Position numbers and translations under genes: made by a program. Under the pieces are notes generated by a model. That model was not told the origin of the DNA. It did not search any database and worked only from the letters and a program-made list of their open reading frames with translations. A stretch of 64,000 nucleotides of DNA from Candidatus Nitrospira nitrificans (GTDB taxonomy: Bacteria > Nitrospirota > Nitrospiria > Nitrospirales > Nitrospiraceae), in NCBI RefSeq assembly GCF_001458775.1, contig NZ_CZPZ01000008.1, positions 1 through 64,000 of the forward strand, written 5' to 3'. Of this stretch, positions 1-64,000 are shown piece after piece; the stretch's first letter is position 1, and each line of letters begins with the position of its first letter.

Positions 1-482
1 GCCCGCGCGATGCCGATGCGTTGCCGCTGCCCCCCGCTGAGGGCCACCCCCCGCTCCCCCACCCGGGTGGCATACCCGTCCGGCAACTCCTCCCGCACAA
101 ACTCGTCCAGATTGGCGATGCGCGCGGCCTCCCGCACCCGCTCCATGTCGATCTGGTCGGGGAGCACGCCAAAGGCAATATTCGCCGCGAGGCTGTCGTC
201 GGCGACATAGATGTGCTGCGGCACATACCCCAGTTGTTGCTGCCAGGCCGTCACATTCGCCGCCGTGATCGGCAGGCCGTCCACGAGCAGGGAGCCGTGT
301 TGCGGGGCAATCAGCCCCAGAATGAGATCCACGATCGTGGTCTTCCCGGCCCCCGTGCTCCCGACCAACGCGATCGTCGCATTCCGCGGGATCGTCAGCG
401 TGAACTGATCGAGCACCGGCGCGCGCCCCGGGGAGTAGGCGAAGCGAATGTTCCGGAGGACAATCTCCCGCTCAAAGGTCAC
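1..482 (-). CDS. ABC exporter ATP-binding domain (5' part of the ORF; runs off the window)
   Basis: This is the nucleotide-binding half of an exporter-type ABC transporter (MsbA/PglK class), which would power movement of a lipid-linked sugar or lipid across the inner membrane. It reads from a GTG at 482 to the window edge, 160 residues. A Walker A motif GSTGAGKTT lies at residues 41-49, a Q-loop at about 81-90 and the ABC signature LSGGQRQR at 149-156; Walker B and the H-loop are outside the window. The GTG overlaps the TGA stop of the membrane-domain ORF (GTGA, 4 bp), so the two halves that are normally one polypeptide are separate frames here. This may be a translationally coupled split pair or a frameshifted fusion gene. 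The DNA is visibly more GC-rich than the rest of the cluster. Confidence 0.85.
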   Translation of the reverse strand, partial: MTFEREIVLRNIRFAYSPGRAPVLDQFTLTIPRNATIALVGSTGAGKTTIVDLILGLIAPQHGSLLVDGLPITAANVTAWQQQLGYVPQHIYVADDSLAANIAFGVLPDQIDMERVREAARIANLDEFVREELPDGYATRVGERGVALSGGQRQRIGIAR

Positions 483-1549
483 GCGGCGCCGCGCTCGGGC
501 CCCCGCGGCGGGGCCTCGCGGACGGGGACGCGCGCCGACCCTGTCAGCTGCGCTTCCAGCGCCTCCAAGGAGCTCAGATTGAACCGGATCTGCGTGGCGC
601 TACTGAAGAGCTGCTGAAAGGCCGGCAGCAACCGGTAGGCCGTGAAGGCATAGAGGACCAGCACCGGCATCGCGTCGGTGAACGCTCGGTGCGTCGCCAG
701 CAGATAGAGCACCACCCCGATCATCGAGCCAAACGCGAGGCTTTCGATCGCGTAGCGCGGCACCAGCGTCACAGTGGCGCTGAGCCACTGATTCCTGGCA
801 TACACCGCCGACCAGTGCGCAAACCGTTGGGGATAGGCTTGATCTTGGCCCAGAATCTTGAGCTCCTTGATCCCATGCAACATCTCGGTGGCCAGGCGCA
901 CCCGTTCGCGGTGGGCGTGTTTACTGGCCGCGCCCAGGCGGGTCACGAAGTGCCGCACCCCGAGAAACACGCCGGTGTAGAGGGTCCCAAGCACCAGCCC
1001 GACTGAGAGCGCCAACCAGGGATCGACCCACAGCACCAGCAGCAGGAGGCTGAGGACGATGACCCCTTTGGCCAGCGCCTGGAGGGTCGGCGCGACGATG
1101 CCGTTGGTGACGCGGACCACATCCTCCGTGCAGGACACCACCAGGTGTGAGGTATTGTGGTCCAAAAAATAGGCGTAGGGTTGCCGCAAATAGCTCGTGA
1201 GGATCCGCCGGGACAGGTGGTGCCCCAGCCGGCTCGCAAACCGCAAGATGGCCGCCGCGGTGGCGAGCGACACGGCGTTACTGAGGAGCAGGAGCCCCAA
1301 CGCCCCCAGCCCCAAACCGATCAGAAAGCGCTGGGGGGAGTCGAATGCCAGCCCGGTAAACAGCGCGTGCAACCAGCGATTCGTCTCGATCACGGCCGGG
1401 TTGGCCACCACGGCCATGAACGGCAAGATCGAGGTCACGCCCGCGACGTCGATGAAGCCGGCCAGCACCATCGCCCCGAGCAGCAGCGCCGCGCGCCGTT
1501 GGTCCCGGGTGGTCAAGAGCTGCCGCAGTCGTGTCAGGGGAAGCCCCAT
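479..1549 (-). CDS. ABC exporter transmembrane domain (MsbA/PglK-type)
   Basis: This 356-residue protein is the membrane half of the same exporter. Hydrophobic segments are visible at roughly residues 18-44, 70-98, 150-185 and 265-286, with the usual cytoplasmic loop containing a KELKILGQ-type stretch characteristic of PglK-like flippases. The start is placed at ATG 1549 because GGAGACGGAGGC immediately precedes it; the open frame extends upstream to 1648 but that part looks untranslated. The C-terminus (APPRGPERGAA) ends just where related proteins continue into the ATPase domain, and the next frame resumes with FEREIVLRNI, which is typical of the linker. In PglK-type systems the substrate is a lipid-linked oligosaccharide, which fits this locus, but the substrate is inferred. 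Confidence 0.85.
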   Translation of the reverse strand: MGLPLTRLRQLLTTRDQRRAALLLGAMVLAGFIDVAGVTSILPFMAVVANPAVIETNRWLHALFTGLAFDSPQRFLIGLGLGALGLLLLSNAVSLATAAAILRFASRLGHHLSRRILTSYLRQPYAYFLDHNTSHLVVSCTEDVVRVTNGIVAPTLQALAKGVIVLSLLLLVLWVDPWLALSVGLVLGTLYTGVFLGVRHFVTRLGAASKHAHRERVRLATEMLHGIKELKILGQDQAYPQRFAHWSAVYARNQWLSATVTLVPRYAIESLAFGSMIGVVLYLLATHRAFTDAMPVLVLYAFTAYRLLPAFQQLFSSATQIRFNLSSLEALEAQLTGSARVPVREAPPRGPERGAA

Positions 1550-1649
1550 GCCTCCGTCTCCATTCAACGTGACCCTGAGTGACGTTAAAGACTGACCCCG
1601 GCCCGCCGGTCCGCGAGAGCCGCCGCCCGCCCCGTTCAGCTCGGCCACG

Positions 1650-2118
1650 GCAAGGACAGTTCAACTCGGTCAGAGTGATAAATACAACAGGACTTGATCG
1701 TCATCACAAACTTCTTCTCGCGTGAGAGCAGAAATTCACGCCGCTATTGCGACCTGTGCATCGCAATCAAGAACCCGTTATGGCCTCCTATTCTATTGAG
1801 AATACCGTCGGTCTAGTCCTAGTGAATCCCCTCGTCCAATCAATGATGACTTTGAATGGGCATAACCGAAGGGGAGAAGCCTCAGACGACAATGCATGGA
1901 CCTCGCTTACAGAATGACGCTCGATCGAGCTATCCATGTCTCATACACAGAAGATCGATGACGATACGATCGTAATCACTCACGATAATTCGCCGAATGA
2001 GTGAAGGGATAAATCTGGCTACGACCTAGGGGGAATCTGATTTATTCTCTGTCGCGACGTGCTCAAGGGTGGCGCAGCACTGATAAGGAGACGGACCCCG
2101 CATAAACAGACGGTCGCC
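1650..2118. other. Intergenic region, nothing recognised
   Basis: This stretch separates the GC-rich ABC exporter from a series of decayed IS fragments. Short open frames are present, but none has a ribosome binding site or a recognisable family. No clear promoter or terminator could be assigned. Confidence 0.5.
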
Positions 2119-2260
2119 GCGAGCTCACGTTTGATCAGTATCACAAGCCCACCCGCCGGGGGAAGCGATTCCTCGACGAGGTGAATCGCGTCGTGCCGTG
2201 AGTGGAGCTGCGGCATAGTGACTCTGTATTTGGCGCGACGGCGGCTGGCGGCGGGAAGCG
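2119..2260 (+). pseudogene. IS5-type transposase N-terminal remnant
   Basis: Read on the plus strand, the frame gives ELTFDQYHKPTRRGKRF followed by LDEVNRVVP and then a stop. This matches the start of IS5-group transposases, which have a TFxxxxxxxxTRRexFLxEMxxVVPW pattern. The frame is then lost. It is a decayed fragment with no intact open frame and no visible terminal repeats. A second fragment of the same family lies at about 48815-48655. Confidence 0.6.
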
Positions 2261-2424
2261 CGTGGGTAGGTGTATGAGCAGGGGAAATTGGTAGTCCGAC
2301 AGTGGGCACCCCCCCGAGAAAGACGCTCCCGGATCAGCAGATTCCCATCTGATTACCCATGGGGATCAACCCAGGAATATATTTCTCAACGTACAGGTGA
2401 ATCAATCAACCTTCCCCAGGACAA

Positions 2425-2600
2425 CGCGCCGATGTAGACTTTCTGGAGGATGTTCAAGAACGAGCTGGTGCATCATCGGCACGACGAAACTCGTGAGAAG
2501 GCTCGGCGAGATATGTCGGAGTACAGCGAGATCTTCTGTAACCGTCAGGGAGGGGCAAGCAGCGCCCTTCGATATTTCGCGGAAAGACAATGTGACAGTG
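2425..2600 (+). pseudogene. IS3-family transposase OrfB C-terminal remnant
   Basis: The plus strand reads SFWRMFKNELVHHRHDETRE, then KARRDMSEYSEIFCNRQ. This is the conserved C-terminal stretch of IS3-family integrase-core transposases (SFWgxLKxELVHHrxyxTReqArxxixEYIEiFYNrqR). The upstream catalytic domain is missing and the reading frame continues into unrelated sequence. A similar fragment from a related element lies at 25040-25460 on the other strand. Confidence 0.7.
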
Positions 2601-2713
2601 GATTCGCCACGCACAGTACGCACTCAAACAGCTTCGTTCCTCGGACCCTCCATATCATATTCTCAGAGCACCAGAGACGATTGTCCCGCAGCAAGCTACG
2701 GGAATATCACAAG

Positions 2714-5032
2714 TTAAACTGCTACTCGCCCCTCGCTGACAGCGTAATCCAACATATAGCTTGGGAGAGAATTTGATGCCACGCCATTGAGAATCACATG
2801 GATGGGTCTGTCTGCGCGCAGTGATCCTATCGCCTGTTTGACGGCTTGCTTGGAAGTCAGGTTGGCTCTTACGACAAGAAGGAGAAAATCGCAATGACTT
2901 TCCAGCACATTCATCGTAGCTACCGGAAGAATTGGCGGGGCATTTATGAGGACATAGTCAAATTCCTCTCGCAATTGTGACAAGACACGATTGAGTTGAC
3001 CAGCCCGTAATAGGTCGTTCGAGTCAGCTACAGCTTCGCCGGCCGGCATAATCCAGCATGGGACATCAGTGAAAGCACTCATGGCCTGCTGCACCGGAAT
3101 GTCACTTCGGAGACAATCAATAAGCCCATATCGTACCGGTGATTCTAGGAAGGCCCTCAATTCCGGATAGACAAAGTCACAATCCAGCACGAGTACACGC
3201 CTACCAAAATCTCGCGACAGAGTATACCCGAGATTAATGACGGTCGTGGTTTTCCCTTCGCCTTTGATGGCACTCGTCACAGCAACAACCATCGATCCCC
3301 CGGTCGCATTGAGCAACTGCAATCTCGCCGCAGCCACACGATACTGTTCAGCAGCCATAGAGCGAGGGAACAGCTTCGCAACAAATCTCCGGTCGATCTC
3401 GTGCGAACTCGACCGTTCGGCTAGCGGTTGGTTGTTCGGTGCGATCTCCGACTGAGACCTCATGGTCAGTCCCAATGAAGGTCTTGGCAGAGCAGGTGCC
3501 TGGAAATACCCCGAGGTGCTGGCCGTACGCCACAGCGATGAAAAATCAGGGATGGCTGCCAGCAGTCGAGGGCCTGCGAGCAGAAATTCTACATCTTCTG
3601 CGCTTCGGAACTGAGGAGTGAGGTGTTCACGCAAGAGAGACAACCCTGTCCCTAAAACACACCCGAATAGGAACCCCAGTACTAAAACCCTTGGCTTGTT
3701 TGGAATAACCGGCTCCCGCGGCAAAGTGGCGCGATCCAGTATGCGATACTTTCCGCCCTTCTGCCGTTTTCCGATGTTTTCTTCAACCCGTGTATGCAAC
3801 CGCTTATCAAGGAGCATCGCGTAATTGCTCTTCAAATTGTTGTAGTCTCGTTCGAGAACGAGCAACTCCTGTTCAACGGCAGGCGACCTATCGAGACGTC
3901 TTTCAAGATCTCTCTTGGTAGTGCGCAGTTGGTCTAGACGTTGGCGGAGAAGAGCTATCTCGGTTCGCTCTTCGCTCTGCTGTTTCAACAGATCCTGAAG
4001 GACCGGGTCCAGCGGCGTCGTTTTGTCCACCCGAAGCGCATCCGGACCATATACATTCGTCAACTCCTCTTCAGTTTGCCGAATTTCCTCCTTCGTTAAG
4101 ATGATCTCGGGATATCCATCCCAAAATTCAGCTCTGAGTTTGACGAGCTTCTCTCGGAGTTCCTTTAGGTGCCGAAATAGTGGATCGGGTTCCATCGAGC
4201 GTGTGGTTCCACTCCTAAAATTCGACTGTCCGGTCGTACGATACAGGTGAACCTCTTGATTCAGCGTGCCAAGTTTGTCGGAGTGACGCTGAAGACTCTC
4301 GTTCGTGGCGGCGATCTCTGCTTCTACTCGATCCAAGGCCCGAAGGTTTGTGTCCGTCTGCTGAGGAAGGTTACCGAGATGAGACTTCTTGAAGTTACTG
4401 ATGTTTTCCTCTCTCTTCTCCAGCTCGCGTTTCATCAATCGAAGTTCTTCTTCGAGAAACTCGCCCGTGCCCTCGATCTCTTTCTCACGCTCACTGTTAT
4501 TCTCCTCAATGAATTTGTCTGCGATTCGGGCAGTCACCTGCCTGGCCGCTTGTGGGTCCCGATCCAGAAAGGAGACCACAAAGCCATCAACCAAGTTCTG
4601 CAAACCTTTTCCGCCGGCTGGGTCGATCATGGCCCGCTCAACCTTCGTCATGCCTGCCAACTCAATCCAACTCGCTACCTCACCTTGGCCATTAGATCCA
4701 TCCCGGCGCAGACTGAGTTCCTTTGCTATCACCTCCAAGAAATCTTGACTGATAATTTGTTTCTGAATAAGAAAGAGCTGCCTCTCGAAATGTTCATCCG
4801 CTCTTTCTCCCTTATTGATAACTTGATCGATCCCCTTGCGTTCTTCCACCACGATCAGCGTCTGTGATTGATAGTATTGAGGAGCAATCAGCAAATACCC
4901 GATGGCCAAGGTCAAAGAAAAAGCTATCGCACCCGCAATAACCCACTTGTTGCGTGATGCGATGAGTGCATACTCGCGAACGGAAGCCATCCCTGTTTGT
5001 TCTACTGAGGCGGTTGACTCAGGATATTGCAT
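2714..5032 (-). CDS. Wzz/BY-kinase-like polysaccharide copolymerase (Wzc-type)
   Basis: This 772-residue inner-membrane protein should control polysaccharide chain length and assembly. A first membrane segment lies near residues 30-55, a long periplasmic coiled-coil region spans about 170-420, and a second membrane segment lies around 440-460 just after an NKPR-type proline-rich motif. The C-terminal cytoplasmic kinase domain begins near 580 with a Walker A motif IKGEGKTTT and a Walker A' motif VLVLDCDF. The Walker B position reads DYVLINAPP, with Asn where an Asp is expected, and the C-terminus (SYMLDYAVSEGRVAV) lacks a tyrosine cluster. Kinase activity may therefore be weak or absent. The start at 5032 is preceded by GGAGGG with 5-nt spacing. 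It follows the initiating-transferase fusion gene. Confidence 0.9.
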   Translation of the reverse strand: MQYPESTASVEQTGMASVREYALIASRNKWVIAGAIAFSLTLAIGYLLIAPQYYQSQTLIVVEERKGIDQVINKGERADEHFERQLFLIQKQIISQDFLEVIAKELSLRRDGSNGQGEVASWIELAGMTKVERAMIDPAGGKGLQNLVDGFVVSFLDRDPQAARQVTARIADKFIEENNSEREKEIEGTGEFLEEELRLMKRELEKREENISNFKKSHLGNLPQQTDTNLRALDRVEAEIAATNESLQRHSDKLGTLNQEVHLYRTTGQSNFRSGTTRSMEPDPLFRHLKELREKLVKLRAEFWDGYPEIILTKEEIRQTEEELTNVYGPDALRVDKTTPLDPVLQDLLKQQSEERTEIALLRQRLDQLRTTKRDLERRLDRSPAVEQELLVLERDYNNLKSNYAMLLDKRLHTRVEENIGKRQKGGKYRILDRATLPREPVIPNKPRVLVLGFLFGCVLGTGLSLLREHLTPQFRSAEDVEFLLAGPRLLAAIPDFSSLWRTASTSGYFQAPALPRPSLGLTMRSQSEIAPNNQPLAERSSSHEIDRRFVAKLFPRSMAAEQYRVAAARLQLLNATGGSMVVAVTSAIKGEGKTTTVINLGYTLSRDFGRRVLVLDCDFVYPELRAFLESPVRYGLIDCLRSDIPVQQAMSAFTDVPCWIMPAGEAVADSNDLLRAGQLNRVLSQLREEFDYVLINAPPILPVATMNVLESHCDFLLLVVRANLTSKQAVKQAIGSLRADRPIHVILNGVASNSLPSYMLDYAVSEGRVAV

Positions 5033-5124
5033 GCATACCCTCCGAACAGCTTCCGTTACGGTATTACAGTCTAGCGAGACTCAGATAGAAGACGCACCGC
5101 AGAATCGACGACACATCTCTAGAC

Positions 5125-7656
5125 TTACAAGGTACTAACCGGCAATGCCGAAGACTCCGGATCTGAGACGCAGGTTTGGAACATCGGAACGATCTCTTTG
5201 AGTCGTTCGAGTAATACACCGGCCGCATCGCCATAACTTGCAGCCTCCAAACCAGACAGCTTTTCTCGAAACTCTTCGAAGTTGAGTTGGCTTACTGTCC
5301 GGATCTGCAAGATTTTCTCCAAGGATGATCGCACGGCAACCTCTCCCTCACCGACTAATTCCTCATACAGCTTTTCCCCAGGACGGAGTCCGACGAATCG
5401 AATAGGAATATCCTTCCCCGGATTGAGCCCGGACAATCGTATCAGACTCCGAGCAATATCAAGGACTTTGATTTGCTCTCCCATATCCAGGATATAAATG
5501 TGGCCTTGCTCGCCGATGGTTGCCGCCTGAAGCACCAACTGAACTGCTTCAGGGATCAGCATAAAGTATCGTCGGATCTCCGGGTGTGTAACAGTGACGG
5601 GTCCACCGGCCCTGATTTGTTCCTGGAATCGCAGCAACACACTGCCACTGCTCCCAAGAACATTGCCAAAGCGTACCAGAAGGAAGCGAGTCCGACTAGT
5701 CCTTGCAATATCCTGGATAACAAGTTCAGCTACTCGTTTGGTAGCTCCCATCACGCTTGATGGATTGACCGCTTTATCAGTCGAAATATGCACGAATTGC
5801 TCGACCCCGTAGAGGCTCGCGGCTTCAGCCGTTACACGTGTGCCGATGCAGTTATTCTTCACGGCCTCCATGGGATTCAGCTCCACGAGAGGCACATGCT
5901 TGTGCGCTGCCGCATGAAACAAGATCTGTGGTTTATACTCTTCCAGCACCGAACAGAGCCGCTGGGCATCGGTCACATCACCAATCAACGGGACAACGGG
6001 GAAAACAAGTCTTCGATCATCTAATTCTTTATGAATGTTGTACAAACTGTTCTCATGTCGCTCATAGAGCAAGAGCACTTTGGGCTCGAACAAGGCAATT
6101 TGACGAGCCAATTCCGACCCAATCGACCCGCCGGCACCGGTAATCAGCACACACTTGCCCCTAACCATCTGTCTCGTCGCTTCCTTGTCAAGATCAATGG
6201 GAGCTCTTGACAAAAGGTCCGGGATCGAAACATTGCGGATCTGACTGACGGCACTTTGGTCCGTGAGAAGTTCCTCCTTGGCGGGCAAGGTTTTGATTGA
6301 TATGTTATACGGCTCCAATGTGATAACGAGGTCTCGCAGAAACTCAGGAGTCGCATTCGGTTCCGCAACCACCACTACTTCCGGTTTGAGCCCTTCTACA
6401 AGCTTGGGAAGATCCCGCACTGTGCCCAACACTCTGACTCCATGGATGCGCTGATTAAGAAGACCAGCGTTATCGTCGACAAATCCGATCGGCTGACAGT
6501 TGAATATCGTTCGAGTTTTCATCTCCCGAACGACGCGTTCGCCTGAGTCTCCAGCGCCGACGACCAAAACTCTCCGCTTTTTCTGAAAAATCGGTTTATC
6601 ACGAAGAACGCGAGCGGGCAATCTCACTCCGGCCAGAAGGCCGATGAGCAGGATGGCATCTATGGCAAATATAGAACGCGGGTAACTATAAATCCCCATC
6701 ACCCAATGAACCCAGCCATAAAATACGACCGTACTTGTTAAGACCCCCCCTATAATATTTTGGAGATCCCACAGACTCGTATACCTCCACAAACCTTCGT
6801 TCAGGCCAAACAAGGCAAACGCTACTCCTCGAATGGCCACCAGCGCGAGTACTGTTTGCTCGAAGGTGTGAAGCTCCCCATCGGGGATGCTCCCATCATA
6901 TCTCAGGGCGAATGCAAAGTAGTTTGCCAGAAGGATCAAACCCACATCAAGAACGACAACAATTGGTTTTCGCCACCTCATAATAAAGGACGACAGACTC
7001 GTCCAAGGAGAGGCCAGGGAAGGCTCGACAGCGGCCTTTAGTTCAGGATGTGTGAAAACTACTACCGGAAGCCCAGCAATATGCAGCAATGTTTGTATGA
7101 TAATGGCGAGATCGAGGCGCAAAGACATATGCCGGATATAGAACTTTGCCAATCGAAGCTTTTCCGGAAGAACTTTAAGCTGATATTCTTCTTCGGGATT
7201 TGATGAATACGCGAGGATCGACGCCTCATCGATATATCTCAACGAGGCCAAGTCTGTAATCCCAGGACGGACCGTGAGCACTTCAGAAAACTCAGAACGT
7301 AGGCGTTCAACATAACGCGGGACTTCCGGCCTTGGGCCGACAAAGCTCATATCACCGACGAGAACATTCCATAGCTGGGGCAGTTCATCGAGCTTGCATT
7401 TCCGTAGTATTCGACCGATTCTCGTAATGCGAGAATCTTGTCCTACTGTAAGAGGCAAGCCGGAACCAGGAGCATCCACAGCCATGGTTCTGAATTTCTG
7501 TATGGCGAAGGGACGAAACCCCTGTCCTACTCGAATCTGACGAAAGATCACCGGGCCCTGAGAATCCAGCTTGATCAATACGGAAATGATCGCCAGCAGT
7601 GGCGCCGTAAACACCAACCCCAGGGCGGCCATGCAGACGTCAAATGTGCGTTTCAT
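5125..7656 (-). CDS. Fusion: initiating phosphoglycosyl transferase (PglC-like) + nucleotide-sugar 4,6-dehydratase (WbpM/FlaA1-like)
   Basis: This 843-residue protein joins two activities that are normally separate. Residues 1-205 form a bacterial sugar transferase (WcaJ/PglC class): a membrane hairpin near 10-30, the catalytic Asp90-Glu91 in KLDELPQLW, and the GDMSFVGPRP motif. It would transfer a phosphosugar to undecaprenyl phosphate. The rest is a WbpM/PglF-type UDP-GlcNAc 4,6-dehydratase: about four membrane segments (225-345), a first Rossmann motif VVGAGDSGERVV, then the SDR domain with ITGAGGSIGSE, HISTDKAVNPSSVMGATKR (Met replaces the usual catalytic Tyr, as in this family) and RPGEKLYEEL. 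The ATG at 7656 overlaps the upstream aminotransferase stop as TGATG, so the two are coupled. A GTG one codon upstream is also possible. Confidence 0.92.
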   Translation of the reverse strand: MKRTFDVCMAALGLVFTAPLLAIISVLIKLDSQGPVIFRQIRVGQGFRPFAIQKFRTMAVDAPGSGLPLTVGQDSRITRIGRILRKCKLDELPQLWNVLVGDMSFVGPRPEVPRYVERLRSEFSEVLTVRPGITDLASLRYIDEASILAYSSNPEEEYQLKVLPEKLRLAKFYIRHMSLRLDLAIIIQTLLHIAGLPVVVFTHPELKAAVEPSLASPWTSLSSFIMRWRKPIVVVLDVGLILLANYFAFALRYDGSIPDGELHTFEQTVLALVAIRGVAFALFGLNEGLWRYTSLWDLQNIIGGVLTSTVVFYGWVHWVMGIYSYPRSIFAIDAILLIGLLAGVRLPARVLRDKPIFQKKRRVLVVGAGDSGERVVREMKTRTIFNCQPIGFVDDNAGLLNQRIHGVRVLGTVRDLPKLVEGLKPEVVVVAEPNATPEFLRDLVITLEPYNISIKTLPAKEELLTDQSAVSQIRNVSIPDLLSRAPIDLDKEATRQMVRGKCVLITGAGGSIGSELARQIALFEPKVLLLYERHENSLYNIHKELDDRRLVFPVVPLIGDVTDAQRLCSVLEEYKPQILFHAAAHKHVPLVELNPMEAVKNNCIGTRVTAEAASLYGVEQFVHISTDKAVNPSSVMGATKRVAELVIQDIARTSRTRFLLVRFGNVLGSSGSVLLRFQEQIRAGGPVTVTHPEIRRYFMLIPEAVQLVLQAATIGEQGHIYILDMGEQIKVLDIARSLIRLSGLNPGKDIPIRFVGLRPGEKLYEELVGEGEVAVRSSLEKILQIRTVSQLNFEEFREKLSGLEAASYGDAAGVLLERLKEIVPMFQTCVSDPESSALPVSTL

Positions 7657-8813
7657 CACCGGCGGTTCCTCTTGATAAGCTCACGAACGGTCTCAATCAC
7701 ACGATTGACCTCGCCCTCCGTCATCTTCGAGTACAACGGCAATGAAACGATCCGTTCGAATGCTCTGCTAGCAACGGGGAAATCCTCAGGTCGGTAGCCT
7801 CCCCTGTCCCGATGATAGGGATGCAAATGGAGGGGAATAAAGTGCACGCTGCAGCCGATACCGGCTTGTTGCAGTTGCCGGATGAATTCATCGCGACCGA
7901 TCTGCAAACGATCCAGATTCAACTGAATGACGTACAGATGCCATGCATGCTGTACATGGGACGCGGCTGGAGGACACATTATCTCGGGGAGATCGTGAAA
8001 ACCTTCCTGATACAGAGTGGTATAGTGTTCGCGTCCTTTCCAAAAACGTTCACACTTCTTCAATTGAGCCAAACCAAGCGCCGCGGCGATATCCGTCAGA
8101 TTGTACTTAAAACCAGGCGAGAGTATTTCGTAATACCACGAACCTTGCGCAGAGTAGCGATTCCACGCATCTCGACTGAGACCATGCAAACTCATCATCC
8201 GCATGCGAGCCGCCCATTCGGCGTTATTCGTGGTAACCATTCCGCCTTCGCCTGTGGTGATATTCTTCGTCGCGTAGAATGAAAAACACGTGGCATCAGA
8301 GATCCCGCCGATCATTTTGCCATGATATCGAGCCGGCAAAGCATGGGCGGCATCTTCGATCACGTATAGATTATGATTCTGTGCGATCGTGTGAATGGGT
8401 TTCAGGTCGCACGGATGCCCAGCAAAATGGACAGGAATGATCGCTTTCGTTTTATCTGTGATGGCCTGTTGGATACAATCCGTGTTTAGATTCAGCGTGT
8501 CCGGCATGCAATCGATCAGAACTGGTCGAGCTTTGAAGTAGGTCACCACCTCAGCCGTTGCGGCAAAGGTCATTGTCGGGACCAGCACTTCATCCCCCTC
8601 GCTCACACCAGCTGCTTCAAGGGCAAGATGGAGGGCGGCCGTACAGGAATTAACTGCGACAGCGTGCTCAGCTCCAACCATTGCGGCAAATTCCCGCTCA
8701 AATTCCCGCACCTTGGGCCCCGTTGTCAACCAACCAGAGCGAAGTACCTCCACTACTTCTGATACTTCTTCTTCGCCAACATCAGACCTATGAAAAGGCA
8801 AAAATTCTTTCAT
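7656..8813 (-). CDS. DegT/DnrJ/EryC1/StrS-family PLP aminotransferase (PseC/PglE-like)
   Basis: This 385-residue cytosolic sugar aminotransferase carries the PLP lysine in FYATKNITTGEGG (Lys183), the EDAAHA motif at about 153-158 and the GWLTTGPKV segment typical of PseC/PglE/ArnB-type enzymes. Those enzymes aminate a 4-keto-6-deoxy nucleotide sugar, exactly the product expected from the dehydratase half of the gene overlapping its 3' end, so the pair probably makes a UDP-4-amino-4,6-dideoxy-sugar that the PglC-like half then loads onto lipid. The start ATG at 8813 has AGGAG with good spacing. The exact sugar configuration cannot be read from the sequence. Confidence 0.92.
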   Translation of the reverse strand: MKEFLPFHRSDVGEEEVSEVVEVLRSGWLTTGPKVREFEREFAAMVGAEHAVAVNSCTAALHLALEAAGVSEGDEVLVPTMTFAATAEVVTYFKARPVLIDCMPDTLNLNTDCIQQAITDKTKAIIPVHFAGHPCDLKPIHTIAQNHNLYVIEDAAHALPARYHGKMIGGISDATCFSFYATKNITTGEGGMVTTNNAEWAARMRMMSLHGLSRDAWNRYSAQGSWYYEILSPGFKYNLTDIAAALGLAQLKKCERFWKGREHYTTLYQEGFHDLPEIMCPPAASHVQHAWHLYVIQLNLDRLQIGRDEFIRQLQQAGIGCSVHFIPLHLHPYHRDRGGYRPEDFPVASRAFERIVSLPLYSKMTEGEVNRVIETVRELIKRNRR

Positions 8814-9195
8814 TCACAGATCTCCTCTTCGGCTAACAAACATGCCCGCCCAGAGCTCTACTTTCCCATAATTCCGGAAAAGCACAACCCACCTTTGGAG
8901 GGGCCATGAAGCTGTATCTGTTGAAGAAAAATACCCCAAGGATCAAATGAGATCAATCCTACAACATTAGAAGGCTCAAGGCTATTGAGGAATATTGAAT
9001 TAGAGTTTTATAATCTCTAAGGGTTGATGTGGCTAAGCGGAGCCACCTTCAGGAAGAACAGATCACCATAGAGTTTCTCTGCCCTGATTACAAATTGTAT
9101 CGCCATGGGACTGCCGTCGATTGCCAGAAGATTCTCTATTTAAAACATATATTTACATGAGAAAGCTTACGGGGTTTTATTCAGCTAGATTGCAG
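8814..9195. other. Intergenic region upstream of the aminotransferase gene
   Basis: This AT-richer stretch may hold the promoter for the aminotransferase and dehydratase-fusion operon, but no convincing -35/-10 pair was identified. No gene or RNA was recognised. Confidence 0.4.
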
Positions 9196-9375
9196 TATTT
9201 CGACGTGCTTTCTTGTAAATAGGCAATCCGGGCTGAACTGGTGGCATTGCGTAGTGTTCTGCAAGAAATCCATGGAGGCTGGAAGGAGATGCAGACCGAT
9301 CTCGATGCCTAGCTGGCGGAGTACAATCAGCAGCGGCCGCATGAGGGGCGCTAAGGTGCAGGGTGACATCTTGAC
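9196..9375 (+). pseudogene. IS481/IS3-like integrase-core C-terminal remnant
   Basis: The plus strand reads EIHGGWKEMQTDLDA, a stop, LAEYNQQRPHEGR and another stop. This is the characteristic end of IS481-type transposases (xLQxDLDxWLxxYNxxRPHqGr). Two stops interrupt about 40 codons and no upstream catalytic domain is left. Confidence 0.6.
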
Positions 9376-9439
9376 CTATACAAATGATCGTGCGCACAGC
9401 CTTATCGTTTCCACTTCATCAAACACGTTGCGTCCATGA

Positions 9440-10384
9440 TCAACTGCGCCCACGAGTATTGGCAATCTTGTGCCATATCCATCGAGCTTCAAGAGCACTC
9501 CGCTCCTTCTGAGTAATAACGTAATGACCACGCGCGCGCAGAATGTAATCCAATAGAGTGTTGACCGGAACAAACCATCCGTTCATTTTGCTCAATCGTT
9601 CCATGAGCATCTTAAAACGCTCATTGAGCCTGCCGTTTTCAAGAAATCTGGAGGCAAAATGGGTGTACATAATGCACGCCCCACCTTCCATCGCCAATCT
9701 GTCCTGACTTGCCTCGCTTACTGTCACATTGAACGAGTCGACATTCGCCCCTTCCGAGGAGGCAAACCAGTAATTGACGAATGGGCGCGCAGCATCATGA
9801 TAAGGCATTACCGGGCAAGCCTTGAACGTATTCACGTCTCCAAATACAAAATTCCTGACATACTTGGTTTTCTCTCGGCAGAGATCGCCCCAGAACAGCG
9901 GACTTCCTTCAATGTGGCCTTGGGACACGTTGTTATTCCCGCTCCTCTTCAGATTCAACGTATTATAGATAAGCCGGCGAACACCAGAAACACGGGCGCT
10001 ACCCCAATAAATATTTTCTCGGCAACCAGTATGATTCGCTACCGAATAGGGATCATGCCCGAACAGCTGCCGAAATCTCTCGAGCCCACGAGAGGTCTGC
10101 TCTCGAGTGGACGTATGATATGTAGCGTTATGAAACCCGATTTCGAATCCCTGCTCCTTTAGACCAAGGACCGACTTAAGATAGCGCTCGTCTTCACACG
10201 TGGTCCCACCCACCTTAGGTATGTCGTCTCCTCGGATAGGCCAGACCGCCTTCGTCGTGCGGAGACCGAGATCACGAAGAAAAGAATACACAACCTCCAA
10301 CGTCTCAACCGAATCCCCATCAGGATCGTCGAAGATAGTAAACGCAAAATCTTTTCCCTCTGGCCAATCAATCTTTTGGATCAT
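9440..10384 (-). CDS. NodB-like polysaccharide deacetylase-family protein
   Basis: This 314-residue protein is a divergent carbohydrate esterase family 4 (NodB-fold) protein. The metal-binding Asp lies in FTIFDDPDGD (residues 15-24) and the two metal-ligand histidines are in IGFHNATYH (His85 and His90). There is no signal peptide, so it would act in the cytoplasm on a lipid-linked intermediate or nucleotide sugar, or be held at the membrane. It sits between two DegT-family aminotransferase genes in a region of amino-sugar synthesis. Deacetylation of an N-acetylated residue is the inferred role. The ATG at 10384 follows an AGGTGG-like site. The N-terminal motif is unlike the canonical TFDDG, so activity on a different acyl group is possible. 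Confidence 0.75.
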   Translation of the reverse strand: MIQKIDWPEGKDFAFTIFDDPDGDSVETLEVVYSFLRDLGLRTTKAVWPIRGDDIPKVGGTTCEDERYLKSVLGLKEQGFEIGFHNATYHTSTREQTSRGLERFRQLFGHDPYSVANHTGCRENIYWGSARVSGVRRLIYNTLNLKRSGNNNVSQGHIEGSPLFWGDLCREKTKYVRNFVFGDVNTFKACPVMPYHDAARPFVNYWFASSEGANVDSFNVTVSEASQDRLAMEGGACIMYTHFASRFLENGRLNERFKMLMERLSKMNGWFVPVNTLLDYILRARGHYVITQKERSALEARWIWHKIANTRGRS

Positions 10385-10492
10385 GCATCCACCTGGTTAC
10401 TCGCGATGAAAGAAGTAGCGCATGGAGAGAGATGCTCGACACCGACAAATCTGCACTTCAGAACATTCTATTTCGGAGACAATTGCTCATGG

Positions 10493-11629
10493 CTACCTGT
10501 AGAACGCTGTTATCGCCTCCACCACCTCGGTCTGTTGTTCGCCAGTCAGCTCGGGATAGATGGGAACCGCGACAGTCTCCTTGGCTGCGCGCTCCGACTC
10601 AGGAAAGTCTCCCTCCCGGTAACCTAAGTAGGAAAAACATTCTTGCAGATGGAACGGGACCGGATAGTAAATTTCCGCCCCGATTCCTTTCTGCTTCAAA
10701 TGGGTCATGAGGGCATCTCGCTGCTCAACTCTGAGCACAAATTGGTTATAAATGTGGTAGTGCTTCGCGCCCGAGTTGCGATAGACAGGCTCTGGCAATT
10801 TCACTTTCCCCTTCTGCATGAGGCCGCTCTGCTTAAACAAGCTCTCGTACCGACTGGCGTTCTCCTGCCGTCTTTTGGTCCACCCATCAAGGTAGTTGAG
10901 CTTGACGTTTAGAACTGCGGCCTGAATCGTATCGAGACGGAAGTTCCCTCCAATTCGCTTGTGATAATACTTGGGCTTGCTGCCATGGACTCGCAGGACT
11001 CGCATCCGCTCGGCGAGATCAGGATCGTTGGTCACGACCATTCCGCCATCGCCCAAGCATCCAAGATTCTTGCTCGGAAAAAACGACAGGCAGCCGATGG
11101 TTCCAATGCTGCAGGCTCGTCGCCCGTCGCCATATTCCGAACCAATGGCTTGGGCCGCATCCTCGATGACGCTCAGACTGTGCTGCTTGGCCACATCCAT
11201 AATCGGGGCCATATCGGCGCATTGTCCGTAAAGATGGACCGGAATAATCGCCTTGCTGTTGGCCGTCAGCGCCGACTTAATTTTTGCAGGATCGAGGTTA
11301 TAGGTGACGGGATCAATGTCTACAAGCACCGGTTTAGCGCCCAGTCGCACGACTGCTCCGGCCGTGGCAAAGAAGGAATACGGCGTGGTGAGGACCTCAT
11401 CACCGGGGCCGATACCGAGAGCCATGAGGGCGACCAGCAGGGCGTCGGTCCCGGAGCTCACGCCGATACCATACGTCGTCTGGCAATAGACAGCGACTCG
11501 TTCCTCCAACTTACCGACATCCGGACCGAGAATAAAGGCTTGGCTCCGGAACGTCCGCTCCAACGCCGCCATGATTTCCTGCTGGAGCGGTTCGTGATGC
11601 GCTTTCAAATCAAGTAATGGAACACCCAT
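10493..11629 (-). CDS. DegT-family sugar aminotransferase (WbpE-like)
   Basis: This 378-residue PLP enzyme has its Schiff-base lysine in [14 protein letters not shown] (Lys187), EDAAQAIG at about 156-163 and the N-terminal PLLDLKAHH motif typical of WbpE/WlbC and QdtB/FdtB-type enzymes. It lies 14 bp downstream of a WbpB-WbpD-like fusion gene, and in Pseudomonas WbpB and WbpE act as a pair to replace the 3-hydroxyl of UDP-GlcNAcA with an amine. The same role is proposed here. The start ATG at 11629 has AGGAG 8 nt upstream. No WbpA (UDP-GlcNAc 6-dehydrogenase) or WbpI (2-epimerase) is in the window, so the substrate must come from elsewhere. Confidence 0.92.
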
Positions 11630-11643
11630 GAAGATCTCCTTTC

Positions 11644-13242
11644 CTAAACTGCCGTCATTCCGGTACGTTCGACGCGGTATTGTTGCCCACAGGTCGGACA
11701 GGCGGCTTTCTTACCCTTGACGCGGAGTTTCACCCCGCACAGACACATCCAACCTGTCACCCGTCCGGGATTGCCTACTACGAGTGCGTGATCCGGCACG
11801 TCCTTGGTCACCACCGTTCCTGCACCGACGAATGCATATCGCCCGATTGTAATCCCGCACAAAATGGTTGAATTGGCCCCCAGTGTGGTTCCTCGTTTTA
11901 CAAGCGTCTGCCGCAGCTCGTTCATACGAGGAATCTCGCTTCGAGGATTAAACACGTTTGTAAATACCATTGATGGCCCGCAGAAGACATGGTCTTCAAG
12001 TGTGACGCCTTCATATACGGACACGTTATTTTGAATTTTGACTCCATGGCCCACGGTAACACGGGGACCGACGACAACATTCTGCCCGATTTTGCAGTTC
12101 TTCCCGATACGCGATCCTTTGAGGATATGAGACGTGTGCCAAATACTCGTTCCCTCGCCTATTTCCACCGCTTCGTCAACGAAGGCCGATTCATGGGCAA
12201 AGTAATGTCTATCTGGCTTCGAGGCAGCTGTTGTCCTGGGCTGACCGGACTTCTGTTCCAGCGCCTCTTGGCATCGCTGCAACACGGACAGTACCCGCAA
12301 CCCTTCCTCCCCGTCCGTTCTCGGCTTGGTGCGCGTTGCCACACAGTCCAGGAAATGCAGGCATTCAGCTCGCAGGGGCTCTCCCTGTTCCAGTTCAACA
12401 GTCTGGGCGTCCGCTTTGTTCGCGATTGGGAGATTGTCCTTCCAGTCGATGGAATGAGGATAGAGAAACAGCTTGTCCTTTTTCTCCAGATCGTCGAACA
12501 CCGCCATCTTTCGGTCGCCTACCACGATCAGTTTCTGTTCCTTGAAGGGATGCAGCCAGGAAACGAAGATATGGGCCTTCACTCCACTTGGGAACGACAG
12601 CAGACTGATAGTCACGTCGGCGATATGCTGATGGAGGTAGTTCCCACCTTGGGCGAGGACTCCATCGGGAGTTTCATTGAGCAGCCCCAGGATGACGGAG
12701 ATATCGTGGGGCGCAAAGCTCCAGAGAATATTCTCTTCCCGGCGGATCTTACCCAGATTCAATCGGTTTGAATAGATGTACTGAATGTGGCCCAATTCTC
12801 CCGTCCGGATCAATTCCTTCAGTTTCAGCACGGCAGGGTGATACCAGAGGAGATGTCCGACCATGAGAATGCGATTATTCTTCTTAGCCAAGGCAACGAG
12901 CTCGGCGCCCTCGTGGACTGACAGACAGAGCGGCTTCTCTACAAAGACGTCTTTACCGGCCAGCAAGGCCTCCCGTACCGAATCTGCGTGTCCCTCGGCT
13001 GGTGTGGCAATTGCCACGGCCTCTATCGTCTCATCACACAGCACCTCCGAATAGGCTCGGACCAGCTTCACACCTGGATGCTGCGTGCCAAACGACGCTA
13101 ACCGTTCGGCATCATTGTCACAGATGGCAGCGAGCGCTCCCAAGCCGGCAAAGTTACGCACCAGGTTCTTCCCCCAATAGCCGGCTCCCACGACAGCCAC
13201 GTGAACCTTGCGATGTTCACGTTGATCAGATTCATTACTCAT
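11644..13242 (-). CDS. Fusion: Gfo/Idh/MocA oxidoreductase (WbpB-like) + hexapeptide N-acetyltransferase (WbpD-like)
   Basis: This 532-residue protein fuses two consecutive steps of UDP-GlcNAc(3NAc)A synthesis. Residues 10-330 are an NAD-dependent Gfo/Idh/MocA dehydrogenase: [17 protein letters not shown] near the N-terminus, EKPLCLS in the middle of the Rossmann domain and the VGHLLWYHP segment. Residues 350-500 are a left-handed beta-helix acetyltransferase with hexapeptide repeats ([43 protein letters not shown]). The C-terminus is a small zinc ribbon with CLC and CPTC pairs. The start at 13242 is chosen because a GGGGGGAG site precedes it; an in-frame start 48 bp upstream lacks one. The DegT gene downstream supplies the intervening transamination. 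Confidence 0.92.
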
Positions 13243-13327
13243 CACATCTCCCCCCCTCTCCCAACGCATAAACCGTCTTAGACCACTCAAACGCTGTCCG
13301 GCTTCCTAAAGACTCGGTCGGCGAATT

Positions 13328-14356
13328 TCAACGAGACTCGGCACCCGTTGCGCTTTTGGTTGGCGCATGGTTCACATTAGACGCCTGCGCACCTTGCAGG
13401 AAACCCCACAGAAAACCAATCGCGTAGGCAATGTGCAGCGTGGCGGCTGCCACAGGAAACAGAAAACCGACCTTCCACCCTGCCCGACGAGACAGATGAA
13501 GCCCGACGCCACAAAGTATAAGTACGTAGACACAGGGACCCGCCAGCATGAGAAGGCGCCAGCCTTCCGGAACAATCACGGCGAGTGCGAACGAAACGAC
13601 CAGACCGATCAGAAATATGAGCGGGACGAGATGGCGAAACGACGCAGGCATCCGATGTTTCTTAATGACGGCAACCCGCCAATATCCATACTCGAAATAT
13701 TGGCGAAACAGCGATGAAATCGTCTCTCTCACGAAGTACGTTGAACGGGCGCGTGGAGAAAGAAAAACCTTCCCGCCTTGTTTTGTGAGACGATAATTGA
13801 GCTCATCATCCTGATTACGCACCAACATTTCATCGTAGAGCCCGATCGTTTCAAAGACTTCCTTGCGAAACACCGGATAACAGGCCCCTTCGGCATAGCC
13901 TTCATAGTTAGGATGCCGATGCTTGGCATTGCCTATCCCCACGGGATGAGACATCGCGGCAGCAACAGCTCGACCAAACACGCTTCGGCCGGCGCTATGA
14001 ATCGGTCCCCCAGCACAAGAGACCTCAGGGTGTTCATCGAGCAGTTCAACGCAGGTCCGTAAGTAATCGGCGGCATACTCGCAGTGTGCCCCCAAGATGG
14101 CGATGTATTTTCCACGCGCCTCACGAATGCCGGCATTCATCGCACAGGGAGTGACACGGCGGGGATTATCCACCACCCGCAACTCAGGATGCTCTTTGGC
14201 AAGCCGCTGCAAAATCTCTCGGGTGCCGTCGTCCGACAGGCCATCTGCGACAAGAACTTCCATGCCCCCTGAAGGACGCTCCTGAGCAAGGATTGAGCGT
14301 ACGCAGGTCTCAATGTGTCGAGATTCGTTTCGACAGGGAATGATCACGGAAAGCAT
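13328..14356 (-). CDS. Membrane-associated GT2 glycosyltransferase
   Basis: This 342-residue protein has an N-terminal GT-A domain: VIIPCRNE at residues 4-11, the nucleotide-binding ADGLSDDG segment near 40, CAGGPIHSAG in mid-domain and the NQDDELNYRL acid motif near 182. About three C-terminal membrane helices (residues 235-320) anchor it. It resembles ExoA/succinoglycan-type glycosyltransferases, which add a sugar to a lipid-linked glycan on the cytoplasmic face. It starts at ATG 14356 with AGAGG 5 nt upstream and precedes the WbpB-WbpD-like gene. Donor and acceptor are unknown. Confidence 0.88.
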   Translation of the reverse strand: MLSVIIPCRNESRHIETCVRSILAQERPSGGMEVLVADGLSDDGTREILQRLAKEHPELRVVDNPRRVTPCAMNAGIREARGKYIAILGAHCEYAADYLRTCVELLDEHPEVSCAGGPIHSAGRSVFGRAVAAAMSHPVGIGNAKHRHPNYEGYAEGACYPVFRKEVFETIGLYDEMLVRNQDDELNYRLTKQGGKVFLSPRARSTYFVRETISSLFRQYFEYGYWRVAVIKKHRMPASFRHLVPLIFLIGLVVSFALAVIVPEGWRLLMLAGPCVYVLILCGVGLHLSRRAGWKVGFLFPVAAATLHIAYAIGFLWGFLQGAQASNVNHAPTKSATGAESR

Positions 14357-14457
14357 AGGAACCTCTTTGTCGCCCCCTCAATTCTAGAGATTGGGAGAAT
14401 AGTGCCAAAGATCCTGCGATATCTAAGACAATAACAGGGGCGCTGACCGTGGTAGGT

Positions 14458-14978
14458 TCAAGCGGTGCGCGCAACGCTGGTCTCCAATATAGCCGCTGGG
14501 GTTTGAAATCCCAACGTCTTTCGCGGACGCTGATTCAATCGTAAGGCAATCCGGTCTAAGTCTACCTGGGAGTACTGTGACAGGGTGGTGCCTTTCGGGA
14601 AATACTGACGGAGCAAGCGGTTCGTGTTTTCGTTGGTGCCGCGCTGCCACGGACTTTGCGGATCACAAAATAGACGTCCACCTTGGTCGCAAGTGTCAAT
14701 TGTTTGTGCTGGACCAATTCCATCCCGCGATCCCAGGTGAGCGACCAACACAATACGGCGGGCAGGTGTCGGATCTGTGCGCACAACGCCGTCACGACGC
14801 TAACCGTGTCTTTTCAGGGCACCTTCACCAGCATCGTGAAGCGTGACCGCCGTTCCACCAGGGTAACCAGGTGCGTATTCTGAGCCCCAGCGATCAGATC
14901 CCCTTCCCAATGACCGGGAATCGCGCGGTCTTCTACGACCTCCCGCTTAAACTCTCGTGTAAACTTGCGTCGCTCCAT
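14458..14978 (-). pseudogene. Chimeric IS remnant: IS3 orfA start joined to IS30 transposase
   Basis: An ATG at 14978, preceded by GGAGG, starts [15 protein letters not shown], which is the N-terminus of an IS3-family OrfA. Without a break in frame it continues as [17 protein letters not shown] and [15 protein letters not shown], the central part of an IS30 transposase, and then meets a TGA at 14814-14816. The rest of the IS30 protein follows in shifted frames ([17 protein letters not shown], then [17 protein letters not shown] and [15 protein letters not shown]), ending at 14458. There is thus one nonsense codon and at least one frameshift. It looks like a deletion fusing two different elements at a shared V-E position. 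Confidence 0.8.
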
Positions 14979-15180
14979 GACCTACCTCCGGTTTCACTCA
15001 TACACCTAACTCGGTGTCTTTGAAACCGGCAGCAGCTCAGAACCGGAGAAGGCATCGGACTACAGAAACTACGTCTAATCCAAAAGTTCTCGTACTGTAC
15101 TACCCTTGCAGAAGGGTAAATGGAAAACTTTATGGAACACCTTAGCAAGCACCCCAGCCGTTTGACAGAATTACCTCAAT

Positions 15181-15906
15181 TCAAAGAGGCTCTTTACGGA
15201 TGAGCCCCAAATAGTGAGTATTAAACACCTTGAGTCTTTCGAGCAGACAACATAGCAGCCAGGAATACGGAGCAACAGCACGGGCTACGGGCAATGCCAG
15301 ATTAATCCGTCGAAGCTCAACCTGACACCGGGGGAACAGCTGGCAGATCTCCTTTCTGGTGACACCTCTGACGTCGCTATTTCGAGGATCTCGAAAGAAG
15401 AAATCATGCCAGATGATAAAGCCATCATCCCTAAGAACACGTAACATTTCAGAAGCAACCTTCCGTTTTATGTTTGGATCAAGGATAGATGAAAACACAG
15501 TGAATTGCATAATCACATCGAAAGACTGATCGGAAAATCCAAGTTGCTCGGCATTGCCACGTTCAAATCGGACTTTTGCTGGACACGCTTGTCTAGCAGC
15601 ATCAATGCGCCAATCCAGGAGATCTATACCCGCCAGATTCTCCGGCATCGCACCGAGCTCTAGAAACTCTCGAATCCAATAACCAGAACCGCACCCGATA
15701 TCAAGAATACCCTTTTCTTCAAGGGAATCAATGCCGTTTTCTTTTAACAGGTCAAGAAGTGCGCGTTCCAGCTCCTGAACCCAGAATAGCTGTCCGCTAT
15801 TCCACAAGGAATAAAGCCGACCTTTTTCTCGCCGCCGTCTCTCGTACACATCCTGAATTCGACTTTCTTCTTCCAGCATAGCCTTCCTCAACCAACGTAT
15901 CTGCAT
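15181..15906 (-). CDS. Class I SAM-dependent methyltransferase
   Basis: This 241-residue protein is a Rossmann-type methyltransferase: motif I ILDIGCGSGYWIREF near residues 62-76, the acidic residue binding the ribose in LAGIDLLD, NAEQLGFSDQSFDVIM (motif II/III) and the VLRDDGFIIWHDFFF loop. Family members in polysaccharide loci O-methylate sugars, but the substrate cannot be inferred. The start is taken as ATG 15906; ATG 15879 is an alternative, and neither has a strong ribosome binding site. It is isolated between the IS30 chimera and a solo IS3 end, so it may be a survivor of rearrangement. Confidence 0.85.
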   Translation of the reverse strand: MQIRWLRKAMLEEESRIQDVYERRRREKGRLYSLWNSGQLFWVQELERALLDLLKENGIDSLEEKGILDIGCGSGYWIREFLELGAMPENLAGIDLLDWRIDAARQACPAKVRFERGNAEQLGFSDQSFDVIMQFTVFSSILDPNIKRKVASEMLRVLRDDGFIIWHDFFFRDPRNSDVRGVTRKEICQLFPRCQVELRRINLALPVARAVAPYSWLLCCLLERLKVFNTHYLGLIRKEPL

Positions 15907-15944
15907 ACTGTCATGCGTTACACATTCCAGGAATCCACCTAACG

Positions 15945-16028
15945 CTCCTTTGATTCGCCATCGCTCAGTGGCGTCGGTGAAGCCAGGCTCTCACTTACCA
16001 CACTGCCCGATTTCCGAGGCCCCCTTTA
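15945..16028 (-). repeat. Solo left end of an IS3-family element (copy A)
   Basis: This segment matches the left end of the IS3 element at 21620-21720. It contains the ribosome binding site AAAGGAG, a short hairpin (CGCCA...TGGCG), the string TGAAGCCAGGCT and the GGAC/CTGTC-like terminal section, but no orfA follows. A third copy lies at 33868-33948. It is a scar left by deletion of an element, lying directly beside a decayed beta-helix fragment. Confidence 0.6.
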
Positions 16029-16059
16029 CCTGCTTTCTTGCCAGGTATCCCTTGTACAA

Positions 16060-16200
16060 ACCGTTGCGGCACACGCTGCAACGTACTATGTCGCCACGAA
16101 CGGGAGCAATAGTAATCCTGAGTAATCCTGGCACAATCTCTCGGCCATAGCAGACCATCACCTATGCGGTGTTTAAGATGGTTGCTGGCAATACTGTAAG
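16060..16200 (+). pseudogene. Beta-helix protein N-terminal remnant
   Basis: The plus strand reads AATYYVATNGSNSNPE and then a stop. This is almost the same as the mature N-terminus of the intact beta-helix protein at 16567 (AATYYVATNGSNGNPG). It is followed in shifted frame by pieces equivalent to QTIAHAVKQM. It is a decayed tandem fragment of the neighbouring gene; further sequence to about 16400 was not recognised apart from possible IS3-end similarity near 16197-16260. Confidence 0.65.
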
Positions 16201-16566
16201 CTCCCCAGTCAAGTAGACACTGCCAAGGGAGAACTTTGGGCTGCCAGAACGTTCTCTTTTGGTCCGTCTCGACCTATGGGGAGCCTATCCTATAAGAAGA
16301 TCCCACTCATCTGACCTATCGCGGTGGCAAGAAAGCTGGCCGGGTGTCTTCCTCAGCATACATTGGCTACAATTACGAGCTGTTCCCAACAGCGCGTGAA
16401 ATTCATCTTTGAAATCCTTCTTTATTTTTTCAACGACTTCTATACAATAAGACAGCCATCGCCACGGCCCGCTATTTGCTTGTAGGAATACACCATACCT
16501 GACTTGAGGAACGATAGATCACGAGCACGTCTTAACCGTTTGCGGACAACTAAGGAGTCCGATATT

Positions 16567-17811
16567 ATGCAGATCGCTCTCAAACAAACAATCTGTGCCA
16601 CCCTTGTTGTTGTCACTACCCTTTTGCTGCCCGTCACCGGCCAAGCGGCAACGTACTATGTCGCCACAAACGGGAGCAACGGTAACCCCGGCACTAGCAC
16701 TAAGCCCTGGCAGACCATCGCCCATGCGGTGAAACAAATGACTGCGGGCGATACGACCTATGTCCGGAAGGGAACATACAAAGAAAAGCTGATCCAATTC
16801 GGGAGATCCGGCACTTCCTCAGCTCCAATTAAGCTTCTCAGTGCTCCCGGTGAGTTCCCTATTATTGACTTTACTGACAAGGCATCCAGCAAGATGATAC
16901 TTTTTCAGAACTTTTCTGGTACTAGGTACCCGATGGGTTGGATCACGATCGAGGGGTTTGAGATAAAGAATGGTTATAATGGGATCAAGATGCATAACGG
17001 CCAAGATCTCACAATCCGGCGCAATTGGATTCACGACAGTCGTAATAGTGGGATTTTGGGCAATGGCGTAAGAGTCCTGATTGATCGTAACCGGATCAAC
17101 CACAATGCGTACGGAACCGGTTCCAACCCAGGAGGTCATGGCATATACGCAAACGGCACAGCCTTCACAATTACCAACAACCTCATTTACGATAACTGGA
17201 CCTACGGCATCCAACAGAATGGCTCCACTAGCTCGCTCTATAGATCCACATATCACCCAAGTCCTGAGTTTGCAGTATCGGCTAACTGGATCGTCGCTAA
17301 TAATACTATTGCGTACAATAAGAATTCGGCCGGCATGGTCGTGTGGGGCTCCACATGCAACAGGGCACGGATTGAGAACAATGTTTTCTACGAGAACGCG
17401 GTCAACGGTCTGTCGACCTCTTCACAGGGGATTAATTTTATATCGACAACCTGTACAGGGATTACAATCAGAAACAACCTTGCCTATGCGAGTGGGTCCG
17501 GCGGTGTGAAGTTCCTCGGGACTGCAGCAAGGGAAGGAACCCACTACACGCAGTCCGGCAACATCGTGAATACGATCAATCCAAGATTCGTCAACGCCCC
17601 GGCCACACTTCCGTCGTCGCCGAATTTCTCCCTGGCCTCAGGGAGCCCAGCCATCGACAGGGGCCTGCCCCTGGCCCTCGCCCCGACCAAAATATCGTAT
17701 CCCGGCACGACTCGGCCTAAAGGCAGCACTCATGATGTTGGTGCTTATGAATACAGTTCAAACGCCACTCAATCATTTCTTACAGCGCCAACTTCGGCCC
17801 AAAGTAACTGA
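16567..17811 (+). CDS. Secreted right-handed parallel beta-helix protein (copy 1)
   Basis: This is the only intact gene on the plus strand. The 414-residue product has a Sec signal peptide (residues 1-28, hydrophobic core TLVVVTTLLLP, cleavage near GQA-A), then the conserved AATYYVATNGS start of DUF1565-type beta-helix proteins and Asn-rich repeats of the form IxxNxIxxNxxxGI, ending with SPAIDRGLP and VGAYEY motifs. Such folds occur in polysaccharide lyases, epimerases and surface glycan-binding proteins; no catalytic triad can be assigned. The ATG at 16567 has AAGGAG 9 nt upstream, which is preferred over an upstream in-frame ATG at 16504. Two paralogues lie at 18317-19588 and 26655-27992. 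Confidence 0.85.
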   Translation: MQIALKQTICATLVVVTTLLLPVTGQAATYYVATNGSNGNPGTSTKPWQTIAHAVKQMTAGDTTYVRKGTYKEKLIQFGRSGTSSAPIKLLSAPGEFPIIDFTDKASSKMILFQNFSGTRYPMGWITIEGFEIKNGYNGIKMHNGQDLTIRRNWIHDSRNSGILGNGVRVLIDRNRINHNAYGTGSNPGGHGIYANGTAFTITNNLIYDNWTYGIQQNGSTSSLYRSTYHPSPEFAVSANWIVANNTIAYNKNSAGMVVWGSTCNRARIENNVFYENAVNGLSTSSQGINFISTTCTGITIRNNLAYASGSGGVKFLGTAAREGTHYTQSGNIVNTINPRFVNAPATLPSSPNFSLASGSPAIDRGLPLALAPTKISYPGTTRPKGSTHDVGAYEYSSNATQSFLTAPTSAQSN

Positions 17812-17891
17812 AGATCCGTTCCGTCCTCAATAAGGCGTTCCAGGCATCTGGCCTGTGAGTGGATGAGGGATAACTCTCTCATTCAAGTACC

Positions 17892-17934
17892 GTCCCTGCG
17901 TTCCCCTGCCTTTTTGACTGAGGAACGCAGGGAC
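17892..17934. other. Perfect 13-bp stem-loop between convergent genes
   Basis: GTCCCTGCGTTCC (17892-17904) pairs with GGAACGCAGGGAC (17922-17934) around a 17-nt loop. It lies between the plus-strand beta-helix gene and the minus-strand genes, where a bidirectional terminator would be expected, but no U-run follows the stem on either strand, so its role is uncertain. Confidence 0.5.
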
Positions 17935-18095
17935 CCACACCAAGATCGAATACTCCCTGTGCTATATCTCCCGGTCTTCTCAACAAAAAGCGCTTTCAAC
18001 AGCAGACCTAATTGGCTGGAAAAACTTAACTCGCCGGAGAATACGGACAATCCTGCTCTTCCTAAACCGAACCCATACCGTTCCCCCCTTTCGCA

Positions 18096-18342
18096 ATGAC
18101 CGCTGAAACTGACTTTCCTCGGCACATTCTTGAACCGGCGTCCCCGGCACACAGACGGCGAAAGAACTGCACGTTCCGCAGGGAACGCCGTGTTTCGGCT
18201 GGTGACAGAACCATAATTTTTCGAGGACCTCAATAAATCCGTGCTTTCTGGCAAGATCTTGCATCTGCGTTTTGGAGCATTCAAGAAGCGGGAACTCGAA
18301 TCGAGCGAAGAGTTGTTCATCGCCGAGGATCACTGAATTGTA
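18096..18342 (-). pseudogene. PP-loop (QueC-like) protein C-terminal remnant
   Basis: The minus strand encodes NSVILGDEQLFARFEFPLL, then KTQMQDLARKHGFIEVLEKL and WFCHQPKHGVPCGTCSSFAV, and after a frameshift GRRFKNVPRKVSFSGH. The WFCHxP...PCGxC pattern and preceding helix match the C-terminus of 7-cyano-7-deazaguanine synthase-like PP-loop proteins found in some glycan loci. The ATP-binding N-terminus is absent. The 5' edge coincides with the 3' end of the beta-helix gene, whose last codons (TALQFSDPRR) read the same DNA in another frame. Confidence 0.55.
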
Positions 18343-19588
18343 ATGCCGTCGGTGCAGAGGGCTCTTGCCTGTTACCATCGGCACTAAATTCATAGGCGCC
18401 GATATCGTAGGTGTGTCCTCGAGGTCGAGGAGTCCCATCGAACGATGTTCTGATCGCAGCAAGGAGCAACCCCGCATCAATGGCCGGGCTTCGTTGGGTC
18501 AGGGCGAAGTTCGGCGACGCCGGAAGTGTGGCTGGAGCATTAACGAATGCTGGTGCACTGACGTTGATGATATTATTAGCTTGAATGTAGTGCACGCCTT
18601 CAGTCGCACCAGATCCAAAGGCCGCCGTACCCCCGCTACCGCTGGCGTAGAAGAGATTATTCCTAACCACTACCCCAGTACAAGTGGTGGAAGTGAAGTG
18701 CACTCCTTGTGTCGCATCCGAATTTGTGGCTGCATTCTCATAGAAAATGTTGTTCTCAATCCGTGCGTTGTTACAGGAAAAGCCCCACACAACCAGGCCA
18801 GCCCCTCTGCGGTTGTAGGCGAGTGTGTTGTTGGCAATCAGCCAATTCTCTGATACTGCGTATTCCGGCCCTGGGTCAGTGGTAGGGTTGTACGTTGAGC
18901 TTGCCGTGGACCCATTGAGTTGAATGCCGAAAGTCAGGTTATCGTAAATGATGTTATTCGTGACTGTGACGGCTGTCCCATGGAAATAGATGCCATGGCC
19001 TCCCGGCCGACAGGGAGATGTGCCAGCCTCACACCCCTCAATATTGGCATTGTGGTTGATGATGTTCCGATCAAACAGCACCCTGGTACCATTCCCAAGA
19101 ATTCCGCTTCCAGGTTTATTGTGGTGAATCCAATTTCGCTGAATGGTGAGGTCATGACCGCTGATGATCTTGATCCCATTGTAGCAATTCCGGATCTCAA
19201 ACCCCTCAACTGTGATCCAGCCCATGGGATTCAAAGGACCAGACGGATGTTGAATAAGAATCCTATGAAGTTTTGACGCGTCAATACAATCGATGATTGG
19301 CGATTCGCCCGGAGCATTGCGAAGCTTAATGGGCGCCAACTGGGTACCAGACTTTCCGAAGCGGATGATCTCTTCTTTGTAGGTTCCACCCCGGACATAG
19401 GTCGTATCCCCTGCGACCATGATGGCGACCGCATAGGCGACCGTCCGCCACGGTTGTGTTTCTGTGCCAGGATTGCCGTCACTGCCGGTCGTGGCGACAT
19501 AGTAGGTCGCTGCAGGAGCCCCCACGTCTTGCAAGAGGATACTGCTAAAAATGCAGACACCGATTATTGCTTGGTTGAATCGATCCAT
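18317..19588 (-). CDS. Secreted right-handed parallel beta-helix protein (copy 2)
   Basis: This 423-residue protein has a signal peptide (residues 1-26, core AIIGVCIFSSILL, cleavage near APA), then AATYYVATTGSDGNPG and Asn-rich beta-helix coils, with SPAIDAGLLLA and IGAYEFSADG near the end. The ATG at 19588 has AGGAG 9 nt upstream. Nucleotides 18675-19519 are nearly identical to 27019-27863 in copy 3, while the parts outside this block differ clearly. The last codons appear to come from a fused PP-loop gene remnant. Function in glycan binding or modification is inferred from fold and location only. Confidence 0.85.
   Translation of the reverse strand: MDRFNQAIIGVCIFSSILLQDVGAPAATYYVATTGSDGNPGTETQPWRTVAYAVAIMVAGDTTYVRGGTYKEEIIRFGKSGTQLAPIKLRNAPGESPIIDCIDASKLHRILIQHPSGPLNPMGWITVEGFEIRNCYNGIKIISGHDLTIQRNWIHHNKPGSGILGNGTRVLFDRNIINHNANIEGCEAGTSPCRPGGHGIYFHGTAVTVTNNIIYDNLTFGIQLNGSTASSTYNPTTDPGPEYAVSENWLIANNTLAYNRRGAGLVVWGFSCNNARIENNIFYENAATNSDATQGVHFTSTTCTGVVVRNNLFYASGSGGTAAFGSGATEGVHYIQANNIINVSAPAFVNAPATLPASPNFALTQRSPAIDAGLLLAAIRTSFDGTPRPRGHTYDIGAYEFSADGNRQEPSAPTALQFSDPRR
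18675..19519. repeat. 845-bp direct repeat, copy 1 (pairs with 27019-27863)
   Basis: Aligned by eye at a constant offset of 8344 with no gaps, this block differs from 27019-27863 at about 9 positions. The first 444 bp (18675-19118) show no difference. Both copies are in the same orientation inside beta-helix genes. Confidence 0.9.
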
Positions 19589-19819
19589 ATCGAGGCTCCT
19601 CTGGAATAGTCCGCAACAGGCTGAGGGGACCGTATGTCGTGAGTATTTCCAGAACTATGTCAATAGCATAGGTTAAGGCAACCATTGTGCCAAAGAGACC
19701 GTTCGCTAGTGGCTTGAGAATAAAGAAACAATCTCAACAATGAGTTCAAACTGGTTCAAAACTGTTCACAGGCTATGGGTGTTATGGGTCAGAAATGTAA
19801 GTTTTCGGTAGTGACGCGG

Positions 19820-20410
19820 CTATAAGCTCCCCTAGATTAGGACAGTGATAAGGAGAACGTTCTGACACCCTACCGAGGAGATTTCCATACTCCAGTCAAA
19901 GTTCACCGAGGCGGAGATTGTGTTGACGAGAGACCGATGCCGACCGGCCCGTCAACAAGATCCGGCGGCAATACGGTATCATCTCCACGTACAAGTGGAG
20001 AGCCAAGTACGGGAGCAGGAGGCATCCGATGTGAAGCGGCTGAAGGAAGTGGAAAATGAGAACGGCGTCTGAAGTGGATGTATGCGGATCTGTCGCTGGA
20101 TAATGCGGCACTCAAGGATGTGACGTCTCCCCCTGACAACGGCGTCAAATCAAAACTAGAGTACGATACCGGCTTCGACGGTCCTCGACGAAAGACTGCT
20201 TCCTCGATCCCCGCTTGATTCTCTGAAAAACAGATCGTCGGACGTCATGGTATCGGAAGAGTCGGGACAAAGATCAGACGGCCCTTCGGTTCCGCATCCG
20301 CAATCTCGAGCAGGTCCGCCCCCGTTTGGCTACAAACGGATAGGACAGAATTCTAATCCTGTGCTTTTGGAGACGGGCCCTATCGCCGTGGCGTGCAGCT
20401 CGACTTCATC
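19820..20410 (+). pseudogene. IS3-family orfA/orfB remnant, left part (outer element)
   Basis: On the plus strand the orfA-like part gives FTEAEIV, VNKIRRQYGIISTYKWRAKY and (shifted) ASDVKRLKEVENENG, MYADLSLDNAALKDV, which are hallmark IS3 OrfA strings. The orfB-like part follows with WYRKSRDKDQTALRFRIRNL, EQVRPRFGYKRI and finally YRRGVQLDFI. Several stops and frameshifts are present. The match stops at the IS5 insertion and resumes at 22386, so both parts are one element. Confidence 0.75.
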
Positions 20411-20424
20411 TGACTAGGGCCTGT

Positions 20425-20566
20425 TCACACTACCGTACGCCATCCACGATCAAGGCGAAGGTGATGAACGCGACGAACATGACATCGAGTTTGTCAAACC
20501 GCGAGAAGAGGCGCCGAAATCCTTTGAGCCGGCGGAACACCCGTTCGATCTCATTGCGGCGTCTAA
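20425..20566 (-). pseudogene. IS5-family transposase, C-terminal segment
   Basis: This segment reads RRRNEIERVFRRLKGFRRLF then SRFDKLDVMFVAFITFALIV, the C-terminal catalytic-Glu region (the E of DDE) of an IS427-group transposase. It is the continuation of the transposase whose N-terminal part lies at 21720-22345, separated from it by the inserted IS3 element. Confidence 0.8.
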
Positions 20567-20639
20567 GAGGTGGCTCCGGTTGGTTGGACAGCTTCTGCCA
20601 GTTCTTAAGTGGTGCCTGGCGGAATGCTGACGACGCAGC

Positions 20640-21318
20640 GGGTCTGCCGTGTCGTCCGATTGTCATAATGCCCCTGGTCAGGCGTCTGGCCATCAAGCGC
20701 CTGATGCGGTCGGGTCCGGTTGTAGAACAGCAGATAGCGCTCCAGCCCTTGATGTGCCGTGCTGACGGTCTCATACGCGTGCAGGTAGACCTCCTCGTAT
20801 TTAATGCTTCTCCACAACCGTTCCACAAAGACGTTATCCCGCCAGCAGCCTTTGCCGTCCATGCTGATCTGAATCCCCTAGTCTTTCAATAGTCCCGTGA
20901 ATTCCTGGCGGGTGAACTGACACCCTTGGTCGGTGTTGAAAATCTCGGGGCAGCCATACTGCGTGATCGCTTCCCGCACGGCATCGAGGCAGAACTCCGT
21001 GGTCAGCAACTGGGCGAGTCGCCCAGTCGAGCACTGCGAAGAGATACACAAAGCCCCGGCGCATCGGAATATAGGTGCTATCGGCGGCCCAGACCTGATT
21101 GGGGCGTGCGGTCGCGCAAGAGATAGGGAGAAACCTGCTGGGCCGGATGTCGCTGACTGAGATGTGGTTTTTGATACAGGGCCTCAATCCCCATGCGGCG
21201 CATCAGAGTGGCCACCTGGCGTCGACCAATGGCGCGGCCCTCTTGCCTGAGGAGCTCGTGGTCGAGCGGGCCAGCTTCAGGAGTTGGCCTTGCCGCACGA
21301 CTGGCAAGAGATGCGTGC
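20640..21318 (-). pseudogene. IS3-family transposase OrfB (disrupted)
   Basis: Recognisable pieces in order are MIDRTHLLPVVRQGQLLKLA, a shifted stretch GRRQVATLMRRMGIEALYQK, then QVWAADSTYIPMRRGFVYLF (first catalytic Asp), more frame changes, and MDGKGCWRDNVFVERLWRSI (catalytic Glu) with YNRTRPHQALDG. Compared with the family about 30 residues are missing near the N-terminus and there are several frameshifts. Confidence 0.8.
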
Positions 21319-21324
21319 GATCGA

Positions 21325-21627
21325 TCATCGCTTTGCGCTCAGCAAGCCGGCCTTGGTGAGCGCCCCTTCTAAACGATCATTCTCCAACGCCAGTTGGCCG
21401 ATCTTCGCATGCAGGGTCTTGAGATCCGGCGTCTCTGAGGGAGCCTTCGTTCCGCCGAACACGTCTGCGGCTCGCGCCAACAACTGCTGCTTCCATTCGG
21501 TGATCTGAGTGGGGTGGACGCTGAATTGTTCAGCCAATTCAGCCAGCGTCTTATCACCTTTGACGGCTGCCAAGGCCCCCTGCGCCTTGAAGGTCGCTCC
21601 GTGATTCCGTCTCGTTCGCTTCATCGC
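21325..21627 (-). CDS. IS3-family transposase OrfA
   Basis: This 100-residue protein is an intact HTH_Tnp_1-type OrfA: an N-terminal helix-turn-helix (TLAELAEQFSVHPTQITEWK) followed by a leucine-zipper-like helix (LHAKIGQLALENDRLEGAL). In the family it binds the element ends and is joined to OrfB by frameshifting. It starts at ATG 21627 with AAAGGAG upstream and a hairpin before that. Since OrfB is broken here, it is probably non-functional for transposition. Confidence 0.85.
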   Translation of the reverse strand, partial: AMKRTRRNHGATFKAQGALAAVKGDKTLAELAEQFSVHPTQITEWKQQLLARAADVFGGTKAPSETPDLKTLHAKIGQLALENDRLEGALTKAGLLSAKR

Positions 21628-21720
21628 CTCGCTCCTTTGGTACGCCACCGCGCGGTGGCGTTTGTGAAGCCAGGCTACCACTTAGCATACTGTCCGATTT
21701 TCAAGATCCCCCTCTCTATA

Positions 21721-22345
21721 CAGGGTGCGATCGTAGTCCCATGACCTGGGCGGTTGTCTTTAGGAGGCACCACCGGGACATATCCAAGTTCCACGGCCAG
21801 CTGTCGTGTCTCATCGCCTTCATACGCTCGATCCATTAACAAGGGGATCGGGCGCGGCCGTTTCCTGAAGCGATGCAGCAGCTTGCGCCCCTCAGGGATA
21901 TCGTGGGCCTGGCCTGGGGACAGGGGAAATGTCAGGGCCGTGCGAACATTCGCGGCAACCAGATGAATCTTGGTGGTCCATCCGCCGCGGGATCGGCCAA
22001 GGGCTTGCGGGCCGTTTTTTTTAACACCCCCGTCCCATCTGGATGGACCTTGACGATCGTACTGTCCAACGCGACGGCCTCGATCTTCACACGAATGATC
22101 TGCGCCTGTTGCAACTGGGTAAAGACCCGATCCAGCACGCCGCTCTTTGCCCACCGGTTCATGCGTGTATAGATCGTGTGCCAGTTCCCAAACTGCTTGG
22201 GGAGGCCACGTCATTTGCAACCTTGCTCAGCGACGTACAAGATCGCGTTTAGGACCTGCAGATTGTCGAGCGTGACGTTGCCGCGTGGAGTCGGCAAGCA
22301 TCGCTTGATGTGACGATGCTGTACCTCGGTAAGTTCCATAGGCGC
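21721..22345 (-). pseudogene. IS5-family (IS427-group) transposase, N-terminal segment
   Basis: The frame starts MELTEVQHRHIKRCLPTPRG near 22340 and continues with a stop (GCK*), then QFGNWHTIYTRMNRWAKSGV, the catalytic Asp in VALDSTIVKVHPDG, a shift at an A8 run (22015-22022), then NGPQALGRSRGGWTTKIHLV and the second Asp in PIPLLMDRAYEGDE. After PPKDNRPG the sequence is lost to the inserted IS3. The A8 shift may be the programmed frameshift known in this group; the in-frame stop is real damage. Confidence 0.8.
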
Positions 22346-22385
22346 AGTATTGAATAAACAGAGTCAGTAGTGTTAACAGGCCCTA

Positions 22386-22560
22386 GGAAGAATGTTTGAA
22401 CGTGCATCAGTTCGTCTCATTTGGCGGAGCGCAGACGATTATTGAAAAATGCGCGTGGACTACAATACTCGTCGTCCCCAAGCTCACCCGGACACCAGAC
22501 TCTGAGCGAGTTCGTCGGTCAACGTCAGGGAAACAGAACGCAGAAGAAGCCCTTTGCTCG
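22386..22560 (+). pseudogene. IS3-family orfB remnant, right part (outer element)
   Basis: Immediately after the IS5 end the plus strand reads EECLNVHQFVSFGGAQTIIE, then in shifted frames pieces of WRVDYNTRRPHSSLG and GHQTLSEFVGQRQGNRTQ. These are the C-terminal strings of the same IS3 OrfB whose left part ends at 20410 with GVQLDFI. About 20 codons that normally lie between the two are missing. Confidence 0.75.
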
Positions 22561-22711
22561 ATTAAGAGCTGTCCCGAAACGGGGGCAACGTCGAGAAGCT
22601 CGAAGTTATCCTTTGAACTGTCTCCTTGAGAGGGAGCTTATGTGTAGAGGGGCGGATATGAGATTTGCCAGAAGCCACTGCTGCGCTCAGGTCAATGTCG
22701 GGGACAGGATC

Positions 22712-23719
22712 CTAGGAGCGATAGAGTCCACGCAGAGCATGGAAGGGGCCATCCAATTCTGCCTCCAATATGACTCCTGGCGCATTGGGAAGTCCGATCC
22801 TGGATAATGAGAACTGATCGTTCACTCCAATTTGATTGACGCGCAAACTATGGTGAGATTGGAAGACACACCGAAATCCCACAGAGACTGCCATCTTCAC
22901 AAGGTCAGGGGTATATGAGCCAGCCGGGAAAACAAAGGGGGGACGTGCAATTCCACAACGATGTTGGATTTCGTGAAGAGAGGTTTCCATCTCCCATCGG
23001 GCTTCTTCTGGAGATAGCAGGGCCATCCAGGGATGTGAAAACGAATGCGCTCCGAATTCAATTCCTCCTTTTTGCATCGTCTCGACCTGATCCCAGGACA
23101 ACATTCGCTCCCGCGGGATTTCTACCTGAAGTAATCGAGACAGTTCCGCAATGCTCTGCTCTCGCTCAACACGAGGCATAGGCCCAAGAGCTTTCCTGAC
23201 AGTGATTCTTGCGGTATTTCGGTCCATTGGTGATTTTAGTGTAACAGGTATTTCCCTGGTGGTTCGGTGACACAGACTGTCAACTTTTGTTTCTTGAAAC
23301 AGGTAGCCAACCGTTTGAGGCCAAGGCAAGTTACCACTAGACACACAACCAGTCGCCAGAAACACGGTCGCTGGAACATGGTACTGCTGAAGAATGGGGT
23401 ATGCATTCGTGAAATTATCACGGAATCCATCATCGAAAGTAATGACAACAGAATTAGATGGAATTGATTGGTGTCGTTCGTAACAATCAAGAAGTTGACT
23501 AAGAGGAAGGAAATGATAGTGCCGACTGAGGTAATCAAGATGCTCGGTTAGCCAGGAAGGCCTTAACCCCGGAAGACATCCTTCCTCGTCGTCTGCCACC
23601 CGATGTCCATAAAGGATCATGGCACCATTTTTCGGACAGAACTTTCGACTTAACCTAGCTACTCCCATGCCCACAATGACCTGACTCAATCCCATCCGAC
23701 TCAACTCTTTCAAACTCAC
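22712..23719 (-). CDS. Polysaccharide deacetylase (NodB/CE4 family)
   Basis: This 335-residue protein has the typical pattern of polysaccharide deacetylases in glycan loci: AMILYGHRV near the N-terminus, the metal-binding pair in VVITFDDGFRDN, the HSFSHP histidine motif (H-x3-H) and FVFPAGSYTP (the motif 3 arginine of CE4 is not seen as FRxPxG). No signal peptide is visible. It would remove N-acetyl groups from a sugar of the glycan or its precursor. The start is placed at GTG 23719, 5 nt after GGAGG; ATG 23695 is the alternative. It is flanked by IS elements on both sides, so its promoter may have been altered. Confidence 0.85.
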   Translation of the reverse strand: MSLKELSRMGLSQVIVGMGVARLSRKFCPKNGAMILYGHRVADDEEGCLPGLRPSWLTEHLDYLSRHYHFLPLSQLLDCYERHQSIPSNSVVITFDDGFRDNFTNAYPILQQYHVPATVFLATGCVSSGNLPWPQTVGYLFQETKVDSLCHRTTREIPVTLKSPMDRNTARITVRKALGPMPRVEREQSIAELSRLLQVEIPRERMLSWDQVETMQKGGIEFGAHSFSHPWMALLSPEEARWEMETSLHEIQHRCGIARPPFVFPAGSYTPDLVKMAVSVGFRCVFQSHHSLRVNQIGVNDQFSLSRIGLPNAPGVILEAELDGPFHALRGLYRS

Positions 23720-23839
23720 ACAGCCCTCCAAATGACGGGGTCCCACATCGGGATACGATTAGGTAACAAATTTTCTCATTCGCACAGGCATTCGTAAGAA
23801 TCTCCAGGCTCACAAATCCACTGTAGTGCTCCCCTAAAA

Positions 23840-24665
23840 TCAAGCCACCTGGGTTGACTGTTGCGCGCGGAATTGGACGGGACTCCGGTACCCGAGCGCT
23901 TGATGTGGCCGCTCCTGGTTGTACCACTGGAGCCACTGTCAAATAACCTGTCGCGCCTCCTCGAATGTCTGAAAGATATGTTGCCAGACACACTCCTCCT
24001 TGAGACTGCAAAAGAACCGCTCGATGAGCCCATTCTGTTCCGGTGTATCGGGCGTGATAAATTCCTGCTCCAATCGATAGTCGCGACAGGCTTGCCGAAA
24101 GCGCCGACTCTGAAAGATGAGCCCATTGTCGCTGCGGAGGACCGGCGCGTTCGCAGGCCGGAGGGTGCCGAAGCGCTGCAGACCGACGGCTTCAACCGCC
24201 CGTTCCGCCTCCTTCGCTCGACTGATCATGACAGTCGATCACCGCCGTGAGATACGCCCCGCCATCCTGTCCACAGGGGATGTGCGTCACATCCATCGCC
24301 CATCGTTCGTTGCTGCGACTCGCCCGACTGGTCCAGCCTTGCACGCGAGGGCGTGGGGTGCCGATGCGTGGAGGCACCCACCACCCCTGCTGCTTCAGTC
24401 CACGATAGACCGCCTTCCGATTGATCATGATGCCATCTCGGAATCGCCACTGCACTCACAACCGACGATAGCCAAACGTCGGATATTGCTGCATCCACTC
24501 CCGCAGCCGCGCCAGCCACGGCGGCTTCGTGCGGCCTCGACATCGTCCTGTGCCGGTGGCTCGGTGCAAGCGGGCTCGGTTCACACGGAGCACCTGGCAG
24601 CTCCGTCGCTCAGAGACGCCCGACACGCTGGCTCTCACGCGTCGAACGTCTTCCGGTCCACAGGG
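23840..24665 (-). pseudogene. IS3-family transposase OrfB (disrupted)
   Basis: Ordered pieces in different frames cover the whole protein: LREWMQQYPTFGYRRL, then INRKAVYRGLKQQGWWVPPR, RSNERWAMDVTHIPCGQDGG with the first catalytic Asp, LRSDNGLIFQSRRFRQACRD with the second Asp, NGLIERFFCSLKEECVW with the Glu, and after a stop QWLQWYNQERPHQALGY. At least two frameshifts and several stops make it non-functional. Confidence 0.85.
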
Positions 24666-24958
24666 TAGGGTTTCCACGCCTCCCGTACGATGTCGTTGTC
24701 GAGGACCAGATCGCCGATCTTCTGTTTTAACTTCTTGATCTGCTCGTCTTTGAGCGCCTCTTCGTCCCGTGGCCGAGTCCGAAGCGCGTTCTCGGCCCCC
24801 ACGAGAAACTTCTCCCGCCAGTCTTCGATCTCCGCCACGGTCAGGCCATGTTGCCGAGCCGCTTCGGCCACCGAGGTCTCGCCTTTCAGGATCCTGACGA
24901 CCAGCGCTACCCGACGTTTGGCCGTCCATCGTTCAATCGGTTCGATTGCGTCTACCAT
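24635..24958 (-). CDS. IS3-family transposase OrfA
   Basis: This 107-residue protein is an OrfA-type helix-turn-helix protein: RRVALVVRILKGETSVAEAA, the recognition region HGLTVAEIEDWREKFL, and a zipper helix (IKKLKQKIGDLVLDNDIV). The frame is intact, with an ATG at 24958 preceded by a GGAGG site. It overlaps the start of the broken orfB, as usual for the family. Confidence 0.85.
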   Translation of the reverse strand: MVDAIEPIERWTAKRRVALVVRILKGETSVAEAARQHGLTVAEIEDWREKFLVGAENALRTRPRDEEALKDEQIKKLKQKIGDLVLDNDIVREAWKPYPVDRKTFDA

Positions 24959-25039
24959 CTCGTCACCTCCTCGGTCCGCCCAGTGAAGGTGGTCTCAATT
25001 TCAAGGGGAGCAGGATACCACTCGAAGTTCCTGACCTAG

Positions 25040-25460
25040 ATCATCAGTAGTGGACGCCTTGAATGGCAGTCTCACGCCGCCGGCTATTGACGGGCACCTG
25101 TTGGGCAACGCGGCGAGCGGACGATTCCAGAGCCGAGAGTACCACCGCAGATGGTTATAGATGATCTCGATGCACTCCGAGATCTCGCGCCGAGCCTACT
25201 CACGAGTTTCGTTGATGATGCACCAACTCATTCTTGAGCGTCCCCCCAGAAGCTCTTCATCGGCGCGTTGTCATAGCAGTTGCCCTTTCGACTCATGGAC
25301 GGGGTCAGCCCCAACTGCCTCAGCTTCGCAGGATAGCCATGGGCACATATGGAGACCTGTCATCGGAATGATGAATGAACCCCGGTGCTGACATCTGGTG
25401 GCGATGGCCTTCATAAGCGCACACCGCACCACTTCCATCACTTCATGGCTAATCCCTCCT
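25040..25460 (-). pseudogene. IS3-family (IS150-like) OrfB C-terminal remnant
   Basis: The minus strand reads [12 protein letters not shown], then [20 protein letters not shown] followed by [15 protein letters not shown] and ARREISECIEIIYNH. These are the last third of an IS3-family integrase-core transposase, interrupted by several frameshifts and stops. It abuts the IS2-like element at 25020. Confidence 0.75.
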
Positions 25461-25526
25461 TGGTGGAATCAGCCACAGTCTACTCAGCTCACACGACCTG
25501 TGTCTTAGATGGGGCAGTATAATCGA

Positions 25527-26579
25527 TCACCCCCTGAGTCGTTCCCAATGTAAATCAGAAAAACAAGGACCTTGTGTAGCCTCGCTGAACTTAATGTCAT
25601 TATGTTCCGCGTTCCACTCCATAATCCTCACCCTCTGCTTATCATCAAGAGTAACATCCCACCCGATACATCGCGTGTACGGAACCCTCTTATGGAGAGC
25701 AGTAACGAGCTTAAGACAATTATTGTAAGCGGGAATGAACTTTCCCTGAAACTTCACCTTGCTTGTAGGATGAGCATCAATCTCTAACCAATTTGTCGTG
25801 AACCCAACATTATTAAAGGCTCCACTTTTTATGTCAATCGGTATTCTTATATGACTCTTAGATTGAACATGAGTATCAGTGCCGCTACCCAATCTAAGGT
25901 AACAAGCTCTAAGCGAAGTGGTTCCGTCGTCCTCAATAATAGTCGTCATCCTCAGTGTAGCGACAGACTCCTTCGTGAACTCCTGAAAAACCTCGTGTTG
26001 ATTAATAAAACTCTGAAACAATCCATTACCGAGTTTATAGATCCTACTCGGGTCAAAAGACTCCCTATCGAAAAAGAAGATCGCTCTCCCTCGTGACGAG
26101 TTATTGGATTTAAATACGATTCTATTTTGATTGGCAAAAAGCTTATCTTTAAGAGAATCAGGAGGAAGTACCCTATATTCGGTATCAAAGAACACACCGT
26201 TAGAGTACGAAAGGATGTCAGGAAAGCTGTGACTCGCGAAGATCATAGAGTTCAACGGCTTTAGATTCGATACTTTTCCGTAATCGCCTTTCAGCTTGGG
26301 GACTACAACAGAACCATAATAGTTGTCCGGTATCCACCCCTCCTTAAAACGTCCTGCAATAGCAGAATAAACATACAGCCATGCTGCAAAGCGACGGTGC
26401 CCAAGGACATCTATCGCATACTCATCGCAATGCTTAACAATATATCGAGATAAGGGGCCTTTTACGCCCTCCACGCTCTTCAGTATTCTATTAGCTGCCG
26501 TCAGATGATCGTGATGATAGCGATAACTTAATAGTGACCTCACGGCAAATCCAACCAAAGACTCAAGGTTGATTGGCAT
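25527..26579 (-). CDS. Sugar-transfer-associated ATP-grasp protein
   Basis: This 350-residue cytosolic protein resembles the ATP-grasp family found with glycosyltransferases (ATPgrasp_ST type). Visible features are the ATP-binding strand NRIVFKSNNSSRGRAIFFF near residues 150-168 and the metal-binding EWNAEHND motif near 328-335. ATP-grasp enzymes join a carboxylate to an amine through an acyl-phosphate; here a carboxyl-bearing sugar or an amino acid could be the partner, but the substrate is unknown. The ATG at 26579 lacks a strong ribosome binding site. It is followed by IS remnants on its 3' side and lies downstream of beta-helix copy 3. Confidence 0.75.
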   Translation of the reverse strand: MPINLESLVGFAVRSLLSYRYHHDHLTAANRILKSVEGVKGPLSRYIVKHCDEYAIDVLGHRRFAAWLYVYSAIAGRFKEGWIPDNYYGSVVVPKLKGDYGKVSNLKPLNSMIFASHSFPDILSYSNGVFFDTEYRVLPPDSLKDKLFANQNRIVFKSNNSSRGRAIFFFDRESFDPSRIYKLGNGLFQSFINQHEVFQEFTKESVATLRMTTIIEDDGTTSLRACYLRLGSGTDTHVQSKSHIRIPIDIKSGAFNNVGFTTNWLEIDAHPTSKVKFQGKFIPAYNNCLKLVTALHKRVPYTRCIGWDVTLDDKQRVRIMEWNAEHNDIKFSEATQGPCFSDLHWERLRG

Positions 26580-26654
26580 CAGAATACACTCACTACAAAT
26601 CTGTTAGGGGTGGCGAGTGAGTAGCCGTGTTTAGAGCGCTGGATCTTCAAGATT

Positions 26655-27992
26655 CTATTTATCCAGCTTGTGACAAGACTTCTCAGGATGCCGTTGGCCA
26701 TCAGGCGGTCGCGCATCATCTCCCCCTGTGTATTCGTAGGCGCCAATATCAAAAGCGCATCCTTGGGGTCGGAGAATACCGTCGAATGCTTTTTTCGTTA
26801 TGGCAAGGGACAGACCTGCGTCAATAGCCGGGCTTCCAGCAGTTAAGGAAAAATTTGGCCAGGCCGGAAGTGTGGCTGGAGCATTGACGAATCGTGGGTT
26901 CATTGTATTTATGATGTTACCGGATTGTGTGTAATGAACCCACTCAAGAGCTCCCTTTCCAAACGCAAGCACGCCACCAGATCCACTCGCATAAAAGATG
27001 TTGTTCCTAATTCTGGCTCCAGTACAAGTGGTGGAAGTGAAGTGCACTCCTTGTGTCGCATCCGAATTTGTGGCTGCATTCTCATAGAAAATGTTGTTCT
27101 CAATCCGTGCGTTGTTACAGGAAAAGCCCCACACAACCAGGCCAGCCCCTCTGCGGTTGTAGGCGAGTGTGTTGTTGGCAATCAGCCAATTCTCTGATAC
27201 TGCGTATTCCGGCCCTGGGTCAGTGGTAGGGTTGTACGTTGAGCTTGCCGTGGACCCATTGAGTTGAATGCCGAAAGTCAGGTTATCGTAAATGATGTTA
27301 TTCGTGACTGTGACGGCTGTCCCATGGAAATAGATGCCATGGCCTCCCGGCCGACAGGGAGATGTGCCAGCCTCACACCCCTCAATATTGGCATTGTGGT
27401 TGATGATGTTCCGATCAAACAGCACCCTGGTACCATTCCCAAGAATTCCGCTTCCAGGTTTACTGTGGTGAATCCAATTTCGCTGAATGGTGAGGTCATG
27501 ACCGCTGATGATCTTGATCCCCTCGTAGCAATTCCGGATCTCAAACCCCTCAACTGTGATCCAGCCCATGGGATTTAAAGGACCAGACGGATGTTCTATA
27601 AGAATCCTATGAAGTTTTGACGCGTCAATACAATCGATGATTGGCGATTCGCCCGGAGCATTGCGAAGCTTAATGGGCGCCAACTGGGTACCAGACTTTC
27701 CGAAGCGGATGATCTCTTCTTTGTAGGTTCCACCCCGGACATAGGTCGTATCCCCTGCGACCATGATAGCGACCGCATAGGCGACCGTCCGCCACGGTTG
27801 TGTTTCTGTGCCAGGATTGCTGTCACTGCCGGTCATGGCGACATAGTAGGTCGCTGCAGGAGCAGCAATGGTCGGCAGGGGGGCACCAGCAAACTCACCA
27901 GTACATGTGAACATGCAGGCACTGATACATGCAAGCATGCAAGCACTGAATGCTCGCTTGACTCGAAATTGGAGATTCGGGTGTCGGAACAT
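26655..27992 (-). CDS. Secreted right-handed parallel beta-helix protein (copy 3)
   Basis: This 445-residue protein is a paralogue of those at 16567 and 18317. The start is placed at ATG 27992, giving an N-terminus with basic residues (RHPNLQFRVKR) and a hydrophobic, Cys-rich core (AFSACMLACISACMF) typical of a signal peptide; the open frame extends to a TTG at 28127 with a long hydrophilic segment that fits an export signal less well. The mature part begins AATYYVAMTGSDSNPG and ends with SPAIDAGLSLA and IGAYEYTGG. The middle is nearly identical to copy 2 at DNA level. It follows the ATP-grasp gene at 28128. Confidence 0.82.
   Translation of the reverse strand: MFRHPNLQFRVKRAFSACMLACISACMFTCTGEFAGAPLPTIAAPAATYYVAMTGSDSNPGTETQPWRTVAYAVAIMVAGDTTYVRGGTYKEEIIRFGKSGTQLAPIKLRNAPGESPIIDCIDASKLHRILIEHPSGPLNPMGWITVEGFEIRNCYEGIKIISGHDLTIQRNWIHHSKPGSGILGNGTRVLFDRNIINHNANIEGCEAGTSPCRPGGHGIYFHGTAVTVTNNIIYDNLTFGIQLNGSTASSTYNPTTDPGPEYAVSENWLIANNTLAYNRRGAGLVVWGFSCNNARIENNIFYENAATNSDATQGVHFTSTTCTGARIRNNIFYASGSGGVLAFGKGALEWVHYTQSGNIINTMNPRFVNAPATLPAWPNFSLTAGSPAIDAGLSLAITKKAFDGILRPQGCAFDIGAYEYTGGDDARPPDGQRHPEKSCHKLDK
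27019..27863. repeat. 845-bp direct repeat, copy 2 (pairs with 18675-19519)
   Basis: This is the partner of the block at 18675-19519, with a constant offset of 8344, no gaps and about 9 differences counted by eye. The break from near-identity to clear divergence at both edges is abrupt. Confidence 0.9.
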
Positions 27993-28127
27993 TCCAATCT
28001 TACCAGCCTGGCATCTAGCTGCTGACGTATTAAAGAATGGAGCGAGCTGCATCTGTACGGACGAGGTCTCGCGTTCATTCTCCTGCAAATCAGCACTCAC
28101 TGACAACCATTTCTTAGTATAATTCAA

Positions 28128-29186
28128 CTACTTCATGGATCGGTCAATCTCATGAAGCAGATCGATGAGAATCGCGTCCTGAGGCCACATATGCCCTTGA
28201 TGCCAATTCAACTTGGCATCCCAATGTCCCGGACAAGAATGAACTGCGTGCCCAACGTCGATATACTTGCTTGCCCCAAATGCGTAACTCACTTCAAGAA
28301 TGAATGGTTGCTGGCTTTCGCCTATTACAAAGTCATAGGCCAGACTTTGAGACCCGATTTTATTCGCTACATCGAACGCGATCTCTACACATTTTTGGTT
28401 GACTCTGTGGGGATCATACACGTTTTCACCACTCCCAGAGGCTCGAAAATCACCTAGGGGAACGTTTCTCGTAAAAGCGAACGCCCGGTCGCCAATGACG
28501 ACCACACGTGTATCAAAATTGTTGCCGGGAATGAAGTCTTGGAAGTACACATATCCCTTCTCGTTCCCCATCATCCTTCTGGCAACACTGATCTTTGCCA
28601 AGACTTGCGGAATCCGCCGAACTACGTTTAGCAGCTCACCTCGCTCCCGTGCGGTCTGGTAGCGCTTCAAAGCATCCTGCCCATAGTGTGGTATAGGTGA
28701 AAATCCTGAAGAAAACGCACGCTCTGCTAACGCACGCGCTTCGGTGGCACTGTAAACTAGTCTGACATTCTTAGAGCCGGCCCCCCTGCGCAACTTAAAA
28801 ACCTTCGGAAACGAAGCTTGACCAATCCAGCAAAACGCATCCTTGAGATCATAAAATACGTGGGTCGGAACCAATGGAGCACCGATTGCTTCCAGCAGAT
28901 ATTTCTGAGCGATTTTATCGTCGAAATGCCAGCAGGTGGAGGTGCTTGGGAAAACTTTGACACCCATCATCTCAGCCGCTCTGATGGCATGACGCGCCAC
29001 TAGCTGCTCCCGTGCATCACCATGGCTCCAATGCCAGAGCAAACCATCACAAGTGGTCAATTGCCTAAGAATGTCTGAATCGAGGCAGTTGACCAGTTTG
29101 TACGGAATAGCATGCATGTCGCAATATGCAATCCAACGATCAGACCAACTTTTTGATCGATGGTGAATAGCCAACTGTGCGGTCAT
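28128..29186 (-). CDS. RimK-like ATP-grasp protein
   Basis: This 352-residue cytosolic protein has an ATP-grasp layout: an N-terminal domain up to about residue 90, the ATP-binding segment FPKVFKLRRGAGSKNVRLV near 124-142, YVYFQDFIPGNNFDTRVVVI near 215-234 and the metal-binding strand FILEVSYAFGAS near 300. Such enzymes form amide bonds, for example ligating amino acids. With the second ATP-grasp gene at 25527, the CapK-like gene and three asparagine-synthase-like genes, it suggests amide decoration of the polysaccharide. It starts at ATG 29186, and its stop abuts the frame that leads into beta-helix copy 3. Confidence 0.82.
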   Translation of the reverse strand: MTAQLAIHHRSKSWSDRWIAYCDMHAIPYKLVNCLDSDILRQLTTCDGLLWHWSHGDAREQLVARHAIRAAEMMGVKVFPSTSTCWHFDDKIAQKYLLEAIGAPLVPTHVFYDLKDAFCWIGQASFPKVFKLRRGAGSKNVRLVYSATEARALAERAFSSGFSPIPHYGQDALKRYQTARERGELLNVVRRIPQVLAKISVARRMMGNEKGYVYFQDFIPGNNFDTRVVVIGDRAFAFTRNVPLGDFRASGSGENVYDPHRVNQKCVEIAFDVANKIGSQSLAYDFVIGESQQPFILEVSYAFGASKYIDVGHAVHSCPGHWDAKLNWHQGHMWPQDAILIDLLHEIDRSMK

Positions 29187-29328
29187 ACCAATTCTCCGAT
29201 AGTTTCTGGATCTTTGGTCCTGATGGGATCACGGTCCCTGGCGATAGACGGTAAATGAATAGCCGTACCGAGCAAAAGGTTCCGCACTTTTCCCAGGCCA
29301 ACGTTGCGGCCAATTCCTACCTCATGAG

Positions 29329-30351
29329 TTAGTGCCTTCCCAGAAGAACTGACCGGTAAACGGTTAGAATCCGACTGGCGACCTGATCGAGACCAAGGGG
29401 CACAATCCGTTCTCGCCCGTTACTCCTTTGTCTGGATAATAAAATATTCACTATGGCCTCTCCAAACTCCTGCGGATCTCGCGACGCTATGCAGGAGGGT
29501 GATACGCCGGTAAGCCTTTCCGGAACATCACCAACCGATGTGGAGACAACAGGCAAGTTGCAGGCGAGAGCTTCCTTGACTACATTTGGTGAACCTTCTG
29601 CTACACTGGCACACAACAATACATCGGCTGCCCTATAGTACAGGGGCATTTGCCGTGGTTCTACCTTTGAAAGCACGTGCAATTCAGCCTTGGGAAGGTG
29701 TTCTCGGACAAACTTCATAGCTGCCTGAGCCAAATCGATCCCTTTACCTCTCGGATCATCTCCGGGATTAACAATAGCAACAGGGTTCTCATGATTCCAT
29801 CCCAACTGTTTTCGGGCTTCATCCTGCGATCCCGGTACAAACAGCTCAAGATCAACTCCGCTTGGAATGACAACCGCTCGGCTTTTTCGCCACCATAATG
29901 CCTGACGGAGTAGTTCACTCTTACAGATTAAAGCGTCAGCACGAAGCGCGGCGACGTTTGAAAGCAGGAAGCCAATTAGCAAGCGCAGTGAAGAGACAGA
30001 GTGGCCAGATTGCAAGTCCCCTCCACAAAACGAAATGACAGCCGGTTTCCCTGCAAGCACAGTCAGAATACCAACAATCGTTCCATATTGGCCATGAACA
30101 AGATCGGGAGCAACTTCACGGACCTGGCGACGTAACTTTAACCACTTAGAGAGAATATGGATAGGTGAGTGACTGGTGCCGATATCAAACGTCGTTATTC
30201 GCACCCCTGCTCGTTTCAGAGAAGCATTTTGACGATCAACAAAGATTCCCATGAAAGGTGAATGTTTCTTTGCCTCAAAGTGGTTGGAGACTATCATCAC
30301 ATGGAGCGATTCCATATTGTTTTTGAGGTCTAGCGTACCGGGTTCCCGCAT
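29329..30351 (-). CDS. GT4-family glycosyltransferase
   Basis: This 340-residue GT-B enzyme has the N-terminal acceptor-side domain (VMIVSNHFEAKKHSPFMGIF, LVHGQYG) and the C-terminal donor-binding domain with NPGDDPRGKGIDLA and the EGSPNVVKEALACNLPVV motif, which contains the E-x7-E pair. It would transfer a hexose-type sugar with retention. The start ATG at 30351 has TAAGG just upstream; ATG 30315 is an alternative. It lies 27 bp downstream of an asparagine-synthase gene, so the two are probably co-transcribed. Donor sugar unknown. Confidence 0.88.
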   Translation of the reverse strand: MREPGTLDLKNNMESLHVMIVSNHFEAKKHSPFMGIFVDRQNASLKRAGVRITTFDIGTSHSPIHILSKWLKLRRQVREVAPDLVHGQYGTIVGILTVLAGKPAVISFCGGDLQSGHSVSSLRLLIGFLLSNVAALRADALICKSELLRQALWWRKSRAVVIPSGVDLELFVPGSQDEARKQLGWNHENPVAIVNPGDDPRGKGIDLAQAAMKFVREHLPKAELHVLSKVEPRQMPLYYRAADVLLCASVAEGSPNVVKEALACNLPVVSTSVGDVPERLTGVSPSCIASRDPQEFGEAIVNILLSRQRSNGRERIVPLGLDQVASRILTVYRSVLLGRH

Positions 30352-30378
30352 ACCTTACTTACTACCAGTCACTTAAAT

Positions 30379-32238
30379 TCACTTCGATATGGGTTGAAGG
30401 AATTGGCGAGCCCAAGATTCGTAAATTGCCAAGCGGAACAATAAATTTTGCCGAGAAAGAAACGGATCTCCTCCGTCGCGTTGATTGAGTAGCCGACGGA
30501 CGCCCTCTAAATCAACAAGATCGGCAAGAAAACGGGGGGCATGTAAGGTATCTCTCAGCCAGTCCGCCAAAGGTCCTTTTAGCCATGCCGTTTCAGGAGT
30601 CTCAAAGCCCAATTTGCTCTTACGGTGACGCACCAAGTCGGGAAGCACACCAGCAAGTCCATCTCGGAGTATGCACTTGGTCCACCCGGCGGAGAGACGC
30701 ATATCGGCCGGAAGAGTTGCCAACCATTCAACGAAAATATGATCTACAAACGGCACACGTGATTCGATTCCAAACGCCATCGTATTGCGGTCTTCCTGTC
30801 TAAGCAGAATTGGCAGACTATATCTCGTCAAGTCCGCCCCTAGTCGGCGCCCTAACGAATTTCCAATTCCCAACGTTGCTGGACGAAGCATTTGAACCTT
30901 ATTGTGCCGAAGTTGATCAAACTCCGGTACCGAACCGAATAAATAGCGGCGGCCATCGGCCAGACGACTCGTGCGCAAAATTTCAGGGCTCCCAAAGAAG
31001 GCAATGGTTTCTCTTATAGCTAGACCGAATCGCCTTGATTTGAGGAGCTGTCCAATATAGGCAAGAATGTATTTTCGGTATCCAGCAAGCTGCTCATCGG
31101 CTCCCTGACCATCTAGCAACACCTTGACCCCTTGTTCTCTTGCTAGGCGGGCAACGCAATATTGTGCATACGCGCTGGAACTTCCAACAGGCTCCTCTTG
31201 ATGCCATAGCCACCGATCGATATCTTCCAGCATCCGTTCGCCGGTTGGAAAAACAAAGTGAGTCTTGCAGCAGGTAGCCGTAGCAACCGATTCGATGTAC
31301 CGTCGTTCATCAAGGCGGGGATCGTCAAAACATGCACTAAAAGTATGTTGAAGGTTTTCTCCTGAAACTCCTCGACGATGTAGTTCTGCGTTGACCACAC
31401 AGGCGATTGCCGAGGAATCCAGACCACCACTCAGGCAAGTGCCAACCGGCACATCAGATCGAAGATGTAGGGCCACAGTCTCCTCAAATCGGAGACGGAA
31501 TTCATCAATCAACTTCGTCTTTCGTTCGGGCGCAGTTTCTAGATCCTCACTGATTGAGACCTGCCAGTACCGCCACAGTCGCAAACCAGCACCCTTTTGC
31601 CACGTCATCGCATGCCCCGGCGGCAACCGCTTGATTCCTGTCACCATCGTGTCCGCGGCCTCGTGGTCGAGAAGATTCCAGGCTAGAAATTCCGTGGCCA
31701 ACTGTAGGTTGGCGCTGCGCTGCGGCAGAAATTCTAGAAGTGCTTTAAGCTCAGATGCAAAGGCAAATTTCGTGTCTTCATCCACGCAGTAATGAAAAGG
31801 CTTGATTCCAAGACGGTCCCGAGCGGCAAAAAGACATCCGGTCCGTTCGTCCCAGATGGCAAACGCAAACATACCCCTGAGACGGTCTAAACATTTCTCT
31901 CCCCACTGACAGTATGCGGCCAAGAGTACCTCGGTATCGGACCGCCCTTTGAAGCGGAATCCAAGGTTGCGTAATTCCGTCCCCAACTCTAAGTAATTAT
32001 AGATTTCTCCGTTGTACGTGATCCAATAGCGGCCTTCGCGATCAGCCATTGGCTGGTGTCCCGCTTCAGTCAGATCAATGACCGACAACCTGCAATGACC
32101 AAGCGAAGCACCATTACCGTCGTAGAATCCTTCTCCGTCAGGCCCTCGATGCCGTTGCGAGGAAATCATTCGCCGCACTGCTAACTCGGCGGATTGAGGG
32201 GAAACTCCCTGATATACCAATCCAGCTATGCCACACAT
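30379..32238 (-). CDS. asnB: Asparagine synthase (glutamine-hydrolysing), AsnB-type amidotransferase 1
   Basis: This 619-residue protein has a complete class II glutamine amidotransferase domain: Cys2 in MCGIAGLVYQ, the RHRGPDGEG loop, YNGEIYNYLEL and RSDTEVLLAA. It is followed by a synthetase domain with the PP-loop CLSGGLDSSAIACVV. In Pseudomonas O-antigen loci an AsnB relative (WbpS) amidates a uronic acid carboxyl group, and a similar glycan role is inferred here rather than asparagine supply. It starts at ATG 32238, 16 bp after the upstream methyltransferase stop. A second full homologue is at 43674 and a degenerate one at 47069. Confidence 0.92.
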   Translation of the reverse strand: MCGIAGLVYQGVSPQSAELAVRRMISSQRHRGPDGEGFYDGNGASLGHCRLSVIDLTEAGHQPMADREGRYWITYNGEIYNYLELGTELRNLGFRFKGRSDTEVLLAAYCQWGEKCLDRLRGMFAFAIWDERTGCLFAARDRLGIKPFHYCVDEDTKFAFASELKALLEFLPQRSANLQLATEFLAWNLLDHEAADTMVTGIKRLPPGHAMTWQKGAGLRLWRYWQVSISEDLETAPERKTKLIDEFRLRFEETVALHLRSDVPVGTCLSGGLDSSAIACVVNAELHRRGVSGENLQHTFSACFDDPRLDERRYIESVATATCCKTHFVFPTGERMLEDIDRWLWHQEEPVGSSSAYAQYCVARLAREQGVKVLLDGQGADEQLAGYRKYILAYIGQLLKSRRFGLAIRETIAFFGSPEILRTSRLADGRRYLFGSVPEFDQLRHNKVQMLRPATLGIGNSLGRRLGADLTRYSLPILLRQEDRNTMAFGIESRVPFVDHIFVEWLATLPADMRLSAGWTKCILRDGLAGVLPDLVRHRKSKLGFETPETAWLKGPLADWLRDTLHAPRFLADLVDLEGVRRLLNQRDGGDPFLSRQNLLFRLAIYESWARQFLQPISK

Positions 32239-32254
32239 AATGTCATCTTAGAAA

Positions 32255-33418
32255 CTATGTCCGAACTCCATCGACAGCCGTTTCATTGGCCAATATCGAA
32301 AGCCCAGTAAGCTCCTGATATTCACGTTTACTCGCACACCGAAGCTGCACATATCCAGCCTCGCGGAACCAGCCACAGACCTCCTCTTCCGTGTGCCTAT
32401 GGGCAAACCGTGGAGTGAACCGATCTCGAGCGGCGTGCAAAGCTTCACGCCAGCCGTATTTAATCGATCCTGTTACACTCCGCCTTGCATATAGATTCTG
32501 GTGGATGAGATATAGAGGAATGATTGGGAGCAAGGCGACGGTCTGTAATCTCTCTGGTAGGCGCCAGCAAACTGGGCGGAACATCCTCTCCATGAGCATG
32601 ATAATACGGCGGATTACCGTGCGCTGTTCGCTAGCAGGATTGTAGACCCAGATGTACAGGCGTCCACCGGGTTTAGGAAGCTTGCAAAGCCGATCAAAAG
32701 CGGTCTTGGTTGAAAATGTATGATGAATGACCCCCTGACTGTAAGCTAAGTCGAAAGTGCTTTCCCGGAACGGTGGTGTGAAGACCGAAGCTTGGACGAT
32801 GTGGAGAAAGGCATTCATGCCAAAATGCCTGTAAGCTGGATCTACTGCGTGCCCCAAGTCCATCCCGATTAATTCACACTCCTCCTTGCCTGCCATATAG
32901 TCAGCGATGCCGCCTATACCGATACCAACCTCCAAGACCAGTTTGTCCTTCACGGGCCTGCGGGAGAGATCAAGCAGAAAATGCATGCAATCATAGAGTT
33001 CAGCCGCGTTAAGATTCCAGTAAGACCGCCCGTCCCAATCGTAGTTGACCCATTCGCTGGAGAACGTGCGAAGCACTGTTTCCTCGCCAGGCGTTGCTGC
33101 TTGGCGAGGTGTTGTAAAACCAAGTAGCTCGCGGCCGATTCGTTCAGCATACTGTTTCGCAAAGTTATCTGCGACTCCGGTGGGAAATGTCAGCAGACGC
33201 GGGACCCCTTTATAGATAGGGTAGAATACCTTCCTGTTGCGGTTGAGCAGAACACCCGTCACGATCTCCCTAGAGAATAGTGCCAAATCAAGTCCTAGAC
33301 GTTCCACGCGACCGATTTCTTCAACTGAAAGCTTAGAGGGTGTTGCCTCCCATTCCACCAGCTCAAGCTGTGTTCTATCAATGGGGCATACTAGAAATTC
33401 AAGGGCCCGTGGTTTCAT
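32255..33418 (-). CDS. SAM-dependent methyltransferase with Trm112-like N-terminus
   Basis: This 387-residue protein starts with a Trm112p-like small domain (LEFLVCPIDRTQLEL, with only one of the usual cysteine pairs, and a FYPIYKGVPRLL segment) followed by a Rossmann methyltransferase domain: LVLEVGIGIGGIADYMAG, IGMDLG, and DLAYSQGVIHHTFS. Similar proteins in glycan loci methylate sugars. The start is ATG 33418, with AGGAG 8 nt upstream; a TTG two codons earlier was rejected. It is the first gene of the asnB-GT4-ATP-grasp-beta-helix run. Confidence 0.85.
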   Translation of the reverse strand: MKPRALEFLVCPIDRTQLELVEWEATPSKLSVEEIGRVERLGLDLALFSREIVTGVLLNRNRKVFYPIYKGVPRLLTFPTGVADNFAKQYAERIGRELLGFTTPRQAATPGEETVLRTFSSEWVNYDWDGRSYWNLNAAELYDCMHFLLDLSRRPVKDKLVLEVGIGIGGIADYMAGKEECELIGMDLGHAVDPAYRHFGMNAFLHIVQASVFTPPFRESTFDLAYSQGVIHHTFSTKTAFDRLCKLPKPGGRLYIWVYNPASEQRTVIRRIIMLMERMFRPVCWRLPERLQTVALLPIIPLYLIHQNLYARRSVTGSIKYGWREALHAARDRFTPRFAHRHTEEEVCGWFREAGYVQLRCASKREYQELTGLSILANETAVDGVRT

Positions 33419-33424
33419 TGGCAA

Positions 33425-33866
33425 TCTCCTGTGCGCGCCTCGCGCTCCTCTTAATCACTATTTCTAATATCTAAAACGTGCTGGTGGAGATTGCATAATG
33501 ACGATCGGAGCTTGGCCGTAGCGCACACAACTAGCCAGCTCAGTCCCGGTCATTTGCACTCCGCTTCGCTCATGATAATAAGCTAAGGCACTAACGGACC
33601 CAAAAGCTAAAGTTTGGATCATCTACACCAATGTTCAGCTATTAGCTATTGATGAACTACTTTTCATAGCCCCACTCACGCTCTCCAAACACTCTCTCTG
33701 CCTGACCTCACTGACCCAGCCCATGTGCCACTTGGTCTTCTCCGCAGTTTACGTTACCACTGATCTAGCGTCTACGTTTTGAGAGGAAGTGCTGCAGTGA
33801 CAACTATGTAACTTCCCTATTCGAGTAAGCCAAACGAAGGGACCTTCTCTGTCACTGCACTACCGC
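33425..33866. other. Intergenic region upstream of the methyltransferase
   Basis: About 440 bp without a supported gene. It should contain the promoter for the methyltransferase-asnB run on the minus strand, but no clear -35/-10 pair could be assigned. The IS3 end at 33868 follows. Confidence 0.4.
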
Positions 33867-33867
33867 A

Positions 33868-33948
33868 CCTCCTTTTGCCGACAGGTCGGTGAAGCCAGGC
33901 TCCCACTTACCATACTGTCAAAATTGCCGGAACCCTCTCTGAGATACT
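33868..33948 (-). repeat. Solo left end of an IS3-family element (copy B)
   Basis: The sequence repeats the left end seen at 15945-16028 and 21620-21720: the AAAAGGAG ribosome binding site, a short hairpin, TGAAGCCAGGCTCCCACTTA on the plus strand and a GACAGTATGG-type outer part on the minus strand. No transposase gene follows. Confidence 0.6.
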
Positions 33949-34010
33949 ATACTCACTTGAAACGGGCTATCCTTACCACAGACTCTATGGCAAGGCCCCA
34001 AGGTGAGTCA

Positions 34011-35366
34011 CTATCCTTTGCTTTGGCTTCTGTTAATGACAAGGCGGTGTTTACCAGAGGGGGGCACTTCAAAGTTTCCTAACTCAAAGTATATTTTCAT
34101 GTCTTCCCCAAGATATCTTCTGAGGACCGTTGTAAGTGTGTCCCTCATCAGAGGTGTAAGGATGTTGTCACCAGACAATAAATAATGGAAAATAATCTTG
34201 TCTCTTTCAACTTGTACCAACTGATATTTCCAGATCGGCACTTCAGTTGCAAACACATTACCCGAAGCTACTATTCCAGTGACCGTATGCCCATCTGTCG
34301 CTATTAACTGATCTGGAACTCGACCCTCTAGTTTGGAAATCTTTAAGCGTCTGCTCTCACAGTGCGATCTGGCTAACTCGAGAACATCGCCGTTAAGATA
34401 CCGAATCAATGGCATGGCATAGTTAAATAGCGTGGTGACACAAGCTGGACCTCGCCCCTGATCTTGGAATTTGGTCGAGCCCTCAGCCATAGCAACTTCC
34501 AAAATCACAAACTCTTCTGAGACAATGTACCCATTAACATTCGAACATTCATACGCGATACTGTTCACCTCTCCACACCCATAGTAGCAAAACACTGGAG
34601 CATCTAGCACTTGGCTAATGCGCTTACGCCATTCGTCAGGCAACTGGTCCGCAGTGCAGATCACGCTTTTCAGTGGACTTCCTTGCAATCCACTCCTGGA
34701 CATGTATTCGACAAGATTCATCATGGCTGATGCATATCCCACTAATACACCACCTCTTGCGTCTCGAATCGTATCGACATAAAAGTTCACATTTTCCTGA
34801 TTTAATTCGAATGCTGGAAGGAAGCGTTCATTGAGCAATAGGTCCCTTATCTTGTCTCTCAGATTTGGCTTGCCTTTTTTCCTGAGTGATCCTCCGAAGA
34901 GACCAACCATGGGATTCCCTAACTGATAATTCATCCATTCGAATCCCCTCAGATAGGCCGCAACCTCAAATGCACGTCCCCGATCATCCACGGCAATCTT
35001 GATAGGCTCACCCGTTGTTCCCCCGCTGCGTCGAAATTGACAGATCTTATCAGGGTAGTTATCTGCACGTAGCCGTGCCCCCTGTTCACGCATCGTTTCG
35101 CGAGTGAGATACGGCAGTTTAGCCAGATCGTTAATCGATCGAAAATCCTCTGGCCGTAAATCCCTTGCTCCCATCAGGTCTCGATAATAGGGAACATGAT
35201 CGTAGCAGTGACGCATCAAAACGCTTAGTGACCTCTCCTGATGGAATTTCATCTCTTTGGAAGTCCATTTTTGGGAATCGCGAAGTAGCTTCGCAGCCCT
35301 TCCAAGGGGGACCCCCAGGTAGGCACTGAGGGGTATCCCCGATCTCAACAACCAGCGCCTTAGCAT
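34011..35366 (-). CDS. CapK-like AMP-dependent ligase (phenylacetate-CoA ligase family)
   Basis: This 451-residue cytosolic protein belongs to the CapK/PaaK branch of adenylate-forming enzymes. The phosphate-binding motif RRSGGTTGEPIKI is near residues 109-121, with YYGCGEVNSIAYEC near 270 and the ADP-type motif NYAMPLIRYLNGDVLEL near 330. CapK proteins are common in capsule loci and are thought to activate a carboxylic acid as acyl-adenylate for transfer, though substrates are rarely known. The start is placed at ATG 35366 because GAGGAG precedes it; the TTG 24 bp upstream was rejected. It lies between IS3 end copy B and a GT4 gene. Confidence 0.85.
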   Translation of the reverse strand: MLRRWLLRSGIPLSAYLGVPLGRAAKLLRDSQKWTSKEMKFHQERSLSVLMRHCYDHVPYYRDLMGARDLRPEDFRSINDLAKLPYLTRETMREQGARLRADNYPDKICQFRRSGGTTGEPIKIAVDDRGRAFEVAAYLRGFEWMNYQLGNPMVGLFGGSLRKKGKPNLRDKIRDLLLNERFLPAFELNQENVNFYVDTIRDARGGVLVGYASAMMNLVEYMSRSGLQGSPLKSVICTADQLPDEWRKRISQVLDAPVFCYYGCGEVNSIAYECSNVNGYIVSEEFVILEVAMAEGSTKFQDQGRGPACVTTLFNYAMPLIRYLNGDVLELARSHCESRRLKISKLEGRVPDQLIATDGHTVTGIVASGNVFATEVPIWKYQLVQVERDKIIFHYLLSGDNILTPLMRDTLTTVLRRYLGEDMKIYFELGNFEVPPSGKHRLVINRSQSKG

Positions 35367-35576
35367 CCAGCCCCTCTCCTCATTATCCAAGCCATGCCCT
35401 CATTCGAAAACTTAAGCAGCTGTAGGTTCCTGAAAGACTCTGCAATTAACCTTAAAACCCCACAACTGGTTCCACTTTCAGGTCGGCATTACCCTTTCTC
35501 CGTGATAACTCACAGACCATCAAATGGATCTAAAGTACCGCTATAATGCAGCAATCTAAAACGGACGGGATAGCCC

Positions 35577-36722
35577 TTAACCTTTCCAGCCTGCGCATTT
35601 ATACGCTGCTAAGGTTTCCGACACAAGGCGTTCCAGTCTAAATTCTCTCTCTGCTTTCGCCCGAGCAGCTAAGCCCATGCGAGTGCAAAGTTCATCATCG
35701 CCAAGCAAGAGAGCTACACGCTCTACAAACATCGTTTCATCACCCTGAGGCACTACAAACCCTGTCTTACCCTCTTCCACGAGATATGGGATCTCGCCCG
35801 TTTTCATCGCGACGACGGGAAGCCCACAGGACGCGGCCTCCATCACAGCATTGGGACATCCTTCTCTTTCCGAAGTATGAACCTGAAACTTGGCGCGGCT
35901 CAAAAAGTCTGGTATATCATGAACTGCCCCTCGAAACTCTACGATATTAGAAATACCTAGCTCATCTGCAAGTTTTTCGAGGGCGCGACGCAAAGGGCCA
36001 TCACCCGCAATCTGGAAGCATATATTCTCACCCGCAACAGAGCTTAGCCTTTTAACTATTCTTAGCAGCCGATCCCAACGCTTGACCGGTAACAACGATC
36101 CGACTGCAGCCACATAATACCTTTTACGAGAAGCCTCACTGGCACAATTGAACAAGTTAAGGTCGATTGCATTACGGACCACGAAAACATGTTTCGGCGC
36201 GAAGAAACTAGAGGCATGATTTGCAGCATCAGCCGATGGAGTATTGTTTGAGATGTGATAGGCAGGATATCTTGCATTCAGCACCCCTCGGATTAATCCA
36301 TTGCTTCGCTTGTGTGCCTTATACTCGGCGCGCAGAGAGCCGATCGCCAGCGATCCGGTCCCCCATGCCGCATAGTATGCGGCAAAGTTTGTATGAAACC
36401 CGTACGAATGGATGACTTCCGGCGCAATCTGTCGTGCAATTACTCTTAAGGCCTTCAATCTAGATAGAGAAGGCTCATTAGCTGGAAATCCATAGATTGG
36501 AACTTTTAGTTTTTTGATATCACGATAGTACTTGTCGTCCGGATTAAGACTCAATACGACAACGCCGGGACAATATCGGGCATGATCGAGATTGGCAAGA
36601 AGATAGTAGAGTTGCCGCTCTAATCCCCCAAGCCCAAGTTGTCCCACGACATACAGCAATCGACAGTGCATTGGGATCTGTAAGCGGGTATTATTTTGGT
36701 CTACCGATGAGTGAATAGCCAT
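35577..36722 (-). CDS. GT4-family glycosyltransferase
   Basis: This 381-residue GT-B enzyme shows LLYVVGQLGLGGLERQLYYL near the N-terminus (the GG motif that precedes the acceptor-binding helix), VIHSYGFHTN, then the donor-binding domain with VGSLLPVKRWDRLL, FQIAGDGPLRRALEKLADEL and SEREGCPNAVMEAASCGLPV. It should add one sugar to the growing chain on the cytoplasmic face. The ATG at 36722 is preceded by AGAAAG-like sequence; ATG 36671 is possible but would cut into a conserved strand. The 5' side holds a MITE-like repeat (36767-36898). Confidence 0.9.
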   Translation of the reverse strand: MAIHSSVDQNNTRLQIPMHCRLLYVVGQLGLGGLERQLYYLLANLDHARYCPGVVVLSLNPDDKYYRDIKKLKVPIYGFPANEPSLSRLKALRVIARQIAPEVIHSYGFHTNFAAYYAAWGTGSLAIGSLRAEYKAHKRSNGLIRGVLNARYPAYHISNNTPSADAANHASSFFAPKHVFVVRNAIDLNLFNCASEASRKRYYVAAVGSLLPVKRWDRLLRIVKRLSSVAGENICFQIAGDGPLRRALEKLADELGISNIVEFRGAVHDIPDFLSRAKFQVHTSEREGCPNAVMEAASCGLPVVAMKTGEIPYLVEEGKTGFVVPQGDETMFVERVALLLGDDELCTRMGLAARAKAEREFRLERLVSETLAAYKCAGWKG

Positions 36723-36766
36723 CGAACTGCTTTCTTTCTGGCTTTAGCGATTACAGGATGCAATCC

Positions 36767-36898
36767 AGGAGTCTGTCCGACATTGACGAAAATGACCGAT
36801 TGGGGGGGATGTTATTATATTGACTGACTCGAGATCGTTGATCATGAGCCAATGTGTGCGTCGAAATTTTCGTGTTTCCTAATGTCGGACAGGCTCCT
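36767..36898. mobile_element. MITE-like inverted-repeat element
   Basis: AGGAGTCTGTCCGACATT at 36767-36784 and AGGAGCCTGTCCGACATT read on the other strand from 36898 form an 18-bp inverted repeat with one mismatch, and CGAAAAT follows in both arms. The 132-bp unit has no coding capacity. The ends resemble those of full-size IS elements, so it may be a non-autonomous derivative. It lies in the intergenic region just upstream of a GT4 gene. Confidence 0.65.
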
Positions 36899-37097
36899 AG
36901 TTGATGGTTTACGCCCCTCCTCAATGGCAGATGTGCGTACCGCAGGGATAGCCCAAAAGAGGTGGTTTCACCGTAACTTTCCGTTTCCAGCTGTGCCTCG
37001 AATAAGCTTGAGACAAGTCGGAAACCTTTATTGTTTCGTTGGAATGAACCCTGATGAATGAATAGATTGAATGACTCTGATGTATCTAAACCTAAAT

Positions 37098-38429
37098 TTA
37101 AGCACCCGATGGTCCACGATTTACCTCAATAGCTGACACGATTCCAGTCGGCCAGATCCATTGCCGAGCACCAACCAACACGCCTACACCCAACGCAAAT
37201 GATTTCTCATAAAAACCGTGTGTCAGAAACAAATATACGCCGAGCGAGACAATGATCCCTAGCAGGGCAAGTGAAAGCTCATCACGTGCGCATTGTAATG
37301 GAATTGAACGATAGACACACCATAGGATCCAGAGAAATGACAAGAGGCCGAGCATTCCCCAGAACATTAAGATCTGTAGAAATGCGTTGTGTGCACCATA
37401 CACAACCAGAACGCCGCCATGACTCTTGCCAAACCCCTTCTCGAATCCCCACTTTTGATTATAATTTCCGGCGCCGACACCGGCCAGGATGTATTCCGGA
37501 AGGCGGTTGAGTGCCGTGGTATAGATCCATGCACGGCCCTCCAACTTACCGTTTCGCGTCTCAGTCGAGTAGGTCATCCGGGACCAGACAGCGTCAGGAA
37601 CCAGCATATACATGCCCAGACCAAAGATCATAACAAAGATCAATGCTCTCCCGTGCTTGACTTCCATCGCATAGAGAACAGCTCCGACGGACACGAGGCC
37701 GCCAACAGCGGCACCTCTCGACATCGGCAAGAACGAGGCCACGAGACAGAAGGTTGCTATCCCCAACAATAGAACACGGTGATAGCTCGACCTACTTGAT
37801 AAAGCCAAGGCAAATGCGGTCACTCCACCCTGAGTGCATATAAAGGCCACTCCATTTATGTTAGCCTGCAAGGCCTGATCCGCGAATGCTGCAGCGCGAA
37901 CCTTGCTAGCCTGATTGAAAGTGCTTGCTTCTCCCATTCCCTGTATCACTCCATACGAAGTCATGAAAAGATAAACAGCCAGCCATAAGGCAGCCACAAT
38001 ATATCCGTACAGGCCAGCCTCCAACGCTGATCGATCTCGGCATAGAGTCGCGACACAAACCATGCCCACGAGCATTTGCCCAAAGCGAAAAATCTCATCA
38101 TACCTGGGTAGCGGACTTGAATATTCAAGGAGGGTGCTAACACCGATAAAGGCATAAGCTGCGATGAAAACGGGATGGCACCAAGTTTTCTGCAAAGAAC
38201 GGGGACGACTCAGAATTACATACGCGGCAAGTGCTCCAAAGACGAGAAACAGGATGCTCATCCCAGCCACCGCGGGGAAATGATTTTGCAGTGGCAAAAT
38301 CACAATCGCAGTAAAAATCAACAACCGTTCGGTACGGCTGGTACTGTTTTGAGGCAAGACACGTCTATCCGCGGCTTGGGCTGCACCTAGCGGCACTTCC
38401 TGGTCTAATCTTATGGGCCGGTCCATCAT
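37098..38429 (-). CDS. O-antigen ligase/polymerase family membrane protein
   Basis: This 443-residue protein is very hydrophobic with roughly ten to eleven membrane segments starting near residue 30, and has a Wzy_C/O-antigen-ligase layout: long loop near residues 270-325 with ETRNGKLEGRAWIYTTALNR and the GAHNAFLQILMFWGMLGLL motif (conserved His in the large periplasmic loop region). It would either ligate glycan to lipid A or polymerise repeat units in the periplasm; the family does not separate the two. The ATG at 38429 lies 31 bp after the upstream GT gene. Confidence 0.85.
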   Translation of the reverse strand: MMDRPIRLDQEVPLGAAQAADRRVLPQNSTSRTERLLIFTAIVILPLQNHFPAVAGMSILFLVFGALAAYVILSRPRSLQKTWCHPVFIAAYAFIGVSTLLEYSSPLPRYDEIFRFGQMLVGMVCVATLCRDRSALEAGLYGYIVAALWLAVYLFMTSYGVIQGMGEASTFNQASKVRAAAFADQALQANINGVAFICTQGGVTAFALALSSRSSYHRVLLLGIATFCLVASFLPMSRGAAVGGLVSVGAVLYAMEVKHGRALIFVMIFGLGMYMLVPDAVWSRMTYSTETRNGKLEGRAWIYTTALNRLPEYILAGVGAGNYNQKWGFEKGFGKSHGGVLVVYGAHNAFLQILMFWGMLGLLSFLWILWCVYRSIPLQCARDELSLALLGIIVSLGVYLFLTHGFYEKSFALGVGVLVGARQWIWPTGIVSAIEVNRGPSGA

Positions 38430-38459
38430 AATACGAAAAACACTTACGTGCGCTGTTTA

Positions 38460-39800
38460 TTAAGCGTTCGTGGTGGTGCGTGTAAAGGACATGCACGCTC
38501 GAAGCAAGGTATCGAGCTTTTTAGAAATGGTCGACCACGAACAAATCTCGATATTTTTGGGCTGAGGAGCTTGCCCACAGACTATATCTTTGAGAAACAA
38601 TACCATATCCTGAAGCTGGGTGCCCGAAAAACTTGTGACCAAACCAGTTGGTTTGGCTATCGCGCTGGCGTCACTGCCCTCAGGAGCAATAAGAAGTACC
38701 GGTGTTACCAGCCCGATAGCTTCAAATATTTTTCCCGTGACGATTCCCTTGTCTTCCAGCGTCTCTTCTTCATTCACCGACGTGATCACCACCGCAAGGT
38801 TTGCTCCCTTGACCGCTGACAATGCCTCCCGTCTCGGCACTCTTCCGTGGAAGACAATGCGATCGGTGAGCCCAAATCGACCTGCCTCCTCACGAATATA
38901 GCGCTCGTCTGGACCATAGTAATGAAAATACCATTCTTTTGCGTTTCCCTGAGAGGATTTCCTCAGGAGCTTGAGCGCGGCCAGGAATGGCGAGATGCTG
39001 CGTTTAGGGGGATAAAAGATCCCGGTATAAACAAACGCACAATGTCCAAAGTCGTATGGTTTTACGGCCTCCATCTCGGTCGGATCAAAGCCATTCGTTA
39101 CAACATGAAGTTTCGGCCCAACACCAAAACGTCGATCTAAGGCACAGCCCCAAGAAGGTGATACTATGGTAACTGCTGCACAGCCCTTGAGCACGCCAGC
39201 CTCTTTTTGGGTGGCACACCGTGGTAAGTGATGACCTGCGTGGGGATTCCCGGTCCATGGATCCCGATAATCCAGAACATATGGCCGTCCAAGCAGGTCA
39301 GAGAGACGCTTGGCCAAGCTGAAAGCTGCAAACGGCGAGCCGGTCGCAAGAATTACATCTACGTCCTTCGCAGTCAAAGCAGAGCAGGCCTGCTCTGCCG
39401 CCTTGATCCAACCGACATGGGGGTCAATCCCTAGTTTTCTTGCACCGGTTCGAAAAATTTTTCCGACAAACCAGCCGAGGTTCTTATTCCAGCATTTCAG
39501 ATTGTTGGGCGCCAGGCATCGCCATCCGTGACCAGTCAGAATCCGCTTGATACCCACATCGTCGAATTCCCTCGATGCGGCTCCGTTATCTTCAATATTC
39601 CGTAGTATTGACGGATCAGGTGTGACTACCGTCACATCCCACCCGAGTCGAGTCAGGTACATCGCAATGTTCCAGGTCCTGACACAGCCCGGTGCCTTAG
39701 CTGGTGGAAATGGATATGCCAGAAAGAGCAGCTTCGGTCGCCCTCGCGGCGGTACGGGATCGCCGGGAAGGTTGTCGGCTATATTCGCTGGGTTACCCAT
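38460..39800 (-). CDS. GT4-family glycosyltransferase
   Basis: This 446-residue GT-B enzyme begins (after a short polar leader) with KLLFLAYPFPPAKAPGCVRT and VTVVTPD, contains the middle region LDYRDPWTGNPHAGHH typical of the WbuB/FnlB-like group, and then VTNGFDPTEME and the donor-binding YTGIFYPPKRSISPFLAAL and EAIGLVTPVLLIAPEGSD. The start is put at ATG 39800; the open frame reaches a TTG at 39836. Product specificity unknown. It is followed by the ligase/polymerase gene. Confidence 0.85.
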   Translation of the reverse strand: MGNPANIADNLPGDPVPPRGRPKLLFLAYPFPPAKAPGCVRTWNIAMYLTRLGWDVTVVTPDPSILRNIEDNGAASREFDDVGIKRILTGHGWRCLAPNNLKCWNKNLGWFVGKIFRTGARKLGIDPHVGWIKAAEQACSALTAKDVDVILATGSPFAAFSLAKRLSDLLGRPYVLDYRDPWTGNPHAGHHLPRCATQKEAGVLKGCAAVTIVSPSWGCALDRRFGVGPKLHVVTNGFDPTEMEAVKPYDFGHCAFVYTGIFYPPKRSISPFLAALKLLRKSSQGNAKEWYFHYYGPDERYIREEAGRFGLTDRIVFHGRVPRREALSAVKGANLAVVITSVNEEETLEDKGIVTGKIFEAIGLVTPVLLIAPEGSDASAIAKPTGLVTSFSGTQLQDMVLFLKDIVCGQAPQPKNIEICSWSTISKKLDTLLRACMSFTRTTTNA

Positions 39801-39893
39801 CTCCGTGCTGTTCACTTCCACTTCTCTTCTATGCAATCGACTCTCTCATAATACAGATCAATGAGAGTTTATCGAATCGATTACGCTAGATCT

Positions 39894-41150
39894 TTATAAC
39901 GCCTCGAGTTGAATCGCCGCGAACTGCTCTGTGTAGGTTGGTCCAAGACGCTCGCATATGGAGCTCGCAATTCCGTGAACCAAAGTTCCCCAATCGACCT
40001 GTTTGGCGATGTTGCGACGCATGTGGATTTGGTCACTCGACGCTCCATTGAGCGCGAGGGACTCGCTGATTGCTCGCGACCATTCCTCTGGCGTATTTGC
40101 CAGCTTAATGACATGGGAAAAATCCAAAAGCGATCGGATGGGAGTCCCCACAATCGGCTTCCCGCCCGCCAAATATTCGTGTAGCTTGAGCGGATAAATG
40201 TATTTCGTGTAGTCGTTCGTTTTGTACGGCAGCAAGCACACGTCCATATGCTGTGGATATGTACAGGCGATCTCTATGGGCTTGTGTCCCAGAAAATGCA
40301 CGTTTGACAATTGAGATAATTCTTTCACTAACGGCGCTTCCGTTCCCAGACTGTTTTTGGGCCCGACAAAAACAAACGACCATTCCACATGACGTGTCGC
40401 CAACTCGAGCAAAAGTCTCAAGTCCAGCTGCGATTTGATGACGCCAATGTAGCCGATTCTCGGATGAGAGATCGCCCTTAAGTCAGCCGGCTCTTCCTGA
40501 TGGGTCGCAAATGCCCGATAGTCCACGCCATTGGGGACAAAGAGCGTATGGGGATTGAAATGTCCTTTTCGTTCCATCAATGCCGGAGAATGGATGAACA
40601 CTTGATCTACTCCCTTGATCAGCTGGATCTCTCGATCTGTCAGCGGGAGCTCGGTTGCGGAAAATGAATATTCATCAACGATGTGATAACAACTGAGATC
40701 ATAGGAACCGCTCTCCAAGACATGGTCGAAAGAGGGCCGCCAGAGATAATAGATAACGATCTTGCACCCACGTCGACGAAGCAAGGCTTCCGCACGACGA
40801 GCTCTTTCCACCGCAGTCCAGGACGCCAGCCAAGCCGGCCGGTCGAACTGTGGAAACCATCTTTCCGGCTGATAGAGAGAAAACCCTTCCGGAAATGTTT
40901 CAGAACGATGAGAGCGGTTGACCGGCTTCCCACCGCCGAGCACTAGCTCTCTCCAGCTTCTGGCAGGTTCGGCCCAGACGACACGAAAATACTCCGCCAG
41001 CCGAGTCAGCACCTGATGCCGAGACAGCCAGGCGCCGCCCCATTCCTCCGGAACGAAGGCAACCACCCCGACCTCCGGAAAGAGCGGTCTGGCTGAACCG
41101 ATTGGTGTATGACCGGTTCCAGGATTCTTCATATCGGTGTCACTTCTCAT
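39894..41150 (-). CDS. GT-B glycosyltransferase (GT1/GT4-like)
   Basis: This 418-residue protein has the TuaH/GT4-like pattern: an N-terminal domain with VVWAEPARSWREL and YDLSCYHIVDEYSFSA, then FVPNGVDYRAFA, IGYIGVIKSQLDLRLLLELA, FVFVGPKNS and the donor site YIYPLKLHEYLAGGKPIVGT. It is expected to transfer a sugar to the lipid-linked chain. Starts at ATG 41150 or ATG 41132; the second has GAGAAG upstream and may be the true one. It precedes another GT4 gene with a 93-bp gap. Confidence 0.85.
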   Translation of the reverse strand: MRSDTDMKNPGTGHTPIGSARPLFPEVGVVAFVPEEWGGAWLSRHQVLTRLAEYFRVVWAEPARSWRELVLGGGKPVNRSHRSETFPEGFSLYQPERWFPQFDRPAWLASWTAVERARRAEALLRRRGCKIVIYYLWRPSFDHVLESGSYDLSCYHIVDEYSFSATELPLTDREIQLIKGVDQVFIHSPALMERKGHFNPHTLFVPNGVDYRAFATHQEEPADLRAISHPRIGYIGVIKSQLDLRLLLELATRHVEWSFVFVGPKNSLGTEAPLVKELSQLSNVHFLGHKPIEIACTYPQHMDVCLLPYKTNDYTKYIYPLKLHEYLAGGKPIVGTPIRSLLDFSHVIKLANTPEEWSRAISESLALNGASSDQIHMRRNIAKQVDWGTLVHGIASSICERLGPTYTEQFAAIQLEAL

Positions 41151-41285
41151 TCAGTTTCCGCCAGATATCGCATCACTCCGGGTATTGGCCGCCGCACAAC
41201 ATCCTTCGAGCTAGGAGTAGTCTTGTAAAAAGCTTCACCATTTGAACTGCCGATGAATCCGGGAAGCACACATTACAGCCGCGAA

Positions 41286-42518
41286 CTATAATCCACACAT
41301 CACGCTCAGATATAATTCTTCCAATTCCTTATTCAAGCGGTGTGTATCAAACCGTTGCTCCACCTGTCTCCTACCCGCCAGCCCCATCTCACTACAAATC
41401 TCAGGGTGCTTAATCAGATATTCAAGCGAATCGGAAATGGAAGCAGCATCTCCTTCCGGTACCAAGCAACCAGTTACGCCATCCGTCACCAGCTCCGGTA
41501 TTCCACTGTGAAACGTACTGATCACAGGTAGTCCGGTCGCCATAGCTTCTTTTATGGCATTCGGTATTCCTTCTTGATCGCCGCCGTCAGAGGTCAAGCT
41601 CGGAGCGACTAACACGTGCGATTCTTCTAAGAGCCGTTTCACGTCTTCGTGGGTTTTCCAACCGAGCAATTCGACCTGTCGCTCGATACCCATACGCTGT
41701 ATCATCTGCTCCAGAACCCCACGCAGCGGACCATCGCCGACTACCCGATATTCCAGCTGTTCACCTTTTGTCAGAAGGGCCGCGACGGCCTCGATGGCGA
41801 AGGCGACTCCTTTTTTCTCCATCAGTCTCGCAACCGTCAAGACCTTCGCCGGCTCTCCGGGTTCTCGGCGCCGTTGAAGATACTCGAATTTAGAACAATC
41901 GATACCAGAATAATGAACCACAATTTTGTTTTCCGCACAGCCTTCCTGGATCAGTCGTTCCTTAAGAAACTCGCACACCGGCAAAAACAAATGCCCCTCC
42001 CTGAACAAGTCATGATAGATGCCAGGATGTTTTTTCAGAACAGCGGTGACATCAGCACCCCGGATGGATGTCACGACTTTGTGATTCCGAGTGCGGATTG
42101 GCATTAACGATACGGCTCTCCGTCCGAGGGAACCGAACTGACAATGGATGATATCAAAAGGTCTCTCCCTTTCAAGCAACGGAATGCTTCTAAAAAGAAG
42201 TCTCAGAGACCATGCTTGCTTCCCATGTCGAAAAACATTTAAGGATCTGCAAATGACATCATAATTACGTGGCGCATATCGGATAATGAAAGCAACAGCT
42301 TTTATTATTCTGACCAGCCAGTTCTCGGGAATCCGGTAGTAGTGAGTGTGTTTTGACAGGTCATACTTGTCATAGTTGCCATGAGTGACGGCCGTATTAC
42401 CTGATTTGTCCGCAAAGATATGGACCTCATGTCCTAAATCCATTAATCCCACAATCTGATTGAGGACAAATGTCTGGGATACGGAGGGAAACTCGCTGAC
42501 AAGAAATGCGATCTTCAT
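41286..42518 (-). CDS. GT4-family glycosyltransferase (WcaL/AmsK-like)
   Basis: This 410-residue enzyme begins KIAFLVSEFPSVSQTFVLNQ, the signature start of the WcaL/AmsK-type colanic acid/amylovoran galactosyltransferase group. The middle shows DIIHCQFGSLGRRAV and GADVTAV, and the donor domain has VARLMEKKGVAFAIEAVAAL, YRVVGDGPLRGVLEQMI and DQEGIPNAIKEAMATGLPVI. The group transfers a sugar from a nucleotide donor to the lipid-linked repeat. Starts at ATG 42518. Specificity is not deducible. Confidence 0.9.
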   Translation of the reverse strand: MKIAFLVSEFPSVSQTFVLNQIVGLMDLGHEVHIFADKSGNTAVTHGNYDKYDLSKHTHYYRIPENWLVRIIKAVAFIIRYAPRNYDVICRSLNVFRHGKQAWSLRLLFRSIPLLERERPFDIIHCQFGSLGRRAVSLMPIRTRNHKVVTSIRGADVTAVLKKHPGIYHDLFREGHLFLPVCEFLKERLIQEGCAENKIVVHYSGIDCSKFEYLQRRREPGEPAKVLTVARLMEKKGVAFAIEAVAALLTKGEQLEYRVVGDGPLRGVLEQMIQRMGIERQVELLGWKTHEDVKRLLEESHVLVAPSLTSDGGDQEGIPNAIKEAMATGLPVISTFHSGIPELVTDGVTGCLVPEGDAASISDSLEYLIKHPEICSEMGLAGRRQVEQRFDTHRLNKELEELYLSVMCGL

Positions 42519-42692
42519 GCTGATAGTTCATTAGAAAAGACCAAGGCTTCCCTAGTAACGAACCGACCACTCCCGAGACTGTCCAGCCTCCGATCGGAGT
42601 CGACACAAAACCACCCGCAGATGGGCGTACTCACCATAGGCCGGTCTTCCATACAACTCTTCAACAATTCGACAACACTTTCATAATCCTCA

Positions 42693-43634
42693 CTATGACT
42701 TTCCGATCTTTCCCTTCATAAGGCTGACGATGCGAGAGAGATTTTTCCCAAACATGAACTTCCATGGGGAATAGCTGTAGTCAAACATCCGGTACACGGT
42801 AAAGTACGCATTGAGTCGCCCCAACGGAGACTTTATCCCCGCAGCATGTCTGTAATTCCTCACACAAAAATAGGTCATACCCCTCTTTCTAATCACATCA
42901 GCGTGTTCAGGCACGGCATTGCACATGACATCCAGAAGATACCGGCTGTCTTCGCACCATTCATAATAATGGGTGGCGCTTCCCATATTACTGTCATGCC
43001 TGCGAAAACTCGCCTTTATATCAAAAACGTCGACTCTTCCATATTTTGCGGCAAGCTGAACATAGGCAACAACATCCTCATATCTATGGGTTTTTGAATA
43101 AAATCCTCCTTGTTGCTTCAGCCTCTGAGTATTGAATAAAGTGCTGCATAAATATAACGGCACTTTTCCGTCAAACCAGCCAAAAATAAAATCGGTCGTG
43201 GAGCATCCGCTTGCCTTATTATGGGTAGCAAACAGGATATTCCCGGCGGAATCAATTTGCCGCGCTCCGGTTAAAATTACGCCTGGTTCGCCTTGTGACG
43301 CGGCGGCCCCCAAACATGTCGATATGAAATCATCATCGATCACATCATCATCAAAGAGCATCAGGAAGTATTTTCCCTGAGCTTGATCCAGGCAAAAATT
43401 ACAATTTTTGGTCGCGCCTATATTGTGCTTCTGTCTGAAGTATCGTATTCGTGAATCATCGAATTCTTTGACGACTGATTCTGTATGGTCCGAGGAACAG
43501 TTGTCGGAAACAATGATCTCTATGTTCTTATATGTTTGACTTACCGCACTTCGCAGCGCCGCTTTCAGGTAACTGCTGGCTCTGTTGTATGTCGGAATAC
43601 CTATTGAGACAAGGGGTAGCGTATGATTCATCAT
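42693..43634 (-). CDS. GT2-family glycosyltransferase
   Basis: This 313-residue GT-A protein has LVSIGIPTYNRASSYLKAAL at the N-terminus, EIIVSDNCSSDHTE, the GKYFLMLFDDDVIDDDFI DxD region near residue 100 and a catalytic-site RYEDVVAYVQLA stretch. No membrane segments are evident. It would add one sugar to the chain in the cytosol. The open frame extends to a TTG at 43658, but ATG 43634 directly before the conserved strand is preferred. It starts about 40 bp from the end of the second asnB gene, so they are probably in one transcript. Confidence 0.88.
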   Translation of the reverse strand: MMNHTLPLVSIGIPTYNRASSYLKAALRSAVSQTYKNIEIIVSDNCSSDHTESVVKEFDDSRIRYFRQKHNIGATKNCNFCLDQAQGKYFLMLFDDDVIDDDFISTCLGAAASQGEPGVILTGARQIDSAGNILFATHNKASGCSTTDFIFGWFDGKVPLYLCSTLFNTQRLKQQGGFYSKTHRYEDVVAYVQLAAKYGRVDVFDIKASFRRHDSNMGSATHYYEWCEDSRYLLDVMCNAVPEHADVIRKRGMTYFCVRNYRHAAGIKSPLGRLNAYFTVYRMFDYSYSPWKFMFGKNLSRIVSLMKGKIGKS

Positions 43635-43673
43635 TTGATTAGCGCCTATTTCAGACAATCGATATCAGCCATT

Positions 43674-45551
43674 CTACCGAGACAGCATATTGCTGTTACT
43701 CACCGGTGAATGCGAGCGATATTTTCTTGTCCATAATGCCAAACTCAGCAATGGCCAAAGTCCCTTTGCATGGTTACGTTCTCTATGAACATGCTGGTCA
43801 AAGACCCTACGAACCGCCTCTCGATCGATTTCAAGACCAAGGATGTCAGTTCGGTTCAGGACATACTCCTCGAACATTTCCCTCATGGAGGTTCTGAGCC
43901 AGGTCGCCATCGGAGCCTCAAACCCTCGTTTCGCATGAGTCTGATACGTGACCTGTTTCGCCAAGGCGCGTCTCAAGGGGATTTTCCCGATTTGAGGACC
44001 GACCTGCAAACAGTCTTTCCAGTCGACCTTCGACGCCACGTCAATCACCTCTCGATCGAGAAACGGAACACGAACCTCTAGGGAATTGTACATACTGGCC
44101 CGGTCTACCTTCAGCAATACCATAGTCAAGTGGTACACAAATTCATTCCATCGCGACACCTGGGCGATCTGATCGGGATCACGGCCGTCGTATGCATATA
44201 CATTGCATCCCGGCGGCCAGACCGGCAATGAAGGAAATATTTCTTGCAGCAATGCTTCAGGGAAGCGGGTATGCATCGCACGATGGGAGTCACCCACTGA
44301 GTCCATGAGCAAACACCTATCATTGCCTCTTAAGGAAGCGCGTTTGACTCCCCATCGCACCCTTCTCAGCCAGAGCGGCATCCTGAAATCCACCGCAAGC
44401 CTGATCAGCGTGGAAAAACGACTGGGATAGCCCCAAAACAATTCGTCACCGCCGTCTCCCGACAGCACGACTTTATGGTCGCGGCTGGCCAATCTTGCAG
44501 CCAGCAAGGTAGGGAATATCGAGTAGTCGCCAAACGGCTCCCCACAGGCGTCGATAACGTCTGCAACGAGGTCCAGCACCTGCTCCGTTCGGACATATTC
44601 GATCTTATGCTCGACCCCGATCTCTTTCGCATAGGCTTGCGCATCCAGAGATTCATCGGTTTTCTTCTCACCGGTGCCGATCGTAAATGTCCGGATAGGG
44701 TTTGCGCTGACAGACCGCATCTTCGCCACGACCAAAGGCGAGTCGATGCCGCCCGATAAAAATGCTCCCACAGGAACGTCGCTGACCAAATGCCGTCTCA
44801 CAGCTCGTGTGATCGCTTCATCCACCGCCTCTAAAGCTGCCTCCCCTCTCAACGAAGGCTCGGCATACTGGGGCAAAATAAAGAAGCGATCCTGTCGGCT
44901 TTGTCCATTGGCTGTGATTTCCATCCACGTACCCGGTTCAAGCATGTGGGTGTTCTCTATCATGGCAAAAGGAGCCGGAATATGCGCCAACCGCAAATAC
45001 AGCCCTAGCGCTTCCCCTGACACCCCGAGGCCATAACTCCATGGATGCGCCAGTAATTGATCATACTGTGAACCGAATACAATCCCCCGATCGGACGTCA
45101 AATAATAGAGTGGTTTCATGCCGGCATGATCGCGCGCCAAAATCAGCTTCTTCTCAACGCTGTCATAGAAGGCTAATGCGAACATCCCGTTAAACTTATC
45201 CAGTGCCGCAACATTCCATTCTATTAAGGCATGCAATACGACCTCGCTATCGCTCGTTGAACGGAATTCCACCCCGCGCTGCCGCAATTGCTCCCTGAGC
45301 TCTACAAAGTTATAGACTTCGCCGTTAAACACGAGGACATACCGGCCTTTACCGGCAGTCATGGGCTGATGGCCTCCGGAACTCAAATCAATAATGGACA
45401 GCCTGCGAAACGCCAACGTGCAAACCCCATCCTCAGACCAGAATCCGCTGTCATCCGGTCCCCGGCGGGACATCATGGAACTAATTCTGTCCCAATCGGC
45501 ACCTACGGGCTCTTTCTCCCTGAATCTTAATTCTCCAGCTATTCCGCACAT
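43674..45551 (-). CDS. asnB: Asparagine synthase, AsnB-type amidotransferase 2
   Basis: This 625-residue protein has the full N-terminal glutaminase domain (Cys2 in MCGIAGELRF, SRRGPDDSGFW, FNGEVYNFVEL, STSDSEVVLHA) and the synthetase domain with the PP-loop FLSGGIDSPLVVAKM and SGDGGDELFWGYP. It is clearly distinct from the copy at 30379 and closer to the type found in exopolysaccharide gene clusters. Amidation of a carboxylated sugar is the inferred role. Just upstream of its start (45552-45570) lies the end of an IS3-family element that may have separated it from its promoter. ATG 45551 is the start. Confidence 0.92.
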   Translation of the reverse strand: MCGIAGELRFREKEPVGADWDRISSMMSRRGPDDSGFWSEDGVCTLAFRRLSIIDLSSGGHQPMTAGKGRYVLVFNGEVYNFVELREQLRQRGVEFRSTSDSEVVLHALIEWNVAALDKFNGMFALAFYDSVEKKLILARDHAGMKPLYYLTSDRGIVFGSQYDQLLAHPWSYGLGVSGEALGLYLRLAHIPAPFAMIENTHMLEPGTWMEITANGQSRQDRFFILPQYAEPSLRGEAALEAVDEAITRAVRRHLVSDVPVGAFLSGGIDSPLVVAKMRSVSANPIRTFTIGTGEKKTDESLDAQAYAKEIGVEHKIEYVRTEQVLDLVADVIDACGEPFGDYSIFPTLLAARLASRDHKVVLSGDGGDELFWGYPSRFSTLIRLAVDFRMPLWLRRVRWGVKRASLRGNDRCLLMDSVGDSHRAMHTRFPEALLQEIFPSLPVWPPGCNVYAYDGRDPDQIAQVSRWNEFVYHLTMVLLKVDRASMYNSLEVRVPFLDREVIDVASKVDWKDCLQVGPQIGKIPLRRALAKQVTYQTHAKRGFEAPMATWLRTSMREMFEEYVLNRTDILGLEIDREAVRRVFDQHVHRERNHAKGLWPLLSLALWTRKYRSHSPVSNSNMLSR

Positions 45552-45598
45552 ATACCTAATCCATACCCATTGACCTTCCCCCGTTTATTAACCCAAAG

Positions 45599-46390
45599 CT
45601 GAGGAAGTTAACTCCTGTGTCGGCTGGGCCCTGGTTTGATAGTGAGTAATGAACTCCTGGGGTGTCACATCCCCAATCGCGCTGTGGGTCCGTTCTTCGC
45701 TGTATTCACGCCGCCACGCTTCAATCACGAGCTGGGCTTCCTGCAGCGTGACAAACCAGTGCTCGTTTAAACACTCATCTCGGAACTTGCCGTTGAAGCT
45801 CTCGATAAAGGCGTTCTGCACCGGCTTCCCCGGCTGGATGAAATGCGGAGAGACGCCGTGCTGAGCCGCCCACGCATCCAGCGCCGTCCCGGCGAATTCG
45901 GGGCCGTTATCCAGAGGATCAGTGTCTCGGGCAGCGGGCGAGTCAGAAACAACCGATCGAGGATCCGGCACACCCGTTCCCCGCCAATGGACACGTCCAC
46001 CTCAATCACCGGCACCTCCTTGGAACACGGATCGGTCATCGTCAAATACTTGTACCGCCGCCCGGTCACCAATCGGTCATGCACAAAATCCAAGGCGTAC
46101 CAGCGCCCTGGCTGCGTGGGACGCGGCAGCGCGACGCGGGGGACGGCTGCCAGCTTCTTTCGCCGCCGACGTCGTAACGACAGCCCTTCGTCCCGATAAT
46201 AAATCCGCTCCACTTTCTTATGGTTCACGTGCCAGCCTTCGCGTCGTAGGCGCACATAAATTCGAGGACAGCCATACCGCCGTTTGTGCTCGGCGATCTC
46301 CCGAATCCGGGTCCGCAGCGCCTCATCCTCGTGACGACGACTCCGATACCGGAGCGTCTGGCGAGCTACGGCCCGGAGCCGGCACACGCG
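45599..46390 (-). pseudogene. IS407-group transposase OrfB (frameshifted)
   Basis: The frame CRLRAVARQTLRYRSRRHED, IREIAEHKRRYGCPRIYVRL, and PGRWYALDFVHDRLVTGRRY (first Asp) runs to TRPLPETLI and then shifts. The other frame continues with [20 protein letters not shown] (second Asp), [20 protein letters not shown] (Glu) and [11 protein letters not shown]. One frameshift near 45915 separates the two halves. Confidence 0.88.
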
Positions 46391-46439
46391 TCACTGACTT
46401 AGCCCAAAGCGCGCCGCCATCCACTCTGCCGCGGCTCGC

Positions 46440-46720
46440 TTCGCCTTGGGCGCTACCAGTTTTTTGCGTTGATCGCTTTCAGCGCTTGGATGTCGAACGC
46501 TTGCTCCGCCACCATCTGTTTTAGCCGCCGGTTTTCATCTTCCAGCTGGCGGAGCTTTTTCACATCACTGACATCGAGCCCAGCATATTTCGTCCGCCAC
46601 TTGTAAAACGTGGCGTCCGAAATACCGTGCTTGCGACAGAGCTCTGGGACCCCAATGCCCGCTTAGGCGTCCTTGAGCACCGCGATGATCTGTTCCTCCG
46701 TGTGCCGTTTCCGTGTCATG
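46440..46720 (-). pseudogene. IS407-group OrfA (nonsense mutation)
   Basis: From ATG 46720 the frame reads MTRKRHTEEQIIAVLKDA, then TAA, then AGIGVPELCRKHGISDATFY followed by KWRTKYAGLDVSDVKKL and RQLEDENRRLKQMVAEQAFD. This is a full OrfA apart from the stop codon at residue 19. Confidence 0.85.
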
Positions 46721-47068
46721 GCCCCCTCCTGTGAGGCCCATCTCAGCACAGGCAAACCTCCAAGCCAATGGCCTAGTTTTCCGGGGGAAGGTCAGTATTA
46801 ATATCCATCGTTGCCTACAGCTCTACATAATCTAAGTTGAATAAATTAGAACAGAAATCATCAGAACACTAAATTCGTGACTCGACTCTGTCACAGCTTT
46901 AAAGCCGTGACAAGTTAACTGCCCATAGAATTGGAGCTTCTAGTCGACATGGGTGAGCAAGTAGTTGGCTTCGTTTCTCGAAACGAGGATCCCATGTCTT
47001 AGAGGTAGTCTCAATATAAGTGGAGCCGGATACGCGCACCCCTGCTTTTACTGGGTGAGAACCTCCGA

Positions 47069-48589
47069 CTAACTTAGCGCCCTCTTAACGAAATCTGGGG
47101 TATAGCGCCGCAATTGAGTCTTCAAAAATGACTTGAGCAAGCCGCCCAGACTCTTTCTCTTGTGAGGATTGATCGGAACACTTAGAACTTCCGGCCATAG
47201 CCGTGCCATGACTTCCCGATATAACTCATATTTAGGTGGCTTCCTATATTTTTCCTCTGTGGCTAGCATATTGACTAACAACTCTCTGCAATTAAAAGGG
47301 GTAAAAATGTCTTTCCACGCGATATCAAATTCCAATTGGGACATAGCAAGCCAGTTACCACATCTTTGTTCCCAGTAAAATAGATCGAACATGTTGTAGT
47401 TGAATATATCACTGGTTCCATTCAACCATTTTTCAAAAGATCTCACTGCAAATACATCATTACCCATCACAAGAGATGAGAGTACCTGAGGAGTTATCTG
47501 TCCATCAGATATTGGCCGGTAAAAACATCTTGCAACTTCTGATGCGCTTCCCCCCACTGCGACTCTACCCTGTGAGTTATATTTCATAATGGCCTGTGCA
47601 TCCGGTCCCCATTTTTCATGGGCAAAAGACGCATGTTTCTTAAAAGTCTGGGCGAATTCCGCATCCATCGCGGCAGGAGCCTCCACAATGTCATGCCTCA
47701 ATCCAAATTTAGATACAAGGATGGAAGAAACTATAATATCTGCATGGTTGCCAGGCATCCCTACTTGTCTTACAGTGACATAAGAAACTTTATCGCGAAT
47801 ATCCTTAGAGGCCGCTAATAGCATTCTAGTATCCCATCCAGCCGTAAGCGAAACCGCCAACTCATATCGAGTCGAGGCACTTTCCATTAATCCTCGTAAG
47901 GTTTTGGCGGTTTTCTCTGCAACCTCTTCAAGCGGCAACTTTTCTAGTGGCCTATTAGGCCAATATCTACAGCTTGAACCAGTTTCGAGGTTCAAATAAT
48001 GATTGGGCGGCAAATGCCGTATTTCTTTATACGGGCAACTATCCCCAGGCCACCAATACTCTCGGTTCCTTTGTTTGAATGAGTTGATGAAGTTACTCGC
48101 GCTCGGATCCATTTCCAACTTTAATCGTTCCGCAATCATTCCTGGTTGTGACGCACACCACAGATCTGAAGCGTGGTCTGCATCTGTATAAAACACTTGA
48201 CGCAGTCCAACCGCATCATGAAAAAGTCTTATGTGCGTTCGATCATCCACGATCAATATCCACCGACCGCCGAATTTATCACTTCGATCGAGGAACCTAT
48301 CGAAATTTGAAACTTCACTCATCAAGCCATTGACTATATCTCTATCATAGGCCCTTGGATTATCCGGATCGAGGATATACCCTATCAATGTTATCGTCCT
48401 ATTCTCATGAGTTGCTTGATACACATTCAAATCTGGATGCGTCGTTAGGCACATCGAATTCCTGATTTTCGTTTTCCCCCAGTATGGAAACTCATCGATA
48501 AAATAGGGGCCGAGTACGAACTGATTGCGATAGAGCGCGTTCCCCAATGGGTGCAGAATTTCTCCCTCGACTCTCCCAGACTTATTCAC
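47069..48589 (-). CDS. Asparagine-synthase-like protein lacking the glutaminase cysteine
   Basis: This roughly 506-residue protein has the fold of AsnB but is degenerate. The N-terminal half retains GGRWILIVDDRTHIRLFHDA and FYTDADH strings of the class II amidotransferase domain, but there is no MC at the N-terminus, so no Cys nucleophile. The synthetase half has SLTAGWDTRMLLAAS where SGGxDS would be expected. It may use ammonia or an amine directly, like beta-lactam synthetase relatives, or have lost activity. The start is uncertain: GTG 48589 with a GGAGG site is preferred; the frame reaches GTG 48643, where it abuts an IS5 remnant. Confidence 0.75.
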   Translation of the reverse strand: MNKSGRVEGEILHPLGNALYRNQFVLGPYFIDEFPYWGKTKIRNSMCLTTHPDLNVYQATHENRTITLIGYILDPDNPRAYDRDIVNGLMSEVSNFDRFLDRSDKFGGRWILIVDDRTHIRLFHDAVGLRQVFYTDADHASDLWCASQPGMIAERLKLEMDPSASNFINSFKQRNREYWWPGDSCPYKEIRHLPPNHYLNLETGSSCRYWPNRPLEKLPLEEVAEKTAKTLRGLMESASTRYELAVSLTAGWDTRMLLAASKDIRDKVSYVTVRQVGMPGNHADIIVSSILVSKFGLRHDIVEAPAAMDAEFAQTFKKHASFAHEKWGPDAQAIMKYNSQGRVAVGGSASEVARCFYRPISDGQITPQVLSSLVMGNDVFAVRSFEKWLNGTSDIFNYNMFDLFYWEQRCGNWLAMSQLEFDIAWKDIFTPFNCRELLVNMLATEEKYRKPPKYELYREVMARLWPEVLSVPINPHKRKSLGGLLKSFLKTQLRRYTPDFVKRALS

Positions 48590-48654
48590 CTGCCCCTCCA
48601 CCCCGTTCCAGCGATAATGTACGCATGCTTGTCCCTCTGACACTCAGCAGTAGG

Positions 48655-48820
48655 CTCTCAAATTGCGTGAGGACGTCCAGTCCGATCCGGCCTTGAGATA
48701 GAACGGCGCAATTGCGGCGACCAATTCGCCATGACACGACGCGATTTCTCTCATCGAGGAATCGCTCGCGGCGGGTGGACTTACGATACCGTTCAAACGT
48801 GACTTCCGCAAACATTTGTT
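48655..48820 (-). pseudogene. IS5-type transposase N-terminal remnant
   Basis: The minus strand reads MFAEVTFERYRKSTRRERFL followed by DERNRVVSW, the IS5-group transposase start, then loses similarity. It is the same family as the fragment at 2119-2260. It lies immediately upstream of the degenerate asparagine-synthase-like gene and may have replaced its original 5' region. Confidence 0.65.
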
Positions 48821-48965
48821 GCTGCGCCGCGTCAGCCTTGACTATAGCGTAGGAAGAATAAATCAAACGTTCCCTAACTGTGCCTCAGCCCGCATGCATG
48901 GTTATTTGCCCCAAATCTTTGTTCTCCGGCTATCCGCACATATCTTCATTCCGTGCTCTTGAAAA

Positions 48966-49661
48966 TCACTCGGCATCTATACTCTCCTCAGTATCTGAGC
49001 GCATCCGAACCACGCGCGCCGGTACGCCAACTGCCACGGAACCTGCAGGCACATCCTTCGTTACGACTGAACCGGCTCCAATAACGGCGCCTTTCCCAAT
49101 ACGAACACCAGATAGGACAATAACTCCGTATCCAAGCCAAGCACCATCTTCAATAATGATCGGCCCTTTAGTTGTGAGCGGTTGCTTTGCAATTGGTACG
49201 TTTGGGGTGATCCCGTGATCGAAGGATTGGAAATCGCAGCGCGCTGCGATTTCTACTCCGCAGCCGACCCATATCGGCGCCTTGTAGGAATCAATCTGAC
49301 ATCCCCGGTGAATACTGGTGCCGGAGCCGATGGAGACACCTCCTTCCGGCCCCACCATAATATGGGTATCTTCAAACACCTTCACGCGATCGCCAAGCTC
49401 CACTGGTCCACAACCCGGTTCTTGGTAAATAAGCACGCGATCATCGATGAATACATGCATCCCCCATTTGATTGTGGAACCATGTACCCTAGCGCTGGGG
49501 GAAATAAACCCCCTTGGGGTCATCCCTGCCAGAGCAGTCCGTTTGAGGAATGGCGGCATTCCTATCAGAGCAAGGCGAGTTACGATTCGACCAATACATG
49601 GAAAGCCGGACAATCTCATCCACAAACGCGGCCAATACCATCTTAACTTTTCCTTGAGCAT
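48966..49661 (-). CDS. Hexapeptide-repeat (LbH) acyltransferase
   Basis: This 231-residue protein is a left-handed beta-helix acyltransferase (WcaF/maltose O-acetyltransferase-like). The N-terminal 60 residues are a less conserved, partly amphipathic segment, followed by coils such as [35 protein letters not shown], the active-site DHGI histidine near residue 149 and [20 protein letters not shown] with the [15 protein letters not shown] cap. It likely acetylates or acylates a sugar of the glycan. It starts 19 bp after the wzt stop and is the end of the export operon. Confidence 0.88.
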
Positions 49662-49680
49662 ATGGAGAGGAACAGGGCGC

Positions 49681-50994
49681 TCAAGTGACGCCGCTCACCG
49701 ACTGCTTCCCTTGAGTAGTACTGAGATCTTGCTCATTGCTCCACTTCAACAGCGGCCTTACCAAGCCTGGAAATGGCCCTGCATAGTTGCCACGTGCCGA
49801 GTCACCATCAGTCGTATCCACTACATGAAAGGCGACAGCCTGACGTACTTTAAAGAGGTAGTCGAGCGGCTCTACCGCGTCAAGGCTCACATTGACAATC
49901 ATGGTTCCTTCAGCAAGGTAATTTCCTGGAATCCAAGCGATACTCCGGTAACGGCCGGGTGGTCGAATACGTCCTCTCCACGCAGGATCCGCTTCATGAG
50001 CCACAAACAACAACACCGCCTCCTCATTATAGACATCTATCGCTCCCCTGAACTTACGACCAGGTTGGAGAACCTCATACTCGATCTCAATTCCGACAGG
50101 TTTCCGAATATCGATCTGATCGGTGTACTGCCCCTCTTCGTTTCGCACGCGCACCGCCCATAACCGGGCGGTGCGACTGCTGGGCGCCTTCACCGGGTCC
50201 GACCATTCTCGCACCGCCATCGTGCCAAGGCCTGAATGGAGGTATGTTTTCACGACGTCATGTGGGGATCCGTCAAGACGCAGTTGCCCATCTTCCAAAT
50301 AGATCACCCGTTTGCACAGCCGTGTAATGGCCTGCATGTTGTGGCTGACGAAGAAAATCGTCCGTCCTTGATCGGCCACTCCTTCCATTTTGCCTAAGCA
50401 CTTCTTCTGAAAGTCTGCATCCCCGACCGCCAGCACCTCATCGACGATTAAAATTTCCGGTTGCAAGTGGGCCGCGACAGCAAACGCCAACCGCAGATAC
50501 ATCCCGCTGGAATACCGTTTGACAGGCGTATCGATGAACTGTTCCACTCCGGCAAACGCCACGATCTCGTCGAACTTTTGGGTGACCTCGGCGCGCTTCA
50601 TTCCCAAGATCGTTCCGTTGAGATACACATTCTCGCGCCCAGTCAGTTCCGCGTGAAAGCCAGTCCCTACTTCCAAGAGTGAAGAGACACGACCCGTGAT
50701 CTCAATACGCCCATGAGTCGGTGAGGTGATCCTCGACAGCAGCTTGAGAAGCGTGCTTTTCCCAGCACCGTTGCGGCCGATAATCCCCACCACCTCACCC
50801 TGTTTGACACTAAAGGAGACGTCCTTCAACGCCCACATGGCATTGGTGGCATCGGTTTCCGCCTCTGTGCCACGACCGAATAAGCGACTCGCGCCCGACA
50901 CAAGGCGATCGCGCAATGTGGCATACTTCTCTCGCCGCGCTCCGATGATGTAGCGCTTGGAGAGGCTGTCTACTTGCACGGCAATTTCACTCAT
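49681..50994 (-). CDS. wzt: Polysaccharide ABC exporter, ATP-binding protein with C-terminal carbohydrate-binding domain (Wzt)
   Basis: This 437-residue protein has an N-terminal ATPase domain with Walker [17 protein letters not shown] near residue 73, the signature [17 protein letters not shown], Walker [14 protein letters not shown] and the H-loop SHNM. The C-terminal 180 residues form a Wzt-type beta-sandwich that in O-antigen systems recognises the modified non-reducing end of the chain, so export can be coupled to termination. It pairs with the wzm gene 97 bp upstream. Start ATG 50994. Confidence 0.95.
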
Positions 50995-51091
50995 TCAAGT
51001 ATTCCCAAACTTTTTCTGACGGTCTACCCCAGCATGACTTGAGGAATCGCAACCAATACAATCGCCGGAATAGACGCAAAACCGCGGGCCA

Positions 51092-51967
51092 TTAAATGAT
51101 ATCGGCAAATTCTCGTTCCATCTGTCGAAAATAGACAACTCCCCCGATCAGCACGACGATTACCATGATAATACTTGCCCCCATCATCAATGGATCCGGA
51201 GCGCTTTTCCCCAACAATGCCCAACGAAAACCTTCAATGACCCCAGCCATCGGATTGAGACCATAGAGCAACTTCCAGCGCTCCGGCACGAGGCTGACAG
51301 GATAGACAATCGGTGAGACAAACATCCAGATCTGAACTACAAAGGGAATGGCATGACCTACATCTCGATACTTGACGTTGGTTGCGGAAACAAACAGGCC
51401 GACCCCCGTGGCCGTCAGCATGGCGATCAGGACGAATGCCGGCAGTGTGAGGACTTTCCAGGTGAGAGGAATTCCTGCATACATGAGCAGTCCAAACAAC
51501 AACCCCATCGCCAACAGAAAGTCGATCAACGGTGAAACAACCGCTGAAAGAGGCAGCAGCATCCTGGGGAAATAGACCTTGGTGACCAAATTCGCACTAG
51601 TGACAAGACTCGTCCCTGAGCGAGTAATGGCTTGGGAAAAATACGCCCAAGGAAGCAGAGCGGTCAGTATGAACGCAGGATACCAGATGCCATCGGACGG
51701 CATCTTGGCCATCCGTCCGAATATCGCGGTAAAAATCAGCATCGCAATTAAGGGCTGTAGAAGGACCCAGCTTACCCCGATAGCCGTTTGCTTATACCGA
51801 ACCTTGATTTCCCGTTCAACCAATGTATACAGCAACTCCCGGTACTCCCAGAGTTCAGCCCAATCGATCCTCAATAGCCCGCTTCGCTTCTCGATAATCA
51901 ACTTCTGCGTGGGTGAATTTATGATCGATTTTGATTGAGCCATATGCATCCGTGGCTTAACTCCCAT
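51092..51967 (-). CDS. wzm: Polysaccharide ABC exporter, permease (Wzm)
   Basis: This 291-residue ABC-2-type permease has about six membrane segments: near residues 63-84, 97-117, 136-165, 172-196, 205-225 and 262-282. The motif REIKVRYKQTAIGVSWVLLQ before the first segment and IVYPVSLVP and LNPMAG later are typical of Wzm/TagG/KpsM proteins. It would carry the undecaprenyl-linked polysaccharide across the inner membrane with Wzt. The ATG at 51967 overlaps the end region of the upstream barrel gene (TAG at 51971-51973), so translation is probably coupled. Confidence 0.93.
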   Translation of the reverse strand: MGVKPRMHMAQSKSIINSPTQKLIIEKRSGLLRIDWAELWEYRELLYTLVEREIKVRYKQTAIGVSWVLLQPLIAMLIFTAIFGRMAKMPSDGIWYPAFILTALLPWAYFSQAITRSGTSLVTSANLVTKVYFPRMLLPLSAVVSPLIDFLLAMGLLFGLLMYAGIPLTWKVLTLPAFVLIAMLTATGVGLFVSATNVKYRDVGHAIPFVVQIWMFVSPIVYPVSLVPERWKLLYGLNPMAGVIEGFRWALLGKSAPDPLMMGASIIMVIVVLIGGVVYFRQMEREFADII

Positions 51968-51970
51968 CAC

Positions 51971-53263
51971 CTAGTCGAATCCGAGCGATTCTCCTAACGA
52001 TTCCAACATTACCGACAGCATAAATCCTACTTGATGGCGTGAGACCTGGTACTCAAGTGCCGTTCCCTCGGTAGAAACGTGGTTGAACATATAAAAGAGC
52101 TCTCCGCTGATGTTCCTCGTCAACTTATACTCAAGCCTCGATGCTCCAGTGACAATCTGAAATTGAGCATCTGTATTGGGGAAAAATTGACTAAGGGCAT
52201 ACCCACCACTCCCGCTGACACTGAGTCGCTCATAAATTCGATGTCTGATGCTCGCCTGCGCACGATTGTTGATCCGCGATCCTCCCTGTAAAAAGAATGA
52301 CGGTTTGGCGTCCCGTGAAAGCGTCAGATCGAGGACAGTATCCCGCTCCGGTTTGGTTGTGACGTGGATAGAACCAGACGGGAACGTCCGCCCAACTGGT
52401 TCAACAAAGGTGACGCCTCCGCGGACAGTGAACGTCCACTCCGGGAATACCTTCGTATAGTCACCTTCGAGCGTGATGATATTGCCACTGAATGTCCTGC
52501 CGCCTTCAGACCGTTCTTGGGTAAAAAAGGTCTGTCGATACAAGGCGGCCACGCTGTCGTTTCGCGTGAGGTTATATCGGGGTCCTCCAAACCAGGTGTG
52601 AGTCATCGTGTTAAAGAAGGTGGCGATGGCTTCAACCCCGCCGTCGGTGCCACGAGTCACCCTCCGAAGGCCGAATGTGTACCCACCTTCCAAAGAAGCA
52701 TCTCGGGACAGAGGGTAGCTCCCATTGAAGGCTGTTGTGTTCAGAAGCCTGCTCCGCCGAAAGGTTAGGAGACCCCCCTCGAAGTCATCAACCGCCGCCG
52801 ATCTCCCAAAAGATTGCTCGGGCGTATATATCAAGTTCTGCGTGACGCCCAACCGCGCTCCTCTGACATACTGATCAACCCATCGATCCAAGCCAACAGT
52901 GCCGTTGAGATTCGCGCCAAAAAAGTCCAAGTCCGTATTGGTCACAAACTTATTATAGTTCCCCCCCACCTGCAGGTCAGCTTCAATGTCACGACTCTCG
53001 TGCCGCAGGGCTAGCCCACCGTTCACAGTCGTCACAAAATCATGGAGCTGCGGGGCATTCCCCTGGGCGTCCCTTAGGAGGTCCTTTGGTCTGCGCCATA
53101 CATTGCTATCATATCGTTCCCTCACCGAACCCCAGGGAACGATCTTAGTCTCCGCATAAACTGACACTGAGGGCAACGCCCCCCAGATAAGCACAGCCGC
53201 AACTGCGAACCTAAGCAATGGTCTGATCTTGAGCCGTCTACAACACCACAATAGAGTCACCAC
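51971..53263 (-). CDS. Outer-membrane beta-barrel protein
   Basis: This 430-residue protein has an N-terminal export signal (core LLRFAVAAVLIWGALPSVSV, cleavage after VYA), and alternating aromatic/hydrophobic strands with charged turns (for example LFYMFNHVSTEGTALEYQVS), ending in a strand consistent with a beta-barrel. The sequence resembles outer-membrane proteins placed beside Wza and PEP-CTERM/exosortase loci (a DUF560-like/BBP2 type). It may form or support the glycan export pore. It begins with GTG 53263 close to an AAGGAG site. Location between Wza-like genes and wzm supports a role in export. Confidence 0.8.
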   Translation of the reverse strand: MVTLLWCCRRLKIRPLLRFAVAAVLIWGALPSVSVYAETKIVPWGSVRERYDSNVWRRPKDLLRDAQGNAPQLHDFVTTVNGGLALRHESRDIEADLQVGGNYNKFVTNTDLDFFGANLNGTVGLDRWVDQYVRGARLGVTQNLIYTPEQSFGRSAAVDDFEGGLLTFRRSRLLNTTAFNGSYPLSRDASLEGGYTFGLRRVTRGTDGGVEAIATFFNTMTHTWFGGPRYNLTRNDSVAALYRQTFFTQERSEGGRTFSGNIITLEGDYTKVFPEWTFTVRGGVTFVEPVGRTFPSGSIHVTTKPERDTVLDLTLSRDAKPSFFLQGGSRINNRAQASIRHRIYERLSVSGSGGYALSQFFPNTDAQFQIVTGASRLEYKLTRNISGELFYMFNHVSTEGTALEYQVSRHQVGFMLSVMLESLGESLGFD

Positions 53264-53390
53264 ACTCCTTTTCAGAAGTAGCTACAAACGGATGAAGATC
53301 AGCCGGTAACCGATCCACCCGCCTTATACCACATGTGTGGATTTTGAAGAAACAGAGCCAATAGTGTGTCGGACACCCTGCATGATTCCG

Positions 53391-54041
53391 TCACGGCACG
53401 ACAAGCGTGTCCCCGGAGGCCAACACAATGTTGCCTGGTTCACCACGCCCGCTGACGAGATCATCATAACGTAGCGGAATGTGGATTTCCTGACGTTTGT
53501 GACCAGGGCTTTCAATTACCCGCACGACTTGTAGTCGGTTCTTGCTGGCATAGTTGGTAAAGCCGCCGGCCATCGAAATAGCTTGTAGCACAGTTACGTA
53601 GGACTTGAGCTGATACTTTCCCGGCTTGGTAACCTCACCCAACACAAACACGGCATAACTGTTGAGTTCCTTGACGTTCACCGATACCGAAGGGTTCTGG
53701 ATGTAACCCTTGAGACGCTCAGTAATCTGCGCGGCGAGCGCCTCTGCCGTGAGGCCGGCTGCTTGCACGTCGCCTATGATCGGCATAGAGACATAGCCAT
53801 CCGGCCGTATCAACGTGATCCTGGACAAATCCGGATTTTTCCAGACATTGATCTCGATCTGGTCCTCAGAGCCGAGCAGAAACTCTGTCGGCACATCGGA
53901 TGCCCTGTATTCCCTGGATGTCACCGGCCCATGGCAGCCGATTTGAGCCACAATGGAGCACAACACGAGGCCGATCGACAGGGTCCTTGACACAAGAGGA
54001 TTCCGTCCGGGTATCCTTGTCCATGGCGTGTAGTCGTCCAC
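53391..54041 (-). CDS. Wza-like polysaccharide export protein (lipoprotein-like)
   Basis: This 216-residue protein has an N-terminal hydrophobic stretch ending in IGCHG, a lipobox-like site that is weak at -3 (Gln). The rest is a Poly_export domain (FLLGSEDQIEINVWKNPDLS, VRPDGYVSMPIIGDV-type) and one SLBB domain (VFVLGEVTKPGKYQLKS, AISMAGGFTNYASKNRLQVV), ending in ASGDTLVVP. It is much shorter than E. coli Wza (about 380 residues) and lacks the C-terminal helix that spans the outer membrane. Starts at GTG 54041 with AAGGA. The next gene upstream is a close paralogue. Confidence 0.9.
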   Translation of the reverse strand: MDDYTPWTRIPGRNPLVSRTLSIGLVLCSIVAQIGCHGPVTSREYRASDVPTEFLLGSEDQIEINVWKNPDLSRITLIRPDGYVSMPIIGDVQAAGLTAEALAAQITERLKGYIQNPSVSVNVKELNSYAVFVLGEVTKPGKYQLKSYVTVLQAISMAGGFTNYASKNRLQVVRVIESPGHKRQEIHIPLRYDDLVSGRGEPGNIVLASGDTLVVP

Positions 54042-54062
54042 AGCAATCCTTTCCGGCCTTCC

Positions 54063-54782
54063 CTACCGACCAGGGAAAACCACCATTGACTCACTTGGCA
54101 CTACAAGGGTATCACCGGGCTTCAGTTCGAAATTATCCGTGATTCCACTGCGAAGCACGATATCGTCGTAGCTCGCAGTGAACCGCTTCAAGCCGGGGGC
54201 CGTATCCGTAAACCGAAAAATGACGATCTGATTTCTTGCCGCAGTATCCTTGAATCCGCCTGCAATCGTAATCGCTTGCAACAGCGTCGTTTTGCTCTTG
54301 AGCGGATACTTGCCGGGATGAGCGACTTCACCGAGCAGGAAGATATTGGAACTATTGACTTCCTTCAAGGTCACAGCCACAACCGGGTTTTGGACATATT
54401 CCTTGAGCTTGTTCGTCATTTCTTCGGCCAATTTATTGGGCGTTTTCCCGACGGCCATCACGTCGCGAATGATCGGCATTGAAAATCGTCCATCGGGACG
54501 TACTTGCACTTGTCTTGACAGATCCGGATTCCTCCAGACGGTAATGTCCAGTACATCTTCGGCGCCGATCACATATTCACTGCTGACCGCATTCGATAGC
54601 TTATCCATCATCGCTTGACTGATTGCTTTCTCGGTCTGCGTTGTCGTGGCAGGCAATGGAGGGGGAATATCTGCCGGCAATTTACCGGCATCCGGCTTAA
54701 CCACCCCCGAATCACAGAACCCGGAGCCCGAGCTTACCACCAACACCAGCGAGATGATCAGAAACCGCAAGATGTATTGCAT
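54063..54782 (-). CDS. Wza-like polysaccharide export protein (Sec signal)
   Basis: This 239-residue protein has a Sec signal peptide (core FLIISLVLVVSSGSG), a proline-rich linker (IPPPLPATTT), and a Poly_export plus SLBB layout: YVIGAEDVLDITVWRNPDLS, FSMPIIRDVMAVGKTPNKLA, IFLLGEVAHPGKYPLKS and ELKPGDTLVVPSESMVV. Like the copy at 53391 it has only one SLBB domain. Two such proteins in tandem may make a mixed ring in the periplasm or serve two glycans. Start ATG 54782 with an AAGG site. It lies 50 bp from the aminotransferase gene end. Confidence 0.92.
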   Translation of the reverse strand: MQYILRFLIISLVLVVSSGSGFCDSGVVKPDAGKLPADIPPPLPATTTQTEKAISQAMMDKLSNAVSSEYVIGAEDVLDITVWRNPDLSRQVQVRPDGRFSMPIIRDVMAVGKTPNKLAEEMTNKLKEYVQNPVVAVTLKEVNSSNIFLLGEVAHPGKYPLKSKTTLLQAITIAGGFKDTAARNQIVIFRFTDTAPGLKRFTASYDDIVLRSGITDNFELKPGDTLVVPSESMVVFPGR

Positions 54783-54832
54783 AACCTTGATTCCTTCCTC
54801 GAGAAGTCGGCCACGAATCCTGCTTCTATAAC

Positions 54833-56140
54833 CTAGGCATAGCGTCGGAATGCCGGCTTCACGGAACGACCGATGAGATACTTGTCTATACCTTCATTTA
54901 AGGCTCGGCGATAAATCCGTAACGCATCATGAACCGCGTCGACTGTTCTGTCGATATCCGCATCCGTATGACAATAGCTCACGACGAATGATGGCGCAAG
55001 TATCCCTCGTTTGATCGTCTCCTGGAGAAAGAGCGTTCTGAAGGATTGGGATGGTCTCTTTTCAGCATCCAAGGTTGCGTACACGAGCGCGCATGGCTTC
55101 CCCACAACCTTGAAGTATTCTCCCAGATGATGCTCGTCGATGGACTTTTGAAGTCCTTGCTCCAGACGCCTGCCCGCACTCCACATTCTTTCAATCACAG
55201 GTTCCCGTTTATAGATCTGAATGACTTCCTTCGCGGCCGCCAGCGCAAAAGTCTCCCCCCCATGCGTAAGCGACAATAAGAAGACTCGCTCCGCCTCGTG
55301 GTCCAACCCTCCTCGTTTCATAAGCTCTCGTTTGCCCACAAGCGCAGAAACAGCAAAACTGTTCCCTAGAGCCTTGCCGAACGTCGATAAGTCCGGAACG
55401 ATCCGATGATAGCGTTGCCCGCCGCCAAGGTGCCACCGAAACCCGCAAATCATTTCGTCAAGGATAAAAACCGTGCCGTTGTCTCTACAGAGATCCTGAG
55501 CTGCATGCAGAAAGTCATCGACCGGTGCCGTCTCTTTTTCAGGTTCCATGATGAGACAGGCAATCTGGCCCGGATACTGCCGAAACAACGCCTGAATGCT
55601 TTCTATGGAATTATAATTGAACTTGAGCGTTAACTCTTGAACAGCCTTGGGGATACCTGCGGGCATCGCCGTGGCTCCAATAAACCAATCGTCTACGGAA
55701 AAGAATGGGTGGTCCGCACACACGGCGACGAGGTCTCGCCCCGTGTATGCACGAGAGAGTCGAATCGCCGCGCTCGTCACGTCGGACCCATTCTTTCCGA
55801 ATTTCACCATTTCAGCGCCCTCAATGATGCTGAGCATTTCCTCCGCGCATTCAACCTCAATCGGCGAAGGCCTGGTGAAATGATTGCCCTCCAACATATG
55901 CTTGTGGGCGACGTTGAGTATCCGTTCCTCCGCATAGCCCAGGGTCACGGAGCGAAGCCCCATGTTGTATTCAATGAACTCATTTCCATCGATGTCCCAG
56001 ACATGGCATCCACGCCCTTTAACGAGGAACCCAGGAGCTTGGTCCGGGTATTGGTCGTCACCTTTAGCATAGGTATGGCAACCGCCTGGGATAAGGGCAT
56101 GCGCGCGCGGTTGCAATGCCTTTGACTTCTTAAAATTCAT
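54833..56140 (-). CDS. Class III aminotransferase (glutamate-1-semialdehyde aminomutase-like)
   Basis: This 435-residue PLP enzyme belongs to the GSA-aminomutase branch: LIPGGCHTYAKGDDQYPDQA near the N-terminus, GKNGSDVTSAAIRLSRAYTG (phosphate site), FILDEMICGFRWHLGG, and the Schiff-base lysine in STFGKALGNSFAVSALVG. In glycan loci such enzymes aminate a sugar or build an amino-acid-like substituent. The start ATG 56140 has AAGGTGA 7 nt upstream; the ATG at 56179 would overlap the upstream stop as ATGA and is also possible. It is the last gene of the cytidylyltransferase operon. Confidence 0.88.
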   Translation of the reverse strand: MNFKKSKALQPRAHALIPGGCHTYAKGDDQYPDQAPGFLVKGRGCHVWDIDGNEFIEYNMGLRSVTLGYAEERILNVAHKHMLEGNHFTRPSPIEVECAEEMLSIIEGAEMVKFGKNGSDVTSAAIRLSRAYTGRDLVAVCADHPFFSVDDWFIGATAMPAGIPKAVQELTLKFNYNSIESIQALFRQYPGQIACLIMEPEKETAPVDDFLHAAQDLCRDNGTVFILDEMICGFRWHLGGGQRYHRIVPDLSTFGKALGNSFAVSALVGKRELMKRGGLDHEAERVFLLSLTHGGETFALAAAKEVIQIYKREPVIERMWSAGRRLEQGLQKSIDEHHLGEYFKVVGKPCALVYATLDAEKRPSQSFRTLFLQETIKRGILAPSFVVSYCHTDADIDRTVDAVHDALRIYRRALNEGIDKYLIGRSVKPAFRRYA

Positions 56141-56175
56141 CGTTTCACCTTCATGCGCTGCAGTCCTCACCAGAG

Positions 56176-56994
56176 TCATGAGTGGGTTTTCACGGCTCTG
56201 ACCAGGTGCTGAGGGATCCCGACATCGATGTACGACCCTAATGGGAACATCTCGCCTTCAATAGTGAGTTTGGCCTGCACCGCTTTCTTCAGCACAAGGC
56301 CCACGGGAATGTCTCCTTGAGGGTCAATCTTGCGATTCCCGATGACTCCTGCGCCGTGCCCTCTCTTCACTCCGGACAGAAACTGGTGCAAAAATTCCGT
56401 AAACACCGGCGTCCACACCGCACATAACCAGGCATACCGCAGTCGTGTCGTCTTCGGCTTGAGATGAATCGCGCGGACGCGGAGATCTTCATCAACCTCG
56501 ACCATATCCATCGCCTTGGGATCATGTGCCGGAAACAGCGCTAACACGACATCAACCCCAGGTCGATCGAGTCGGGTCAGTAATTTGGCAAATACATCGT
56601 GCGGATGAAAAATAATGTCCGGAAACCCAAACGCCACGACCTTATCCTTGATAAAGGGGTACGCCCGATCGATCGTATCAGGTGGGCCACTCGACCCTTC
56701 AATGACCACATAGGCAAGGTCCATCCCGAGCATTCCCCCATCTCCCCAGTATGCCGGAATATCCCATTTCCCTTGCCGAATGACGACATAGCCCTTCCGA
56801 ACCCCTGATTTCCTGAGGCATTCCAACAGATAGTGACTCACCACCTTGGGACGCGTCCCCTGGAGCCCGGGGATAGAACCAAAGCCGACAGGAAAGACTT
56901 CCTTGCTGCAGGGAAGCGGAGCCAATCGAAGAGATCTGCCGGCCGCTGGAAGCACCGCCACCACTTCCTTTTGCTGAGCGATCCTACCTCTCAT
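56176..56994 (-). CDS. Sugar nucleotidyltransferase (RfbA/GalU-like)
   Basis: This 272-residue cytosolic protein has the nucleotidyltransferase pattern VVAVLPAAGRSLRLAPLPCS followed by KEVFPVG, a variant of the GxGTRLxPxxxxxPK signature; then VVAFGFPDIIFHP (the DxxF-like metal site) and a KTTRLRYAWLCAVW segment. It would activate a sugar-1-phosphate with a nucleotide; the altered signature means the base and sugar are unclear. It ends with ATGA-overlap to the aminotransferase gene (alternative start at 56179) and starts 30 bp after the dioxygenase-like gene stop. Confidence 0.82.
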   Translation of the reverse strand: MRGRIAQQKEVVAVLPAAGRSLRLAPLPCSKEVFPVGFGSIPGLQGTRPKVVSHYLLECLRKSGVRKGYVVIRQGKWDIPAYWGDGGMLGMDLAYVVIEGSSGPPDTIDRAYPFIKDKVVAFGFPDIIFHPHDVFAKLLTRLDRPGVDVVLALFPAHDPKAMDMVEVDEDLRVRAIHLKPKTTRLRYAWLCAVWTPVFTEFLHQFLSGVKRGHGAGVIGNRKIDPQGDIPVGLVLKKAVQAKLTIEGEMFPLGSYIDVGIPQHLVRAVKTHS

Positions 56995-57023
56995 TGATCA
57001 TCTGCAATCAAACTTCACAGACA

Positions 57024-57956
57024 TCATGCGCCGTGTTCTGCTGTATGTTGATAGGTAAGCACACCGGCATCGGCAGTTTCGTCATCATAGAGTGACACAA
57101 GATCATCGGGGATATGGGAGAGATCGCTCGCTCTCAAATAATCCCTCATGGTAGTTCCGGTGCACTCTTCATCTATCCGAGGAGCGCCTTTCCTGCCTGC
57201 CACATCATCAAGGTTCACCACACGAAAATCGATGCTGAACCGAGTTTTCCCGGAAGTATTGGGCACACTCGAGTGCATTTGGGCTGCCGAAAACAAAATG
57301 ATGCCTCCAGCCGGCACAATGAGGCGGATCTGAGGATCAAGCACCAGCGATTCAGTCGGCTTCGGTAGCGGCCTGGGGTCTTCTTTGAGGAACTTGGCGA
57401 CATGTGTTCCGCGATTTTGCTGATTCCAAACATAGTAATTATACCCCTTGGAGCTATTTTTTACCGGAGCGTTCCAATACTGGGGATGAAAAGCCATGGC
57501 ATTGTTCGACTGAATATCATAGATCGGGATCCACCAATTGATCTGACAAGGAGGCGCGGAATACCACGTATCTCGATGTGGATGCCAGGCATAAGCAATT
57601 CCCGTCGTGAGATAATTATCGCTGGTAGAGCTTCGCATCTTCGGCACATCAAAATATGTCTTGTCAAGATCACAGCCCATCTCGTCAAAAATGTCGCGCA
57701 TGAGCGCTTTTGATTCGGAATGATGGATGAAAGTGGGTTTCAGCTTCCCGAGGAGATCGGCATACTGCTCAACGGGAAGGTGTCGTTGAGCGGTCTCCGG
57801 GTCGTATGGGGCAAAGGCTTCCTCGATCAATTTCCTGGCAAATTCGATAAACGCGAGCGTACTCTTCTTCGGAGAATATACAAGCAACTGGCCTCGATAT
57901 AACTCTTCGCGGCGTCGTTCGTCCGAGAATGGAGGGTCATAATACACAGTGTTCAT
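57024..57956 (-). CDS. Fe(II)/2-oxoglutarate dioxygenase-like protein (PhyH-type)
   Basis: This 310-residue protein has a jelly-roll dioxygenase pattern: the HxD pair in AWHPHRDTWYSA near residue 155, the distal His in AAQMHSSVPN and Arg in RFSIDFRVV. This order of His-Asp-His-Arg matches phytanoyl-CoA dioxygenase relatives. In a sugar operon it could hydroxylate or desaturate a sugar or an acyl substituent. The ATG at 57956 overlaps the upstream TGA as ATGA and has a GGAG site, which fixes the start; the longer open frame to 57995 is not needed. Confidence 0.8.
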   Translation of the reverse strand: MNTVYYDPPFSDERRREELYRGQLLVYSPKKSTLAFIEFARKLIEEAFAPYDPETAQRHLPVEQYADLLGKLKPTFIHHSESKALMRDIFDEMGCDLDKTYFDVPKMRSSTSDNYLTTGIAYAWHPHRDTWYSAPPCQINWWIPIYDIQSNNAMAFHPQYWNAPVKNSSKGYNYYVWNQQNRGTHVAKFLKEDPRPLPKPTESLVLDPQIRLIVPAGGIILFSAAQMHSSVPNTSGKTRFSIDFRVVNLDDVAGRKGAPRIDEECTGTTMRDYLRASDLSHIPDDLVSLYDDETADAGVLTYQHTAEHGA

Positions 57957-59299
57957 AATCGCTTCTCCACTTCCGTGTTTCCCGGCCTCCGACATTCCTT
58001 CAAGAGACCAACTTCTAAGAGCGCTTCAGCTGCAGATACAATCTTGCCGAACGAAAGGTCTGCGCGCTCGGCGATATCGAGCAGAGCATGGCGCCCATCG
58101 GATGCGTTCAACACCCAGAAGAGAGCCAATTCAGTCCATTGTTTTTCTTGTTGACCGGCAACAGCACGATACAGCCCTCGTCGACCTAACTGGGGTTCGC
58201 ATTTCGGATTTTGATTGAGATAGGTTCGATTTCCTTCCAGGAGATCGAACACCTCTAGACATCTGGCATACGACCGTGCAAGGGAGTCCGGCTTCACAAA
58301 GTCCAGATCATCCGCAGAGGAGTGATACTCCGGATATTGGCCATGTACGGTTCTCATAAAACATCCGACAGGCAGATCAAACCCCGGAGAACAATACTGC
58401 CGTTCATCATACCCATAGGGGAAAAAATCGATGATGGTATGGTCCTCTCCTGAATGTCTCAGCACATGCGCCATCGCCCGATCGATCTCCGCATTGCCCT
58501 GACGACTCTTCTTGTAAGTGATGTTCCCCGCATCACCTACCCCCGTCAAGACGAGCCCGTGCTTGATGCGAGACACCGTCTGTTCATTCTGAGCCAACCA
58601 GGTAATCGACCCAATGGTTCCAGGAATAAAGAGAAAACGGTACGAATATCGTCTTGGGCGCGTCGCCATCGTTTCCGCCAACTTCACAGCCACCGTAATG
58701 CCCGACAAATTATCGTTGCACATAGCCGGATGACAGACATGACATGACACGAGAATCTCATCCGAAGTTTCGCCCGGCAAATAGGCCTCGCCATATGTGA
58801 GAGAACCAGACTGAAGATTCGAGTCGATGACAACCTCATAGTCATCATCGGACAGTCGTTCGAGATCTGCCTGCCGAAGGCAAAAGCCCCAGTTTTCCTT
58901 GTAATAGGATGTTCGGTAAGGAATCCATTCGGGATGATCCGGCAGCGTGAATAAATGGGGTCTGAGGTCCGCCAACGGCATCTTCTTCCTGATGGGCGAA
59001 CTGTAGCTCATCAGATGCAAATTGTGCGCTTTGAAATCAATGACTCGCTTCCCCTCACGGCTCATAACATAGGCATCGGCGACGTTCCACTCCAACGGAA
59101 CCGTCCAATCAAACACTTTGGTTCCGCTAGGAACCTCATTCATTTCAAGCGAAACACGCTTCTGGATCGCTCGAAGTGTTTCTCTGACCCCCTCACCGGT
59201 AATACTTCGACATATTGGATAAAGCTCCGCCATGAAGGCATGCAACTCTTTACCTAACTCTTCACCGCTTGATGCTTCTTTGGGGCCGGCAGCGGTCAT
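57953..59299 (-). CDS. DUF4910 aminopeptidase-like protein
   Basis: This 448-residue protein has the DUF4910 layout: the N-terminal ICRSITGEGVRETLRAI motif, a zinc-peptidase-like core with SCHVCHPAMCNDNLSG, YDERQYCSPGFDLP and YHSSADD (positions corresponding to M28 metal ligands), and a C-terminal winged-helix segment (ALLDIAERADLSFGKIVSAA). The family is frequent in sugar-biosynthesis clusters although true peptidase activity is not established. It is coupled by ATGA overlaps to the RfbC-like gene before and the dioxygenase gene after. The ATG at 59299 is chosen because of the overlap. Confidence 0.85.
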   Translation of the reverse strand: MTAAGPKEASSGEELGKELHAFMAELYPICRSITGEGVRETLRAIQKRVSLEMNEVPSGTKVFDWTVPLEWNVADAYVMSREGKRVIDFKAHNLHLMSYSSPIRKKMPLADLRPHLFTLPDHPEWIPYRTSYYKENWGFCLRQADLERLSDDDYEVVIDSNLQSGSLTYGEAYLPGETSDEILVSCHVCHPAMCNDNLSGITVAVKLAETMATRPRRYSYRFLFIPGTIGSITWLAQNEQTVSRIKHGLVLTGVGDAGNITYKKSRQGNAEIDRAMAHVLRHSGEDHTIIDFFPYGYDERQYCSPGFDLPVGCFMRTVHGQYPEYHSSADDLDFVKPDSLARSYARCLEVFDLLEGNRTYLNQNPKCEPQLGRRGLYRAVAGQQEKQWTELALFWVLNASDGRHALLDIAERADLSFGKIVSAAEALLEVGLLKECRRPGNTEVEKRL

Positions 59300-59838
59300 G
59301 ATGGCAGTGCATGATCCTTGTGAAATGGTGGCCACGTTCGATCTTTCTCCGACATGATCAAAATGGGTGCAGGCCAGACAATCTTGAAGACAGGATCATC
59401 CCAGCGAAATCCTCCCTCCTTCGCAAGCATATAGAACTCCGACATGTAGTACAGCACTTGGCTATCGTGTTCGAGGGTGAGAAACCCATGGGCACAATGT
59501 TCCGGAACATAGACAGCCCTGTGATTGTCCGCCGAGAGTGTTACTCCGACATACTGACAGTACGTCGGTGATGCAGGTCGTAAGTCGACGATGACATCGT
59601 AGATGGCTCCGGCCGTGCAACGAACCAACCTCACTTCCTCATTTGTTTTATAGTGAAGCCCTCGCATGGTGCCTTTCTGGCTGTTCACTGAAACACTTGA
59701 CTGCACCCACCTGGTCGAGATCCCATGCGCCTCAAACTCCCGTTGGCACCAGGTTCTCATGAACATTCCCCGTTCATCTCGCACCGGCTCAGAATCGATC
59801 AAAAATACCCCTTTAAGGGTGGTTTCTGTGAAAATCAT
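59296..59838 (-). CDS. RfbC-like sugar 3,5-epimerase
   Basis: This 180-residue protein is a cupin-type epimerase: GVFLIDSEPVRDERGMFMRT (residues 10-29), SVSVNSQKGTMRGLHYKTNE with the catalytic His, VRCTAGAIYDVIVDLRPASP and VPEHCAHGFLTLEHDSQVLY. It would epimerise a 4-keto-6-deoxy nucleotide sugar at C3/C5 (or only one position). In a C-methyltransferase operon it may act on the CDP-linked sugar. It overlaps the gene on each side by 4 bp (ATGA). Starts at ATG 59838. Confidence 0.92.
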   Translation of the reverse strand: MIFTETTLKGVFLIDSEPVRDERGMFMRTWCQREFEAHGISTRWVQSSVSVNSQKGTMRGLHYKTNEEVRLVRCTAGAIYDVIVDLRPASPTYCQYVGVTLSADNHRAVYVPEHCAHGFLTLEHDSQVLYYMSEFYMLAKEGGFRWDDPVFKIVWPAPILIMSEKDRTWPPFHKDHALPS

Positions 59839-61070
59839 GAGTACACTTGCACTTCAGGAATCGGAACGACAAACTTTCCTCCCCACTCCCGAACATAGCT
59901 CATCTGTTCCATGACTTCTTCTCGAATGTTCCAGGGCAGGATCAGAAGATAGTCAGGACGTGTGTCACGCACTCGTTCCGGCTTATAGATCGGGACATGG
60001 ACGCCGGGGAGAAAATGCCCTTGCTTATGTGGGCTCCGGTCTACCGTATAGTCAATGAGGTCCGTCCGAACCCCGCAATAGTTGAGCAGCGTGTTCCCCT
60101 TTGCAGGAGCCCCATACCCTACAACGTGCTTGCCCTCCTGTTTCGCAGAAATGAGAAAGGACAGCAACTTCCTCTTCGTCGCCTCAACTCGCGGACCGAA
60201 CGACAGATAGTGAGACAGTTGGCCAAATCCGGCGGTTTCTTCTCGCGACTTCAGTTCCTTTGCTCGCGCCTGCACAGGCTTGGACGTATCGTCATGGTGG
60301 CATGCATAGATTCGCAAAGACCCACCATGAGTTGAGAGTTCTTCTACATCGAACAGCGTCATTCCATGACGAGCAAACACCTGTTCGACCGCCAAGAAAG
60401 AAAAATAGGAAAAGTGTTCATGATAAATGGTATCAAACTGGTTCTGTTGCATCAGCTGCAGCAAATGAGGAAATTCCATGGTAATCAGGCCCGTGGGTTT
60501 CAGCAGCACCTTGAGGCCCCTCACGAAATCATTCAGATCCGGAACATGGGCCAGCACATTGTTCCCGATGATCAGATCGGCAGCCCATCCGTCGGCCGCT
60601 ACATCCCGGGCCGTGCTCTCTCCGAAGAAGGCCACCTTCGTAGGGATCCCCTTCTGCTTCGCCACCTCAGCGATATTGGAAGCAGGTTCGACTCCCAGCA
60701 CGGAGATCCCCCGTGACACGAAGTTCCGTAAAAGATATCCGTCGTTGCTGGCGATCTCCACTACTTTGGAGCTGCGATCCAATCCGAATCGGCCCACGAT
60801 CATGTCGACATAGGCCTTCGCGTGTGCAAGCCAGGAATCTGAAAATGACGAAAAATACGCGTAGTCGGAAAAAATATCGTGCGGCGTTGAGAATTGCTTC
60901 AACTGAACCAACAAACATTTCTCGCACACGTAGACATGCAATGGATAGAAGGGCTCCATCTGGTCCAATTGGTCAGGCTTAATGTAGGAATTGGCCAACG
61001 GAGACATGCCAAGATCAACGAACGTACGCTCAAGCGTCGCACTGCAAGACCGACACCCTGATTGCCCCAT
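59835..61070 (-). CDS. Sugar C-methyltransferase (NovU/TylC3-like)
   Basis: This 411-residue protein has the three-part layout of sugar C3-methyltransferases: an N-terminal zinc-binding domain with CRSCSATLERTFVDLGMSPL and CEKCLLVQL, a SAM-binding domain with KVVEIASNDGYLLRNFVSRG and VLGVEPASNIAEVA and a substrate domain with TIYHEHFSYFSF, GGSLRIY and YGAPAKGNTLLNYC. In the family the product is a branched 3-C-methyl deoxysugar. The ATG at 61070 has GGAGG 10 nt upstream; the frame reaches 61130. It precedes the RfbC-like gene with a 4-bp overlap. Confidence 0.93.
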   Translation of the reverse strand: MGQSGCRSCSATLERTFVDLGMSPLANSYIKPDQLDQMEPFYPLHVYVCEKCLLVQLKQFSTPHDIFSDYAYFSSFSDSWLAHAKAYVDMIVGRFGLDRSSKVVEIASNDGYLLRNFVSRGISVLGVEPASNIAEVAKQKGIPTKVAFFGESTARDVAADGWAADLIIGNNVLAHVPDLNDFVRGLKVLLKPTGLITMEFPHLLQLMQQNQFDTIYHEHFSYFSFLAVEQVFARHGMTLFDVEELSTHGGSLRIYACHHDDTSKPVQARAKELKSREETAGFGQLSHYLSFGPRVEATKRKLLSFLISAKQEGKHVVGYGAPAKGNTLLNYCGVRTDLIDYTVDRSPHKQGHFLPGVHVPIYKPERVRDTRPDYLLILPWNIREEVMEQMSYVREWGGKFVVPIPEVQVYS

Positions 61071-61142
61071 GCTGATATGTCCTCCTACCGGCAAAGGATG
61101 ATGCGCGGTACTCGACAGGGGGTGTGACAACCAACCGTGCCC

Positions 61143-62201
61143 TCACACATTACTTTGCTCTTTCCACACCAGGTTGTCTGTTAGCTGTCCACTCTCCCGC
61201 AGTCGCTTTAATGTGACGAGTCGTATCAACTCACCCGTCCGGAACTCGTGGTCACGAAACTGCATGCCCATGAGTCCATCACGGAGATCCTCCACAGCAC
61301 CGTGAAGGTCGACCATAGGGAGAAAGCCTTGCCCAAGCTTGGTGAACTTGTCAAAATTCACTCGATATGAGCGCTTATCCGGTTGCGCGTCTTTGTTGAT
61401 CGACACCTCTACGTTCGGAATGAGATGGGCCACAGCGGCCGCCAAATCCTTTACCTGATAATTCCAAGCGTCGCTTCCCACGTTGATCGTGAGAAAGGAT
61501 CCGCCGTCTCGACGGTCTCGCTGCACAGCCCAATCGATTGCTCTCGCCATATCTTTGACGTGAATCAGTGGGCGCCATGGTGTCCCATCGCTTAAGATAT
61601 TGATGCGCTTTGAAGCAAGCGCGCCGGCCACAAAATCATTCAACACAAGATCCAATCGCAACCGATCGCTCATGCCGCACGCTGTAGCAAACCGGAGGCA
61701 GGTCGCCGTGAAATTTTCTGATGCAAGTGATGCCAAGTCATGTTCAGTCTGAACTTTCGATTTCGCATAGGCCGTAAGAGGATTCAGTGCATCCTCTTCG
61801 CGGCGAGGGCCACCTTCGGCAAATCCGTACACACTGCAGCTCGATGCGAATATAAACTTCTTCACGCCTGCTCGCTTTGCCTTCCCGGCAAGATCGACAC
61901 TGGCCCGATGGTTTATATCTAGGGTAACCTTTTCAAACGAGGCGCCCATAGGATCGTTCGAGATGGCACAGAGATGTACGATGGCGTCGATTCCTTGCAG
62001 GATCTGCTCAGAAACCTGTCGTATATCCCCAAAATATTGTAGATCGGCTCGACTTTCGGGGAGTCGCGAGGCACCCGTTAAACAATGCGCAAAGTAACCC
62101 ATATCGTAACCGATGAGTGTTGCTTGCGGATGGGACTCTCGCAACCGACGCAGCACCAGTGGGCCGACATAGCCCATGTTGCCTGTCACTAGAATTTTCA
62201 T
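61143..62201 (-). CDS. NAD-dependent nucleotide-sugar epimerase/dehydratase (extended SDR)
   Basis: This 352-residue cytosolic enzyme has the GxxGxxG variant KILVTGNMGYVGPLVLRRLR, the catalytic Ser in FIFASSCSVYGFAEG, Tyr-x3-Lys in AYAKSKVQTE, and the substrate-proximal DGTPWRPLIHVKDMARAIDW. It would act as reductase, epimerase or dehydratase on the nucleotide sugar made by the adjacent cytidylyltransferase and C-methyltransferase. A GGGGGGAAG site precedes ATG 62201; the open frame extends to 62240. Confidence 0.9.
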   Translation of the reverse strand: MKILVTGNMGYVGPLVLRRLRESHPQATLIGYDMGYFAHCLTGASRLPESRADLQYFGDIRQVSEQILQGIDAIVHLCAISNDPMGASFEKVTLDINHRASVDLAGKAKRAGVKKFIFASSCSVYGFAEGGPRREEDALNPLTAYAKSKVQTEHDLASLASENFTATCLRFATACGMSDRLRLDLVLNDFVAGALASKRINILSDGTPWRPLIHVKDMARAIDWAVQRDRRDGGSFLTINVGSDAWNYQVKDLAAAVAHLIPNVEVSINKDAQPDKRSYRVNFDKFTKLGQGFLPMVDLHGAVEDLRDGLMGMQFRDHEFRTGELIRLVTLKRLRESGQLTDNLVWKEQSNV

Positions 62202-62412
62202 ACTTCCCCCCAATTTGGCCGCCCTGTTTACCAAAGACACAATCTGAGCACGTACGGAATTATCGGAATACCAGACACTCTCAAGACTAAATCGACTCTA
62301 ACCTTTCGCTGTTTGATATGACTGCAGCAGGAAGGCCACCGGAATTACTCACCAATTTTGAACAATGATAGGGATGCGAAATGATTTGGAACCGGTCTAA
62401 AAGCTTATGATC

Positions 62413-63186
62413 TTACCATACCTTCCAGGGAGCCTTTGATGACTGCCAAAGCTCCTCCAAGTAATTCTTCTCCTTCAGTGTATCCATACAAGACCAGAAC
62501 CGATCATGCCGAAAGCCCATCAATTGATTATCTTTCGTGAGCTGTTGGATAGGATCCTTTTCCCACACGGTCTCATCATCTTTAATGTAATCAATGGCTT
62601 TAGACTCGAGGACATAGAAACCACCATTGATCCAACCTTCCTCGCCATGAGGTTTCTCCCTGAAGTCGACAATGTGATCATGATCGAATACAAGCCGACC
62701 GAACCTAGAAGGAGGCAGGACAGACGTGACTGTGGCTAACTTTCCGTGAGACTTGTGGAACTTAATGGTGGCTTGAACGTCGACATCTGAAACTCCATCT
62801 CCATATGTGAACAGAAACGTTTCATTCTCGCCGATCCATTTTTTCAGTTGTTTAAGCCGACCTCCCGTCTGAGTATGCAAGCCAGTATCGATGAGATGCA
62901 CTTTCCAGTCTTCGTGCCGCTTTCCGTCATGAATCGTCGTCTTTCCACTCTCAAGATCGACTGAAATATCTTTATTGAACGCATAGAAATTGAGGAAGTA
63001 GTCTTTGATCATCTCTCCCTTGTAGCCAAGACCGATCACAAACTCCTTTATCCCGTGAGCGGCATAAATCTTCATAATATGCCACAAGATCGGCTTCCCA
63101 CCGATTTCCACCATAGGTTTCGGTCGCAGGGTGGTCTCTTCGGAAAGTCGAGTCCCCCATCCTCCGGCAAGAATCACTGCCTTCAT
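62413..63186 (-). CDS. rfbF: Glucose-1-phosphate cytidylyltransferase
   Basis: This 257-residue enzyme makes CDP-glucose, the first step of CDP-linked deoxysugars. It shows the whole signature: KAVILAGGWGTRLSEETTLR followed by PKPMVEIGGKPILWHIMK, FLFTYGDGVSDVDV, and WINGGFYVLESKAIDYI. The start is placed at ATG 63186, 9 nt after AAGGAGG; an ATG at 63192 is 6 bp upstream, and the long frame to 63363 is not needed. No CDP-glucose 4,6-dehydratase (RfbG/DdhB) is recognised next to it, which leaves a gap in the expected pathway. The gene is first in its operon. Confidence 0.95.
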   Translation of the reverse strand: MKAVILAGGWGTRLSEETTLRPKPMVEIGGKPILWHIMKIYAAHGIKEFVIGLGYKGEMIKDYFLNFYAFNKDISVDLESGKTTIHDGKRHEDWKVHLIDTGLHTQTGGRLKQLKKWIGENETFLFTYGDGVSDVDVQATIKFHKSHGKLATVTSVLPPSRFGRLVFDHDHIVDFREKPHGEEGWINGGFYVLESKAIDYIKDDETVWEKDPIQQLTKDNQLMGFRHDRFWSCMDTLKEKNYLEELWQSSKAPWKVW

Positions 63187-63192
63187 ATTCAT

Positions 63193-63700
63193 GATCCTCC
63201 TTGCGTCAGGCTCCAACACTTGGAAGGGAACTATTCGTCGAAAGCTCGTTCGAGTGGATTGATCCGAAAGAAATAGGTACCGCAACAAGAACAGGGCATT
63301 TGCAGTTCTTACCTTGAGTCGAATACCCCTCTGTTCTTGCAACAGTAGCAAGAAACACTTCACTCCCCAGCGGCGGCGGATATTTTGCTCGGCTTACCTG
63401 TCATGGTTTGACTTCGTACTAAGTACATACCATTGTATCTCATGGCATCTCAATCCATCTGAAAAAAGTCGCCCTTTTAGATCATGCCTATCCTTGCGCG
63501 ATCTAAGGCTTCAGCAAAGCTACCGCAGTCCCGGTATCAACCGGCTCTTAATCTTCTAATGAACTACGAACCGCGTGTCAACTCACTACAAAAACTCTTT
63601 AGTTCACAAAAACCCTTCAAACCTTAAGCAAGAATCCACTATGAAATGGATCGTCTTGTCGATCTCGTATCGATACATCCAGCCAGTGTATACAAGAAAG
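63193..63700. other. Intergenic region upstream of rfbF
   Basis: About 500 bp with no supported gene. It should contain the promoter of the rfbF operon and the terminator of the PilZ gene. No convincing promoter pair, riboswitch or Rho-independent terminator was identified by eye. Confidence 0.4.
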
Positions 63701-64000
63701 CTAGAACATGAATTTAAGTCCTACGAAATAGGTGACATGGCTGCTTGAATTCCCAATCGGAAGCTTTCTTGTCCAGCGCACTTCAGCAAGCGTTGGCGTG
63801 TCAGCGATCGTTATGGGTGTCGGCACGTAGACCTTCAATACTTGCTCAATATTAGGGGCTTGATCCATAAGAACTAACATGCCTCCACTACTAATATTCA
63901 GCGATAACGCTTTCCCCCCTTTAGCAAGATTGCCATTCCCTGTCTCTGGCGAGGTCATCTCATAAAGAATTGGCCTCAGCAGTGCCGCCCGCTCACTATG
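63701..64000 (-). CDS. PilZ-domain protein (partial, 5' end outside the window)
   Basis: Reading from the window edge, 99 residues are visible without a start codon being needed: RAALLRPILYEMTSPETG then GKALSLNISSGGMLVLMDQA, then VLKVYVPTP, ADTPTLAEVRWTRKLP and YFVGLKFMF. The xLNISSGGM string and the terminal GLKF motif are the core of PilZ domains, which often bind cyclic di-GMP through an upstream RxxxR motif that is not fully visible here. It may be the regulator of the polysaccharide locus, or simply its neighbour. The ATG at 63958 is inside the domain and is not the true start. Confidence 0.8.
   Translation of the reverse strand, partial: HSERAALLRPILYEMTSPETGNGNLAKGGKALSLNISSGGMLVLMDQAPNIEQVLKVYVPTPITIADTPTLAEVRWTRKLPIGNSSSHVTYFVGLKFMF

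Follow-up and report, generated by a model that had tools for sequence, protein, structure and literature searches.

A phosphoglycosyl transferase fused to a PglF-type dehydratase in a Nitrospira polysaccharide cluster, and its dyad-less relatives

The fused gene and its surroundings

The window, that is, the whole stretch of 64,000 nucleotides from Candidatus Nitrospira nitrificans analysed in this study, carries a minus-strand gene in which a monotopic phosphoglycosyl transferase (PGT) is joined to a membrane-bound 4,6-dehydratase. An aminotransferase gene lies directly upstream of it and a chain-length gene directly downstream.

5125..7656, minus: 843-aa ORF of the PGT-dehydratase fusion, from the ATG at 7656 to the stop at 5127-5125
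7081..7653, minus: monotopic PGT catalytic domain, residues 2-192 (Pfam Bac_transf, E 7.7e-58)
7384..7389, minus: catalytic dyad D90-E91 of the PGT half, aligned with the DE of C. concisus PglC
6973..7077, minus: linker, residues 194-228, with pLDDT below 50 at residues 197-219
6601..6972, minus: predicted membrane bundle of four long helices (residues 229-252, 259-282, 295-319 and 327-352; AlphaFold model)
6289..6576, minus: Rossmann-like DUF (CoA_binding_3), about residues 361-456 (Pfam and model)
5302..6150, minus: SDR 4,6-dehydratase domain, residues 503-785 (Pfam Polysacc_synt_2, E 3.1e-113; PglF match)
5773..5781, minus: dehydratase T626-D627-K628, equivalent to PglF T395-D396-K397
5749-5751, minus: dehydratase M636, equivalent to PglF M405
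7656..8813, minus: DegT/DnrJ aminotransferase, 385 aa, directly upstream of the fusion (ORF and Pfam)
7654..7658, minus: TGATG overlap of the aminotransferase TGA (7658-7656) and the fusion ATG (7656-7654), sharing one base
2714..5032, minus: Wzz/Wzc-like chain-length and tyrosine-kinase protein, directly downstream (Pfam/NCBIfam)

The order within the fusion is thus PGT-4TM-DUF-dehydratase, and the 4TM-DUF portion belongs to the dehydratase half. The Pfam CoA_binding_3 match covers residues 300-453 (E 7.1e-6), C. concisus PglC (8e37) aligns with residues 1-140 (E 7.4e-25), and the top Foldseek match of the AlphaFold model is C. jejuni PglF. A first helix is predicted at residues 2-31. The model has a mean pLDDT of 80.3 and a pTM of 0.55, which makes its placement of the domains relative to each other unreliable. 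An alternative GTG start at 7659 would give a fusion of 844 aa. The first-pass annotation, which gave no strand, had described one 843-residue ORF containing a complete PGT with Asp90-Glu91 and a complete membrane-bound 4,6-dehydratase, with an aminotransferase gene overlapping it by TGATG; each of these points holds, the PGT by its Pfam match and alignment to PglC, and the dehydratase by Pfam, the PglF alignment and the four-helix bundle.

The available text of one paper names the DE dyad, the DX12P motif and a substrate-orienting Lys and Arg as the key residues of monotopic PGTs (PMC12802240). By sequence, the fusion possesses the dyad, the DX12P re-entrant-helix motif and the Lys/Arg residues, as D6/P19, K54, R85, D90, E91 and R109 (the PRP Arg) match the PglC residues in the 8e37 alignment; the PRP Arg of PglC is numbered R111 in that paper and 112 by our count (PMC12802240). 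The dehydratase half has the features of the PglF/WbpM type, namely an N-terminal 4-TM bundle plus DUF and an SDR domain with T-D-K and with Met replacing Tyr, and T626, D627, K628 and M636 are invariant across 22 aligned fusion sequences (alignment A1). The name WbpM/FlaA1-like, given in the first-pass annotation, is apt as far as it denotes the membrane PglF/WbpM type, with PglF as the best solved relative. Its FlaA1 part is loose: FlaA1, the same enzyme as PseB, is of the soluble inverting type, and the inverting PseB/FlaA1 assignment was rejected, since TIGR03589 scored 174.4 bits against a cut-off of 407.75.

Selection was estimated by the Nei-Gojobori method, comparing the window fusion with 10 members of the genus; saturated dS left 9 of 10 comparisons usable for the PGT, linker, TM region and dehydratase, and 7 of 10 for the DUF. 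Over these comparisons dN/dS was 0.05-0.10 in the PGT half, 0.03-0.05 in the dehydratase, 0.05-0.13 in the TM region and 0.03-0.07 in the DUF, with the linker as the least constrained part (0.11-0.62). Both halves of the window fusion are constrained by strong purifying selection and the linker is loose; as far as sequence can tell, both halves look functional.

Large monotopic PGTs such as WbaP and WcaJ combine the same types of module (4-TM bundle, CoA_binding_3 DUF and PGT), but in the order 4TM-DUF-PGT and with no dehydratase, whereas the order here is PGT-4TM-DUF-dehydratase. Membership of the fusion in that class was rejected on domain order, and the WcaJ and WbaP models fell below their cut-offs. 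The NCBIfam large-PGT model TIGR03025 was passed by 0.05 bits (295.6 against 295.55), in two separate stretches, and this marginal pass is a likely source of misnaming. In annotation, such fusions can exceed the cut-off of the large-PGT model since they contain its modules, only differently arranged.

Between the aminotransferase (8813) and the next gene at 9440 there is no ORF longer than 70 aa, and hence no acetyltransferase gene in that interval. That next gene (9440-10384, minus, 314 aa) lies between two aminotransferases and has no Pfam or NCBIfam match at E 0.001. The second DegT aminotransferase, at 10493-11629, stands beside a gene encoding a Gfo/Idh/MocA oxidoreductase fused to a hexapeptide acetyltransferase (11644-13290, minus; Pfam). 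Together these two genes look like a 3-amino-sugar module, which we take to resemble WlbA/WlbB. In five members of another family, f16, the aminotransferase adjoins the fusion, and immediately upstream of the pair all five carry a second aminotransferase and an oxidoreductase-hexapeptide gene, the arrangement found in the window. Other parts of the window encode glycosyltransferases, a Wzy_C-type protein and ABC transporters, indicating that the cassette belongs to a polysaccharide cluster. The cluster also includes two ORFs with no Pfam match (34011-35390, minus, 459 aa; 47069-48643, minus, 524 aa), two asparagine-synthase-like amidotransferase genes (30379-32238 and 43674-45551, minus) and two beta-helix proteins (18317-19588 and 26655-28127).

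Distribution and origin of the fusion

A sample of 395 genomes from the phylum contains at least 63 in which PGT and dehydratase share one frame: 26 of the same genus (one partial), 12 others of the family, 3 others of the order, 7 others of the class and 15 others of the phylum. Within the genus, 25 of 54 genomes carry a full or near-full fusion (that of G320 begins at residue 53), and four more carry a partial one (G065, G099, G149 and G191, of which G149 is the partial 26th). Outside the phylum, fusions were found in two of 80 named loci (L055 and L117) among the matches listed, these loci being taken from the species genomes as the best 80 of 592 relatives; two further loci, L056 and L130, end at a contig edge before a fused or unfused state shows, and in the trees they carry the label unfused. 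In many of the other named loci among the matches listed, PGT and dehydratase are encoded by neighbouring separate genes, and the fusion looked rare outside the phylum in this sample of listed matches. A pattern search of viral contigs gave one match and no relative. Four dehydratases with long N-terminal stretches (L068, L100, L103 and L115) were checked as possible fusions and have no PGT domain, and G312, considered as a loss of the PGT half, was rejected as such since its frame extends to the locus end.

The layout had been thought unusual in the first-pass annotation. Given at least 63 genomes, and given published bifunctional PGTs, this view is not supported. The available text of an eLife paper defines bifunctional monotopic PGTs (Bi-PGT), with a second domain N- or C-terminal to the monoPGT core, and discusses the 4TM-DUF common to large PGTs and PglF-like dehydratases (PMC10942596); that of an mBio paper states that small monoPGTs may bear sugar-modifying and receiver domains (PMC12802240). 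The window protein agrees with the Bi-PGT class in having a monoPGT core with a functional domain at one end. O'Toole 2021 (PNAS) is said to list dehydratase fusions in particular, and we assume it to be reference 13 of the mBio paper, cited there on the add-on domains of small monoPGTs. The fusion type is thus already described in general form in the eLife and mBio papers, as Bi-PGTs and as sugar-modifying domains, and the exact pair of PGT and PglF-type dehydratase would be among those of O'Toole 2021. Wide occurrence as a known family, which the first-pass annotation had named as grounds against its own reading, is to that extent largely the situation found.

Gene order around the fusion is conserved. 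All 26 genus fusions examined, that of the window among them, are followed by the Wzz/Wzc-like gene, as are 11 of the 12 other family fusions, the twelfth having only 197 nt of flank. For wider counts we used 70 distinct fusions: those of the at least 63 phylum genomes, those of five genomes of families f7 and f10, and L055 and L117. Fifty-seven of these keep the DE dyad, and 51 of the 57 have a complete aminotransferase gene no more than 250 nt upstream, all 38 genus and family fusions among them. Counted apart from the 51 is L036 (G189), where a 94-aa aminotransferase C-terminal frame stands beside the fusion, either a broken gene or an assembly frameshift. Dyad-intact fusions with no adjacent aminotransferase are L039, L042, L048 and L117, with sufficient flank, and L038, with a short flank. 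The aminotransferase beside L044 is only 31% identical to that of the window.

Several relatives differ in architecture. Receiver (REC) domains are appended at the C-termini of L038 and L044 and a PilZ domain at that of L046, suggesting control by phosphorylation or c-di-GMP in these relatives; the window protein has neither add-on. Fusions of family f30 (L177, L178, L180, L181 and L182; L148 and L155 are copies of L177 and L178) have about 60-70 extra residues between DUF and dehydratase, and a c-di-GMP-binding MshEN identity for this insert was unsupported by Pfam in the two inserts tested, for which no match reached the cut-off (best match DUF4388, E 0.011). In two members of the order, L037 (G300) and G250 (L160/L184), the frame is broken between DUF and dehydratase, reflecting a pseudogene, a split gene or an assembly error.

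The PGT and dehydratase trees were built by a quick method and do not give the direction of change; some of their "unfused" rows are fusions that are broken or run off a contig (L037, L183 and L184), and one locus appears twice, as L154 and L179. The window fusion sits in an order-wide group in both trees, which in the dehydratase tree has support 98 and comprises 22 fused rows plus 2 whose frames are broken. In L141 and L147, which rank with the closest unfused relatives on either tree, the PGT and dehydratase genes lie side by side, and in L047, L059, L064 (TAA, then ATG), L066, L069 and L094 the pair is one in-frame stop apart. Stop loss between neighbouring genes would be the simplest route to the fusion. 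A single origin is unsupported, as the fused/unfused state requires 9 changes on the PGT tree and 8 on the dehydratase tree. At least five of the changes are forced by starred branches in each, suggesting that the fusion formed, or was undone, repeatedly. The window genome also has a second, unfused dehydratase (L002), which the dehydratase tree joins to two Nitrospira sp. loci with support 100. The dehydratase of L058, a locus titled "Nitrosospira sp.", clusters with those of L141 and L147, which belong to the window's phylum, and L058 is probably mislabelled or misbinned.

Fusions lacking the catalytic dyad

The DE dyad is absent from 13 of the 70 distinct fusions, all of which keep the dehydratase. 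The dyad counts were made by alignment, which places D-E in L011, L033, L045, L117 and L180; an apparent dyad loss in the Fibrobacteria fusion L117 was rejected on this basis (KLDELPQL). The dyad is replaced by DR in L043, L194, L195 and L196, DQ in L049, NK in L050 and L053, ER in L051, DT in L052, DL in L187, DA in L189 and DV in L055, and, separately, by YE in L046. A sister lineage in the same phylum, made up of families f7, f10 and f12 plus one MAG labelled Flavobacteriales, has lost the Glu in 12 of 13 aligned members (L042 keeps it) and the Asp as well in three, and K54, R85 or the PRP Arg is also altered in several. The trees include eight of the 13, which form a single starred group on either tree.

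An aminotransferase within 250 nt was found for none of the 13 dyad-less fusions (flanks are short in L046, L055 and L189), against 51 of 57 dyad-intact ones, and since the genomes are related, these and the dyad counts are not independent events. L043 has an aminotransferase of 34% identity at about 1 kb, the gene next to L049 and L053 encodes class-I tRNA-synthetase (valyl-type) domains, and that next to L051 is dabA. Ten genomes were searched for other copies, nine with dyad-less fusions (including G064, of another family) and the dyad-keeping G290. All ten hold other PGT genes, and at E 1e-40 the search found no full-length membrane dehydratase in any of them besides the fused chain, the further dehydratase matches being frames of 326-379 aa.

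From these substitutions, the PGT half is predicted to be dead in the sister lineage. Its fold seems to persist: the L053 PGT domain is predicted to be PglC-like (mean pLDDT 71; Foldseek E 2.2e-11, TM 0.69), and NxLKGxMS-GP-P columns are invariant. End branches of the dyad-less fusions measure about 0.5-0.9 in the PGT tree against about 0.1-0.4 in the dehydratase tree, which fits relaxed constraint on the dyad-less PGT. Decay and a new, non-catalytic role are both possible.

Proposed role and its alternatives

We consider it likely that the fusion and the aminotransferase make and load the first 4-amino-sugar, probably FucNAc4N, and that the fusion came about by stop loss and gives equal dosage at the membrane. 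The C-terminal PglF/WbpM-type half would convert UDP-GlcNAc to a 4-keto-6-deoxy sugar nucleotide, the separate upstream aminotransferase (7656-8813) would add an amino group at C4, and the N-terminal PGT half would move the amino-sugar-1-phosphate onto undecaprenyl phosphate. The product may be the first lipid-linked sugar of an exported polysaccharide made by the surrounding cluster, and the sugar most likely would be FucNAc4N (2-acetamido-4-amino-2,4,6-trideoxygalactose). A stop codon lost between two neighbouring genes may have created the fusion, and its main benefit may be that the enzymes of the first and the last step are supplied one to one at the membrane. What is observed, and what this role builds on, is the domain order, the intact catalytic residues, the selection and the conserved gene order.

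The sugar assignment draws on two FucNAc4N cassettes. In the available text on H. parainfluenzae, the aminotransferase, PGT and dehydratase have consecutive locus tags (PARA_02760, PARA_02750 (WcfS) and PARA_02740), FucNAc4N is reported as the first sugar, and deletion of wcfS in strain 20 abolished the O-antigen (PMC3989065). The S. sonnei plasmid matches show the three genes in the order seen in the window; the aminotransferase is 50.9% identical and the matched part of PGT plus dehydratase 45.5%, and the aminotransferase match stops 25 bases before the PGT-dehydratase match; this cassette is presumably WbgX-WbgY-WbgZ. In both species the order aminotransferase-PGT-dehydratase is the same as in the window, although PGT and dehydratase are separate genes there and joined here. 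This match in gene order and identity is why FucNAc4N is favoured over bacillosamine. The stereochemistry at C4 is not fixed by the sequence, because the closest solved relatives of the aminotransferase are ArnB and the PseC model TIGR03588 scores below its cut-off (404.5 against 423.5).

The first sugar might instead be di-N-acetylbacillosamine, made in the manner of PglFED-PglC or EpsCNM-EpsL with the help of an acetyltransferase encoded elsewhere. The best solved relatives of the two halves, C. jejuni PglF (5bju) and C. concisus PglC (8e37), are each homologous to one half with catalytic residues kept and belong to that pathway, and a hexapeptide acetyltransferase domain is encoded nearby, fused to the oxidoreductase (11644-13290). 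PglF and PglC are separate proteins in a pathway that includes an acetyltransferase. No acetyltransferase, however, adjoins the cassette (interval 8813-9440). The nearby one, joined to a Gfo/Idh dehydrogenase and accompanied by the second aminotransferase, would better fit a 3-amino sugar, and gene order and identity point to the FucNAc4N cassette; we therefore regard this alternative as unlikely. True substrate channelling, in which intermediates pass between active sites with the aminotransferase docked on the fusion, had been suggested from the layout, and the retention of the fusion with an adjacent aminotransferase gene across the genus, the family and further lineages is in line with it. 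The two fused enzymes are not consecutive, however, and the strict form is weakened because the separate aminotransferase must act between them. The linker, moreover, is the least constrained region and has low model confidence, and other bacteria encode the same enzymes by separate genes. Channelling seems to us rather improbable, and membrane co-localisation of the fused enzymes is the safer wording. PglB of N. gonorrhoeae, a PGT-acetyltransferase fusion, likewise joins a PGT to an enzyme that makes the sugar donor it uses, but there the partner acts directly before the PGT and here two steps before.

Nor is the fused state alone proof of a working PGT half, given the sister lineage in which that half is predicted to be dead. 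The window PGT half might then be mainly a scaffold or regulator of its dehydratase, as suspected for the dyad-less lineage, and both the 13 dyad losses and the PglC-like fold predicted for L053 could be read that way. The window lineage, however, keeps the dyad and its partner residues at low dN/dS, with an aminotransferase adjacent in every genus and family fusion, and we think such a reading very unlikely here. That the join is an assembly or sequencing artefact is hardly conceivable: nothing points to false joining, the two same-order relatives noted above show broken frames instead, and the same frame recurs throughout the at least 63 genomes, single-contig assemblies (G145 and G202 among others) included. 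A missed stop or frameshift between the domains, which the first-pass annotation had wanted checked, is accordingly not found.

In the sister lineage, the fused PGT may be a pseudo-enzyme on a working dehydratase, acting as membrane anchor, UDP-sugar/UMP sensor or scaffold, with regulation or placement as the selected property, in the window as well; we offer this tentatively and hold it to be the less probable outcome. A narrow literature search found no report of a dead fused PGT, and novelty is not established. If the idea is true, the scaffold would tie sugar-nucleotide supply to transfer by other PGTs. The dyad-less fusions are a natural experiment on what use a PGT domain has to a dehydratase after losing sugar transfer.
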